DNA of 47,843 bases from Crocinitomicaceae bacterium (GTDB taxonomy: Bacteria; Bacteroidota; Bacteroidia; Flavobacteriales_D; Crocinitomicaceae). The notes beneath the pieces are model-generated. The model did no database searches. It saw nothing but the letters and a program-made list of their open reading frames with translations, and was not told the DNA's origin. Below are positions 1 through 47,843 of this stretch, piece after piece. The stretch is from the NCBI GenBank assembly GCA_022447665.1, contig JAKVAQ010000033.1:1-47843 (forward strand), written 5' to 3'. Within the stretch, counting starts at the first letter, position 1. Every line of letters starts with the position of its first letter. The translations under genes were made by a program, and so were the position numbers.

Positions 1-708
1 GAGAAGGTCAGGAATGTTAACTGATTCTTTTAATTTAAAGTTGAATCGAACAGTATGCAAAAACTGACTCGGAGTCGTAATGTCTGATGAAGTTAGATTG
101 CATTCAATGTCAAGTGTTTTGTATAAATCAATAACATCGATTGCATGATGTGTTCCTATATCAGGATCTAAATGACGAGCAATTACATTACCTGAAACAA
201 GCCGTTGATGGTTAGAAATATCCTCAGATCGTCTTACTACGACCACATCAGCACTTTTAATATTACTTAAGTCTTTTCCTCCGAATAATTGGAGTAATGC
301 AGCGGTACCATGCGTATTACACGAAACTACGTGCACCATTTTTTGATCTCTAATTAACTCATTATTCACTCCAGAAATAAAGGGAATCCCGAACCCTTTT
401 TCTGATCCCTGTGCTGAGGCACCAATTAAGTTGGGTAGCGCCTCATAGTCTGGTTTATTGGAAAGTCCAATACCATTAGGAGTGGCTTCAAAAATATAAT
501 GAACCTTGGATTTTTCTGATTCAAATTGAGTAGTAGTTAAAACTTTAACTCCGAGGGATTCTATCGCTTCAATATCCGCTTTATTCCATGGGTTTTGGGT
601 GCGCTTATGCACTAAGATCTCATCCAAACCGAACTCCAACTTATACCTTAATAGGAGCTGAATAATTGTACTGCCTATATTTCCTAATCCGTTAACTAAT
701 ACCCTCAT
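1..708 (-). CDS. Type II (archaeal-type) glyceraldehyde-3-phosphate dehydrogenase homologue, C-terminus outside window
   Basis: This is an open frame of 236 codons from the ATG at 708 to the left edge, with no stop, so the C-terminal part is missing. The N-terminus has a Rossmann dinucleotide motif (VNGLGNIGS, residues 5-13). It is followed by the VVSCNTHG motif with candidate catalytic Cys130, then VVVVRRSED (about 155-163), GTHHAIDV (185-192) and a TPSQFLHT stretch holding candidate catalytic His218. The order and spacing match archaeal type II GAPDH (SCNTTG, VRRAxDP, HHGPDV, LMHMHT) rather than ordinary bacterial GapA. Known family reaction: NAD(P)-dependent oxidation of glyceraldehyde 3-phosphate. 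The ATG overlaps the stop of the upstream sugar transferase as ATGA, so the two are probably translationally coupled. A role with a three-carbon or other phosphorylated sugar in polysaccharide synthesis is inference; the substrate is uncertain. Confidence 0.72.
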   Translation of the reverse strand, partial: MRVLVNGLGNIGSTIIQLLLRYKLEFGLDEILVHKRTQNPWNKADIEAIESLGVKVLTTTQFESEKSKVHYIFEATPNGIGLSNKPDYEALPNLIGASAQGSEKGFGIPFISGVNNELIRDQKMVHVVSCNTHGTAALLQLFGGKDLSNIKSADVVVVRRSEDISNHQRLVSGNVIARHLDPDIGTHHAIDVIDLYKTLDIECNLTSSDITTPSQFLHTVRFNFKLKESVNIPDLL

Positions 709-1244
709 TTTCTTCCGTAAAAGCGTTTCTGAATCTTTGTCTTCCCCATAAACAATATTAGGGCGGAGGAGACTATAATCTTAATATCCAAACCAAATTT
801 TGCCTGTTCAACATATCGCTTGTCTAAGAACCAGCTCACCTTTCTATCACATATTGGAGATAGTTGTGCCAGACCAACAATTCCTGGTCGTTTATTCCAC
901 CTCTTTGTATAGTACTCTGCTGTCCAGCCTAAACGTTCAACATCTGCAACCGTTAGGGGACGTGGCCCTACAAAGCTCATATCACCCTTCACTATATTCA
1001 AAATCTGCGGAAGTTCATCTATCCCAGTTTTTCGAAGTACAGCTCCAAGTTTTGTAATCTTATCTCTCTTCATGGTACGCAGCTTATAGATTCTGAACTG
1101 TCTCTTCATTAACCCCAAACGTTCTTGGATGAAAATCGGGTTTTGTTGATCAAAAACCAAAATCAAAATTGACACGAAGAAAAGAAAAGGAAATAGCACT
1201 ACTAAAAGTATGAAACCCGCCGATATGTCAAAGAACAACTTCAA
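705..1244 (-). CDS. Monotopic sugar-phosphate transferase (initiating glycosyltransferase, PglC/WcaJ C-terminal type)
   Basis: The 179-residue protein has one hydrophobic re-entrant/membrane segment near residues 8-31. It then carries the hallmark motifs of bacterial polyprenyl-phosphate phosphoglycosyl transferases: YKLRTM (53-58), the Asp-Glu catalytic dyad in GIDELPQ (D76, E77) and KGDMSFVGPRPL (86-97), then a RPGIVGLAQL block. Family role: transfer of a sugar-1-phosphate from a UDP-sugar to undecaprenyl phosphate at the inner membrane, the first step of exopolysaccharide, O-antigen or glycoprotein glycan assembly. It has the small catalytic domain only, without the extra N-terminal TM domain of WcaJ/WbaP. 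It overlaps both neighbours by 4 bases (ATGA), so the three genes read as one coupled operon. The sugar specificity cannot be read from sequence. Confidence 0.9.
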   Translation of the reverse strand: MKLFFDISAGFILLVVLFPFLFFVSILILVFDQQNPIFIQERLGLMKRQFRIYKLRTMKRDKITKLGAVLRKTGIDELPQILNIVKGDMSFVGPRPLTVADVERLGWTAEYYTKRWNKRPGIVGLAQLSPICDRKVSWFLDKRYVEQAKFGLDIKIIVSSALILFMGKTKIQKRFYGRK

Positions 1245-1774
1245 AAAACAATCCTATCAATTTCTTTTTTCTTAAAGCGCTTCTTCTGTGCTTGGAACTC
1301 TTTTTTAATGTCCTCACTGAATCCAAATCGTGCCGAAGGGAAAGTTTGCATTAAGTACTGCATTAAAGGCTGAATATCTTTCTTTTTAGGCACGACTCCC
1401 TCCATTTTTCCGTTGCTGAAATATATATGTAATGAGTGATTGGCTGTTGCACTCGATTTTACTATATGTTCGTAAACCCAAATCACCGATATATCATTCG
1501 GGTTATCCATGGCCCTTAAAAAAGGGTGTTGACGTGTAGCTATTGACTTATTTGATTTTACCGATAAGGCTATCATTAAAATCCCAGTAACGACAAAGAG
1601 TAAAGAGAACACCCAAACTAGGATAATTCCTGCTTCGTTCATGTCTCCATAAGCATCATCTGTTGCCACTCCTAAGCCAATCATAAAGAAGCCAAGGGCA
1701 GCAATAAAGACACCGACAATAATTTTTGTTCTATTTGATCTTCTAACTGATCCAAGTAAACCTTCTAAATTCAT
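1241..1774 (-). CDS. Two-TM membrane protein of unknown function
   Basis: I do not recognise this 177-residue protein. It has a short cytosolic N-terminus, two strongly hydrophobic segments (about 17-37 and 48-70) forming a hairpin, then a soluble domain of about 100 residues ending in a very basic, Lys-rich tail (QKKRFKKKEIDR). It is the first gene of a three-gene operon with a sugar-phosphate transferase and a type II GAPDH homologue; its stop overlaps the transferase start by ATGA. A perfect palindrome lies just before its start (1787-1801). The context suggests a role at the inner membrane in polysaccharide assembly, but that is inference. Confidence 0.7.
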   Translation of the reverse strand: MNLEGLLGSVRRSNRTKIIVGVFIAALGFFMIGLGVATDDAYGDMNEAGIILVWVFSLLFVVTGILMIALSVKSNKSIATRQHPFLRAMDNPNDISVIWVYEHIVKSSATANHSLHIYFSNGKMEGVVPKKKDIQPLMQYLMQTFPSARFGFSEDIKKEFQAQKKRFKKKEIDRIVF

Positions 1775-1786
1775 ATTTGTGTTTTT

Positions 1787-1801
1787 CGCAAATTATTTGC
1801 G
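1787..1801. promoter_or_regulatory. 15-bp perfect palindrome upstream of the polysaccharide operon
   Basis: CGCAAAT, one central base, then ATTTGCG: a perfect 7-bp inverted repeat ending 12 bp from the ATG at 1774. The one-base centre excludes a hairpin of this size in RNA, so a dimeric DNA-binding protein site (operator) is the natural reading. No regulator is assigned. Confidence 0.4.
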
Positions 1802-1870
1802 TGATTTCGAATTTCAATTTAATACACCTAAGCGTTTGCCGCAACTTTATAGTATAGAAAAACAGAAATT

Positions 1871-1999
1871 ATGATTATGAATTTAATGGAAATAAGCAGA
1901 CGTAAAGATCGTATAGCAGAAACAATTACATGGATTCTATTTTCTGTAGGCATAACCTACATATTCGCAACGATAATGATGGAAACGTATGGAATCTAG
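1871..1999 (+). CDS. Possible 42-residue single-TM membrane peptide
   Basis: An ATG frame of 42 codons ending in TAG. The peptide begins with a charged segment (EISRRKDRIAE) and continues into one hydrophobic helix (TWILFSVGITYIFATIMM, 20-37), the layout of a small inner-membrane protein with its N-terminus in the cytosol. The bases before the ATG are A-rich (aaaaacagaaatt), as is common before Bacteroidota starts. Its last four bases overlap the end of the convergent gene at 1996. I do not recognise a family. It could be a chance frame; the charged-then-hydrophobic pattern and the otherwise empty divergent gap argue for a real gene. Confidence 0.45.
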   Translation: MIMNLMEISRRKDRIAETITWILFSVGITYIFATIMMETYGI

Positions 2000-2736
2000 A
2001 ACCAACCTATACTAATGCCGGCTGCAAACAACTGCAGCTGGCTACTGTTTGAATTAGAGAATAGAGGAACCAAATCAAAATGGCCAAAGAGCATAATATT
2101 ATCTACACCCAATCTAAGTGTAGGGCCGAAATGTAATCGCTCTAAATCAGGAAAATTAAATTCTTTAAACTCTTGATTATCAATTCTCCATTTAATATAG
2201 TTCTCTACCATAAATCCTGCTTTAAAGCCAGGGTAAAATTTAAATTTTCCTCTTTCTCTTTTTGCACGAAACCTTAATTCGAAAGGAATTTCTACAAAAT
2301 TGAATACCGTTCTATTAATCCATCGTTTCGGACCAACATATGTACTCAATAAAGTGTAATCTCCTCCTGGATCAGAGATAAATGAGAACTCTCCATTATT
2401 ACGAACATTGAAATGAGAATAGCCCAATCCAATAGCCATACCTACAGGTGACTTTCCAAAAGGAATGTCCCACATAAGGTTAATGTTATGACCAATTGCG
2501 TAGAATTTTGTCTGTACATCATTGGTTTCTCCAATCCATGAATTCCAGAAAAAATCAGTATTAAATCTATCGAATTTAATTGGTGAATCCTCATCATACG
2601 GTCTAAAGCCAGAATAATGGCGCATAATACCGGGCCTACGCTTTTTGAACACTTCACCATACTTGTTTTCATTCTGAGAAAAAGAAAACCCAGAGAAAAA
2701 AAACAATACTATCGCTATGTATAAACTAGTCTTCAT
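1996..2736 (-). CDS. Outer-membrane beta-barrel protein
   Basis: A 246-residue protein with a clear signal peptide (MKTSLYIAIVLFFFSGFSFSQ). Alternating hydrophobic/polar strands, glycine- and aromatic-rich, run to a C-terminal Phe (AGISIGWF), the usual recognition signal for the BAM complex. I chose the ATG at 2736 because it begins the signal peptide exactly; an in-frame ATG at 2748 adds only MVFI. The start lies inside the end of galE (11-bp overlap), so translation is probably coupled. The barrel resembles the porin/PorT-like small barrels common in Bacteroidota, but no substrate or partner can be named. Confidence 0.75.
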   Translation of the reverse strand: MKTSLYIAIVLFFFSGFSFSQNENKYGEVFKKRRPGIMRHYSGFRPYDEDSPIKFDRFNTDFFWNSWIGETNDVQTKFYAIGHNINLMWDIPFGKSPVGMAIGLGYSHFNVRNNGEFSFISDPGGDYTLLSTYVGPKRWINRTVFNFVEIPFELRFRAKRERGKFKFYPGFKAGFMVENYIKWRIDNQEFKEFNFPDLERLHFGPTLRLGVDNIMLFGHFDLVPLFSNSNSSQLQLFAAGISIGWF

Positions 2737-3760
2737 TATGAATACCATTAGACTCCCAATTCCAAGAATCTTTTAGTGCCGTATCAATATCCAATTCACT
2801 ACTCCAATTTAAGGCTTTTTTAGCTTTATCTACCTCAGCATAAATAGCCACCACGTCTCCTGATCTTCTTGGACCTATTTTATAGTTCAATTTAAGATTG
2901 TTCACTTTCTCAAAAGCATGAACAATTTCTAAGACTGAAGAACCTTTCCCGGTTCCTATATTGAACGCTTCACAAGAATATTCGTTTTGATTATTGGCAT
3001 AGTCTAGAGCAGCAACATGTGCCTTAGCTAGGTCAACTACATGAATATAGTCTCGTACATTGGTACCATCCACTGTATCATAATCATTTCCAAATACAGT
3101 TAGTTCTTCTCGAATTCCCTTCGCAGTCTGGGTTATGTACGGAACTAAATTGTTTGGAATTCCTTGAGGAAGCTCTCCGATTTTTCCTGAAGGATGCGCG
3201 CCAATAGGATTGAAGTAACGTAATAGAATAGCATTTAAACTTTTATTTGCATCAACTTCCGCCTTTATAATTCTCTCAGATATAATCTTTGTATCCCCAT
3301 AAGGAGAAGTTGCCTCTTTTATTGGAGTACTTTCTGTTACTGGAATTTTTTCCGGCTCACCATAAACGGTACAGGACGAAGAAAAGACGAGTGTCTTAAT
3401 ATCATGATTGTCCATTGCCTTAAGTATAACAGTTAGCGAACTTAGATTATTAGAATAGTACTTTAGAGGATTCTGAACTGATTCTCCTACAGCCTTATCG
3501 GCAGCGAAATGAATGACCCCCGAAATATTAGGATATAAGTTGAAGACTTCCTCAACAGCCACTTCGTCACAACAATCCACTTCATGAACCTGAATTGAAT
3601 TTCCCGTTAAGTCTTCTATTCGATCAATAATCCATTTCTGGCTATTTCTAAAATCGTCTAGAATTATGGGTGTATATCCAGCCTCAATAAGCTCAACAAC
3701 GGTGTGCGAGCCGATATAGCCCGCACCTCCGGTGACTAATATTTCTTTTTTGGAAGACAA
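2726..3760 (-). CDS. galE: UDP-glucose 4-epimerase
   Basis: A 344-residue extended short-chain dehydrogenase. It has the NAD-binding GGAGYIGSHT at 11-20, VIHFAADKAVGES at 82-94, SSSCTVYGEPEKIP (catalytic Ser region 127-130) and the YxxxK pair Tyr154/Lys158 in SPYGDTK; RYFNPIGAHPSG and NVRDYIHVVDLA are also typical of GalE. It interconverts UDP-glucose and UDP-galactose in the cytosol, supplying galactose for surface polysaccharide. The start appears to be TTG at 3760; no in-frame ATG gives a sensible N-terminus, and this start places the Rossmann motif at the usual distance. It sits 4 bp downstream of the YceI-like lipoprotein gene and overlaps the following barrel gene. Confidence 0.95.
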   Translation of the reverse strand: MSSKKEILVTGGAGYIGSHTVVELIEAGYTPIILDDFRNSQKWIIDRIEDLTGNSIQVHEVDCCDEVAVEEVFNLYPNISGVIHFAADKAVGESVQNPLKYYSNNLSSLTVILKAMDNHDIKTLVFSSSCTVYGEPEKIPVTESTPIKEATSPYGDTKIISERIIKAEVDANKSLNAILLRYFNPIGAHPSGKIGELPQGIPNNLVPYITQTAKGIREELTVFGNDYDTVDGTNVRDYIHVVDLAKAHVAALDYANNQNEYSCEAFNIGTGKGSSVLEIVHAFEKVNNLKLNYKIGPRRSGDVVAIYAEVDKAKKALNWSSELDIDTALKDSWNWESNGIHNED

Positions 3761-3764
3761 GGTT

Positions 3765-4394
3765 TTACTTGCAGTTTTTAACCAAGGTAGTTTTTACTGC
3801 AATATCAACGTCAGACCATAATTTGCTTTCCCCATCTTCACCTGTGTGTTTTTCAAGACAAACCACATTTAAAGAATCGATAGAGTGCTGTGCATCAAAG
3901 TCTGCCATATTAATAGTCAGCGTACTTGTAATTGTTTCACCATCTGTTTCAACACTAGCGTCGTAGTTTACAGATACCTCGTTCATTACTAATTCAATAG
4001 AAGCACCGTTCGCATCAATAGAATTAATAGTTCCAGTAATATTTTCAGTTGCTGACATTGTTCCAAAGAAGTTCTTTCTCAACTTAGGATCACGCGTTGG
4101 CTCTTGTGAATTAACTGATTCTACTGGAATAGTGAATGTTGCGCCTGCAAGAACATCATACATATTCTCAGAACCGTCATTACTTACTACGTTTATTTCA
4201 TCGAACGTTCCGTTTACACCTACTTTTTCAGTCAATTTGAAACCTGTCCATGTTAAAATAGTAGCCTCCGGATCATACGTATATGTACATGTTTCAACTA
4301 CTTCTTCTGTTTCGTTTCCTTCAGTTTCTTCTGTTGCTTCGCCTCCACATGAGATTAAATAAAGAGGCAGCACTGCAAAAATCATTTTTTTCAT
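3765..4394 (-). CDS. YceI-like domain lipoprotein
   Basis: A 209-residue protein with a lipoprotein signal (MKKMIFAVLPLYLISCGG, lipidation Cys about residue 16), followed by a Glu/Thr-rich linker. The body fits the YceI-like lipocalin fold: TYDPEATILTWTGFKL, KVGVNGTFDEI, DPKLRKNFFG and a C-terminal series of beta strands. YceI-family proteins bind amphiphilic or isoprenoid ligands in the periplasm; here the domain is membrane-anchored. The acidic residues just after the Cys are compatible with surface export of Bacteroidota lipoproteins. A -7-type box lies 19 bp upstream, and galE follows after 4 bp. Confidence 0.78.
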   Translation of the reverse strand: MKKMIFAVLPLYLISCGGEATEETEGNETEEVVETCTYTYDPEATILTWTGFKLTEKVGVNGTFDEINVVSNDGSENMYDVLAGATFTIPVESVNSQEPTRDPKLRKNFFGTMSATENITGTINSIDANGASIELVMNEVSVNYDASVETDGETITSTLTINMADFDAQHSIDSLNVVCLEKHTGEDGESKLWSDVDIAVKTTLVKNCK

Positions 4395-4413
4395 AGCTGA
4401 TAATTTTGTTAAA

Positions 4414-4421
4414 CAAAGCTA
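4414..4421 (-). promoter_or_regulatory. Candidate -7 promoter box for the YceI-like gene/galE unit
   Basis: TAGCTTTG on the minus strand is a perfect match to the Bacteroidota TAnnTTTG box, 19 bp before the ATG at 4394, giving a predicted leader of roughly 15 nt. No clear -33 TTG is visible at the expected distance. Confidence 0.4.
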
Positions 4422-4446
4422 CTGAAATCCTGAAAAAAACTGGTGA

Positions 4447-5433
4447 TTAAAAGGTTTTTTGATAGCGATCTTCGATATCCTTAAGATTGTCAAGTCTTTT
4501 CTTTGCTAACGCACCGTGGATACTCGCATTTAATTCGAACCCCAAGAGCAGTGCTATTGATACAAGATAAATCCAAAGCATCAATATCATAAGCGTTCCT
4601 AATGATCCGTAGAGGTCATCATAAGTTGAGAAAAAACGAACATAAAGGGAGTATGCTTCTGAAATTAGCACAATAAGGACTGTTGCTAAAGTGGCGCCTG
4701 CGGAAAAGAACTTAAATTGTTTTCGTTTTGACGGTCCAAAGTAGTAAAGTACTGCAATACCTATATACAAAAACAAACCACAAGTAATAAAAGCAAAAAT
4801 TCCAAAAATCCATCCACTATTATCGGCTACAAATGCATTGCTTTGAATCCACTTTACCATGGCCTTTCTCTCCAAAAGCATGGATACAAAGAGCAAAATA
4901 ATTCCAGCCAAACTCACAAGCACAAACATAAAAGCGGTAAGCCTAATCGACCACCATTTGCGCTTTTCAAAATTTACCCGAGAACTATTAAAGGTTTTAA
5001 TCATTACCCTAAAACCATTCGAAGTAAAGTATATGGCAACAAGAAATCCAAATGATACCAAGGAGGTTACGGATGAATTTTCAAACTCTTCCATATTGCC
5101 TAACAAACTATCAAAAACTCCTTCAGGAATAAAACTTCCTAAAATGGGTAGAATTTCATGTTTTAAATCGAAAAAGTGTAGTTGAGAACTAAGCACAACC
5201 AACAATAGGCCAAAAGGAATCATGGCCAAAAAAAAGTGAAATGCCAATGAGGATGCACGTGTAGTTATATAACCTCTACGAATTGACCAACCAAAGAAAA
5301 AGAGTATCTCCCAAAGCGATATTCCCTCAAAGCCAGGAAGTTTTAGCTTTCGAGTGACATGTATCAATTTGCGAATTAAGGTTACCCTTAGAATCCGCAG
5401 GAATCGTATGATGCCGTCTTTAATCCCTTTCAC
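4447..5433 (-). CDS. YihY/BrkB family inner-membrane protein
   Basis: A 328-residue protein with about six hydrophobic segments and the family signatures: TTRASSLAFHFFLAMIPFGLLL near 58-79, the LLGNMEEF region, and the closing YDDLYGSLGTLMILMLWIYLVSIALLLGFELNA. Members were once called RNase BN, a misassignment; the family is now regarded as an integral membrane protein of unclear role in envelope integrity. The start is GTG at 5433; no upstream ATG is in frame, and the protein begins with a basic amphipathic region before the first TM. A TAnnTTTG box ends four bases before this GTG. Confidence 0.88.
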   Translation of the reverse strand: MKGIKDGIIRFLRILRVTLIRKLIHVTRKLKLPGFEGISLWEILFFFGWSIRRGYITTRASSLAFHFFLAMIPFGLLLVVLSSQLHFFDLKHEILPILGSFIPEGVFDSLLGNMEEFENSSVTSLVSFGFLVAIYFTSNGFRVMIKTFNSSRVNFEKRKWWSIRLTAFMFVLVSLAGIILLFVSMLLERKAMVKWIQSNAFVADNSGWIFGIFAFITCGLFLYIGIAVLYYFGPSKRKQFKFFSAGATLATVLIVLISEAYSLYVRFFSTYDDLYGSLGTLMILMLWIYLVSIALLLGFELNASIHGALAKKRLDNLKDIEDRYQKTF

Positions 5434-5437
5434 AACA

Positions 5438-5445
5438 CAAATGTA
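5438..5445 (-). promoter_or_regulatory. Candidate -7 box four bases before a GTG start
   Basis: TACATTTG on the minus strand, then TGTT, then the GTG start of the BrkB-family gene. If this is the -7 element, transcription would begin at or within a base or two of the start codon, that is, an mRNA with essentially no leader. No good -33 TTG is seen. Confidence 0.35.
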
Positions 5446-5547
5446 TGATTTGTATAGATTTAATTAAATCGTATCATCAGTTCATTTCATAACGTCCAAC
5501 TTTTTCTGAACTTATTCCGTCCAAATAATACCCAAACATTCACACCT

Positions 5548-8500
5548 ATGAAATTATTCTTCAGCATTCTACTTCTGTGTTTTTCAGCTATGAGCTTGGC
5601 ACAAACGTATTGGACAGAGTCATATGGAAGTCCAACAAATGAAGAAGTTCTTGACGTTGTTCAAACCTCCGATGACCACAGTATCGTAGTTGGCTACTTT
5701 TCTGGTAGCTTAACACTAGGTGCCACTGACCTATTCTCTGAAGGGAATTCTGATATTCTGATTGCAAAACTGGATGCTACAGGAAATGTAATCTGGGCGA
5801 AAAGAGCAGGTGGTCTTGAGGCAGATCGCGCTTACGCCGTAGCAATAGACAACGCAGATAATATTTACGTTACAGGTTATTTCTTTGAATCAGCTGATTT
5901 TGATGGGATGCCCGCATCCGGTATAGATCGAACCGCCTTCATAACCAAAATGAATTCTGATGGTGATTTTCTTTGGGTGAATACCGCTGGTGGTGAATTT
6001 GGAGATACCGGTTATGGTGTTGATGTAGACGACTTTGGTAATGTATACTTTGGAGGACAGTTTAAAGGAGATGGGGTCTTTGGTTCAGATTTGATTTCCA
6101 GCACTTTTAATCCATACTCCGGTGAGCCGTCTCATGACTTATTCTTTTCGAAGCTAAGTGCGAGTTCTGGAAATTTTATTTGGACCAGAACGGGTGTTGC
6201 CACTAAAGATGATCGTCTTTTAGGCATTGATACGGATGAAGAAGGAAACATATATATAGTTGGTGAATTCTCAGACTCAATAACTTTTGATTTTACTTAT
6301 AATAATACGGCAGAAAACATTGGTTTAATGACCAAGTTTGACCCTGCTGGAACACAGATTTGGTTCAATGCATTCAAAGCAACACAGTCTATTCTTTATG
6401 ATGTTGAGTGGAAGGATGATAATTTATACGTAACCGGGGATTATAGAGGGAATTTATTTGTTGAACACAGCGGGGGAACAAGTTCTTTTGCGGGAGTAGG
6501 TGATTATTCCATTTTTGCTACACAATTGGATGAAAATGGTGGTTTAACTTGGTTATCTTCTAAATATTCTGAAAATGAAGTAACCAGTAAACAAATAGCA
6601 GTTGACAACGAGAACGACGTATTCATCACAGGTTTATTCAAGTGTAATTTTACTGAACTGAAAGAGGAATACGGAAACTCTTCTTTTATTTCAGCCGGAT
6701 ATCGCGATATATTTATCATTGAATTTAATGGAACAGGAGAGTATCAACTTGGAAGACAATATGGAAGTGAACGCGACGATTATTGTTCTGGCATCGTAAT
6801 TAATGCGGCAAACCAAGTAGTGATCTCCGGAGCGCACGGTGGTAACTACAATACACCAGCAGGACCTTTATTTGTTGGCGATTTTGAAGAGATGAGCGGC
6901 ATTCCGAGCATGAATTGTGGAGACCCTTATTACGGCCACTTTTCTCGTCATAATAGTCAAGGTGGAAAGGACATTTTTCTCTCTGCGCCATTCGACCCAA
7001 CACGACTTCCTTATGACTTTTATGTGCAAAGCGGACCCTGCACTTCAGATACGACAAACCCATGCATAATGGATTGTTCAGATACTATAGCTATTTGTGA
7101 GCCAGATTCAATTTTAGTGCTTCCTCATCACACGATTTTTGGACCCGTTTATGATTATGAATGGAGCACAGGGAGCACAGAACGGTCAATTTTTGTTAAT
7201 GCTACAGGTGATTTTTATGTGAACTATCACAGATCAGATGAATGTGAATTTTACACCGATACTGTGCACGTAATCTATGAACTACCAGAACCCCCTTTGA
7301 TCTCAGATGCCTGGGGCTACAATGATTATAATTTATACACCAATATTATAGATACTTGTGATGCCGATACGATTTGTGTTTATGGACACCCTGGAGACAC
7401 AACAACAGTGTATCTTGAATGGGATTTTCCTATGCTAGATGATTCCACTATTTGCGTCTCATCCACTAATCGCTATTTTCTGAGCGCCTACAATGAATAC
7501 GGTTGCTACGCGACAAATTACATAGATATTGTCATGGATACTTTTGCATTACATGATACACTAGACCCTCATATCTTGTTCGCCGACCCAATGTTAGAAG
7601 CTACTGATACCATAGTTATGTGTGAGGATGAAATAATGAGTGTATTTCTAATCGACAGTAGTTTTCTTCATCCTTATGGGTTTATGCCTAATAAGTATGT
7701 TTTCTGGTATCTAGATGGAGTTTTAGAGGATTCGATACGTTATTTTCCTATGGAATTCGATGACCTTGAGCTAACAGATTTATCAGATGGCTGGCACGAA
7801 ATAAATGCCATTTTATTCAACGAATGCGCCGATAGCGTTGAGTATCCTTTGAGTAGAATGTTCTATGTACAGAATGTTAATCCAGTAGTTAATTTAAGTG
7901 GACCTGATCCATATTTATGTCCAGGTGATACTATAACGATTGAAGCAGACCACTTCGGAACCGATATTCTATGGGATTACGGATGCCTAGATGATTTCTT
8001 GGATTCTGCTCATTACCTTGTTGGTCCAGACTCTATTTGGGTATATGCCCAAGTTGATACGATAGTAGGTGGAAAGACCTGTACCGGAAAAGGCGGATAT
8101 AATATTAACCCGTACAAAATTCCAAATGTTTACATGGATCCTGAGGATGGAATTATTTGTCCTGGGGATAGTTTACTCTTAACTACTCCAGTTGGAATAG
8201 AATGGGAATGGATTGGTCCTTACGGTGATGTTCTGGGTACAGATAATACACAATATGTTAATCTTCCTGGCTTCTATCACTCAATTGTAACTGTAGAGCC
8301 GGGCTGTGTGCTCACCTCACACTTTGTAGAAGCAAAAGAGTATAGCTTACCTTCACTTATAATTGATGAACCTGTTTTGTGTGTTGACGGAATTGCCACA
8401 GTGGAAGTGATCGCACCGCCAATAGCTACAATTGAGTGGTTACCTCCTCTATCGGGCTCCGAATCAGTAATGCATATAGATTCAGCTGGAACTTACTATG

Positions 8501-10401
8501 TAGAAACTTCTTTTTGCGATTTTACTGTACTCGATAGTATAATTATTGAAGAAGGGGATGTTATTTCGGAGATATCGATTTTAGGCGATTCTATAATTTG
8601 TCCTGATGAGATAACGTTACTTTCAGGTAATCCAGGGATGGCTGAATACTCGTGGGCCCCTTCAGGGTATAGCGGTATGGAATTCACTACTTCTGACTCC
8701 GGTTGGTATGTATTAACAGTAACTGATATTTATGGCTGCTATGGAGTATCCGATACCGTTTGGATATCTCATTATCCAGCTCCCGATAAACCTGTAATTA
8801 ATGATACGCTGCTCTGCTTAGGAGATGACGTAATGCTTGATGTTGTCTCCTCAGACAGCGCCTATTGGTATTCATTGGATGGAACACTATTGTCTGATCT
8901 TGACTATATAGAGTATTTCAATGTGATGGATGAGGAATTCGTTATCGTAAAATTAAAAGATTCCCTTTGTTTTAGTGAAGCTGATACCGTGTATATAGGA
9001 ATTCACGAAAGTTCAGAAATACCAACTATTTATTCTGATTCACTGATTTGTGAAGGTGATTTGGCTTTATTCTCATCTGATACTAGCTCTGCTTTTACAT
9101 ATGTATGGATTCTTCCCGATGGCAGTACAATAGAAGCCCCAACCCATTCCATGATCTCACCTGATTCCACAGATTCTGGTATATACGGTTTGTATACTTA
9201 CGATGTATTTTGTGTTTCAGACACGGTTTATTCAACCCTAGAAGTAATTCCATCCCCAACAGTTCATCTTTCCGCAACTGATACATTGATATGCCCTGGA
9301 GATGAAGTTTGGCTCATTTCCACTTCAACCGGCGATTCAATTGTGTGGAACGATTCTTCTACAAATGATTCTCTACTCATAGATACACCCGGAGAATTTA
9401 GCTATATGGCGAGCTCGGGCGAATGTTACAACAATTCTGATACAATCTTAATTGCCTTTAAACCTTTTATTGACCCCCTGGATGATATTGACAGCCTAAT
9501 CTGTGAGGGAGAAGACATATTAATTGAAATTCCAAGTACAGATGATATAACATGGTTAAATCTATCCGATGATACAACTCATTTAGGGTTAAGTTGGTTA
9601 ATAACCGATCTAGACACAAATTTTACAATGCTCTATTTTGCAAGTAATGACAGTATGTGTCCAAGCGTATCGGCGACAGCAAGCATAACCGTTATGTCTC
9701 CTGATGCTCCGGAAATACTATTTGAAGACTATCTCTGTGAAACAGACAGCGCAGAAATTTGCTCATATGTTGATCTAGGAACATACGACACGTATTATGA
9801 ATGGTATCTTGCTGATACGCTTTTCGGCGAAGATGAATGCATTATCTTTTCTGGCGATGGGGGTGAGACAGTTGAAATTAAGCTCGTCGTTAAATCAGAT
9901 TATTGTGAGACTGATACATCCTTCCATACTATAGAAATAATTGACAGTCCTTATTACTATTTGCCTGAAGATACTGTGATGTGTATAGGGGAAGAATTCA
10001 TTTTCGATTGGCCACTAGACTGGGAAGTAGATTTTATTGATTCAAGCCTTACCGACACCGTGTATGTATATACCATCTATGATGAATATGGCTGCAGTGC
10101 CAGCGATACATTACTTATAAATTTTATTGCGTGCACCACATTTGAACCAAATGTATTTACGCCAGATGGAGATGGAATTAACGATTATTTGACCTTTGAT
10201 GTCGATAAAGGCCAGTTAATTTCTCTCAAGATTATTAATCGATGGGGGAATGAGATTTATTCCGGACCATATATTGACTGGGATGGATATGATAGTGATC
10301 GAAATCCGTGCTCAGGAGGAACTTATTACTTCATACTTGGGTACGAAGACTTCGAATCAAATCCGGGAATTGTAGAAGGTGTATTTACCTTGATAAGATA
10401 A
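5548..10401 (+). CDS. Giant T9SS-secreted surface protein with type B (gliding-motility-associated) C-terminal domain
   Basis: A 1617-residue protein with signal peptide MKLFFSILLLCFSAMSLAQ. Residues about 20-460 are SBBP-type beta-propeller repeats (units with DxxGNVIWAKRAGG, DNADNIYVTGYF). From about 505 to 1525 there are many Cys-containing Ig/PKD-like units of about 80 residues, several opening with a C-x-GD motif (LCPGDTITI, ICPGDSLLL, LICEGD). The last 90 residues (from about 1531) are a classic type B sorting domain: FEPNVFTPDGDGINDYL, LKIINRWGNEIYSG, WDGYDSDRNPCSGGTYYFIL. It should be exported by the T9SS and held on or released from the cell surface, perhaps as an adhesin. It is strongly acidic. 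No PorP/SprF-like gene, the usual partner of type B cargo, is adjacent. It ends one base from the convergent repeat-protein gene. Confidence 0.93.
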   Translation: MKLFFSILLLCFSAMSLAQTYWTESYGSPTNEEVLDVVQTSDDHSIVVGYFSGSLTLGATDLFSEGNSDILIAKLDATGNVIWAKRAGGLEADRAYAVAIDNADNIYVTGYFFESADFDGMPASGIDRTAFITKMNSDGDFLWVNTAGGEFGDTGYGVDVDDFGNVYFGGQFKGDGVFGSDLISSTFNPYSGEPSHDLFFSKLSASSGNFIWTRTGVATKDDRLLGIDTDEEGNIYIVGEFSDSITFDFTYNNTAENIGLMTKFDPAGTQIWFNAFKATQSILYDVEWKDDNLYVTGDYRGNLFVEHSGGTSSFAGVGDYSIFATQLDENGGLTWLSSKYSENEVTSKQIAVDNENDVFITGLFKCNFTELKEEYGNSSFISAGYRDIFIIEFNGTGEYQLGRQYGSERDDYCSGIVINAANQVVISGAHGGNYNTPAGPLFVGDFEEMSGIPSMNCGDPYYGHFSRHNSQGGKDIFLSAPFDPTRLPYDFYVQSGPCTSDTTNPCIMDCSDTIAICEPDSILVLPHHTIFGPVYDYEWSTGSTERSIFVNATGDFYVNYHRSDECEFYTDTVHVIYELPEPPLISDAWGYNDYNLYTNIIDTCDADTICVYGHPGDTTTVYLEWDFPMLDDSTICVSSTNRYFLSAYNEYGCYATNYIDIVMDTFALHDTLDPHILFADPMLEATDTIVMCEDEIMSVFLIDSSFLHPYGFMPNKYVFWYLDGVLEDSIRYFPMEFDDLELTDLSDGWHEINAILFNECADSVEYPLSRMFYVQNVNPVVNLSGPDPYLCPGDTITIEADHFGTDILWDYGCLDDFLDSAHYLVGPDSIWVYAQVDTIVGGKTCTGKGGYNINPYKIPNVYMDPEDGIICPGDSLLLTTPVGIEWEWIGPYGDVLGTDNTQYVNLPGFYHSIVTVEPGCVLTSHFVEAKEYSLPSLIIDEPVLCVDGIATVEVIAPPIATIEWLPPLSGSESVMHIDSAGTYYVETSFCDFTVLDSIIIEEGDVISEISILGDSIICPDEITLLSGNPGMAEYSWAPSGYSGMEFTTSDSGWYVLTVTDIYGCYGVSDTVWISHYPAPDKPVINDTLLCLGDDVMLDVVSSDSAYWYSLDGTLLSDLDYIEYFNVMDEEFVIVKLKDSLCFSEADTVYIGIHESSEIPTIYSDSLICEGDLALFSSDTSSAFTYVWILPDGSTIEAPTHSMISPDSTDSGIYGLYTYDVFCVSDTVYSTLEVIPSPTVHLSATDTLICPGDEVWLISTSTGDSIVWNDSSTNDSLLIDTPGEFSYMASSGECYNNSDTILIAFKPFIDPLDDIDSLICEGEDILIEIPSTDDITWLNLSDDTTHLGLSWLITDLDTNFTMLYFASNDSMCPSVSATASITVMSPDAPEILFEDYLCETDSAEICSYVDLGTYDTYYEWYLADTLFGEDECIIFSGDGGETVEIKLVVKSDYCETDTSFHTIEIIDSPYYYLPEDTVMCIGEEFIFDWPLDWEVDFIDSSLTDTVYVYTIYDEYGCSASDTLLINFIACTTFEPNVFTPDGDGINDYLTFDVDKGQLISLKIINRWGNEIYSGPYIDWDGYDSDRNPCSGGTYYFILGYEDFESNPGIVEGVFTLIR

Positions 10402-10402
10402 G

Positions 10403-12103
10403 TTAAGGAGCAAACGTTTTAGGTTTCCCATTTGGTCCTATTTCCACGCCTTCTTCGAATGTTTTTTCAGAAATAACCTTGCCTTTTTTGTTGTACACGA
10501 ACATTTTCCCGTGTTTAAGACCGTCTTTGTAATCGATTTCCGTTGTAACACGGTGCGGGCGCCATTGGTACATAATCATTTTACCGTGCAGTTTCCCATC
10601 TTTATAATGGATAACACGATTAGCCTTGGCTCCTCCAGGAAAATAATAAATCCATTCCCCTTCTTCTTTTCCATTTTTATAGTCGCCTTCATGGGTAAGC
10701 TTGCCATCCTTGTCGGAAAACCACATCCAATGACCATGCATTACACTTTGTTTGGTCACTCTTTTACCAAAAGGACCGTATTTCACGCTCTTCTTGTAAT
10801 TAACCACTTTCCAGCTTCCAATTTCCAACGGACGACCTTTTTCATTGTAGCGAATCCACTCACCTGTTTTTAGATCATCGTCATATTCTCCTTCTAACAG
10901 AGGTCTTCCATTTTTGTAAAACGACTTCCATTCTCCATGTAGTTTCCCTTCTGAAAAGTTGGCCTGATTCTTAATTTTACCATTATCATAAAACTGCTCC
11001 CAGTAACCATCTTCTTCTCCGTTAACAAAATTTCCTTTTTTAAGAAGCTTTCCATTTTCAAACCAGGTCATCCATTCCCCATCCTCAACATCATTCTTAT
11101 AAGACCCCGATTTCCATTTTTGACCACCAGGATAGAAGAACTCCCAATCACCATGTCTCAAATCTTGCTTGAAATAACCCTTGCTCGATACTTTTGTCGT
11201 GTCCTTACTTGACCAATAAGTCCATAACCCGTCTTGTTTACCTTCAATAAAGCTACCTTCCATATCTTTATTGCCGAACTTTGTATACCAAACCCAGTCG
11301 CCACTTTTACGACCATCGGCAAACTGTCCTTTAACATTCACTTTACCATTATCATAGAATTTAATATAATCTCCTTCTAACCTATCATTAACGTATGTTA
11401 CTTTACGGTCAACTCCCCCAAGATAATAGTAAAAAGTCCACTCGCCCACTTTTTTATCCTCTTCATATTTACCAATAACATAAGGTCGTCCACGCACAGT
11501 ATATTCCTCAAAATCACCATGCTTTAATCCATCCTTGTAGGTAAAAAACTCTTGTAAATATCCCGTGCTTTCGTAATAGATGAACGTACGACCATTTCCT
11601 TCTTTTAGCGTCTGAGTACTGTCCAATTTCCAAAAACTCATAACGTAGTTGGTAGAGTCTACTATCTCCTCTTCCATTTTATGATATCCGTTGCGGTAGT
11701 AATGCGTCCATAAACCTATTGGTTGATCATCATTATATGTACCTTCAACCTTTAACTTACCATTGTCATACCACTCCATATAAAGGCTGTCCATTTTATC
11801 ATGGTTAAAGAAACCCTTAACTTTTTTCCGTCCATTTTCATGATATAAGGTCACTGGCCCATGAAGTTCTCCTTTAATGTACATTCGTTCTTCTTCCAAA
11901 ATTCCCGCACGACTGTAATATTTCCATTTACCATGTTTCATGGTTGTGACACCTTGGAAATCATCAACATAATAACCACCCTCACTTTGGATAACAGTGT
12001 TATTATAATCCCAAAAGTTGCGCACCATTTTTGGCCGTTTTACTTTTTGCGAAAATCCAGCAACAGAAATAAATATAAATAGTAAACAAAAGAGACGTTT
12101 CAT
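10403..12103 (-). CDS. Exported YwqK/MORN-variant repeat protein
   Basis: A 566-residue protein with signal peptide MKRLFCLLFIFISVAGFSQ. After it, nearly the whole length is about 19 repeats of 22-25 residues of the form HGxWxxYYxNGKxxxxGxYxDGK, the MORN-variant (YwqK family) repeat. Two loops break the pattern (about 165-185 and 440-460). Such proteins are common in Bacteroidota and are often labelled YwqK antitoxins only by similarity; no toxin is present and the signal peptide argues for a periplasmic or surface role, probably as a beta-rich binding scaffold. Its stop is one base from the stop of the 1617-residue protein on the other strand. Confidence 0.88.
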   Translation of the reverse strand: MKRLFCLLFIFISVAGFSQKVKRPKMVRNFWDYNNTVIQSEGGYYVDDFQGVTTMKHGKWKYYSRAGILEEERMYIKGELHGPVTLYHENGRKKVKGFFNHDKMDSLYMEWYDNGKLKVEGTYNDDQPIGLWTHYYRNGYHKMEEEIVDSTNYVMSFWKLDSTQTLKEGNGRTFIYYESTGYLQEFFTYKDGLKHGDFEEYTVRGRPYVIGKYEEDKKVGEWTFYYYLGGVDRKVTYVNDRLEGDYIKFYDNGKVNVKGQFADGRKSGDWVWYTKFGNKDMEGSFIEGKQDGLWTYWSSKDTTKVSSKGYFKQDLRHGDWEFFYPGGQKWKSGSYKNDVEDGEWMTWFENGKLLKKGNFVNGEEDGYWEQFYDNGKIKNQANFSEGKLHGEWKSFYKNGRPLLEGEYDDDLKTGEWIRYNEKGRPLEIGSWKVVNYKKSVKYGPFGKRVTKQSVMHGHWMWFSDKDGKLTHEGDYKNGKEEGEWIYYFPGGAKANRVIHYKDGKLHGKMIMYQWRPHRVTTEIDYKDGLKHGKMFVYNKKGKVISEKTFEEGVEIGPNGKPKTFAP

Positions 12104-12155
12104 TCTAAGAATGTGTAGTTTTCAATATAAGCCCTAAGCAAGCAAAAGTTACAGA

Positions 12156-12815
12156 CTATCTTACCAACATTACAATTCCGTTAATCACAAACAGAATTCC
12201 GAAGAATGATAAAATAATTCCCAGCACCAAATTTACCACCTGCATCCAGGTAGGTGTAAGTATCTCTTGTAGTTTTTTTGCACCAAAAATTTTTAATACG
12301 TCTATTCCAAAGAAGGTCAGAAATACAAGAGAGAGGTGAATAAGAAGTGTTTGATTCGTAGTTAATCCAAGCGCTGGATTCGCAGCTGGAAGAACTGAAA
12401 TAAGTGTTAACCAATAGAATAGGACACCAGGATTCAAAGCGTTAATGGCAAAACCTTTGACAAACATCATAATGTAGGTGCTCGCCGTTAATTCACCGGG
12501 TTTAATTTTTTGCCTAGGAGTAATTTTCTTTTTAGCCTTAAGAATATTGACTATCCCAAGAAAGATAAAAAAGCCACCGCCCGCAATTTTTAGTATGTGT
12601 TTGTTATCACTTTCAAGGAGATCATGAACTAAATTGGCGAAAAAGAAAGCCAATGTAACGTAAATAAGATCACAGATAAATACTCCTAAATCAAGGAATA
12701 AAGCAGATTTTACACCCTTCGTAATACTCGTTTCTATGAGCACGAAAAAGGCCGGACCTACCATTATACTAAGTAAAAGTCCGTATCCTATGCCGGTAAA
12801 AATTAACTCTATCAC
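12156..12815 (-). CDS. LysE/RhtB family transporter
   Basis: A 219-residue integral membrane protein with six hydrophobic segments. The N-terminal IGYGLLLSIMVGPAFFVLIETSITKG block matches the G-P-x-F/N motif of LysE/RhtB exporters, and GFAINALNPGVLFYWL in the middle is the second conserved block. The family exports amino acids or related small molecules across the inner membrane, driven by the proton gradient; the substrate is not predictable. It lies 19 bp downstream of the exonuclease III gene on the same strand, so they are probably co-transcribed. Confidence 0.9.
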   Translation of the reverse strand: MIELIFTGIGYGLLLSIMVGPAFFVLIETSITKGVKSALFLDLGVFICDLIYVTLAFFFANLVHDLLESDNKHILKIAGGGFFIFLGIVNILKAKKKITPRQKIKPGELTASTYIMMFVKGFAINALNPGVLFYWLTLISVLPAANPALGLTTNQTLLIHLSLVFLTFFGIDVLKIFGAKKLQEILTPTWMQVVNLVLGIILSFFGILFVINGIVMLVR

Positions 12816-12834
12816 TACTTTATTCTACGTATTC

Positions 12835-13614
12835 TTAATTCTTTAGGTTCACGTCCAATTCAACTAAAATCGGACAATGATCTGAATGCACCGCTTCGCT
12901 CAAAATTACTGAACGTTCAAGTTTTGGCAATAAATCTTCCGTAATTAAACCATAATCCAATCGCCATCCTAAATTCTTTGCTCTTGAATTAAATCGATAA
13001 CTCCACCAAGTATAGTTTCCTGGTTCTTTGTTTAGATGACGGAAAGAATCAATCATTCCAGTTTCCAAGAATTGTGAAAACCATTCTCTCTCTTCAGGCA
13101 AAAATCCACTTGAGTTTTTATTTGAAATGGGGTTGTGTATATCTATAGCTTCGTGACAAATATTTATGTCACCCATAACCATTAAGTTGGGTATTTCCTT
13201 TCTTAACTCTACGATGTAATCCGTAAAATCTTTGAGAAAATCCATTTTATAATTATGACGTTCTTCACCACTTCCCCCGTTAGGAAAGTAACAACTAAAA
13301 ACAGAAATATCCTTGAAGTTAATGCGAAGAACTCTTCCTTCACTATCATATTTTTCGTTCTCCATTCCGAACGACATTGATTCTGGCTCTTCTTTTGAGA
13401 AAATAGCTACTCCACTATACCCCTTCTTTTGAGCCGAATGGAAATAATAATGATACCCCAGTGATTTCAGTTCTTCTGGATCTAATTGGTCTTCATTAGC
13501 TTTTGTTTCCTGAATACAAACAACGTCTGGATTCACCTTTTTCAACCATCCAAAAAGGTCTTTTTTTAAAGCTGCACGAATGCCATTAACGTTGTAGGAT
13601 AAAAAACTTGCCAT
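12835..13614 (-). CDS. xth: Exodeoxyribonuclease III (AP endonuclease family)
   Basis: A 259-residue protein of typical length for ExoIII/APE1. It shows SYNVNGIRAALKKDLFGWL (residues 6-24, metal/active-site Asn), the catalytic Glu in DVVCIQETKA, KGYSGVAIFSK, GDINICHEAIDI and the C-terminal SDHCPILVEL holding the catalytic Asp-His. It nicks DNA at abasic sites and trims 3' ends in base excision repair. It faces radA, another DNA-repair gene, across a 72-bp divergent gap, and is probably in an operon with the LysE gene. Confidence 0.95.
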   Translation of the reverse strand: MASFLSYNVNGIRAALKKDLFGWLKKVNPDVVCIQETKANEDQLDPEELKSLGYHYYFHSAQKKGYSGVAIFSKEEPESMSFGMENEKYDSEGRVLRINFKDISVFSCYFPNGGSGEERHNYKMDFLKDFTDYIVELRKEIPNLMVMGDINICHEAIDIHNPISNKNSSGFLPEEREWFSQFLETGMIDSFRHLNKEPGNYTWWSYRFNSRAKNLGWRLDYGLITEDLLPKLERSVILSEAVHSDHCPILVELDVNLKN

Positions 13615-13640
13615 TTTTATTTTTTAAAGTTAATCATTCC

Positions 13641-13648
13641 TAAATTTG
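13641..13648 (+). promoter_or_regulatory. Candidate -7 promoter box for radA
   Basis: TAAATTTG is a perfect TAnnTTTG match, 38 bp before the radA ATG, in the divergent gap with xth. The upstream region is T-rich and no TTG stands out as the -33 element. Confidence 0.4.
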
Positions 13649-13686
13649 AGAATATGATAACTATCATGTTTTCCTAAACAAATTTC

Positions 13687-15054
13687 ATGGCTAAAGTCAA
13701 AACAACTTTTTTTTGTCAAAATTGCGGAGCCCAATCCACAAAATGGGTAGGGAAATGTCCTTCTTGTGGCGAGTGGAACACCATGGTAGAAGAGGTGATT
13801 AGTAAAAGTAAATCGGACAAAGCTCCCTTTTCAAAAAACACCTCCAATAGAGTTTCCAAACCTCAACGAATTACAGATGTTGAGCAAAAGGAGCTTCAAC
13901 GTATTTCACTCAAAGATCAAGAACTAAATCGTGTTTTTGGAGGAGGCCTAGTTCCTGGTTCAATTGTGCTTTTTGGCGGAGAGCCTGGAATTGGGAAATC
14001 GACGCTTGTTCTGCAAGTTGCACTTCAAGAACAAGACAAAACTGTACTTTACGTATCAGGAGAAGAAAGTGAAGAGCAAATTAGTATGCGCGCCGATCGC
14101 TTAGGACTAAAAAACGAGAACTGCTTTGTATTGACCGAAACCTCATTGACAAATATTTTTTCGCAGATCGAAGCAGTGCAGCCTAACTTTTTAGTTGTAG
14201 ATAGTATACAAACCATGCACTCTGATTACCTGGAATCTTCACCAGGAAGCATTTCTCAAATAAAAGAATGTACAGCACAATTTCTGAAATTTGCAAAACA
14301 AACTGGCATCCCTGTTATTCTAATTGGACATATTACCAAAGAAGGTTCATTGGCTGGACCAAAAGTCCTTGAGCACATGGTAGATACTGTACTTCTTTTT
14401 GAAGGCGACCGAAACCACACTTACAGGTTAATTCGATCTATCAAAAATAGATTTGGTTCTACTAATGAACTTGGTATTTATGAGATGCAAGGAAAGGGTC
14501 TTAGAGAAATTGATAACCCAAGTGAAATTCTCATATCTGAAAATCAAGAAAATCTGAGTGGTATAGCCATAGGTGCTATGCTCGAAGGAATTCGCCCGTT
14601 ATTGGTCGAAACGCAAGCTTTAGTGAGCACTGCAGCCTATGGAACCCCTCAAAGATCTGCCACTGGCTTTGATTTAAGAAGGCTAAATATGCTCTTAGCT
14701 GTACTTGAAAAAAGATGTGGCTTTAGATTAGGCGCCAAAGACGTGTTTATCAATATTGCTGGTGGTGTAAAAGTTTCAGACCCTGCAATAGATTTAGCAC
14801 TTGTTACAGCAATCATGTCTTCAAATGCAAATATCCCTGTAACCGGTAAAATTGCATTTGCGGGAGAGTTGAGTTTATCTGGAGAAGTAAGACCTGTAAA
14901 TAGAATTGATCAGCGAATATCAGAAGCTGAAAAATTAGGATTTAATAAAATACTCATATCCAAAGCCTGTAAAGAAATTAATCAAAGGGATTACCAAATT
15001 GAGGTAGTAAAAGTGGCCAAAATCGAAGACAGTATACGAGCTGTTTTTGGGTAG
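13687..15054 (+). CDS. radA: DNA repair protein RadA/Sms
   Basis: A 455-residue protein of standard length. Domains in order: a C4 zinc finger (CQNCGAQSTKWVGKCPSCGEW, about 10-30); a RecA-like ATPase with Walker A GGEPGIGKST (about 98-107) and the RadA-specific KNRFGSTNELGIYEM motif; and a C-terminal Lon-protease-like domain (GAKDVFINIAGGVKVSDPAIDLA). RadA is a hexameric helicase-like protein that drives branch migration during homologous recombination. It starts at ATG 13687 and is divergent from xth. Confidence 0.97.
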   Translation: MAKVKTTFFCQNCGAQSTKWVGKCPSCGEWNTMVEEVISKSKSDKAPFSKNTSNRVSKPQRITDVEQKELQRISLKDQELNRVFGGGLVPGSIVLFGGEPGIGKSTLVLQVALQEQDKTVLYVSGEESEEQISMRADRLGLKNENCFVLTETSLTNIFSQIEAVQPNFLVVDSIQTMHSDYLESSPGSISQIKECTAQFLKFAKQTGIPVILIGHITKEGSLAGPKVLEHMVDTVLLFEGDRNHTYRLIRSIKNRFGSTNELGIYEMQGKGLREIDNPSEILISENQENLSGIAIGAMLEGIRPLLVETQALVSTAAYGTPQRSATGFDLRRLNMLLAVLEKRCGFRLGAKDVFINIAGGVKVSDPAIDLALVTAIMSSNANIPVTGKIAFAGELSLSGEVRPVNRIDQRISEAEKLGFNKILISKACKEINQRDYQIEVVKVAKIEDSIRAVFG

Positions 15055-15085
15055 TTCATAAAATTAATTGTCCATTTAATAAGAG

Positions 15086-15095
15086 TTAACGTTAA
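15086..15095. repeat. 10-bp perfect palindrome between radA and the SprB-repeat gene
   Basis: TTAACGTTAA lies in the 86-bp gap after radA. It is too short and lacks a loop for a terminator; it could be a protein site, or chance in AT-rich DNA. Confidence 0.2.
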
Positions 15096-15140
15096 AATCG
15101 AGAGAGATTTAGTAAATTCATTCTCTAATTTTATTTGAGA

Positions 15141-18100
15141 ATGAGAAAAGTACTACTTGCTGCTGTATTTTTATTGAGTACAGTGTTTTCTTTTGCACAG
15201 GAATGGCGTGATGTTGGATCTTATGGACTTTTTCCATCTGCCGAAACTCCTGGAATCACCGTTACGGCTAATGGTAAAGTATATATTGCTTTTAAGGATA
15301 TGTCGAGCGGGGTTGCCGCCTATGAATGGAACGGAGAAGAATGGATTGATATGGGATCTATTTTTCCTACAGTTGTAGAAGATGTTAGAATTACATCTGC
15401 AGATAATGAAGTTTACGTTGGACTGTACGATGTTGACGGAGGTGAATACAGGGTTTTTCATCGAGATGGAACAGGATGGACACAAATTGGTGACCTTACG
15501 CCGATGAATTACACTGCCGGCAAAATTGATCTTACAGCCGTAGATGGTGGATTACATAGTTTAAAAGTATTCTTCAGAGATGAAGTAACTGGAGATGCAA
15601 TGATATGGGAGTTTTCTGGAAGTACTTGGACACCATATGGCGCGACAGATTTCCTTGCCTATTCTGCTCCGGCGGATCTAGGACAGATGTTAATCAACGA
15701 TAATGAAGGAGATGTTTTTGTTTGTACATCAGAGGATGCAATGGGTTCGGCGCCATTAACATTTTATCACTTTAATGCTGGTTTTTGGACAAATTACACT
15801 TATGAAACAGCTCCGGAAATCGTATATTCTACTATTGCCTACAGTGTTGATTCTTACAATGGATTTAACCCCTATTTAGCTGTAGTTAGTCAAGATTATC
15901 CAGACTCTATTCAGTTGTTTCATCCTGTTTTAGGCACAGGTGATATCGTTAGATTTTCAAGTTTCTATAATGGAACAGAGATGGAACCAGGTAAACTTGG
16001 AATCAATGTGAACAAAGCTGATGAAGTAGTGGCAGTTTTTACTCAAATTGGCGGGGAAGGAAGAGCAGCTAAATACTCAGGAGGATCTTGGTCAGATCTA
16101 GGCGATCCATTTCCTGAAGGAGAGCTTGGAGAATATAAACTAGCGGACAACCCAAATAGTACTAAGACTTATGTGATTTATAGAGGTTCTTCTGGTGAAG
16201 TTGGTGTGAAGGCATATAATTACCAACCAAGTTTAGATGGCACTCCAACAACAAATGAATTATGCTTAGGAGCCGGAACCGGAACTATTATTCCTTTAAT
16301 TTCTATTAACGATTCAGATAAGGATAGTGTATACCTTCGCTTTAAATCATCTGATGACGGTGTAATTCCAGACGCAAATGTTTTTAGCTCTCCTATTTCA
16401 GGATACGATTTCACCTCTGAAAATCAGACTTTCGGAATTACAGCAACTCCAATAGGGGCAGGATCAACTGATATAACTGTTATGGCGATTGATGGTCAAG
16501 ATACACTGAGCTCAGTGTACACCATTACAGTTAATGCAACACCACTTTTTACGCCTACAGGCACCGACCCTTTTACGTGTTTAGGATCAGATGGTCAAAT
16601 ATTAGTTGACGATCTTGATGCATTGGTAGATTATTCCATTGATTATGATCTAGATGGTTCACCAGCAACCACATTGTCCATTACAACTGATGGCAGCGGC
16701 GATTATATAATTTCAAGTTTATCTGCAGGTAATTATGACAACTGGTCAATTACCAAAACATCTACCGGTTGTACTGGAACAAATCCGACAATGGTTACCT
16801 TGAGCGATCCTTCCTCACCTGCTTATTCTGTTTCCGGAACAGATCCAACAACATGTGCTGGAACCGATGGAGAAGTAAATATTACAGGGCTTTTGCCTTC
16901 TACTACCTATGATATTGATTATGATAAGGATGGCACACCGGTAACTACATTAACTGGATCAACAACCGATGCTTCTGGAGAATATACGATTACCGGACTT
17001 AATGCAGCTAATTATGATAACTGGTCAATAACTGAAACTGCTACAGCTTGTACTGGTTTTAACCCTACAAACGTTACGTTAACCGAACCTTCATCTCCTA
17101 CACTTGGACACAGTACTGGATTAACATCAGACCCAACAACATGTGGTGGAACGGAAGGTCAAATTTGTTTAATTGGAATGTCTGTTTTCACGACATACGA
17201 TGTGACTTTTGATAAAGATGGAATTGGAGATACTTTCTCAGGAACCACTGATGGAAATGGATTCTTATTTATGACTGGACTTAGTGCTGGAACTTATAAT
17301 AACTTCGAAGTAACCCATACGATAACTTTGTGCAGTGATACTTACACGACGGATGTAGTTCTATCTGATCCTGCCAGCCCTACTTTCACAGGAGGCGGTA
17401 GCACTGATCCTTCTACTTGTGGACTTGCAGATGGAACAATTACAGTGACAGGACTCTCTGCTTTGTACACATACAGCGTATCTTATGATATAGCCGGTAC
17501 TGGAACAGTATCGGCAGGCTCAATAGCTGCAGATGGAACCGGTAATTTGATTATAACTGGTCTTGGTGCTGGTACTTATGATTCTGTTGCTGTTACGGAT
17601 CCTGCTACAACATGTGTTGGATATGAAGCGGCAGTTACAACCTTCACGTTAACAGATCCTTCTGCGCCAACTTTCGGTGTAACCGTTACTAGTCCAACCG
17701 TTTGCGGCGCTTCTGATGGTACTATCACTATTACAGGATTAACCCCAAGTACAACTTATACTTCTATTGCTTTTGATTTAGGTGGAATTCCATACTCCTT
17801 CACATCAGCAATGACGGATCCTGCTGGAGACTTTGATGCTGGAACTTTCCCGGCAGGAACTTTAACTGGAATAACTGTTGAGGATGCAGTCGGGTGTACA
17901 GGGACTGATGCAGGTCCTTACGATTTAATTGATCCTGCAGGTCCTAGTGTAAATGCTGGATTAGATATTACTATATGTGAAGATGTGCCTTTAGTTTTGA
18001 CTGCAGATAACCCAGATGATGCTGTTATTTCTTGGGATAACGGAGTAGAAGATGGAGTAGAACTCATGCTTTCTACAGGAACATACATGATCACCGCAAC

Positions 18101-19916
18101 TGCTACAACTGGGTACTGCTCTGTAACTGATACAATGACATTAACTGTTTTAGATAAACCAGATATTTCATTAGCAACAACCTTAACAACTTGTGGTGCC
18201 GATGATGGTGAAATTGATGCTACAATAACTGGTGGTCTTGCACCTTACGAAATATATTGGAGTAATGGTGAAACTACAGAGGATATTATAGACCTTGCAC
18301 CCACAGCCTACTATATAAATGTTGTTGATGATAATGGCTGTTACTCGATGGCTGTAGCAGCAATTGAACTTATTAGTGTTACTTTAAGCGGAACTGAAAC
18401 TCATGTTTCTTGTCCAGGTGGAGATGATGGGGAAATAGACTTATTTGCTGGAGGCGGTGGAACCTACTCATATTATTGGAGTAATGGAGAGAGAACACAA
18501 GATCTTACCGGATTAACCGCAGGTCAATACGAGGTATTTGTTGAAGACGATGCCGGGTGTTTATCTACAAGCTCATTCATTATAACAGAACCAGATCCCC
18601 TAAAATCAACTTTTGTTACCGTAGATGCTACATGTGCTACCGCGGATGGTTCTGCTACTGCAACCGTTATCGGTGGAACTTCTCCATATTCTTATGCTTG
18701 GGAGGATGTCGCTGGAACTCCCGTTGGTACCGACGATCCTACATTAAGCGGCATTGAAGCTGGAAGCTATTCTCTAACTGTTACTGATGCTAATCTATGT
18801 TCTGAGACCTTTTATGTTGGAATTTCTGATGATAACGGACCTGTTATAAATATTGAATCTATAACTCCAGCAACTTGTGCAGCTGACGGAGCAATAGATA
18901 TTACAGCTATTCCAGAAGGTACTGCCTTAGTAGACAGTTACTCTTGGAAAAGTGGAGAAACAACAGAAGATATCGGAAGTAAAGCCGGTGGAGAATACAG
19001 CGTTGAAGTAATGGATGATGCAGGATGTCTTTCAGCAAAAAGTATTGTTATTCCTAATGTAAAACCGGATGTTCAAGAAATCTGTATTGTAACTGTTGAT
19101 ACCGCTACAAATACCAATAGAATTGTTTGGACAAAACCGGTAACTACAGAAATAGATCATTACGATATATATCGTGAGTCTTCTGTTGCCGATATGTTCC
19201 AACTCGTAAATTCCCAAGACTATGCCGAGGAATCTTTCTTTGTAGACTCAATTGCTTATCCCCAATTAAGATCTTGGCGCTACAAAATGGTAGCTGTCAA
19301 CAATTGTGGAATTGAGTCAGACATGAGTATAGAACATAAAACAGTCCACATTGTATACGAAGAGACATCTCCAGGAAGTTTTACCCTAAATTGGGATGCC
19401 TATGAAGGCTTTGCTTATTCAGAATATAATATTTGGAGATACTTACCAGCTTCTGGTTGGACGTTTGTAGGTTCGCAATCTACTGCATTGCCACCAACAT
19501 TCTTTGATACACCCCCATCAACTGCTGGGATAGATTATATCATTGAAGTAATTCCGCCTGCCACATGTACTTCTACGGAGGCTACTGATCATAACTCATC
19601 ACGTTCAAACAAAACTTCTCACACACCAATTAATCCGGGTGACGGAGTTGGAACTGATGATTTATCAATTGACGAAGAATCATTAAATATTAATGTATAT
19701 CCGAATCCAACAGATTCACAATTTAATATTGAGATTCAAGAAGGAACATTTGTACAGTCTGTTCGTGTAATGAACCTCTCGGGACAAACAGTTTATCAAA
19801 CAACAGAGAACAACTCGTTGTATACAATTAATCTGAGTGATTTCGAATCGGGCATCTTTATTTTGGAGATTGTTACGGATAAAGGAACAAACATTCAGAA
19901 AATAGTTAAGGGCTAA
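15141..19916 (+). CDS. Giant T9SS type A surface protein with tandem repeats and SprB repeats
   Basis: A 1591-residue protein. I place the start at ATG 15141, giving signal peptide MRKVLLAAVFLLSTVFSFAQ; a TTG two codons upstream is less likely. Residues about 20-360 form a beta-propeller-like region. Residues about 470-937 are five homologous units of about 92-96 residues, each starting near DPTTCxGTDG and containing DYDxDG and LSAGNYDNWSIT. Residues about 1005-1305 hold four SprB-type repeats (GEIDATITGGLAPYEIYWSNG, NVVDDNGC). A fibronectin-III-like region with IVWTKPVTTEIDHYDIYR follows, then a type A sorting domain (NVYPNPTDSQFNIEI to IQKIVKG). It is predicted to be exported by the T9SS and attached to the surface as an adhesin. 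porZ follows after 62 bp. Confidence 0.93.
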   Translation: MRKVLLAAVFLLSTVFSFAQEWRDVGSYGLFPSAETPGITVTANGKVYIAFKDMSSGVAAYEWNGEEWIDMGSIFPTVVEDVRITSADNEVYVGLYDVDGGEYRVFHRDGTGWTQIGDLTPMNYTAGKIDLTAVDGGLHSLKVFFRDEVTGDAMIWEFSGSTWTPYGATDFLAYSAPADLGQMLINDNEGDVFVCTSEDAMGSAPLTFYHFNAGFWTNYTYETAPEIVYSTIAYSVDSYNGFNPYLAVVSQDYPDSIQLFHPVLGTGDIVRFSSFYNGTEMEPGKLGINVNKADEVVAVFTQIGGEGRAAKYSGGSWSDLGDPFPEGELGEYKLADNPNSTKTYVIYRGSSGEVGVKAYNYQPSLDGTPTTNELCLGAGTGTIIPLISINDSDKDSVYLRFKSSDDGVIPDANVFSSPISGYDFTSENQTFGITATPIGAGSTDITVMAIDGQDTLSSVYTITVNATPLFTPTGTDPFTCLGSDGQILVDDLDALVDYSIDYDLDGSPATTLSITTDGSGDYIISSLSAGNYDNWSITKTSTGCTGTNPTMVTLSDPSSPAYSVSGTDPTTCAGTDGEVNITGLLPSTTYDIDYDKDGTPVTTLTGSTTDASGEYTITGLNAANYDNWSITETATACTGFNPTNVTLTEPSSPTLGHSTGLTSDPTTCGGTEGQICLIGMSVFTTYDVTFDKDGIGDTFSGTTDGNGFLFMTGLSAGTYNNFEVTHTITLCSDTYTTDVVLSDPASPTFTGGGSTDPSTCGLADGTITVTGLSALYTYSVSYDIAGTGTVSAGSIAADGTGNLIITGLGAGTYDSVAVTDPATTCVGYEAAVTTFTLTDPSAPTFGVTVTSPTVCGASDGTITITGLTPSTTYTSIAFDLGGIPYSFTSAMTDPAGDFDAGTFPAGTLTGITVEDAVGCTGTDAGPYDLIDPAGPSVNAGLDITICEDVPLVLTADNPDDAVISWDNGVEDGVELMLSTGTYMITATATTGYCSVTDTMTLTVLDKPDISLATTLTTCGADDGEIDATITGGLAPYEIYWSNGETTEDIIDLAPTAYYINVVDDNGCYSMAVAAIELISVTLSGTETHVSCPGGDDGEIDLFAGGGGTYSYYWSNGERTQDLTGLTAGQYEVFVEDDAGCLSTSSFIITEPDPLKSTFVTVDATCATADGSATATVIGGTSPYSYAWEDVAGTPVGTDDPTLSGIEAGSYSLTVTDANLCSETFYVGISDDNGPVINIESITPATCAADGAIDITAIPEGTALVDSYSWKSGETTEDIGSKAGGEYSVEVMDDAGCLSAKSIVIPNVKPDVQEICIVTVDTATNTNRIVWTKPVTTEIDHYDIYRESSVADMFQLVNSQDYAEESFFVDSIAYPQLRSWRYKMVAVNNCGIESDMSIEHKTVHIVYEETSPGSFTLNWDAYEGFAYSEYNIWRYLPASGWTFVGSQSTALPPTFFDTPPSTAGIDYIIEVIPPATCTSTEATDHNSSRSNKTSHTPINPGDGVGTDDLSIDEESLNINVYPNPTDSQFNIEIQEGTFVQSVRVMNLSGQTVYQTTENNSLYTINLSDFESGIFILEIVTDKGTNIQKIVKG
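16553..17950 (+). repeat. Five tandem protein repeats of about 92-96 residues
   Basis: Units begin near 16553, 16830, 17105, 17385 and 17675. Each carries a Thr-Cys-Gly/Ala-x-x-(D/E)-G opening, a DYDxDG or equivalent turn, a TTDGSGxYxITGLxAG strand pair and an (L)xDPSxPT end. The first two are close to each other in sequence while the later ones have drifted, consistent with stepwise duplication. Boundaries are approximate. Confidence 0.7.
18150..19060 (+). repeat. Four SprB-type repeats
   Basis: Four units of roughly 55-60 codons begin near 18187, 18397, 18625 and 18865. They share a Cys, a DGEI/DGSA turn, a GGxxPYxYxWSNG strand, a GxYxVxVxDxxGC end and a conserved spacing. The same repeat builds the gliding adhesin SprB. 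Boundaries are approximate. Confidence 0.7.
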
Positions 19917-19940
19917 AATCGAATTAGAGACAATAAAAGC

Positions 19941-19978
19941 GGTAGTTCAAAGTTATTTCTAAGTAATTTTGAACTACC
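19941..19978 (+). promoter_or_regulatory. 15-bp hairpin abutting the porZ start codon
   Basis: The arm GGTAGTTCAAAGTTA (19941-19955), loop TTTCTAAG and arm TAATTTTGAACTACC (19964-19978) pair over 15 positions with one G-T pair. The last arm base is directly followed by the ATG at 19979. There is no T-run after it, so it is a poor intrinsic terminator. As RNA it would bury the ribosome-loading region; as DNA it is an inverted repeat that includes a TAATTTTG (-7-like) box at 19964-19971. Confidence 0.55.
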
Positions 19979-22282
19979 ATGTTTAGAAGCGCTGGTCTAA
20001 TAATTCTACTTCTCATCTCTTTTACAAGTCATGCACAAATTGGCATGCAACAGTGGCGCATTCACTTTTCTAGTTTCAACACCATAGGTATCGCACAAAC
20101 TGATGAAGGTGTTTTCATGGCTGCAAAAAACGGAATCGTAGAATACAATAAGTCAGATAACTCCATCAGTACAATGACGGTGATCAACGGAATGAGTGAC
20201 CTGGGCGCATCCGTAATAAGAGGAAATGCTGGAACACTTGTAATCGGCTATGAAAATGGAAATCTAGACATTTTAGAAGATGGTATTGTCACCAATATTC
20301 CATTTATTAAAACTGCCGAAATTGCGGGTTCTAAAAGAATCAAAAATGTATCCTTTTACAATGACTTGATTTTCGTTTCAACAGAAATAGGTTTAGTCGT
20401 GGTAAATAACACTAGAAAAGAAATCAAAGACACCTACTATCCTTACGAAAATCCTGTTGTAAATGACGCCGTTGTGAGTAACGATACACTTTATGTGGCT
20501 ACCGAACAAGGACTATATAAAGCACAAGTAGATGCTCCGTTCCTAAATAATAAAGACAATTGGACCAAACATACTAATCTTCCCTCTGGAATCGTGGATG
20601 GGCCTTTTTCAGATGTACGCGATTTTAATGGCACCCTGGTCCTAGCATACTCCGTAAATTCATTTGACTCAGATTCAATCTATTTTTTAAATGGTGGCAC
20701 CATTACTCCTTACGAACATAATCCTGTAGAACTTATAGGTCTTTCTATTGAAGACAATATGTATATCTCTAGATTAAGTTCAATAGATATTGTTGCGCCA
20801 GATTTCACCCGATCCGACATTATTTACCAGTATCCTATGGGTATTCCTCAACCAAGGGATGCCGTTTTTTACAATGGTGAGTATTGGATTGCAGACAAAA
20901 ATTTTGGAATGGTTAAAGCCATAAATTCATTTGCCGCTGAATCTGTTTTCACGAACTCTCCCTTTGCCGACGGAAGTTATAGAATGGACATTCAATTCGG
21001 AAAATTAGTTGTTGCAGGTGGGGGCTTAACAAGTAATCTAGTTAATACTTTTTCTAATTCTGGAATTTACATTTTCGAAGAAGAAGAATGGACAAGTATG
21101 AATGGTATAACCCATCCGGACAACATAGTATTTACGCAAGATTTTGATTTTGTGTCTGCCGCTGTAAACCCCAATAACACGAATGAATTTGCCTTTGCAA
21201 GTAATTCAAAAGGAGGTATAAAGTGGGTTAAGGAAGGAACAACTATTGCAGAAGAACTAACGCCACTGAACTCAATTTTAGAATATACTGGAACAGACAA
21301 TATTATTGTTCCAGACATGAAATTTGACAGAAATGGAAACTTATGGGTTGTGAACCAAGGTTTAGACCCACTTAAAGTATTTTGTCCAGATGGTTCTTCA
21401 TATGCATACTCTCTCGGATCAAGTGCTAAAAACAGATACCCTTATCGTTTAACGATTGACTCTCAGGGAAGAAAATGGGTTTCAATTATTGGTGTTGGGT
21501 TAGCAGTATTTGATGATGCTGGTACTCTTGACGATACTTCTGATGATCAACTTCAAATGATGACCACAGCCACTGGATCTGGAGATTTACCGTCAACATT
21601 TATTAAGGCTGTTGCTCAAGATATAGACGGGGAAATTTGGATTGGCACAGAAGAAGGACTTGTAGTGCTTTACAATACGTCCCAAATTTTTGATGGAGGA
21701 TTTGGCGATTATGATGCCAACTCCATCTTGTTAGATGTTAACGGAACGGTAGAAGCCTTGTTTGGAACAACACATATAACAGCAATCGCAGTTGATGGTG
21801 GAAATAGAAAGTGGATTGGTACATCAGCTTCCGGTGTTATTTGCGTCTCTGAAGACGGTTTAGAAGAGATCTATCGTTTTACAGCGGAGAACTCACCACT
21901 TATTTCTAACAATATTCTCGACATTAAAATAGATCACGCTTCCGGTGAAATCTACTTTGCAACTGAACAAGGGCTTGTTTCTTTTAGAGCTGACGGTACC
22001 ATTGGAGATGAAGAATTTGAATCTGTTGATGTATTTCCAAATCCAGTTCGACCAGAATATACTGGTCCAATAACCATACAAGGTATCGGCTTTGAATCTG
22101 ATGTGAGAATAACAGATGTATCTGGAAACCTTGTTTTTAAAACCATGTCTAACGGTGGAACTGTAATTTGGGATGGTAAAACACTTGAAGGGGAACGGGT
22201 TCAAAGCGGGGTTTATCTCGTTTGGGCAACAAGTACCGGTGGTAAAGGGAAAAAAGTAGCCAAAATCTTATTCATTAACTAG
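19979..22282 (+). CDS. porZ: T9SS component PorZ (two-component-regulator-type beta-propeller protein)
   Basis: A 767-residue protein with a signal peptide (MFRSAGLIILLLISFTSHAQ). It opens with QWRIHFSSFNTIGIAQTDEGVFMAAKNGIVEYN, the characteristic start of PorZ. Propeller blades with NDLIFVSTEIGLVVVNN, DNTLYVATEQGLY-like and DGEIWIGTEEGLVVLYN motifs fill about 30-670. The end is a T9SS-like domain (VFPNPVRPEYTGPITI, VRITDVSGNLV, LEGERVQSGVYLVWA). In known T9SS, PorZ sits on the surface in the sortase/attachment complex and delivers anionic LPS to sortase PorU. The next gene, recO, starts on its stop codon (TAGTG), so expression is coupled. A hairpin ends at its start codon. Confidence 0.9.
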   Translation: MFRSAGLIILLLISFTSHAQIGMQQWRIHFSSFNTIGIAQTDEGVFMAAKNGIVEYNKSDNSISTMTVINGMSDLGASVIRGNAGTLVIGYENGNLDILEDGIVTNIPFIKTAEIAGSKRIKNVSFYNDLIFVSTEIGLVVVNNTRKEIKDTYYPYENPVVNDAVVSNDTLYVATEQGLYKAQVDAPFLNNKDNWTKHTNLPSGIVDGPFSDVRDFNGTLVLAYSVNSFDSDSIYFLNGGTITPYEHNPVELIGLSIEDNMYISRLSSIDIVAPDFTRSDIIYQYPMGIPQPRDAVFYNGEYWIADKNFGMVKAINSFAAESVFTNSPFADGSYRMDIQFGKLVVAGGGLTSNLVNTFSNSGIYIFEEEEWTSMNGITHPDNIVFTQDFDFVSAAVNPNNTNEFAFASNSKGGIKWVKEGTTIAEELTPLNSILEYTGTDNIIVPDMKFDRNGNLWVVNQGLDPLKVFCPDGSSYAYSLGSSAKNRYPYRLTIDSQGRKWVSIIGVGLAVFDDAGTLDDTSDDQLQMMTTATGSGDLPSTFIKAVAQDIDGEIWIGTEEGLVVLYNTSQIFDGGFGDYDANSILLDVNGTVEALFGTTHITAIAVDGGNRKWIGTSASGVICVSEDGLEEIYRFTAENSPLISNNILDIKIDHASGEIYFATEQGLVSFRADGTIGDEEFESVDVFPNPVRPEYTGPITIQGIGFESDVRITDVSGNLVFKTMSNGGTVIWDGKTLEGERVQSGVYLVWATSTGGKGKKVAKILFIN

Positions 22283-22995
22283 TGAGCAAACAAGTTTGTC
22301 AAGGACTCGTTCTACGCAAAATTGATTATTCGGATACTTCCCTAATCGTTAAACTACTAACGAAAGATCATGGTGTAAGGAGCTTCTTATTTCAAGGAGG
22401 AAAGCGCAAAAATAAACAAGGTAATATTCTTCAACCTCTGGGAATAGTTGATGTTGAATTTTATCAAAGGAGTGATAGCGATCTATCAAAAATTTCAAGC
22501 GTATCAGCCGCTAAGGTGTATCGGAACATCCCCTACGACCCTTTGAAATCAAGTATTCTATTTTTCCTTGCTGAGCTAATCCAAAAAACGGTACATGAAA
22601 ATGAAACTGAAAATGAACTATATGAGTTTGTTGAAAGTAGCTTACTGATATTAGATGAAACCGAGCATTTCTCCAATTTTGTACTTAAATTTTTGCTCCA
22701 ATATCCGCAATATTTAGGGTTTAGTTTTTACCGGGAAAATGAACCTCAATATTTTGATTATCAAGAAGCTGGTTTTGTAAAACACGAGCCAAATCATCCG
22801 TACTACCTAAACAAAGAGAAATCATCATTACTTTTGCACCTTTCAGGCATGAAATTTGATGGAATTAATGACCCTAAAATTGATTTGAATACACGAAGAG
22901 AATTGATTCATGATTTACTCAAAGTCTATAAAGTCTTTTTCGATAACTTCAAGGATATCCAGAGTCTCTCTGTCCTGGAAGTTGCGTTGCATTAG
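22282..22995 (+). CDS. recO: DNA repair protein RecO
   Basis: A 237-residue protein. The N-terminal OB-fold contains GLVLRKIDYSDTSLIVKLLTKDHGVRSFLFQGGKRKNK, followed by NILQPLGIVDVEFYQRSDSDLSKIS and a helical C-terminal domain with PQYLGF. RecO loads RecA onto SSB-coated DNA with RecR (RecFOR pathway). It starts with GTG at 22282, sharing one base with the porZ stop. The usual zinc-finger cysteines are absent, as in many Bacteroidota RecO proteins. The TonB receptor gene starts inside its 3' end. Confidence 0.9.
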   Translation: MSKQVCQGLVLRKIDYSDTSLIVKLLTKDHGVRSFLFQGGKRKNKQGNILQPLGIVDVEFYQRSDSDLSKISSVSAAKVYRNIPYDPLKSSILFFLAELIQKTVHENETENELYEFVESSLLILDETEHFSNFVLKFLLQYPQYLGFSFYRENEPQYFDYQEAGFVKHEPNHPYYLNKEKSSLLLHLSGMKFDGINDPKIDLNTRRELIHDLLKVYKVFFDNFKDIQSLSVLEVALH

Positions 22996-25375
22996 CATCC
23001 TTATTCTACTTATTTCATCCGCATCATTTGGGCAAACAATTACTATTATCGATAGTACCGATAGTAGACCAATAGAAGGTGTTTTTATCAGCTCAAAATC
23101 TAATCCTACTGGAATCTTGACCAATGAGAAAGGTCAAGCCTCTTTAGCGAGTTTTCAAGCTGGAGAGTACCTTAAAATAATGCATTCCGGTTTTAATACT
23201 GTTCATATACTTAAGGAAAATGCGGTTAACAAAGGGACATTGCTCATCGCTGAAAAAGCTTACAACTTAAATCCCGTTTATATTGATCATCCTTTGCGTT
23301 ATTTTTTGGTGGAAGAAGACGAGGCAGGACAAATTCAAACAATACCTAGTGAAATCGCACTCTTAGAAAATCCAGGAACAACAGCAGACCTGCTTCAAAA
23401 CTCTGGTAATGTGCTGGTTCAGAAGTCACAAAGAGGTGGTGGAAGTCCAATTATTAGAGGATTTGAAGCCAATAAACTTCTTTTGGTTATTGATGGTGTA
23501 AGAATGAACAATGCCATTTACCGAAGTGGACATTTACAAAACTCTATTACTATTGATAATGCTGTGCTCGATCATACCGAAATAATCTTTGGGCCGAGTT
23601 CTTCTCTTTACGGGAGTGACGCCCTAGGTGGAGTAATGCATTTCCATACTAAAAATCCTGAATTAAGTAAAACAGATACCATGTTGTTTAGCGGATCTAG
23701 TTTTGTTCGTTATAATTCAAATGATAGCAGAAGTGCGAATTTCAATTTCTCGATGAGTAAAAATAATTGGGGACTCCTGTCCTCTTTCACTGCGAGCCAG
23801 TTCAATGATACTAGAATAGGGACTAATCGCACTCATGGCTATTCTGATTGGGGACTTCATCCAGAATATGCTGGATTAACCTCTAACGGATTAGATACTG
23901 TTTTGGCAAACTCAGACCCTCGATTGCAAAAATTCTCGGGCTATACACAATTCGATTTCTTGGAAAAGTTCGTCTACGAACCATCCGACAAAATGAGATT
24001 GACACTTAACTTTCAATATTCCACTTCTACCAATGTATACCGGTATGATAAATTAACCGAGTATAGAAATGGTACATTACGATGGGCAGAATGGTATTAT
24101 GGGCCTCAAAATCGCCTGTTTTCCATGGCAAAACTGGATATTAAACCTGAAAAATCTTGGGCTAATTCTGGTACAATTGCTTTTTCTTATCAAAGAATTG
24201 ACGAGGATAGAATCAGCAGAAGATTTGGATCTGATTTTAGAGAGCATCAAGAAGAAGATGTTCATGTACTTGGCCTAAACCTTGACTTTAATAAACTTTT
24301 CTCTCGTTCACGTATGCTATTCTATGGACTCGAAGTACAACACAATATTGTGAACTCAACCGCCTACGAGCAAAACATTTTTAGCACAGAAAGAAATAAT
24401 GCACAAACTCGTTATCCGGATTTCAGCAATTACTTAACAAGTGGAGCCTACATTGAGTACAAACAAAAATTCTCTAATCGCGCGGTTTTCTCGGCTGGTT
24501 TCCGGTATAGCTTTATCATGGCAAATTCAGAATTCCGTGATACTTCATTCATCAACCTCCCTTTTAATGAGGTAAATTTCATGACTAGTGCTCCTTCAGG
24601 TCACGTAGGAATCGTATTAAAACCCGATACGAATACACTAATTAAACCTTTGATCACAACAGGTTTTAGAGCGCCTAATGTGGATGATTATGGAAAAGTA
24701 TTCGAAAATAGTGGTTTCACTGTGGTGCCGAATGACAACATAAAACCTGCTTTTGCTATAGGTTCAGAGCTTACCCTAGAACGAAACTTCTTTGACAACT
24801 TTCTTAAACTATCCTCTACAGTATACAGCACATATTTATTCAATGCCATTGTGAGGAGAGACTTTCAGTTAAATGGTCAAGACTCCATCTCTTACAACGG
24901 TCAAAACACAAAAATTCAGGCCAATGTGAATACGGCCAGAGCGCTAGTTTACGGGGTTAGTGCAACGATGCAATTTAACTTTACTAAGAACTTCAACTTC
25001 TTATACACCTATAACTTCACCAAAGGTACAGATTTAAGCAGTAACTCTCCAATGAGTCATATTCCTCCACAGTTTGGTAAAATTGCTTTTACCTACGCTG
25101 ATAAAGCGTTTAACGGTAGCCTTTATACTTATTATAATTTCAGAAAGAATCTTTGCGATTACGGCGGTGGTCCGGATAATCTGGACCTAACACCAAACGA
25201 AGAGGGAACGCCTCCTTGGTGGACGCTAAACATTAGAATAGGGTATCATTTCTTAGAGCACTTTACCCTGCAGTTTGCGGTGGAGAATATCCTTGATGTT
25301 CATTATCGCCAATTTGCTTCAGGGATTTCAGCACCGGGAAGGAACTTTATTGGTGCAATTCGCTTTAATTTTTAA
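22982..25375 (+). CDS. TonB-dependent outer-membrane receptor
   Basis: About 797 residues. The TTG at 22982 gives a compact signal peptide (LRCISILILLISSASFGQ) and only a 14-bp overlap with recO; an ATG at 22910 would add 24 residues before the signal and overlap recO by 86 bp. After the signal comes a CarboxypepD_reg-like domain (IEGVFISSKSNPTGILTNEKGQASL). Next is the plug (TTADLLQNSGNVLVQKSQRGGGSPIIRGFEANKLLLVIDGVRMNNAIY... FGPSSSLYGSDALGGVMHFHTK) and a 22-strand-type barrel ending in GAIRFNF with the terminal Phe. It imports a ligand using TonB energy; the plug resembles haem/vitamin-type receptors more than SusC. No SusD partner is present. Confidence 0.9.
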   Translation: MRCISILILLISSASFGQTITIIDSTDSRPIEGVFISSKSNPTGILTNEKGQASLASFQAGEYLKIMHSGFNTVHILKENAVNKGTLLIAEKAYNLNPVYIDHPLRYFLVEEDEAGQIQTIPSEIALLENPGTTADLLQNSGNVLVQKSQRGGGSPIIRGFEANKLLLVIDGVRMNNAIYRSGHLQNSITIDNAVLDHTEIIFGPSSSLYGSDALGGVMHFHTKNPELSKTDTMLFSGSSFVRYNSNDSRSANFNFSMSKNNWGLLSSFTASQFNDTRIGTNRTHGYSDWGLHPEYAGLTSNGLDTVLANSDPRLQKFSGYTQFDFLEKFVYEPSDKMRLTLNFQYSTSTNVYRYDKLTEYRNGTLRWAEWYYGPQNRLFSMAKLDIKPEKSWANSGTIAFSYQRIDEDRISRRFGSDFREHQEEDVHVLGLNLDFNKLFSRSRMLFYGLEVQHNIVNSTAYEQNIFSTERNNAQTRYPDFSNYLTSGAYIEYKQKFSNRAVFSAGFRYSFIMANSEFRDTSFINLPFNEVNFMTSAPSGHVGIVLKPDTNTLIKPLITTGFRAPNVDDYGKVFENSGFTVVPNDNIKPAFAIGSELTLERNFFDNFLKLSSTVYSTYLFNAIVRRDFQLNGQDSISYNGQNTKIQANVNTARALVYGVSATMQFNFTKNFNFLYTYNFTKGTDLSSNSPMSHIPPQFGKIAFTYADKAFNGSLYTYYNFRKNLCDYGGGPDNLDLTPNEEGTPPWWTLNIRIGYHFLEHFTLQFAVENILDVHYRQFASGISAPGRNFIGAIRFNF

Positions 25376-25443
25376 GAATCTCCGTTTAATACTGATGTTA
25401 TTCTTTTGTTTTATCTATTTCTTTGTTTAAGAATCGATCACCT

Positions 25444-25917
25444 ATGAAAATTATTACCCTCTTATTATTCTCTGTTTTAATCATATCGTGCAAAAAAGAA
25501 ACTTGTACAGATGGAATACTCAACCAAGATGAAGTTCAAATTGATTGCGGTGGTCTTTGCGAAGCTTGTCCAATCGAATATCCTGAAACGGGAGCATATG
25601 GGAATAATGTTTTGTTTGGTTCAGACTCTGTTATTGTAACTACTGAAAATTCTTCAATGCGAGCAATTGTGCCGGAAGGAAGTAGTTTGAAAATTGTTCT
25701 GCGTTCTTCAAGTGGTGAGATGTGGTTTTATGGTGATCAAAACAATTGGACAAATTCGGATGTTGACGGCGCTGAACAGAGTTTCACCGTACTTAACGCC
25801 GGAATAGCAGACCTCGAATTACACAATGCGAATACTACAAATACTGATGTAATTATTGTCAAGTTTTTTGAAAATAGCGACGCACAGACCAAACAATTAA
25901 TTCTCATAAGGGAGTAA
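25444..25917 (+). CDS. Small lipoprotein with a Cys-rich DCGG motif
   Basis: About 157 residues from ATG 25444 (a TTG at 25423 is in frame but would place seven extra residues before the signal). The signal MKIITLLLFSVLIISC ends at the lipidation Cys16. It is directly followed by a compact Cys-rich segment, CTDGILNQDEVQIDCGG then LCEACP, a motif seen repeatedly at the N-terminus of Bacteroidota lipoproteins and eukaryote-like surface proteins. The rest is beta-rich with no family I recognise. It lies 68 bp after the TonB receptor on the same strand and could be its partner lipoprotein; that is inference only. Confidence 0.75.
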   Translation: MKIITLLLFSVLIISCKKETCTDGILNQDEVQIDCGGLCEACPIEYPETGAYGNNVLFGSDSVIVTTENSSMRAIVPEGSSLKIVLRSSSGEMWFYGDQNNWTNSDVDGAEQSFTVLNAGIADLELHNANTTNTDVIIVKFFENSDAQTKQLILIRE

Positions 25918-26007
25918 TCTCAATTAGATCCGCTTATTTTTTTTGAAAATCAACTCACGTATTCTCTAAAACGTTCGTTTATACTTATGCCCATGACGCC
26001 ATGACGA

Positions 26008-27480
26008 ATGAAAAAAGACATATTACTGGATTATAGCCTTTTATTAGGCCTACTTTTCCTTCTGGTTTTTCTTAAACTAGGTTCTCATCATTTACATTGG
26101 TGGGATGAATCAATTTTTGCTGTGAATTCCATTGAAATGATGGAATCTAAATCTTGGTGGGCACCACTTTTTAATGGTGATTTTGATCCATTCAACACAA
26201 AACCTCCGCTGGTTAACTGGTTCCAAATCTTAAGTATGAAAAGTTTTGGAATCTCTGAGTTTTCTATTCGTTTTCCTTCTGCCATAGCTGCTGCTCTTAC
26301 AGTATTAGTTGTATTTCGATTCTTAAAGAGAAACTTCAACGCATTGCTAGCATGGAGCACAGCACTTTTCTTAATTACTTCCCAAGGATTTATTGGTTAT
26401 CATGCCGCTAGGACCGGCGATTCGGATAGTATGCTGACACTTTTTTTATGTCTATCATTCCTTTCGTTTTTAACTTACCTTCTAGAAAATAAAAAGAGAA
26501 GCATCATTTTCTTTTTTGTTTTTATGGGACTTGCTTTCTCCACAAAACTCTTTGCAGCACTACTCTTTTTACCAGGAATTTTAGGTGTTCTCATTTGGAA
26601 AAAGAACTTAAAGCGTTTTATTGGAAACCAATATTTTCTGCTGGGCTTAGGCTTTTGTATGTTGATAGTCGCTTTAATTCTTGGCCCTAGGCTCTTTATG
26701 GATGCAAACTATTTAGCCAGCATACTAACTTATGATGCTGGAAGAATATTCATTAATTATGACTCCAGTGGACTTTCTTACTCCTATTATATTGACCATC
26801 TTTTTTCTTTTAGATTCAATTTTGGTGCATTTTTTACCTTTTTAGGAATGGGGATGTTTCTTTTTAAGACTGAATTAAGCTACCGCTTGAAAACCATGCT
26901 TGGCGCCTCAGTAATCCTGAGTACAGCCTATCTAATTATCATAACGTTGGCCCCAACTAAACATATATGGTATGATGTTCCAGTTTTACCTATCTTCTCC
27001 ATAATTGCTGGTATTTGTCTGTACACGTCTATAGCAAAATTTAAACTCGTGAAAGTTCAATGGCTACCATTGTTCTTGTTTATTTATCCGCTTTATTTTG
27101 GTTTTAGGTGCGCACAATCAAACGAAATTTCGCAAGAACAGAAGAAACTGGAAGCCAATGAAATGTATCTTTTCGATGCCTACAAAAAATCTCGAAATAT
27201 TGATGGTCTGAAAGTTCTGTATAGCGGATGGGAACGAGGACTTCTCTTCTACCAGAAAAAATTTGAACTCACCCGAAATCAAAATATTGAACTACTTAAA
27301 AGTTTAGAAAATGTCAAAGCTGGAGACAAATTGTTAGTCTCGGACGATGCGCTAAACACCAAAGTGAATACAGATTTTCAGACAGAATTAGTCGAAGAAA
27401 ATGATAATTCTAGGGTTTATTTAATTCTTGCTAGTACAAGAAATTATGATACGGATATCGGACTTGAAAAATTGCCTTAA
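26008..27480 (+). CDS. GT-C fold membrane glycosyltransferase (ArnT/PMT family)
   Basis: A 490-residue protein with about 10-12 hydrophobic segments. The first periplasmic loop holds HWWDESIFAVNSIEMMES, with the Asp-Glu pair typical of the ArnT/PMT (GT39/GT83-type) catalytic loop, then KPPLVNWFQILSMKSFGISEFSIRFPSA, another family hallmark, and GYHAARTGDSDSMLTLF. Members move a sugar from a polyprenyl-phosphate carrier to lipid A or protein on the periplasmic side; the acceptor here is unknown. The last 50 bp overlap the convergent hflX gene, so the C-terminal 15 or so residues are encoded antisense to HflX. Confidence 0.87.
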   Translation: MKKDILLDYSLLLGLLFLLVFLKLGSHHLHWWDESIFAVNSIEMMESKSWWAPLFNGDFDPFNTKPPLVNWFQILSMKSFGISEFSIRFPSAIAAALTVLVVFRFLKRNFNALLAWSTALFLITSQGFIGYHAARTGDSDSMLTLFLCLSFLSFLTYLLENKKRSIIFFFVFMGLAFSTKLFAALLFLPGILGVLIWKKNLKRFIGNQYFLLGLGFCMLIVALILGPRLFMDANYLASILTYDAGRIFINYDSSGLSYSYYIDHLFSFRFNFGAFFTFLGMGMFLFKTELSYRLKTMLGASVILSTAYLIIITLAPTKHIWYDVPVLPIFSIIAGICLYTSIAKFKLVKVQWLPLFLFIYPLYFGFRCAQSNEISQEQKKLEANEMYLFDAYKKSRNIDGLKVLYSGWERGLLFYQKKFELTRNQNIELLKSLENVKAGDKLLVSDDALNTKVNTDFQTELVEENDNSRVYLILASTRNYDTDIGLEKLP

Positions 27481-28642
27481 TCTCTTGGTAGAGCTTCTCT
27501 TTTAACTCTTCTATATTCTCCTTTTTTTGAGCAGAAATAAACACACAATGCTTATCGCCCAACTTCGCCATCCACGATCTCTTTAATTCCTCAAGGGCAA
27601 ACGTTCTCCCTTCAGGATGAAATCCTACATCTTCTGGCTTGGGATCGTAAGCATCAATTTTATTAAAAACAACAATGGTCGGTTTCTCTTCTCCTTTAGA
27701 AGTTATATGTCCATTAATATCAGAAATAGTTTCCAAAACGACATTGTAATGCTCCTCAAAATTCGGATGTGAAATATCCAAAACATGAATCAATACGTCT
27801 GCTTCGCGCACTTCATCAAGGGTAGATTTGAACGATTCAATTAATTGAGTAGGTAGTTTTCGAATAAATCCAACCGTATCGGAAAGTAAAAACGGGAGGT
27901 TCTCGATGACTACCTTTCTAACAGTGGTATCTAGGGTTGCGAAGAGTTTGTTCTCAGCAAAAACCTCTGATTTACTGAGCATATTCATCATGGTAGATTT
28001 ACCAACGTTAGTGTACCCTATTAATGCAGCTCTCACCAATTGACCCCTATTCCCTCGCTGCACGGCCATCTGTTTGTCAATCTTCTTTAACTTTTCCTTT
28101 AAGAGCGCAATCTTTTGCTGAATGATTCGACGGTCAGTTTCAATCTGTGTTTCACCGGGACCTCTCATTCCAATACCTCCTTTTACCCTATCAAGGTGAG
28201 TCCACATTCGTGTTAATCGGGGTAATAAATATTGATACTGCGCCAATTCTACTTGAGTCTTTGCATGAGATGTTCTTGCCCTACTTGCAAAAATGTCAAG
28301 GATTAAATTATTTCGGTCAAGGATCTTAATATTCAGTTCTCGCTCAATATTCCTTAATTGAGAAGGGCTTAATTCATCATCGAAAATGGCAACATCTATT
28401 TCATTTTCTTCAATGTACTCTTTTACCTCAGCCATTTTTCCCGAACCAATGTAGGTTTTAGGATTTGGACGATCTATGCGTTGTAGGAACTTTCGCTTAG
28501 TTTCAGCGCCAGAAGTTAAGGCTAGAAAAGCCAACTCTTCTATATATTCATTCGCCATAACCTCCGTTTGATCAGCGGTAATTACCCCAATCAAAACGGC
28601 CGTCTCAGCCTTACTTCCACTCTCTAATAACTCTTTCTCCAT
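27431..28642 (-). CDS. hflX: GTPase HflX
   Basis: A 403-residue protein with the HflX N-terminal domain (TSGAETKRKFLQRIDRPNPKTYIGSGKMAEVK), a coiled-coil linker with the glycine-rich GGIGMRGPGETQIETDRR motif, and a G domain with Walker A GYTNVGKST, switch DTVGFIRKLP and NKID. It binds the large ribosomal subunit and rescues stalled or heat-damaged ribosomes. The C-terminal RYPYHNFLY is conserved in the family, which shows that the 3' end overlapping the glycosyltransferase gene is real. Its start is 8 bp after the stop of the small membrane protein gene on the same strand. Confidence 0.96.
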   Translation of the reverse strand: MEKELLESGSKAETAVLIGVITADQTEVMANEYIEELAFLALTSGAETKRKFLQRIDRPNPKTYIGSGKMAEVKEYIEENEIDVAIFDDELSPSQLRNIERELNIKILDRNNLILDIFASRARTSHAKTQVELAQYQYLLPRLTRMWTHLDRVKGGIGMRGPGETQIETDRRIIQQKIALLKEKLKKIDKQMAVQRGNRGQLVRAALIGYTNVGKSTMMNMLSKSEVFAENKLFATLDTTVRKVVIENLPFLLSDTVGFIRKLPTQLIESFKSTLDEVREADVLIHVLDISHPNFEEHYNVVLETISDINGHITSKGEEKPTIVVFNKIDAYDPKPEDVGFHPEGRTFALEELKRSWMAKLGDKHCVFISAQKKENIEELKEKLYQEIKAIFQVRYPYHNFLY

Positions 28643-28650
28643 CTAAACTA

Positions 28651-29082
28651 TTAGAACCAACCTGCTCCTAAATTACGGAACGGCCATGGAATGCTTACCA
28701 GTACTATGATGAAAGCGATGGTATAGAAAACCGCAATCTTTTTATACTTCGCTGCTCCTTCAGCTTTCTTAGATTTTGAATGCCCAATGGTGATAAGAAC
28801 GAATGCAATTGTCATGGCAACAATATGTTCAACAGCATAAAAACGATAGTAGGTATCTCCCATTATAAACTGAATTTTTCCAACAGCAACATTATTGAAA
28901 TAAAGCACCAATCCTATCAAGTATTGAACATGGAATGAAATCATTGCAAATAAGAAGATCTTTCTATCTCCTTCTACAAAATCTGTTTTCTTTCTACCCG
29001 CAAATGCCTTCGCAATCGCTGTTAACATAAGAATTAAAACCACCCATCTTAATCCGGAGTGTGCATGTACCAACATGTTCAT
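28651..29082 (-). CDS. Small four-TM membrane protein, cytochrome-b-like annotation type
   Basis: A 143-residue protein with four hydrophobic helices. The first begins MLVHAHSGLRWVVLILML, and the third and fourth follow YRFYAVEHIVAMTIAFVLITIGHSKSKKAE. His residues sit at the ends of helices 1 and 3 (HAHSGLRW, VEHIVAM) and near IGHS, which is why such proteins are often labelled cytochrome b; haem binding is not shown. Bacteroidota genomes commonly carry this family. It heads an operon with hflX, and the 36-bp gap to the divergent amidohydrolase gene holds a -7 box. Confidence 0.75.
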   Translation of the reverse strand: MNMLVHAHSGLRWVVLILMLTAIAKAFAGRKKTDFVEGDRKIFLFAMISFHVQYLIGLVLYFNNVAVGKIQFIMGDTYYRFYAVEHIVAMTIAFVLITIGHSKSKKAEGAAKYKKIAVFYTIAFIIVLVSIPWPFRNLGAGWF

Positions 29083-29101
29083 ATAATGCGTATTTTTACG
29101 C

Positions 29102-29109
29102 CAAATTTA
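29102..29109 (-). promoter_or_regulatory. Candidate -7 promoter box for the small membrane protein/hflX operon
   Basis: TAAATTTG on the minus strand, 19 bp before the ATG at 29082. It overlaps one end of a short inverted repeat, GCGTA-TTTT-TACGC (29088-29101), lying between the divergent starts. Confidence 0.4.
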
Positions 29110-29118
29110 CTGTTTTTA

Positions 29119-32100
29119 ATGCGTCTCCTCACCATTATCGGATTAATTCTGATGAGCTCTTTTGGGTTTTCTCAAAACATAGCTCCCGAAAATGACACGC
29201 ATGATCCAGATAACACCATTTATGCACTCACCAATGCAAAGGTTTATATTTCAGCTGATGAAGTTGTTGAATGGGGTACTCTAATCATTCAAAATGGACG
29301 GGTTCAATCAGTCGGTCTAGCGGTTGTTCCTCCAAGAAATGCTGTTAAAATAGATATGAAGGGATATTCTATTTATCCTTCATTCATAGAAATTTATTCG
29401 GGTGATGGCGTGCCTGTTAAGGGGTCTACACATAAAGGATATTCACCTCAGCTAAATACATTAAAGGAAGGACCCTATTATTGGAACGAATCTGTGCATC
29501 CTGAGGTAGATGCTTTTGAGCACTTTAGGGCAGAAGAATTTAAATCTAAAAAGGAATTTAGAAGTCAAGGATTTGGAATGATTTCAACGCACTACGCAGA
29601 CGGTATTGTGCGAGGAACATCGGTTCTTATGGCGATTATGGATGGTACAACTGGAGATGCTGTTTTAAAAGCAAGGGCCGCTAGTCATTTTACTTTATCT
29701 AAAGGTAGATCGAGACAAACCTATCCTTCTTCTCAAATGGGTGCTATTGCCTTAGTTCGTCAGTTTTATTATGATGCTATTTGGTACAACAATGTTACCA
29801 ATGCAGATAAAGACAATGTTTCTCTTGTTCGTGGTTTGGAGAACCTAGACTTACCTCAAATTTTCAAGGCGAGGGACAAACTTGAAATACTTCGAATAGT
29901 AAAAATTGCTAAAGAGTTTGAATTCCCAGTCATTGTAAAAGGTGCTGGTGATGAGTATAAAAGAATACAGAATATTAAGGAAAGTGGTGCAAAGCTTATT
30001 CTCCCTGTAAACTTTCCAGAGCCATACAATGTTACGGATCCTTACCTTTCAAGATTTGTAAATCTCTCTTCGCTTAAAGATTGGGAACTTAGACCTTACA
30101 ACCCTTATATCGCTTATAAAAACGGAATTCCATTCTGTCTCACTACTTCTGGACTTAAAAAGAAATCTGACTTCTTAAAGAACGTGCGCAAGGCTGTTAA
30201 ACACGGCCTTCCAAAAAATGAAACCTTAAGAAGTTTGACACAAAATCCTGCAGAATTTTTAGAAGTCTCGCATGACATTGGAGACCTGAAAGAAGGAAAA
30301 CTCGCCAATTTCATAGTGGTTAAAGGAGACCTTTTTGAAGATGGCGTTATCTATGAAAACTGGACCAAGGGTAAACGAAAAGTATTCAAGGAAATACATA
30401 AACCAGACCTTTCAGGGGATTATAATTTAAATGTAGGAAAGGAAGCCATTAATCTCGTAATTGGTGGAACAACATCAGCTCCAACAGCCAAAGTAAGAGT
30501 GTTTAACTCAACAACAGATACAATATCTGGTTTACCTCAAGCAGATACAGTTGAGACTAAAGCGAACATTAGCATTAGCGATTTACAAGTAAGTATTTCG
30601 TTCGTATTGGAAGATAAAGGCTTATACCAATTGAACGGTGTTTACAATGAGAAATTTGGGATTTTAGATGGCTCTGGAACCACGCCTAATGGAGACTGGG
30701 TGAACTGGAGTGGAATAGGAAGCGGTAAAAAGAAATCTACCAAGGATAAAAAATCATTCGATGTAGATACTTTGGCCGTAAATAATATCTACTACCCCAA
30801 TATGGCTTACGGATTTGACTCCTTACCAGAAGCTCAATCTATATTTATCAAGAACGCCACTATATGGACGAATGAAGAGCAAGGGATTTTAAAAGATGCA
30901 AATCTTCTTATTCAAGATGGAAAAATTAAATCGGTAAATAGTTCGCTACTTCAAATTCCAAATAATGCCGTTGTGATTGACGCAGATGGAAAACATGTTA
31001 CTTGTGGAATCATTGATGAACATTCGCACATTGCTATTTCTAGAGGGGTTAATGAAGGAGGTCAAAATAACTCGGCAGAGGTCTCTATTGGTGATGTCGT
31101 TCGCTCGGATGATATCAATATTTACCGTCAATTATCGGGTGGAGTTACCGCAGCGCAATTATTACATGGCTCGGCAAACCCAATTGGTGGTCAATCAGCT
31201 TTAGTGAAATTAAAATGGGGCTTTACTCCAGAAGAAATGCTAATTGAGAATGCACCGAAATTCATAAAATTTGCGTTAGGCGAAAATGTAAAACAATCCA
31301 ATTGGGGCAGTTTTGCAACAATTCGTTACCCTCAGACCAGAATGGGTGTAGAACAGGTCTTCTATTCCTCATTTATTCAAGCCAAAGAATATCAGAAAAC
31401 ATGGGCAGAATATAATGCGCTTTCATCTAAAGAAAAAGAAGCTACTTGCGCTCCAAGAAGAGATTTAGAACTTGAAGCAGTTGCCGAGATCCTCAGAAAG
31501 GAACGTTTTATTACTTGTCACTCTTACGTTCAGAGTGAAATTAACATGCTCATGCACGTTGCCGACTCAATGGGCTTTACAGTAAACACCTTTACACATA
31601 TACTTGAAGGATACAAAGTGGCTGATAAAATGCTAGAGCACGGGGCTGGTGGCTCTACTTTCGCTGATTGGTGGGCCTATAAATTTGAAGTAAATGATGC
31701 TATTCCTTACAATGCGGCCATCCTTCATCAAATGGGGATTGTAACCGCTATAAACTCTGATGATGCTGAAATGGGAAGACGATTAAATCATGAGGCGGCG
31801 AAGGCTGTTAAGTATGGTGGTGTCTCAGAGGAAGATGCATGGAAAATGGTAACATTGAATCCAGCTATCTTACTTCATCTGGATGACAGAATGGGAAGTA
31901 TTAAAGAAGGAAAGGATGCCGATATTGTGATATGGACAGACAATCCGCTTTCTGTTCAAGCCAAGGTTGATAAAACCATAATCGACGGAATTATTTTATA
32001 TGATTTTAATAGAAGTTTAAGACTTCATAGAAGAGATATGATTGAACGCAAACGTATTATGCAGCTAATGCTAGAAGAAGGTAAAAAGGATGGAAATACG

Positions 32101-32169
32101 CGTAAACCTTCTCCTAAAGAACATCACTTATACCATTGCGATTCTATTGACGAACACGACAACCACTAA
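29119..32169 (+). CDS. Periplasmic two-domain amidohydrolase-family protein (first domain metal-site degenerate)
   Basis: About 1016 residues from ATG 29119, which begins signal peptide MRLLTIIGLILMSSFGFSQ; the in-frame ATG at 29059 would put 20 extra residues ahead and overlap the divergent gene. Two amidohydrolase (imidazolonepropionase-like) modules lie in tandem. Module 1 (about 30-430) has the composite beta sandwich (NAKVYISADEVVEWGTLIIQNGRV) but reads PSFIEIYSGDG where the metal-binding HxH should be, and has no clear catalytic Asp. Module 2 (about 560-1000) keeps H635-S-H637, H801, H827 and D881, so it is probably the active one. The next gene starts on its stop (TAATG). Confidence 0.85.
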   Translation: MRLLTIIGLILMSSFGFSQNIAPENDTHDPDNTIYALTNAKVYISADEVVEWGTLIIQNGRVQSVGLAVVPPRNAVKIDMKGYSIYPSFIEIYSGDGVPVKGSTHKGYSPQLNTLKEGPYYWNESVHPEVDAFEHFRAEEFKSKKEFRSQGFGMISTHYADGIVRGTSVLMAIMDGTTGDAVLKARAASHFTLSKGRSRQTYPSSQMGAIALVRQFYYDAIWYNNVTNADKDNVSLVRGLENLDLPQIFKARDKLEILRIVKIAKEFEFPVIVKGAGDEYKRIQNIKESGAKLILPVNFPEPYNVTDPYLSRFVNLSSLKDWELRPYNPYIAYKNGIPFCLTTSGLKKKSDFLKNVRKAVKHGLPKNETLRSLTQNPAEFLEVSHDIGDLKEGKLANFIVVKGDLFEDGVIYENWTKGKRKVFKEIHKPDLSGDYNLNVGKEAINLVIGGTTSAPTAKVRVFNSTTDTISGLPQADTVETKANISISDLQVSISFVLEDKGLYQLNGVYNEKFGILDGSGTTPNGDWVNWSGIGSGKKKSTKDKKSFDVDTLAVNNIYYPNMAYGFDSLPEAQSIFIKNATIWTNEEQGILKDANLLIQDGKIKSVNSSLLQIPNNAVVIDADGKHVTCGIIDEHSHIAISRGVNEGGQNNSAEVSIGDVVRSDDINIYRQLSGGVTAAQLLHGSANPIGGQSALVKLKWGFTPEEMLIENAPKFIKFALGENVKQSNWGSFATIRYPQTRMGVEQVFYSSFIQAKEYQKTWAEYNALSSKEKEATCAPRRDLELEAVAEILRKERFITCHSYVQSEINMLMHVADSMGFTVNTFTHILEGYKVADKMLEHGAGGSTFADWWAYKFEVNDAIPYNAAILHQMGIVTAINSDDAEMGRRLNHEAAKAVKYGGVSEEDAWKMVTLNPAILLHLDDRMGSIKEGKDADIVIWTDNPLSVQAKVDKTIIDGIILYDFNRSLRLHRRDMIERKRIMQLMLEEGKKDGNTRKPSPKEHHLYHCDSIDEHDNH

Positions 32170-33482
32170 TGAGATATTTGTTGACATACCTCTTAATTTT
32201 TGCTTCGATACTCTCGTTCGGACAAGGGTTTTCGCCTATTCTTAAGCAGTATGATTCTTATGTGCTGGTAAAAGGTTTTTGTCATACAGGAACTGGTGAA
32301 GTAATCCCATCATCTGTAATTGGTGTAAGAGAAGGAAAGATTGCTTTGATTAAAAATGCCCTGACCTATGAGGTTGTCGAAGCAGAATGGGATACCATAA
32401 TTGATATTTCTGGAAAGCATATTTATCCTGGATTTATAGCGCCAAACTTAACGGTAGGTTTAACTGAAATTGATGCCGTAAGAGCAACAAATGATTTTAG
32501 AGAAGTTGGTTTATTCAATCCAAATGTTCGTGCATTAATTGCTTTTAATGTTGAATCCAAAATCATTGGAACGCTTCGAACAAATGGGGTTCTTGTAACA
32601 CAAGCTACCCCGCGAGGTGGATTTATCTCCGGAACATCATCAATCATGGCCTTAGAAGGTTGGAACTGGGAAGACGCCGTCTACAAGCAAGATGATGGAA
32701 TTCATTTAAACTGGCCAAGAAAGTATAACTCGAGCGGTTGGTGGGCAGAACCGGGGCCAAGTACAAAGAGCAAAACCTATGATGATCACAAAACACAAAT
32801 CTACAATTTCTTCAAAAGAGCTGAAGCATATGCGAAAGAAAAGAATCCGGATAAAAGTGATTTAAAAATGGAAGCCATGCGTGGCGTTTTTAGCGATGAT
32901 AAACGTGTTTATTTCCATGCTGATTTTGCGCCTGAGTTAAACGATATCATAGATTTTGCTAGAGAATTTAAAATTAAATACCCAGTGATCGTAGGTGGTT
33001 ACGATGCTGCAATGTTAGCGGATAGAATTAAAGAAAATGGATTTAGTGTAATGATTGGACGCCCTCATTCCTTGCCAAAATTTGAAGACGATATCACCTT
33101 TGCACCATACGAGTTGGCCTATAAACTTCAAGACAAGGGAATCCTGTTTTGTATTGAGTCTTCTGGGGAAATGGAAGCGATGAATACTAGAAATTTACCA
33201 TTCCTCGCAGGAACCTGTTGGGGGTACGGTTTAAGTGAAGAAGCGGCCGTTGCTGCTATAACGCTGAGCCCTGCGAGGATCATGGGTATTGACGATCGTT
33301 TAGGTTCTATAGAAATCGGTAAAGATGCCACCTTATTCGTATCGGAAGGGAATGCACTTGATATGCGCACTAATCGAGCATACCTGGCTACGGTGAAAGG
33401 CAATTTTATTGCTTTAACGAGCACTCAAATTGAGTTGTATAAGCGCTATGCAGCAAAGTTTGGCTTGAATGCTAAGCCATAA
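32169..33482 (+). CDS. Periplasmic amidohydrolase-family protein lacking the usual metal ligands
   Basis: A 437-residue protein with signal peptide MRYLLTYLLIFASILSFGQ. The fold signatures are present: the sandwich domain GEVIPSSVIGVREGKIALI, KHIYPGFI, then PVIVGGYDAAMLADRI, EEAAVAAITLSPARIMGIDDRLGSIEIGKDATLFV. However, the HxH after PGFI is replaced (APNLTVGL), and the late Asp region reads FCIESSGEMEAMN. It parallels module 1 of the preceding protein. The coupled start suggests equal production and perhaps a complex, with this subunit acting as a scaffold or substrate-binding partner. Its end overlaps the glutathione peroxidase gene by 11 bp. Confidence 0.82.
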   Translation: MRYLLTYLLIFASILSFGQGFSPILKQYDSYVLVKGFCHTGTGEVIPSSVIGVREGKIALIKNALTYEVVEAEWDTIIDISGKHIYPGFIAPNLTVGLTEIDAVRATNDFREVGLFNPNVRALIAFNVESKIIGTLRTNGVLVTQATPRGGFISGTSSIMALEGWNWEDAVYKQDDGIHLNWPRKYNSSGWWAEPGPSTKSKTYDDHKTQIYNFFKRAEAYAKEKNPDKSDLKMEAMRGVFSDDKRVYFHADFAPELNDIIDFAREFKIKYPVIVGGYDAAMLADRIKENGFSVMIGRPHSLPKFEDDITFAPYELAYKLQDKGILFCIESSGEMEAMNTRNLPFLAGTCWGYGLSEEAAVAAITLSPARIMGIDDRLGSIEIGKDATLFVSEGNALDMRTNRAYLATVKGNFIALTSTQIELYKRYAAKFGLNAKP

Positions 33483-33951
33483 GTTCTTTTGAAATTTTTT
33501 GCGCTACCGAATCTGGCTTAGAAGCTGGACCGAATCTTATTACTTTCTTACGGTCAGCACTCACAAAAAACTTGGTGAAATTCCACTTAATCTTTTTTCC
33601 GAACAAGCTCCAAGAATTCTTTTTTAGCCATTCATAAACCTCGTGTTCATCAGATCCATTTACGTCAACTTTTTCCGTCAATTGAAATGTCACCCCATGG
33701 TTAATTTCACATACATTTTCCATCTCATTATTGCTTAACGGCTCTTGTCCGCCAAACTGGTTGCATGGAAAACCTAAAACCACCAAACCTTTTTCCTTAA
33801 AATCCTGATGAATCTTTTCTATTCCCTTGAATTGAGGGGTTAATCCACATTGCGTGGCTGTATTTATAATGAGCATTGGTTTCCCTTCAAAAGAATCGAA
33901 ATCAATTACTTCACCATTTGGCTTTTTCGCCTTTAAATCGTTGAATTTCAC
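33472..33951 (-). CDS. Glutathione peroxidase family protein (Cys type)
   Basis: A 159-residue protein of usual length. It has LIINTATQCGLTPQFKG with peroxidatic Cys35 in place of selenocysteine, VLGFPCNQFGGQEP with the second conserved Cys and Gln, and KWNFTKFFV with the active-site Trp/Asn. It reduces peroxides, in bacteria usually with thioredoxin as reductant. No signal peptide is present, so it is cytosolic. The start is GTG at 33951, which gives the standard N-terminus; a TAAATTTG box ends four bases before it. Confidence 0.93.
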   Translation of the reverse strand: MKFNDLKAKKPNGEVIDFDSFEGKPMLIINTATQCGLTPQFKGIEKIHQDFKEKGLVVLGFPCNQFGGQEPLSNNEMENVCEINHGVTFQLTEKVDVNGSDEHEVYEWLKKNSWSLFGKKIKWNFTKFFVSADRKKVIRFGPASKPDSVAQKISKELMA

Positions 33952-33955
33952 ACTT

Positions 33956-33963
33956 CAAATTTA
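33956..33963 (-). promoter_or_regulatory. Candidate -7 box four bases before the GTG of the peroxidase gene
   Basis: TAAATTTG on the minus strand, then AAGT, then GTG. TTG triplets occur 16 and 23 bases upstream of the box, so a -33 element is possible here. The predicted transcript would have almost no leader. Confidence 0.42.
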
Positions 33964-33998
33964 ATATTACTTAACTACACAACCTTCAATCACGAAGC

Positions 33999-34014
33999 AA
34001 ATTGTCAACAATTT
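33999..34014. promoter_or_regulatory. 16-bp inverted repeat in a divergent promoter region
   Basis: AAATTGT, CA, ACAATTT is a perfect 7-bp inverted repeat with a 2-bp centre, midway between the peroxidase gene and the barrel/AraC operon. A further AATTGT half-site lies at 34055-34060. It may be an operator, possibly for the AraC-type regulator encoded in the operon; no experiment is implied by sequence alone. Confidence 0.35.
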
Positions 34015-34073
34015 TTCCGTTCAGGTTGCATTTTACTAAACACCCTTCTCTACCAATTGTTTAAATTTACCCT

Positions 34074-34706
34074 ATGCGAAATTTCATTCTGATAGTTTTC
34101 TTTATAAGTGCATGTTCCCTTGCACAGGAGAACAATTTCAACACGAAAGGAGACCTTGAATTTGGTCTTAGAACTTCATCGAGTTTATTTGGAAGAGACG
34201 GTATAGCCGGCCTCGGAACTGGTGGACAGTTTAGAGTTCAAATTCTAGATAAAATAAATACCGAATGGTTTGCCGATTACATAAGCTTAGACTTAAACGG
34301 TGCGGGCGTACGAAATAATGCGCACATCGGATGGTCAGTCTTATTTTATCCGAAAAAGTTTGGTTCCTTAATTCCTTATGTAGCGGCTGGTCATTGTTTT
34401 GATTATGCTAAGGTAATTCCGAACAGTACTTCTTTTGTTGACCGTTCAGATGATATTATAACACGCTGGAGCTCTGCAGTTCAAGCAGGAATAGGATCAC
34501 ATTATTACTTTACACCACGTTTTAATCTTTCTTTTTCTGCTCAATATATGATGCATTTAGGTCAACATTTAGATTACGATTTAGATGAGTTAAGTCAAGG
34601 ATATTATTTGGAAACGCATGACCATTCTGGTTCTGGCGAAGCCGCTCTAGAAGGACATTTGCTTTTGACATTTAGCTTAAACTATAAACTTGCAGACCTA
34701 TGGTAA
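34074..34706 (+). CDS. Outer-membrane beta-barrel protein with a His-rich loop
   Basis: A 210-residue protein with signal peptide MRNFILIVFFISACSLAQ. Alternating beta strands (FNLSFSAQYMM, LLLTFSLNYKL) fit a small outer-membrane barrel of eight to ten strands. A late extracellular-type loop between residues about 160 and 190 is rich in His and acids (HLGQHLDYDLDELSQ, ETHDHSG). It begins a three-gene unit: the next barrel gene starts 7 bp before its stop and an AraC regulator follows. The ligand is unknown; the His/Asp-rich loop invites metal or acid sensing but this is speculation. Confidence 0.72.
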   Translation: MRNFILIVFFISACSLAQENNFNTKGDLEFGLRTSSSLFGRDGIAGLGTGGQFRVQILDKINTEWFADYISLDLNGAGVRNNAHIGWSVLFYPKKFGSLIPYVAAGHCFDYAKVIPNSTSFVDRSDDIITRWSSAVQAGIGSHYYFTPRFNLSFSAQYMMHLGQHLDYDLDELSQGYYLETHDHSGSGEAALEGHLLLTFSLNYKLADLW

Positions 34707-35245
34707 GAATATTCACAGCTTTATTTATAGTTCTTTCGATTAATTCTTTGGCTCAAGATGAACGTGGGAAAATTACCTCAGCTTTGTCTTTTGCACCCGG
34801 ATTTTTAACGGATAAGACATATACAATTCAGGTTCAAGGGTATGTAGGTTATTTAAAAAATAGAATAGAAGTGAGGGCTGATGGCTTTTACTTTTTAGGT
34901 TCTTATGGCGATCGACCGCGTTTTTCAATGAACCATCAACTCTTTGCTGGGGCTAATTATCATTTTACTGAAACCGCTTTTCAACCTTATGTTGGTTTTC
35001 AACCGGGGATCGCATTTTCGCAGTCCTCAGAATACGGAACCTTAAATGATACTACTGGCGAAACTGAATTCGTTCCATCGGTCAATCCAATAGGAAGCGC
35101 CGTTGCTGGATTTTCATATTATGGCGAAAAACTCTTTTTTGTATTTGTAGAAGGAAGATATATTTTCGGAAAACATAAATCCAATACTTATCCTACGTTC
35201 TTAGATGAAGCCCGTTTGTCGTTCGGGTTAGGGTTCTTTTTCTAA
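34700..35245 (+). CDS. Outer-membrane beta-barrel protein
   Basis: A 181-residue protein with signal peptide MVRIFTALFIVLSINSLAQ. Strands alternate through to a strongly aromatic C-terminus, LGFGFFF, fitting BAM recognition. Motifs such as AGANYHFTETAFQPYVGFQPGIAFSQ are typical of small porin-like barrels (OmpW/PorT-type folds) in Bacteroidota. Its ATG lies within the last codons of the preceding barrel gene, and the AraC gene starts on its stop codon (TAATG), so all three should be made together. No specific function is recognised. Confidence 0.72.
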   Translation: MVRIFTALFIVLSINSLAQDERGKITSALSFAPGFLTDKTYTIQVQGYVGYLKNRIEVRADGFYFLGSYGDRPRFSMNHQLFAGANYHFTETAFQPYVGFQPGIAFSQSSEYGTLNDTTGETEFVPSVNPIGSAVAGFSYYGEKLFFVFVEGRYIFGKHKSNTYPTFLDEARLSFGLGFFF

Positions 35246-36081
35246 TGCAGAAAATACCAACACATGATTTTGATCCTGAATTCTCGAAAAAAACGAGGGT
35301 TGTAAAACTAGGTGCGAAAACCAATTATAATTTTGGCGTACCCCACCGTCATAATTACTTAGAGTTGTTCTTTTTTCAAAATGGCTCTGGAGATCATGAA
35401 ATTGACTTTGTAAATTTTCCTATCGAGCCGTGTTCTATTCATTTGGTTGGGGCAGATCGAGTGCATCAGGTTCGAAGAGGGATTGATTCAACTGGTTTTG
35501 TAGTTCTATTTAGTCCAGAGATCTTCGATTCTAATTCAGTGGTTGGAAATTTTCTTTTTAATCAGTCATTGTTGGATGTCTCCGAGCATAACCCCTGTTT
35601 CGCTTTTAATGACAAGCAAGAACTACTAATACAAGGAATTGTAGAACGAATTTGGGACGATTACAACTCTGATCATCCCTTAAAATTTGAGCTTGTTTCA
35701 ACCAATCTCAATATGCTCCTTTTAGAGTGCATGCGCCATTCCGATTACAGTCTACAATCGGTTCAAGGGCAACAGCCGTATGTTGAATTTAGAAAATTGC
35801 TTAAATCTAATTTTAAGGAAATGAAAAAGGTGAAGGACTATGCAAATGCATTAAATCTAACTGAAAAAAAACTGAACGAAATCGTTTCAGAAAAAACAGG
35901 TAAATCAACATCTGCCTTAATCTATCGTCAACTAATTCTTGAGGCAAAACGTCTTTTAAATACTGGAATTTCCTCTAAGGAAACTGCTTACGAACTCAAT
36001 TTTGATGATCCGGCACATTTCAGTAAATTCTTTAAAGCACAAACGGGACAAAGCCCTAGTGAATTTACCAAAACAAGTTAA
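35245..36081 (+). CDS. AraC family transcriptional regulator
   Basis: A 278-residue protein. The N-terminal cupin (about 25-130) has the AraC-sensor pattern NFGVPHRHNYLELFFFQNGSGDHEIDF and VGADRVHQVRRG. The C-terminal domain (about 185-278) has two helix-turn-helix motifs, with KVKDYANALNLTEKKLNEIVSEKTGKSTSALI and the family ending KETAYELNFDDPAHFSKFFKAQTGQSPSEF. It probably binds a small ligand with the cupin and activates transcription of nearby envelope genes, possibly its own operon. The start shares one base with the stop of the upstream barrel gene. Confidence 0.93.
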   Translation: MQKIPTHDFDPEFSKKTRVVKLGAKTNYNFGVPHRHNYLELFFFQNGSGDHEIDFVNFPIEPCSIHLVGADRVHQVRRGIDSTGFVVLFSPEIFDSNSVVGNFLFNQSLLDVSEHNPCFAFNDKQELLIQGIVERIWDDYNSDHPLKFELVSTNLNMLLLECMRHSDYSLQSVQGQQPYVEFRKLLKSNFKEMKKVKDYANALNLTEKKLNEIVSEKTGKSTSALIYRQLILEAKRLLNTGISSKETAYELNFDDPAHFSKFFKAQTGQSPSEFTKTS

Positions 36082-36683
36082 TAGCTATTATTCTCGCGGT
36101 AGGACAAAAATTTATACGTGCCATTCATTTCAATTACACTACCTGCTACCGCAATAATTTCTGGCCCATTTACCGTTTCTACATGAATTAATGTTCGGTT
36201 ATAAAAATTGTATGTTTCAAAGTCCTCTTCCTGCTCCGAATTCGTAAACTCATATCCTTTATAGACATACTGATAATTATTCATGTCTTGCAACATGATA
36301 TTTAAACCTTCATTGGATTTATTCTGAAGACTATTATAAATCATAGACCACGAAATATTACAATTAGGATTTGCTAAGTTATACTCGGGAAACACCCAGT
36401 TCTTGAATTCAAATTCGCTTACTAGGAGATTCTCAAGACCGATGCGATCACCATTATTAATGAACTTAATAAAGTCTTTCATTAATGCTTCTTTTGAATT
36501 ATACGCAGGATATAATTTCCGATTTTTAACTTCGCTCGGAATGTCCTCTTTGAACTTTGTATATTCACAACCGCATTCTACTTCTCCCTGAACAGCTTGT
36601 CTCGCAACAATTATCTCATCTTTTTGACATGAATAAATAAATAGGGTTAGCGTTAACAACAAAATATATTTCCTTCTCCTCAT
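36078..36683 (-). CDS. Lipoprotein of unknown function
   Basis: A 201-residue protein with lipoprotein signal MRRRKYILLLTLTLFIYSC (lipidation Cys about residue 19), followed by QKDE. A second short Cys pair (VECGCEY) comes soon after. The body is mixed alpha/beta without a family I recognise. It overlaps the end of the AraC gene by 4 bp on the opposite strand. The upstream gap contains two direct copies of a TTAACATT-like sequence, whose meaning is unclear. Confidence 0.65.
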   Translation of the reverse strand: MRRRKYILLLTLTLFIYSCQKDEIIVARQAVQGEVECGCEYTKFKEDIPSEVKNRKLYPAYNSKEALMKDFIKFINNGDRIGLENLLVSEFEFKNWVFPEYNLANPNCNISWSMIYNSLQNKSNEGLNIMLQDMNNYQYVYKGYEFTNSEQEEDFETYNFYNRTLIHVETVNGPEIIAVAGSVIEMNGTYKFLSYRENNSY

Positions 36684-36833
36684 ACCTAATGTTAACTAAA
36701 TGTTAAAGCTTTTATCTCAGAATGTCAAGCCGCATAAAGCAAATTCTCTGCGAAAGTCCCAAATGACAATGTATTTCAGGAAATGTACAAGGATTTGGAG
36801 TAAATATACATTTCATTTAAAACGGAACCTCCA

Positions 36834-36841
36834 TAATTTTG
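36834..36841 (+). promoter_or_regulatory. Candidate -7 box four bases before an ATG
   Basis: TAATTTTG, then AAAT, then the ATG at 36846. It is a perfect match to the Bacteroidota -7 consensus, with a predicted leader of 0-2 nt. The -33 region has no TTG at the usual distance. Confidence 0.38.
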
Positions 36842-36845
36842 AAAT

Positions 36846-38084
36846 ATGAAAAAGACAATAACAATATTCGCAGTATTCTTCACTCCTTTGCTTAATGCAC
36901 AAACTTGGTACGAGGTTTCCGTACCCACAGAAAAAGACTTAGTAAGTATTGATTTTCCAACGAACCTCGTAGGTTATATAGGTGGAGAGGACAGTTTATT
37001 TATGAAAACTACAGACGGCGGAGTAACTTGGACCGCCATAGAGTTAACTGGTGTTACAATGTTTGGAGGAGGAACAACCGTGCAACATATACAGTTCTTT
37101 AATGAAAATTTGGGTTATATATCTACAGGGCCTTATGGTAAGGTATACAAGACCGAAGATGGAGGAACGAGTTGGAATGTGGTTGAAGTTTCTCCAGATT
37201 TATGTTTCAGCTCTGGTATGTATTTCTTTGAAGAAGATTCGGCCATCATTGGAGGAGCAGGTTGCTTTTCTCCGGAAAGAATGGATTCATACGGACCGTC
37301 AGGCTATAATGAATCTGCAATTCCTTTTACTGATGATTGGTATGGATTGATTATAGATATAGATTTTGAGGGAGACCTGGGAATTGCCGTGAGTAACTCC
37401 AACGGAATATTTAGAACTACCGACCATGGAGTAACGTGGGATACAGTTCATGTTGGAGTTGCTCCTGGAGTGCCACTAACTTCAGTTGAAATAATTGATG
37501 AAAATGACATTTATATCGGTTATTCTAGTCTTGGTGAAGGATCTGGAATTCTCAAAAGTAGCGATGGTGGACTGACCTGGGGAGAAGAAGGAGCATCAGC
37601 AACGTTCGCTTATCCAGCATACTTAGATGTTCATGAAACTTCAGATGGAACTATTTATACCGGAGGTCAACCAATTGGAGGCGGTGGTATGATTTTAAGA
37701 TTTGACGGAACATCTTGGAATTATTCTGGTGTAGATGAAATTATTAACGGTTTATCATCTTACGATGACAATACTACATGGGGCGTTGGTGAAAATGGGT
37801 ATGTGATTGTGAACAAAGATCCAGAAACATTGTCTTCAAGCACTTATTCTTTCGACCTAGAATTTGAAGTTTTTCCAAATCCTAGTTCCGAATATATCTC
37901 TATTAATTTTGATAGTAATGTTACAGACCTGGTTATCTTAATTCATGATATGACCGGTAAAACAGTACTTGAAACTACCGAAAAAGACCTTATAGATGTG
38001 TCTAATTTAAATGCTGGTTATTACTTAGTTACCATGAATAATGGAACTTACTCCAACTCAAAACAACTATTTATAACTAAGTAA
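36846..38084 (+). CDS. Ycf48-like beta-propeller protein with T9SS type A sorting domain
   Basis: A 412-residue protein with signal peptide MKKTITIFAVFFTPLLNAQ. Residues about 20-320 form BNR/Ycf48-like propeller blades, each with a (K)TTDGGVTWT or KTEDGGTSWNV, RTTDHGVTWD or KSSDGGLTWG turn. The last 75 residues are a type A sorting domain (FEVFPNPSSEYISINF, DLVILIHDMTGKTVLE, LNAGYYLVTM, KQLFITK). It is predicted to be exported by the T9SS to the surface or medium. The convergent beta-mannosidase ends 4 bp beyond its stop. Confidence 0.9.
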   Translation: MKKTITIFAVFFTPLLNAQTWYEVSVPTEKDLVSIDFPTNLVGYIGGEDSLFMKTTDGGVTWTAIELTGVTMFGGGTTVQHIQFFNENLGYISTGPYGKVYKTEDGGTSWNVVEVSPDLCFSSGMYFFEEDSAIIGGAGCFSPERMDSYGPSGYNESAIPFTDDWYGLIIDIDFEGDLGIAVSNSNGIFRTTDHGVTWDTVHVGVAPGVPLTSVEIIDENDIYIGYSSLGEGSGILKSSDGGLTWGEEGASATFAYPAYLDVHETSDGTIYTGGQPIGGGGMILRFDGTSWNYSGVDEIINGLSSYDDNTTWGVGENGYVIVNKDPETLSSSTYSFDLEFEVFPNPSSEYISINFDSNVTDLVILIHDMTGKTVLETTEKDLIDVSNLNAGYYLVTMNNGTYSNSKQLFITK

Positions 38085-38088
38085 TTAG

Positions 38089-40392
38089 TTAAAAGGCGGC
38101 CAGCTCTGGTATCGTAGTTTTCTCTGTAGGGAAATAGTGGTCTTTGAATACTACCTCGTCGCCTTTTTTTATTTCTAAGTAATATTTGTACTTCTTCTTG
38201 CTAAAGCATCTCTTTTGTAGCTTTTTGGGAATTTTTATCATGAACTCCGTAGGCGACAAAAACTCCAGTTCTAATCCATTTTCTTCTACAAGTAGAAATT
38301 CTTCACTTTCGTTAATACCTACTACTTTAAGGTCAACTTGCTGCTTCTTTGGATTATCCGAAACAAGCGTTAATTGCAATTCATTACCTATTTCTTCCAG
38401 CACTCCAATAATTGGTTGATAATACTTTCTCACGACCTCGGCCGCTTCTTTAAATTCACCAGAATAATTTCGGATACTCCAGGAAGGGCCAGGCCAACAA
38501 TCATTCAATTGCCAAAATAATGTACCCATGCAATGAGGTGTTTGAATTCGATGTTGAGAAATAGCTATTTGATAAGCATGCGCCTGCACATATTGGCTAT
38601 AATCAATCCAAAATAAAAATGATAAATCTTTCTTAATAAAGGCCTTAACATTTTCATCAATTAATCCATTACCTACATAACTTTTTTGTCTGTTCTTAAT
38701 GGTTTCAGAATCAAAATTCATTTCCTCTTCTGGAATGTAGTTAAGAAGGTATTCGTATTTAGGAAAAGACTGGAAACCATATTCTGCCATAAACCTTCCC
38801 ACATTAGTTTTATACCCTTCAAATGGATCTCCTCCATGCCATACCCCCCAATAATGCATAGATGAATGATTAAAGTTTTCAGCTTTGCCCCAATTACTCA
38901 GAGGAGAAGTAGAAACGTAAGGCACAGTATTGTCCGTGTATTCCAATAATTCGGGTATAAACTCTTGAAATAAAAACTGATAATGAGCCTCTATTTCTGT
39001 TTGATCAAGTTCTGACCAATTGTAGGTTTTTTCCCAACCCCAGTTCTTTAATGCTACATCAATTTCATTATTACCACAATACATAATTACGGATGGATGT
39101 TTTGACAGTCGCTTTACGTTATCAATAATTTCATAGGCCATATTAGCTATAAAAACAGTGTCATTGGGGTACATAGAATTAGCAAACATGAAATCTTGCC
39201 AGACCATGATGCCTTTTTCATCACATAATTCATAGAACTTTTCACGCTCATAAATTCCACCTCCCCATACACGCAACATGTTCATGTTTAAATCTACCGC
39301 ATCTTGAATTAAACTATCGTAATCAGAATCTTCAACTTCATTTAAGAACAAACTTTGAGGTATGTAATTGGCTCCCTTGGCAAATACCGGTTGGTCATTA
39401 ATTTTGAAATAAAATGAAGTGCCTTTATCGTCTTTTTCTTGAATTAACTCTACTCCTCGCACCGCAAATACTACTTCTTCTCTTGCTACTTCTTCACCCT
39501 TCCTATTTTTAACCAGTAAAGTCTCCCTATATAAATGAGGATTTCCATAACCAATTGGATACCATAATTCTGGCTTATTAATACTAAAGTTGATTTGACA
39601 ATTATTTACTCCTTTTATATGGTCATGATGATTATAATTCTCTCCCATAAATTCGATCTGGTACAATTCAAATGGATTACAATTGAGCTGATATTCTAGA
39701 ACCATTTCAGCGGAATCTGAATATAAATTTTTGGTAAAGACAATAGGCTTCATCAAATTTACATTATCCCACGCATTCAATTCTATCGGTCTCCAAGCGG
39801 AAAAGGTCACAATTCGAGGACCCCAATCCCAACCAAATTGATAGGCGGCTTTGCGTGTATAAGGCGAAACTTTTATTGGAATATCTTCCCCCTCATTGGC
39901 AGCGGGCAATTTGTAAGGCGCATTCAAAACCTTTTCCTTATTGAATTCAATCGGTGATAAAAAAACAAGTCTTAATTCATTTTCCCCCTTTTCTAAAAAC
40001 TCCTTTATATCCACCCTCCATTCACGGAACATGTTTTCTGCAAACAGTATTAATGAATCGTTCATATAGATTTCACAATAGGTGTCAAGACCTAAAAACG
40101 CAAGCTCAACATGCTTGTGATTCAAAAGTGAATCGTTGGTCATCAAAATAGTTCGGTATTCCCAACTTTCATTCTCTACCCATTGTACTTTTTGCTCATT
40201 ATTCGCATAATACGGATGCTCAATTACTCCATTCTCGATAAGGTCTAAATGAACATCTAAATACTTAGCTGGTAGCCATTTTTCGTCTTTTGTATTCTTA
40301 AACTCCCATGTATTGCCGCGTAGATCATCATTTTCAAATCCAAAAGAATTCGAGGTGATTATAAATGAAAATATGAAGAATAATATTCTCAT
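38089..40392 (-). CDS. Beta-mannosidase (GH2)
   Basis: A 767-residue protein with signal peptide MRILFFIFSFIITSNSFGFE, so periplasmic. GH2 features: an N-terminal sugar-binding domain, Ig-like domain, and TIM barrel with NMLRVWGGGIYEREKFYELCDEKGIMVWQDF. The acid/base is Glu443 in CGNNE and the nucleophile Glu537 in MAEYGFQSFP. RVWGGG and WQDFMFA are typical of beta-mannosidase rather than beta-galactosidase. It hydrolyses terminal beta-mannose, including the Man-beta-1,4-GlcNAc bond of N-glycan cores. It is the last gene of the operon; its ATG shares one base with the cutC stop (TAATG). Confidence 0.93.
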   Translation of the reverse strand: MRILFFIFSFIITSNSFGFENDDLRGNTWEFKNTKDEKWLPAKYLDVHLDLIENGVIEHPYYANNEQKVQWVENESWEYRTILMTNDSLLNHKHVELAFLGLDTYCEIYMNDSLILFAENMFREWRVDIKEFLEKGENELRLVFLSPIEFNKEKVLNAPYKLPAANEGEDIPIKVSPYTRKAAYQFGWDWGPRIVTFSAWRPIELNAWDNVNLMKPIVFTKNLYSDSAEMVLEYQLNCNPFELYQIEFMGENYNHHDHIKGVNNCQINFSINKPELWYPIGYGNPHLYRETLLVKNRKGEEVAREEVVFAVRGVELIQEKDDKGTSFYFKINDQPVFAKGANYIPQSLFLNEVEDSDYDSLIQDAVDLNMNMLRVWGGGIYEREKFYELCDEKGIMVWQDFMFANSMYPNDTVFIANMAYEIIDNVKRLSKHPSVIMYCGNNEIDVALKNWGWEKTYNWSELDQTEIEAHYQFLFQEFIPELLEYTDNTVPYVSTSPLSNWGKAENFNHSSMHYWGVWHGGDPFEGYKTNVGRFMAEYGFQSFPKYEYLLNYIPEEEMNFDSETIKNRQKSYVGNGLIDENVKAFIKKDLSFLFWIDYSQYVQAHAYQIAISQHRIQTPHCMGTLFWQLNDCWPGPSWSIRNYSGEFKEAAEVVRKYYQPIIGVLEEIGNELQLTLVSDNPKKQQVDLKVVGINESEEFLLVEENGLELEFLSPTEFMIKIPKKLQKRCFSKKKYKYYLEIKKGDEVVFKDHYFPTEKTTIPELAAF

Positions 40393-41099
40393 TAATGCTT
40401 TTCCAGAATGGCTACGATGTCATCAATCTTTTTGGTGTCCGTGATAGTTCTGTGCCCCATGAATATTTTGTGATCTGGTGACTTGAGTTCCGTCCTCGCT
40501 TGGAAATGAACCGCATCTATTCCTGAATTTAAATACTCCTGAACATTAGTTTCATCAATACCACACCCGGCCATTATTTCAATTCTCCCGTTAGCTACTT
40601 TTACCATTTCTTTAATGGTTTCAATTCCCTCACCAACAGTAGGTTCTGCACCAGAAGTAAGAATTCGATCAAAGCCCAACTCTATTAATTTCTTCACCTG
40701 CTCAACAGGTTGATTGCTAAGATCAATTGCTCTATGGTAGGTCACACCAAGTCCTAACGATTTTGCCTTATCGAGAAGACGTTTATTCAAAATCATATCT
40801 ACCTCTCCATTCGCGTCTAAAATCCCAAAAACAACTCCATTTCCACCAGCATGAGCAACGGCTTCAATATCACTTTCCATTGATTGAATTTCATTTTCTG
40901 AATACTCAAATCCTCCAGCAACAGGACGAATCATAACATAGACTTCGGCTGAGCACTTATCTACACATGCTTTAATCATTCCGTAACTAGGAGTGAGACC
41001 TTCGTCCGACAAAGCGCCACATAATTCAACTCTTTTAGCACCTTTACTTCCTGCATATATCGCAGTATCCACATGATCTAGACAAACTTCAAAATCCAT
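40392..41099 (-). CDS. cutC: CutC family TIM-barrel protein
   Basis: A 235-residue protein matching the CutC family: EVCLDHVDTAIYAGSKGAKRVELCGALSDEGLTPSYGMIK, VYVMIRPVAGGFEYSENE, GVTYHRAIDLS and ILTSGAEPT, IEIMAGCGID. It has no signal peptide, so it is cytosolic. The family was named for copper homeostasis in E. coli, but copper binding is not evident from sequence and the role is doubtful in many genomes. Here it is the third gene of a glycan operon, joined to its neighbours by one-base stop/start overlaps on both sides, which argues for a role in sugar metabolism (inference). Confidence 0.92.
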   Translation of the reverse strand: MDFEVCLDHVDTAIYAGSKGAKRVELCGALSDEGLTPSYGMIKACVDKCSAEVYVMIRPVAGGFEYSENEIQSMESDIEAVAHAGGNGVVFGILDANGEVDMILNKRLLDKAKSLGLGVTYHRAIDLSNQPVEQVKKLIELGFDRILTSGAEPTVGEGIETIKEMVKVANGRIEIMAGCGIDETNVQEYLNSGIDAVHFQARTELKSPDHKIFMGHRTITDTKKIDDIVAILEKH

Positions 41100-43351
41100 T
41101 ACCTTACAATAATCTCATCAATAAATATCCACGCTGGTGAACCCGCAGCTTCGTGCCCATTTGGTACCTTACCAATATTTTCGGCAGTAACTCGAATATA
41201 TCTCGCTTGAACACCTAATTTTCTATCTGAAGAAAGAGAAACCTCTTTGATCGATTTTACATTAGAGAGATCGGGCTCCTCATTTTCTATTTCTCCTAAA
41301 ACAGTCCAGCTTAAGCTATCTACAGAGTATTCTACACGTACTTTTTCTGGAAGAAAAATCCATGAATTAGCGTATTGATAGAAATTCATTTGGACTGTAA
41401 TAATATACTCGGGTTGTCCTAAGTCGATGGTTGAAATCATATCTGTCCCCCAGTATCCATGCCAGGTTCCATCTCGAAAATCCAATGACCCAACGCGTCC
41501 ATCAACTAAGTTATTAGTTTCATATCCAGCATACCAATCACTCCATTTGTATTTATAATCAAATCCTGCATTTAATGCTTTGTGTTTTACAAAACTTTGC
41601 GTAATTGGTTCTCCATATAATTCTTCATTCTTATATGCCTGAACCATTAACTTGCCATCATTAATTGAGAATGGCTCTTGGTAGTCTTTCCAATCAGACT
41701 CATTTCCCCATTTATACTTTAAGGAAAGATTATCAAGATTTGACTCTAAAAGAATGCTTACTTCGTGGTCAAATTCGAGGTTAATATTGGCCCCAATTGT
41801 TTCCAATCCATAATTAATTCCCCAAAACTTAAGCACGGGATAATGCGTTTGAAGTCGATTATAAAAAACATCAAACTCCCTACTCTTATCGTATGTCCAT
41901 AATACTTCAGCTAAACCGATCATTCTCGGAAAAACTTTCGAGTCTAAATTTTCTTTGTCAGGAACATGTTCTGTCCACATATTACATTCTCCTCCGATAA
42001 TATATTGATGATAAACCTCATCAAGCTCTTCCGGGATCGGATCAAAAGAGTAGATTTTTTCCAAGTCTATTGACTTTAAGGAATAATCTAAATAACAGTG
42101 ACTGGTAGGAGACATGATTACGCGATGTTCGGCTTCAGCAGCTTCAATTCCACCCTCAAATCCCCGCCAAGATTGTACAGTTGCATTCGGTGAAAGGCCG
42201 CCTTCTAAAATTTCATCCCATCCAATTAATTCGCGTCCATTTTCATTTAAGAATTTCTCTATTCGTTCTATGAAATAACTCTGTAATTCATGCTCATCCT
42301 TCAATCCTTCTTCTTTCATTCTCTGTTGTGATTTTGGACAATTCTCCCAACGATACTTCGGTGCTTCATCCCCTCCAATGTGGATATATTTAGAAGGGAA
42401 TATCTCCATAACTTCGGTTAAAACATCTTCTAAAAATATGAAGGTACTATCATTACCTGCACAATAGATTTCCTTAAATACTCCCCAATCATTGGCCACC
42501 TCAATTGGTCCGCCAGTGCATGATAAGTGAGGATAAGCTGCTAAAGCCGCTTGAGAATGTCCAGGCAATTCAATCTCAGGAATTACGGTAATTTTTCGCT
42601 CCTCTGCATACGCTACAATTTCTTTCAAATCTTCCTTTGTATAAAATCCGCCGTACATTTCTCCCGTACTGTCTTCTCGCCAAGAAGAAACTTCATTTAG
42701 CAAAGGATATTTATCGATAGGCATGCGCCAACCTTGATCTTCCGTCAAGTGAAAATGAAGCGTATTCATTTTATAAAAGGCCAAAAGATCGATATATTCC
42801 TTAACTATCTCTTTATCAAAGAAGTGACGGCAAACGTCTAGTAACATTCCTCTATGCTCAAATGCTGGAGCATCCTTAATTGATAAAACCGGCATTTTCC
42901 ATTTGTTTCTTTTCTCACCTTCATGAAAGGCTACCGGTAAAAGCTGGCGTATTGTTTGAAAGGCACGAGCCAAACCTTTATCCGTTTTACCTATTATTTC
43001 TAATGAATGAACCGTTGCATTGATTTCATAGGCCTCTTCACTTTCAGAAGTGTTTAGAAAATCCGTTTCTCCTACCTTAATATTTACTTCCGATACATTT
43101 GAATTAGAAGCGATGTCCAGTTGATAATTGATTAAATCTTCTAGATAAGTATTTTCCTCTGTACCTTGGGAATAAGTGTATGTGGTATTTGAATAGAACC
43201 AAAAGTATTCGTCCTCTGATTGAGTCATTTCAAGAGGAGCAGGAATTAGTTCGAGATAAGAATCTTCTATGATTTCAGTCACTACTTCTTTCTCCGAGGA
43301 AGAACAACCTAAGAGTAATAATGCAGTCAATGGAATCCAGAGTTTTACCAT
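41099..43351 (-). CDS. Beta-N-acetylhexosaminidase (GH20) lipoprotein with C-terminal discoidin-like domain
   Basis: A 750-residue protein with lipoprotein signal MVKLWIPLTALLLLGCSSSEK (Cys16). The residues after Cys are Ser/acid-rich, compatible with surface export. A GH20 N-terminal domain (about 30-150) is followed by the barrel: FEHRGMLLDVCRHFFDKE, NTLHFHLTEDQGWRM and the catalytic Asp328-Glu329 in HIGGDEAPK. The last 140 residues resemble an F5/8-type C (CBM32-like) domain. It removes terminal GlcNAc/GalNAc by substrate-assisted catalysis. The second gene of the operon, it overlaps the aspartylglucosaminidase gene by 7 bp and cutC by one base. Confidence 0.93.
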   Translation of the reverse strand: MVKLWIPLTALLLLGCSSSEKEVVTEIIEDSYLELIPAPLEMTQSEDEYFWFYSNTTYTYSQGTEENTYLEDLINYQLDIASNSNVSEVNIKVGETDFLNTSESEEAYEINATVHSLEIIGKTDKGLARAFQTIRQLLPVAFHEGEKRNKWKMPVLSIKDAPAFEHRGMLLDVCRHFFDKEIVKEYIDLLAFYKMNTLHFHLTEDQGWRMPIDKYPLLNEVSSWREDSTGEMYGGFYTKEDLKEIVAYAEERKITVIPEIELPGHSQAALAAYPHLSCTGGPIEVANDWGVFKEIYCAGNDSTFIFLEDVLTEVMEIFPSKYIHIGGDEAPKYRWENCPKSQQRMKEEGLKDEHELQSYFIERIEKFLNENGRELIGWDEILEGGLSPNATVQSWRGFEGGIEAAEAEHRVIMSPTSHCYLDYSLKSIDLEKIYSFDPIPEELDEVYHQYIIGGECNMWTEHVPDKENLDSKVFPRMIGLAEVLWTYDKSREFDVFYNRLQTHYPVLKFWGINYGLETIGANINLEFDHEVSILLESNLDNLSLKYKWGNESDWKDYQEPFSINDGKLMVQAYKNEELYGEPITQSFVKHKALNAGFDYKYKWSDWYAGYETNNLVDGRVGSLDFRDGTWHGYWGTDMISTIDLGQPEYIITVQMNFYQYANSWIFLPEKVRVEYSVDSLSWTVLGEIENEEPDLSNVKSIKEVSLSSDRKLGVQARYIRVTAENIGKVPNGHEAAGSPAWIFIDEIIVR

Positions 43352-44352
43352 TCTTTCTCGTATTCAGCGTCTACCATTTCGTCCATCTCATCAGTTTTTA
43401 CAGCAATGTTAAATCCAGCATAAACTGAATGACAACCGAAATTTCCGTTCTTGTCCAGTGCTATAAACCCTACTTGAAGATTATCCAGATTATCATGTTT
43501 AGCGATAATTCTAGCAACAGCCTCTTCACAAGCTTCTTGCGGAGTTTTTCCGTGTCGCATAAGTTCTACGACTACGGCGCTGCCAGCAGTTCTTATAACT
43601 GCCTCTCCAACACCTGTTGCACAAGCGGCACCAATCTCGTTATCTACAAATAGTCCTGCTCCTATTATTGGTGAATCACCAACGCGTCCGTGAAGCTTAT
43701 ATGCCATGCCGCTTGTAGTACAAGCTCCAGATAGGTTTCCTTCTCCATCAATAGCCAACATCCCAATTGTATCGTGATTTTCAGAATTAATTACGGGCTG
43801 GTATTCTGATTCTTCCAACCATTTTTCCCAAGCTTCTTTTGCCTTTGGCGTTAATAAATCGGTTTTTTCAAATCCATTTTCGAGTGCAAATTGCAAGGCT
43901 CCTTCACCAGCAAGCATTACATGTGGAGTTTCATCCATTACTTTACGTGCAACGGAAATCGGATTTTCAATATGTTTTAAGAAAGCGACTGCACCACAGT
44001 TTGAGTTCTCGTCCATGATGCAGGCATCAAGCGTTACATTTCCTTCTCTATCAGGCAATCCGCCTAAGCCAACGCTCATATTTTCTGGGTCTGATTCTGT
44101 TACCCGCACACCTGCTTCTACTGCATCTATTGCCTTACCTCCATTCTCTAATATCTTCCAAGCGGCAGCATTTGCTTCTAACCCATGATTCCAAGTAGAA
44201 ACGACAACAGGTTTTGTTATTATAACATCTTCTTTTTTATCTGGAGTAGATTCAATTTCCTGATTCCCCTCCTCAGAAGCGCAGGCGATTGGTACAACAA
44301 CGGCAGCACTTCCAATAGCGGAAATTTTAATAAAGTCTCTTCTTGATTTCAT
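43345..44352 (-). CDS. N4-(beta-N-acetylglucosaminyl)-L-asparaginase (aspartylglucosaminidase)
   Basis: A 335-residue Ntn-hydrolase with a Tat signal (SRRDFIK) merging into a lipobox (PIACAS, Cys24). Family motifs: MSVGLGGLPDREGNVTLDACIMD, HDTIGM with autoproteolytic/nucleophilic Thr195, and HGRVGDSPIIGAGLFVDN, all close to human AGA and Elizabethkingia glycosylasparaginase. The precursor should self-cleave before Thr195. It hydrolyses the GlcNAc-Asn bond of N-linked glycans after peptide removal. The first gene of the operon, it has an inverted repeat across its start codon. Confidence 0.94.
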   Translation of the reverse strand: MKSRRDFIKISAIGSAAVVVPIACASEEGNQEIESTPDKKEDVIITKPVVVSTWNHGLEANAAAWKILENGGKAIDAVEAGVRVTESDPENMSVGLGGLPDREGNVTLDACIMDENSNCGAVAFLKHIENPISVARKVMDETPHVMLAGEGALQFALENGFEKTDLLTPKAKEAWEKWLEESEYQPVINSENHDTIGMLAIDGEGNLSGACTTSGMAYKLHGRVGDSPIIGAGLFVDNEIGAACATGVGEAVIRTAGSAVVVELMRHGKTPQEACEEAVARIIAKHDNLDNLQVGFIALDKNGNFGCHSVYAGFNIAVKTDEMDEMVDAEYEKEW

Positions 44353-44375
44353 GAGCGGGTTTTTTAGTCGCTCAT
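44351..44375 (-). promoter_or_regulatory. Inverted repeat containing the start codon of the N-glycan operon
   Basis: On the minus strand: arm ATGAGCG (44375-44369), 11-base loop, arm CGCTCAT (44357-44351), a perfect 7-bp pairing whose second arm includes the first two bases of the ATG at 44352. The first arm itself begins an ATG-AGC-GAC-TAA mini-frame. If transcribed whole it could mask the start codon. A TAAATTTA box just upstream (44382-44375) might place the transcript start inside the first arm, which would weaken this reading. Confidence 0.3.
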
Positions 44376-44418
44376 AAATTTAGGGAATTTCTATTTGGTA
44401 TAGTAATCGAGTATACGC

Positions 44419-45426
44419 CTATTGCGAAATGATCTCAATATCAAAGATTAACGTAGCTTTCGGAGGGATTTTACCTCTACCTGCTTCACCGTAAGCCAAC
44501 CAGTAAGGTATGATTAATTTGATCTTTCCTCCTATTTGACCTAGAAGTACTCCTTCCTCCCATCCCATAATTACTCTTCTTTGACCAGGAACAAATTCAA
44601 AAGGTTTTCCGCGGTCTACAGAAGAATCAAATTTTGACCCATCTGTAAAATAACCTGTATAATGAACGGTCACTTTCTTCCCTTCCACAGGATTTTCACC
44701 ATCTCCTTCTTCAGTAATCTGATACATTAAGCCAGATTCTGTTTGCTCAGCGTCTGGATAACTAGGCTCCATTTCTGACTTAAAGGCTAAGTTTCTAATA
44801 AGCACGCGTTCCGCCTCTTCTTTCTTGCGTTGATTCAACATTTTAGGGAATATTTTATGCGCCTTGAATTTCTTTGCAGCCTTTCCATTTCGAATGATTG
44901 TAATACTTTCTATAATATCACCCGTTCTAATGTTATCTACAACATCTTGGCCTTTAACTACATGCCCGAATACCGCATGTTTTCCATCCAGCCAAGGCGT
45001 TTCTTTGTGTGTTATAAAGAATTGCGAACCATTTGTGTTTGGTCCAGCATTCGCCATTGATAGAATCCCTGGTCCAGTATGCTTTAATGAAGTGTCGATT
45101 TCATCTGGAAAGAAATACCCTGGATTTCCAGAACCCGTACCTGTAGGGTCTCCGCCTTGAATCATAAAGTTTTGGATAACTCTGTGGAAAGTAACACCAT
45201 TGTAAAAAGGCTCTGAAATTCTTACCGTATCATATTTGAGTTTTCCTTCTGCCAAAGCAACAAAACTTGCAACTGTCATCGGAACTTTTTCAAATTCTAA
45301 CTGAAGTATAATGTGTCCTTTTGCTGTTGAAATGTCAGCGAATAATCCATCACCTAAATCTTCATTTTGTGCCCACAAATTCTGTGTAAATGCAATTGCC
45401 AGAATTAACCCAAATAACTTTTTCAT
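44419..45426 (-). CDS. Exported cyclophilin-FKBP fusion peptidyl-prolyl isomerase
   Basis: A 335-residue protein with signal peptide MKKLFGLILAIAFTQNLWAQ. Residues about 25-195 are a cyclophilin domain (GVTFHRVIQNFMIQGGDPTGTGSG, GILSMANAGPNTNGSQFFIT, LDGKHAVFGHVVKG). A charged linker (195-230) leads to an FKBP domain (about 240-335: GKKVTVHYTGYFTDGSKFDSSVDRGKPFEF, VIMGWEEGVLLGQIGGKIKLIIP, YGEAGRGKIPPKATLIFDIEI). Both domains keep their core active-site residues. It should fold secreted proteins in the periplasm. Dual-family immunophilins are known but uncommon. It has its own -7 box at 45450-45443. Confidence 0.93.
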   Translation of the reverse strand: MKKLFGLILAIAFTQNLWAQNEDLGDGLFADISTAKGHIILQLEFEKVPMTVASFVALAEGKLKYDTVRISEPFYNGVTFHRVIQNFMIQGGDPTGTGSGNPGYFFPDEIDTSLKHTGPGILSMANAGPNTNGSQFFITHKETPWLDGKHAVFGHVVKGQDVVDNIRTGDIIESITIIRNGKAAKKFKAHKIFPKMLNQRKKEEAERVLIRNLAFKSEMEPSYPDAEQTESGLMYQITEEGDGENPVEGKKVTVHYTGYFTDGSKFDSSVDRGKPFEFVPGQRRVIMGWEEGVLLGQIGGKIKLIIPYWLAYGEAGRGKIPPKATLIFDIEIISQ

Positions 45427-45442
45427 TCTTTCAAATTTTAAA

Positions 45443-45450
45443 CAAAGATA
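45443..45450 (-). promoter_or_regulatory. Candidate -7 promoter box for the fusion isomerase gene
   Basis: TATCTTTG on the minus strand, a perfect TAnnTTTG match, 16 bp before the ATG at 45426, giving a leader of about 12 nt. No clear -33 TTG at the expected spacing. Confidence 0.4.
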
Positions 45451-45534
45451 ATCAATTTGTGTGCCGTGCCTAATTTGTCGTTATTCCTGAACAATAATGA
45501 ACGAAAATCCGACCTCGAGTGTTAAATTCGTACA

Positions 45535-46551
45535 ATGATTTTTGTTACTGGAGGAACTGGTTTGCTAGGAGCGCACATCTTGGTGGAGCTAAGCCGAAAA
45601 GGTGAAGCTATACGTGCATTAAAGCGCAGCTCTAGTGACACGGCACTTGTTCACTCTATATTTGAACATTACTTTGGTAAAGAGGCAGAGGAGAAATTCA
45701 ATAAAATTCAATGGGTTGACGGAGATATCACTGACATTGTCTCTCTGGAAGAAGCAGCCGAAGGCTGTAATGTTTATTATCATTCCGCTGCTATCGTTTC
45801 CTTTGAAAAAAAAGACTTCAAAGAAATGATGAAAGTAAATAAAGGAGGAACGGCGAATGTGGTGAATTTAGCGGTAGATAAGAATATAGATCACTTAGTA
45901 TATGTTAGCTCTGTAGCTGCCCTTGGTAGGGATGGCAGAAATGATGTATATACGGAAAATAACAAATGGAAAACGACTCCTGAAAATTCTGGCTATGCTG
46001 TTTCAAAAAACTCAGCAGAAATGGAGGTTTGGAGAGGTGTAGAAGAAGGAATACCTGCGGTAATTGTGAATCCCACAATCATTTTGGGACCGGGAAATTG
46101 GAATGAAAGTTCAGTAACTTTCTTTAAAACCATGAGCCAAGGTATGAGTTGGTACCCGCCAGGGAAAAATGGTTTTGTTGATGCTAGAGACGTAGCTAAA
46201 GCCGCTACACAGCTTTCGGAAAAGCGTATGTTCAATGAACGTTATATTACTGTTGGTGAAAACGCGTCTTTTAAAACACTATTCACAAAAATCGCTGAAT
46301 CTTTTGGAAAAAAAGGGCCGCACAAAAAAGTGAAAAAATGGATGCTTGCCTTGGCATGGAGAATTGACGGGTTCTTGTCGTTCTTTGGCAAAGAAAGAAA
46401 AGTGACCAAGGAGAATTCTAGAAGTGCAATGAGCACGAGTATTTATGCGAACGAAAAAATCAAACATGCCATTGGGTTTGAATTTCATTCGCTCGATGAA
46501 ACCATTGAAAATGCGAGTAGCTTTTTCAAAAAACACCACCAACTAAATTAA
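45535..46551 (+). CDS. NAD(P)-dependent SDR epimerase/reductase
   Basis: A 338-residue extended short-chain dehydrogenase. It has the Rossmann motif MIFVTGGTGLLGAHILVEL, a YYHSAAIVSFE cofactor loop, VYVSSVAALG and the YxxxK pair in SGYAVSKNSAEMEVWRG. The overall pattern is closest to dihydroflavonol-4-reductase/3-beta-hydroxysteroid dehydrogenase-like proteins. The substrate cannot be named. A TAAATTCG sequence (one mismatch to the -7 box) lies four bases before its ATG. It is transcribed away from the isomerase gene. Confidence 0.88.
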   Translation: MIFVTGGTGLLGAHILVELSRKGEAIRALKRSSSDTALVHSIFEHYFGKEAEEKFNKIQWVDGDITDIVSLEEAAEGCNVYYHSAAIVSFEKKDFKEMMKVNKGGTANVVNLAVDKNIDHLVYVSSVAALGRDGRNDVYTENNKWKTTPENSGYAVSKNSAEMEVWRGVEEGIPAVIVNPTIILGPGNWNESSVTFFKTMSQGMSWYPPGKNGFVDARDVAKAATQLSEKRMFNERYITVGENASFKTLFTKIAESFGKKGPHKKVKKWMLALAWRIDGFLSFFGKERKVTKENSRSAMSTSIYANEKIKHAIGFEFHSLDETIENASSFFKKHHQLN

Positions 46552-46753
46552 GCGCTAAACCGTTTTAATTCTTTCAGTAAAAATATTCTTAAATCGGATA
46601 GGGTTATCGGTGCACTTAATCGTCTGAATATTAGGCAAGGTTTTTGCTTTAAATCTTTAAGGATTATTGGAGACTTAGACCTGTAAACTACACAACTATT
46701 CTCTCTGGAAATCGTTATAATTTTTGGTGCGAATTGTTAACTTTACGCTTAAC

Positions 46754-47843
46754 ATGTTGAAAACTACATTTTTACTAGTATTTATGGCGCTTTTGAGCCC
46801 TTTGTACGCGTCCCATATTGTGGGTGGTGAAATGTTTTATGACTGTTTAGGTGGAAATCAGTACCGAATTACAGTTAAGCTTTATCGCGATTGTTTCTCG
46901 GATGGAGCTGAATTTGACGATAATTTACCCATTACTGTTTTCAACGCGAGTAATGTTCAAATCGATAACTTTTACATCCCTTTTCCGGGTAAAACTCTTT
47001 TGGACGTAACCTTCGATAATCCTTGTGTTACCATTCCGCCTGATATTTGTGTGGAAGAAGCAATTTATCAGCAAGTTGTGACATTGCCAGACTCTCCTGG
47101 AGGTTACACATTAGCTTACCAGCGATGCTGTAGAGGTCCAGAAGTACTTAACCTAGATGATCCGGCTAATCAAGGTTTAACATTAACAGTTGATATACCT
47201 CCTGCTGCCGATGCAGTTTGCAACAATTCGGCAAGGTTTAAAAACTATCCACCGCTGCTGCTTTGCACGAATTATGAATTAGAATTCGATCATTCAGCAA
47301 TAGATCCGGATGGTGATGAGTTGGTATATGAATTATGTACCCCATTCCAAGGTGGAACGAGCACTGCCCCTGCACCTGACCCAGCTTCTCCACCACCATA
47401 TGATTTTGTGAATTGGGCGGGAGGAATTACTTTCGATGATCCATTTGGTGCTGGATATTTATCTATTGATCCAGTTACTGGTTTACTCACCGGTAATCCT
47501 GAAATGGCGGGATTATATGCCGTAGGTGTATGTGTTAAGGAATATCGCGCAGGAGTTTTGATTAGTACTACAAGACGTGACTTCCTCTTCAAAGTATTCA
47601 ATTGTGAAATCACTATGGAATCAATTGTAACTCCGCAACTAGAGCTATCCACATTTGAAACTGTTTGTGGAGGGTTAACCGTTGAATTCGAGAATGAAAG
47701 CTACGGGGGTACAAACTATCTTTGGGATTTTGGTGATGGTGTTGGAACCTCAACAGAATTTGCCCCAACTTATACCTACCCTGGTGAAGGAACATATGAC
47801 GTAATGCTCGTAGTGAATCCTGGCTGGCCTTGTACGGACACTT
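46754..47843 (+). CDS. Large PKD-domain surface protein, N-terminal part only
   Basis: The frame is open from ATG 46754 to the right edge: 363 codons without a stop. The signal peptide MLKTTFLLVFMALLSPLYA is followed by SHIVGGEMFYDCLGGNQYRITVKLYRDC, the standard opening of large Bacteroidota surface proteins that normally end in a type B (gliding-motility-associated) sorting domain. Around residues 170-280 there is a cadherin/Ig-like region (DPDGDELVYELCTPF, LSIDPVTGLLTGNPEMAGLYAVGVCVKEY). A PKD domain with YLWDFGDG begins near residue 310. The T9SS sorting domain is expected but lies outside the window. Confidence 0.88.
   Translation, partial: MLKTTFLLVFMALLSPLYASHIVGGEMFYDCLGGNQYRITVKLYRDCFSDGAEFDDNLPITVFNASNVQIDNFYIPFPGKTLLDVTFDNPCVTIPPDICVEEAIYQQVVTLPDSPGGYTLAYQRCCRGPEVLNLDDPANQGLTLTVDIPPAADAVCNNSARFKNYPPLLLCTNYELEFDHSAIDPDGDELVYELCTPFQGGTSTAPAPDPASPPPYDFVNWAGGITFDDPFGAGYLSIDPVTGLLTGNPEMAGLYAVGVCVKEYRAGVLISTTRRDFLFKVFNCEITMESIVTPQLELSTFETVCGGLTVEFENESYGGTNYLWDFGDGVGTSTEFAPTYTYPGEGTYDVMLVVNPGWPCTDT

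Follow-up and report, generated by a model that had tools for sequence, protein, structure and literature searches.

CutC proteins occur from bacteria through humans and are annotated as copper proteins. In the 47,843-nucleotide stretch of DNA from a Crocinitomicaceae bacterium analyzed here (contig JAKVAQ010000033.1, to be referred to as the window), the cutC gene is located between two genes for glycoside hydrolases, which raises the question of what a CutC protein does in such an operon. The comparisons described below make it likely that the operon carries out the last stage of an N-glycan salvage pathway, and that CutC is a cytosolic amino-sugar salvage enzyme that acts on the incoming product.

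The operon (38089-44352) contains four coupled genes on the minus strand, in the order glycosylasparaginase (AGA, 43345-44352, 335 residues), GH20 β-N-acetylhexosaminidase (41099-43351, 750 residues), CutC (40392-41099, 235 residues), and a GH2 β-mannosidase-like enzyme (38089-40392, 767 residues). The AGA and GH20 genes overlap by 7 bp (43345-43351), as is also seen in loci L250, L251 and L254. The GH20/CutC junction (at 41099) and the CutC/GH2 junction (at 40392) are both 1-bp TAATG overlaps. The first-pass annotation had described this gene order, strand and set of overlaps, and the ORF list and junction sequences agree with it exactly.

The AGA protein matches the PF01112 profile of Pfam with a score of 243.7 bits (cut-off 27). 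Its nearest solved structures are those of bacterial glycosylasparaginase (3ljq/1p4k, 413 bits), and the best match of the isoaspartyl/asparaginase type has 143 bits. The 1p4k structure, which we take to be the glycosylasparaginase of Elizabethkingia (Flavobacterium) meningoseptica, is identical to AGA in about 180 of 280 columns (~64%, an approximate count). The HDTIG autoproteolysis motif (residues 193-197) is common to both, and Thr195 is aligned with the residue that begins the solved β chain (1ayy_B). With this profile match, a closely related solved enzyme, an Asp-Thr autoproteolysis site and the Thr nucleophile, AGA has the features of a glycosylasparaginase and is predicted to hydrolyze GlcNAc-Asn. 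Assignment as the β-aspartyl-peptidase PRK10226 was rejected, with 147.1 bits against the NCBIfam equivalog cut-off of 567.

The GH20 protein is identified as a β-N-acetylhexosaminidase by PF00728 (382 bits) and the DE catalytic pair (GGDE, residues 326-329), and the nearest solved structure is a β-hexosaminidase (6q63, 477 bits). It also has a C-terminal F5/8-like domain, which scores 26.2 bits, just below the cut-off of 27.8. The GH2 protein matches PF22666 (173.5 bits) and resembles solved β-mannosidases nearly over its full length (2vjx/2je8, 505 bits over residues 27-758), the nearest solved relative being, we presume, BtMan2A. It has GNNE (440) and AEYGF (536), presumably the catalytic motifs, as expected for a β-mannosidase. 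We take 2je8 and 6q63 to be products of the complex N-glycan genes BT0455-0461 of Bacteroides thetaiotaomicron, a cluster that to our knowledge contains neither AGA nor CutC.

The leader peptides of the four proteins were judged by eye. GH20 has a lipobox (LLGC), GH2 a plain signal peptide, and CutC none. AGA has a twin-arginine leader (SRRDFIK) that terminates in IACAS, and it may therefore be either a lipoprotein or a Tat protein whose leader is cleaved off. Of the two lipoproteins proposed earlier, GH20 is certain and AGA is only possible. AGA is apparently exported, and CutC is predicted to be cytosolic.

The CutC protein matches PF03932 with 202.5 bits (gathering score 23.3), and the nearest solved structure is that of human CutC (3iwp, 149 bits). 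It scores below the cut-off of the NCBIfam equivalog PRK11572 (181 versus 311 bits). The predicted model (pLDDT 95.9) is a TIM barrel with the CutC fold (Z score of 35.0 and rmsd of 2.0 for 233 residues aligned with 3iwp). Its nearest neighbors outside the family are sugar-phosphate TIM barrels, such as MJ1099, hexulose-6-phosphate synthase and deoxyribose-phosphate aldolase. Eight residues (E4, R23, E25, H122, R123, D126, G150 and H198), each kept in 151 to 155 of 155 CutC proteins, map to the barrel strands of the model or to positions immediately following them. No report of the reaction of the CutC family was found in the literature.

The organization of the operon is also observed in near relatives. 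Among 20 loci around near relatives of the window CutC, GH20 is directly upstream of CutC in 18 and GH2 is downstream in 17, while all four genes are on a single strand in 10. Of the 19 loci in which the GH20/CutC junction was measured, taking the first start codon of each ORF, 16 have an overlap of 1 to 10 bp. The recurrence of the order indicates that the arrangement is beyond chance. In some of these loci GH92 and MFS genes are found alongside the operon. GH92 is joined to it in L253, L255, L256, L268 and L116 (by tblastn, and by Pfam for L253 and L268), and L268 has MFS, ROK kinase, GH20, AGA, CutC, GH2 and GH92 genes on a single strand, interspersed with cytochrome c, sulphur-transport and DUF559 genes.

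In the window itself, no GH92, GH18 or SusD match is present in the 29 ORFs scanned of the 32 with at least 150 residues, and the one TonB receptor (22910-25375) is 12.7 kb away, so that a SusCD-type polysaccharide utilization locus is not seen here. The genome has one GH92 gene; it is on a different contig, in an overlapping cluster with MFS and ROK genes. The earlier observation that SusCD, GH18 and GH92 are not adjacent thus holds for the ORFs scanned, but GH92 is split off to another contig and is beside the operon in some relatives. Every characterized GH92 member is an α-mannosidase, according to the available part of one report (PMC9522356). By gene content only, AGA, GH20 and GH2 in the window together with GH92 elsewhere make up a set for GlcNAc-Asn, β-GlcNAc, core mannose and α-mannose. 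On the other hand, the genome has a single GH18 protein, known at the family level only, and no ENGase was identified in it, which counts against the salvage reading.

AGA is the most common neighbor of CutC (47 of 154 loci, including two with weak matches of 36-37%). It is within 3 kb of CutC in 41 of 115 loci, and in none of the 115 at 5.9-8.9 kb. In 63 of the 115 loci, none of the amino-sugar and N-glycan families searched is found within 3 kb, which argues against salvage. Many genomes lack the linkage, and among them are three sampled from the same family as the window (G041, G360 and G387), in which CutC and AGA are on separate contigs.

The two genes also occur together. In a first draw of 247 Bacteroidota genomes, an AGA-type gene is present in 75 of the 76 with CutC (70 with a strict cut), and 47 genomes (31 strict) have AGA without CutC. 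The odds ratio for CutC is 198 with AGA (53 strict), compared to 6.7 with GH92, 5.4 with GH43 and 4.3 with Cu-oxidase_2, in Fisher tests that ignore phylogeny and treat non-independent genomes as independent. For the window's class, this draw has 50 genomes with both genes, 1 with CutC only, none with AGA only and 10 with neither. A second, partly overlapping draw of 188 genomes of the same class has 60, 4, 18 and 106, respectively. CutC lacks AGA in G230 of the first draw (6 genomes with the strict cut) and in G230, G319, G339 and G367 of the second. As AGA lacks CutC in 47 of 122 AGA-type genomes of the first draw and 18 of 78 of the second, CutC is not always required. The first-pass annotation had called for such a survey of CutC neighbors and had named absence of the linkage in related genomes as a refuting outcome, which was not observed; linkage and co-occurrence are both strong, though many genomes are unlinked. 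Since CutC nearly always co-occurs with AGA in the sampled Bacteroidota, it is probably a sugar-salvage enzyme, and this tie gives concrete candidate substrates for the family.

GlcNAc-catabolism genes also surround many of the CutC genes carried on plasmids in other phyla. Of the plasmid loci outside Enterobacteriaceae, 16 of the 19 with annotation and 5 of the 6 without it have amino-sugar or N-glycan genes close to CutC. At the two enterobacterial loci examined (E. coli and Klebsiella), CutC is instead beside a VOC gene, argS and cmoB. Sugar genes were not seen at the Parabacteroides, Cetobacterium and Enterococcus loci, and the remaining named loci outside Bacteroidota have mixed neighbors.

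Two known systems can be compared by their published descriptions, as far as available. The Xanthomonas nix cluster likewise combines N-glycan hydrolases with cutC (XAC3091) and an asparaginase (XAC3092) under consecutive locus tags, but it is larger, has a TonB receptor and more hydrolases, and belongs to a plant pathogen (PMC6718126, PMC5700972). The presence of cutC beside N-glycan genes is therefore already published, with copper resistance as the authors' interpretation. The alf-2 operon of Lactobacillus casei has an MFS permease, a glycosylasparaginase and a ROK kinase that salvage the GlcNAc-Asn stub from fucosyl-GlcNAc-Asn; it differs in having an intracellular fucosidase pathway, and CutC is missing from its published gene list (PMC6960285). 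From the same partial account, the AGA product there is 1-amino-GlcNAc, which is acid-unstable, is not itself metabolizable and breaks down non-enzymatically. The earlier proposal that the operon salvages N-glycan core stubs is supported by its gene content, the relatives with GH92 and the Xanthomonas region, and the placement of CutC in glycan or amino-sugar metabolism by linkage, co-occurrence, the context in other phyla and that same region.

A pathway can be proposed on this basis. In the periplasm, GH20 would remove β-GlcNAc and GH2 the core β-mannose, and AGA would convert GlcNAc-Asn to aspartate and 1-amino-GlcNAc, these roles being assigned from families and catalytic motifs. The sugar would probably enter the cytosol through the MFS permease whose gene is clustered with those for GH92 and the ROK kinase. 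There CutC, whose gene overlaps those of the hydrolases, would take the product that enters, as its linkage and co-occurrence suggest. CutC is probably a TIM-barrel enzyme for the amino sugar that AGA releases, with 1-amino-GlcNAc as the leading candidate and GlcNAc or GlcNAc phosphate as further ones; any reaction named for it is guesswork. One tentative idea, which we would not expect to hold in this exact form, is that CutC is a glycosylamine hydrolase/deaminase, the missing enzyme of glycoasparagine catabolism, converting 1-amino-GlcNAc (or the 6-phosphate) to GlcNAc and ammonia at neutral pH. It would give a function to the entire family, including human CUTC, and the copper name would be dropped. 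As AGA is apparently exported and CutC cytosolic, the two would not meet directly, which counts against a role for CutC on the AGA product. With no SusCD pair next to it, the operon would be a compact module for N-glycan salvage.

The most serious alternative, possible though not the one we favor, is that CutC works on amino sugars more generally, for example as a mutarotase, 2-epimerase or phosphosugar isomerase on GlcNAc or GlcNAc-6-P, and is tied to AGA merely through GlcNAc supply. Alphaproteobacterial and Pseudoalteromonas CutC genes are beside nagA, nagB, SIS, and ROK or BadF-type kinase genes with no AGA in the stretch shown. The phosphate-binding sugar barrels nearest to the fold, and a weak PF00478 IMPDH match (21.6 bits, under the 25.6 cut-off), are also consistent with it. 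In Bacteroidota, however, CutC is tied far more tightly to AGA than to GH92, and nagB is within 3 kb in just 2 of 115 loci. It is unlikely that the operon targets chitin, mannan or peptidoglycan oligomers instead of N-glycans. GH20 and GH2 are broad families, and BtMan2A favors short manno-oligomers in the available part of its report (PMC9232400), but AGA resembles enzymes that cleave GlcNAc-Asn, and some relatives add GH92.

A copper-handling protein encoded here by happenstance is very unlikely, in spite of the CutC name and older genetics. Of 155 CutC proteins, 154 have Cys27, and the window CutC has both Cys6 and Cys27, which we take to be equivalent to human C31/C52, the pair proposed for Cu(I). 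The pair is complete in 112 of the 155, but in only 18 of 47 AGA-linked proteins, and the association with the copper-oxidase domain is similar in size to those with GH43 and GH92. In its available part, a review of animal CUTC describes weak binding of one Cu(I) per monomer by the human protein and increased copper sensitivity after knock-downs in human cells and worms; it reads the available evidence as pointing to a role in copper homeostasis but deems a chaperone or trafficking role unlikely (PMC11083455). E. coli tolerates more copper when its cutC is overexpressed, an effect credited by the authors to the sigma-E response (PMC6338753, in part), and the copper sensitivity of E. coli cutC, the founding phenotype, is attributed entirely to the MicL sRNA within the locus (PMC6538781, in part, citing Guo 2014). 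There is an equally slight chance that CutC is a passenger, inherited with AGA without a functional link, since much of the linkage is owed to common descent. Against this, the two genes are present or missing jointly in genus g8: AGA is found in 11 of 11 genomes with CutC, and has no match in the 3 without it, though the genes are adjacent in just 3 of the 11, distant on the same contig in 2 and on separate contigs in 6. Moreover, same-strand and divergent CutC-AGA arrangements both recur, and on a quick CutC tree, with many weak branches, they switch between linked and unlinked at least 19 times.

The four genes under study are located on the minus strand in a tightly packed unit (38089-44352), in the order AGA (glycosylasparaginase; 43345-44352), GH20 (hexosaminidase; 41099-43351), CutC (40392-41099) and GH2 (beta-mannosidase-like; 38089-40392), each established from its open reading frame (ORF) and its family match. 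AGA overlaps GH20 by 7 bp, and CutC overlaps GH20 and GH2 by 1 bp each. The ORFs and the junctions agree with the first-pass annotation, which had described four coupled genes in this arrangement. The family scores of all four proteins are far above the curated cut-offs. In a search of solved structures, AGA gives 413 bits with 1p4k, to which it is identical at about 180 of 280 columns, compared to 143 bits with the best isoaspartyl-type entry. It also bears the HDTIG self-cleavage site and, judged by its sequence, is a true glycosylasparaginase. The solved structures closest to GH2 and GH20 are beta-mannosidase 2vjx/2je8 (505 bits) and 6q63 (477 bits), respectively. Motifs with catalytic roles are found in each of AGA, GH20 and GH2. 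Inspection by eye finds a twin-arginine leader on AGA, a lipobox on GH20 and a signal peptide on GH2, and CutC has no leader.

Scans around the operon gave counts of 27 for promoters (22.8 in shuffles) and 4 for terminators (4.1 in shuffles). As these are close to the shuffled counts, no promoter or terminator is claimed. No Rfam match at gathering scores and no tRNA was found in the window. The gene for a cyclophilin-FKBP fusion (Pro_isomerase and FKBP_C in one protein; 44419-45426) is located on the same strand as AGA, 66 bp upstream of it.

The linkage of CutC to AGA, GH20 and GH2 recurs among relatives; its absence there was an outcome that the first-pass annotation had named as a refutation. 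Twenty loci were compared, comprising 18 of the 28 top-ranking CutC matches outside the window in a search of 249 genomes of the order, together with genomes G381 and G264, which were chosen for having AGA near CutC. The set is not a random sample and, being drawn from the best CutC matches, favors window-like CutCs. GH20 lies directly upstream of CutC in 18 of the 20 loci and GH2 downstream in 17, and 11 loci have AGA upstream in the same orientation as CutC. All four genes share one strand in 10/20 loci. Of the 19 loci measured, 16 show a GH20/CutC overlap of 1-10 bp. In three other genomes of the window's family from the class draw (G041, G360, G387), CutC and AGA are on separate contigs.

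Searches of the genome of the window (4.06 Mb in 84 contigs) found one CutC, one PF01112 (AGA family) protein, one GH92 alpha-mannosidase and one GH18 protein. A reading by paralogy was rejected, as no second CutC, PF01112 or GH92 gene was found. On a different contig from the operon, the GH92 gene overlaps a sugar kinase gene (ROK), which in turn overlaps a permease gene (MFS), so that a second cluster holds alpha-mannosidase, kinase and permease. Unlike in this genome, the operon and the GH92/MFS cluster are joined in some relatives. By tblastn, GH92 and MFS genes are convergent with the operon at five loci (L253, L255, L256, L264, L116), and at locus L268 a single strand carries MFS, ROK, GH20, AGA, CutC, GH2 and GH92, interrupted by three further genes; the gene content of L268 and L253 comes from ORFs and Pfam as well. 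Where GH92 is tied to the system its gene is long, at 969 to 1024 codons in L253, L111 and L268. The C-terminal part of GH92 in L111, L050, L253 and L268 is hit by the GH20 query as well, and there is a weak F5/8 match in L253.

Across the sampled Bacteroidota, CutC is nearly always accompanied by AGA. Matches of at least 175 bits were counted as AGA-type, and those of at least 290 bits, or with split halves of at least 57% identity, as strict; both limits were set by eye. CutC is present in 76 of 247 genomes and, among the matches listed, AGA-type genes are present in 122 (strict, 101). Among the matches listed, 75 of the 76 CutC genomes have an AGA-type gene and 70 a strict one, and 47 genomes have AGA without CutC (31 by the strict cut). 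The odds ratio for CutC and AGA, in tests that ignore phylogeny, is 198 (AGA-type) or 53 (strict), compared to 6.7 for GH92, 5.4 for GH43 and 4.3 for Cu-oxidase_2. Since each of the three controls is positive overall, gene-rich genomes have a general effect, and the association of CutC with AGA stands far above it. The many genomes with AGA and no CutC suggest that the CutC step is helpful rather than essential.

For the 61 genomes of the window's class in this draw, 50 have both genes, one has CutC only, none has AGA only and 10 have neither. A second draw of 188 class genomes, some shared with the first, gives 60 with both, four with CutC only, 18 with AGA only and 106 with neither, leaving out two CutC matches below the cut-off (G253 and G359). 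The AGA limit here was E 1e-60, which AGA reported as two halves can miss, so the four genomes with CutC only are an upper bound. Among the genomes new to the second draw, AGA is present in 41 of 44 with CutC. In one sampled genus (g8), 11 genomes have both genes and three have neither; the two genes adjoin in three of these 11, share a contig at a distance in two and are on different contigs in six. Genome G037, whose CutC match (L110) is the only one with in-frame stops in the 247-genome search, retains AGA on a separate contig. In eight genomes free of CutC matches (G026, G054, G038, G163, G175, G100, G042, G089), AGA is within about 2 kb of GH92, and thus another arrangement of AGA exists.

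CutC and AGA lie no more than 2 kb apart in 36 of the 76 genomes, in 9 families, with a random expectation of about 0.1. Neighborhoods were analyzed at 154 loci, three of the 157 fetched having no usable CutC ORF; a few represent one genome fetched twice (L126 and L038; L124 and L259). AGA is by far the commonest neighbor within four genes (47/154 loci, including two weak 36-37% matches from Pasteurellaceae), followed by an ABC ATPase cluster at scattered positions (19/154). Among the 115 of 154 loci with 8.9 kb on either side of CutC, 52 have an N-glycan or amino-sugar family within 3 kb and six have one at 5.9-8.9 kb; the numbers for AGA alone are 41 and zero. In a quick phylogeny of 155 CutC proteins, where 60 of the 151 inner branches have weak support, at least 19 changes in AGA linkage are required. 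Other recurrent neighbors, annotated as ArgS, FabH, DNA polymerase I, TonB receptor, RNase Y and others, look like local synteny. In the two Pasteurellaceae loci (L118, L120), the AGA-like gene, which scores 36-37% against the window AGA in blastp, is at most 3 kb from CutC, and the Histophilus locus of this pair also has a PTS EIIC gene.

A genome scan was run with a 9-row CutC alignment, a 32-row version being too diverse. Its best 80 of 588 matches are not a census, and the named non-Bacteroidota loci among them show mixed contexts. CutC matches were found in 66 plasmid records, of which 27 were examined. Amino-sugar or N-glycan genes are found in the fetched stretch for 16 of 19 annotated loci (none in the other three) and for five of six unannotated loci, and near CutC in neither of the two enterobacterial records. 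In five of these 21 positive loci the only such gene is one for a ROK or BadF-type kinase (four annotated, and the unannotated L202), and two Pseudoalteromonas loci among the positives are near copies. With the six Bacteroidota and two enterobacterial records removed, 17 of 19 are positive. The plasmids of Sinorhizobium (ROK-CutC near nagA, GlcNAc kinase and MurQ), Paracoccus (nagA, ROK, CutC, nagB), Loktanella (GH20, M81 peptidase, MFS, CutC, nagB) and Hymenobacter (GH92, ROK, AGA-CutC) are examples. Genes for M81 (MlrC-type) metallopeptidases are near CutC at L212, L215, L211, L191 and L199; this enzyme may be another partner for glycopeptides. Alkalihalophilus locus L217 has a peptide ABC transporter, leucyl aminopeptidase, CutC, and then alpha-L-fucosidase and ROK genes, a set like a glycopeptide module.

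The predicted structure of the window CutC (pLDDT 95.9) matches known CutC structures, with a Z score of 35.0 to 3iwp. The folds ranking next are phosphate-binding sugar barrels, namely MJ1099 with PRPP (Z 21.6) and hexulose-6-phosphate synthase (20.4), with aldolases at 19.3 or below. Residues E4, E25, D126, G150 and H198 are invariant across 155 CutC proteins, and R23, H122 and R123 differ in one to four of them. In the model, the conserved residues sit on or immediately after the predicted barrel strands, the usual place of the active site in such barrel enzymes, and CutC looks like an enzyme. Among the 50 matches listed in each of the Foldseek/VIA searches, none is known to act on a glycosylamine, an absence that carries no weight.

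A copper role for CutC is weakly supported. A review reports weak Cu(I) binding by human CUTC and copper sensitivity after knock-down, and its authors conclude that CUTC takes part in copper homeostasis (PMC11083455). On the other hand, another paper attributes the E. coli cutC phenotype wholly to MicL (PMC6538781). Moreover, the overall odds ratio of Cu-oxidase_2 with CutC is below those of GH43 and GH92. Within the class it is 1.5 (p 0.72), with 1.8 for GH43 and 2.9 for GH92, and in other classes 4.6, with 3.5 and 3.9. An association of this background size lends no special support to copper. Separately, the B. thetaiotaomicron CutC gene, BT4416, appears in a table of iron-dependent genes in a further paper (PMC10434189).

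An enzymatic CutC may instead handle 1-amino-GlcNAc, which AGA releases from GlcNAc-Asn. As described in a paper on L. casei, this product is not itself metabolizable, and it is acid-unstable, with non-enzymatic breakdown (PMC6960285). Because of these properties, an enzyme for 1-amino-GlcNAc would benefit the neutral cytosol, where CutC would act.

Compared with N-glycan systems already known, the operon is a compact variant. Linkage of cutC to N-glycan genes in Xanthomonas is already in print, without a functional link: in two papers, the nix N-glycan region includes cutC (XAC3091), taken as copper resistance, and asparaginase XAC3092 is named N-glycan related (PMC6718126; PMC5700972). The new element is the CutC-AGA dependence; in the open-licence literature, no paper was found joining CutC to aspartylglucosaminidase or glycosylasparaginase.

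Elsewhere in the window, a tandem pair of amidohydrolase-family genes (29059-33482; 1036 and 437 aa) has a 1-base overlap. RecO (22282-22995) shares 86 bases with the ORF of a TonB receptor (22910-25375), and the true start of the receptor may be further inside its ORF. ORF 19979-22282 was rejected as a GH2 relative; it is PorZ, and its equal length is coincidental. PorZ adjoins a very large protein (15135-19916) which, like another such protein at 5548-10401, has a type IX secretion tail; one of the two has SprB repeats and the other SBBP repeats.
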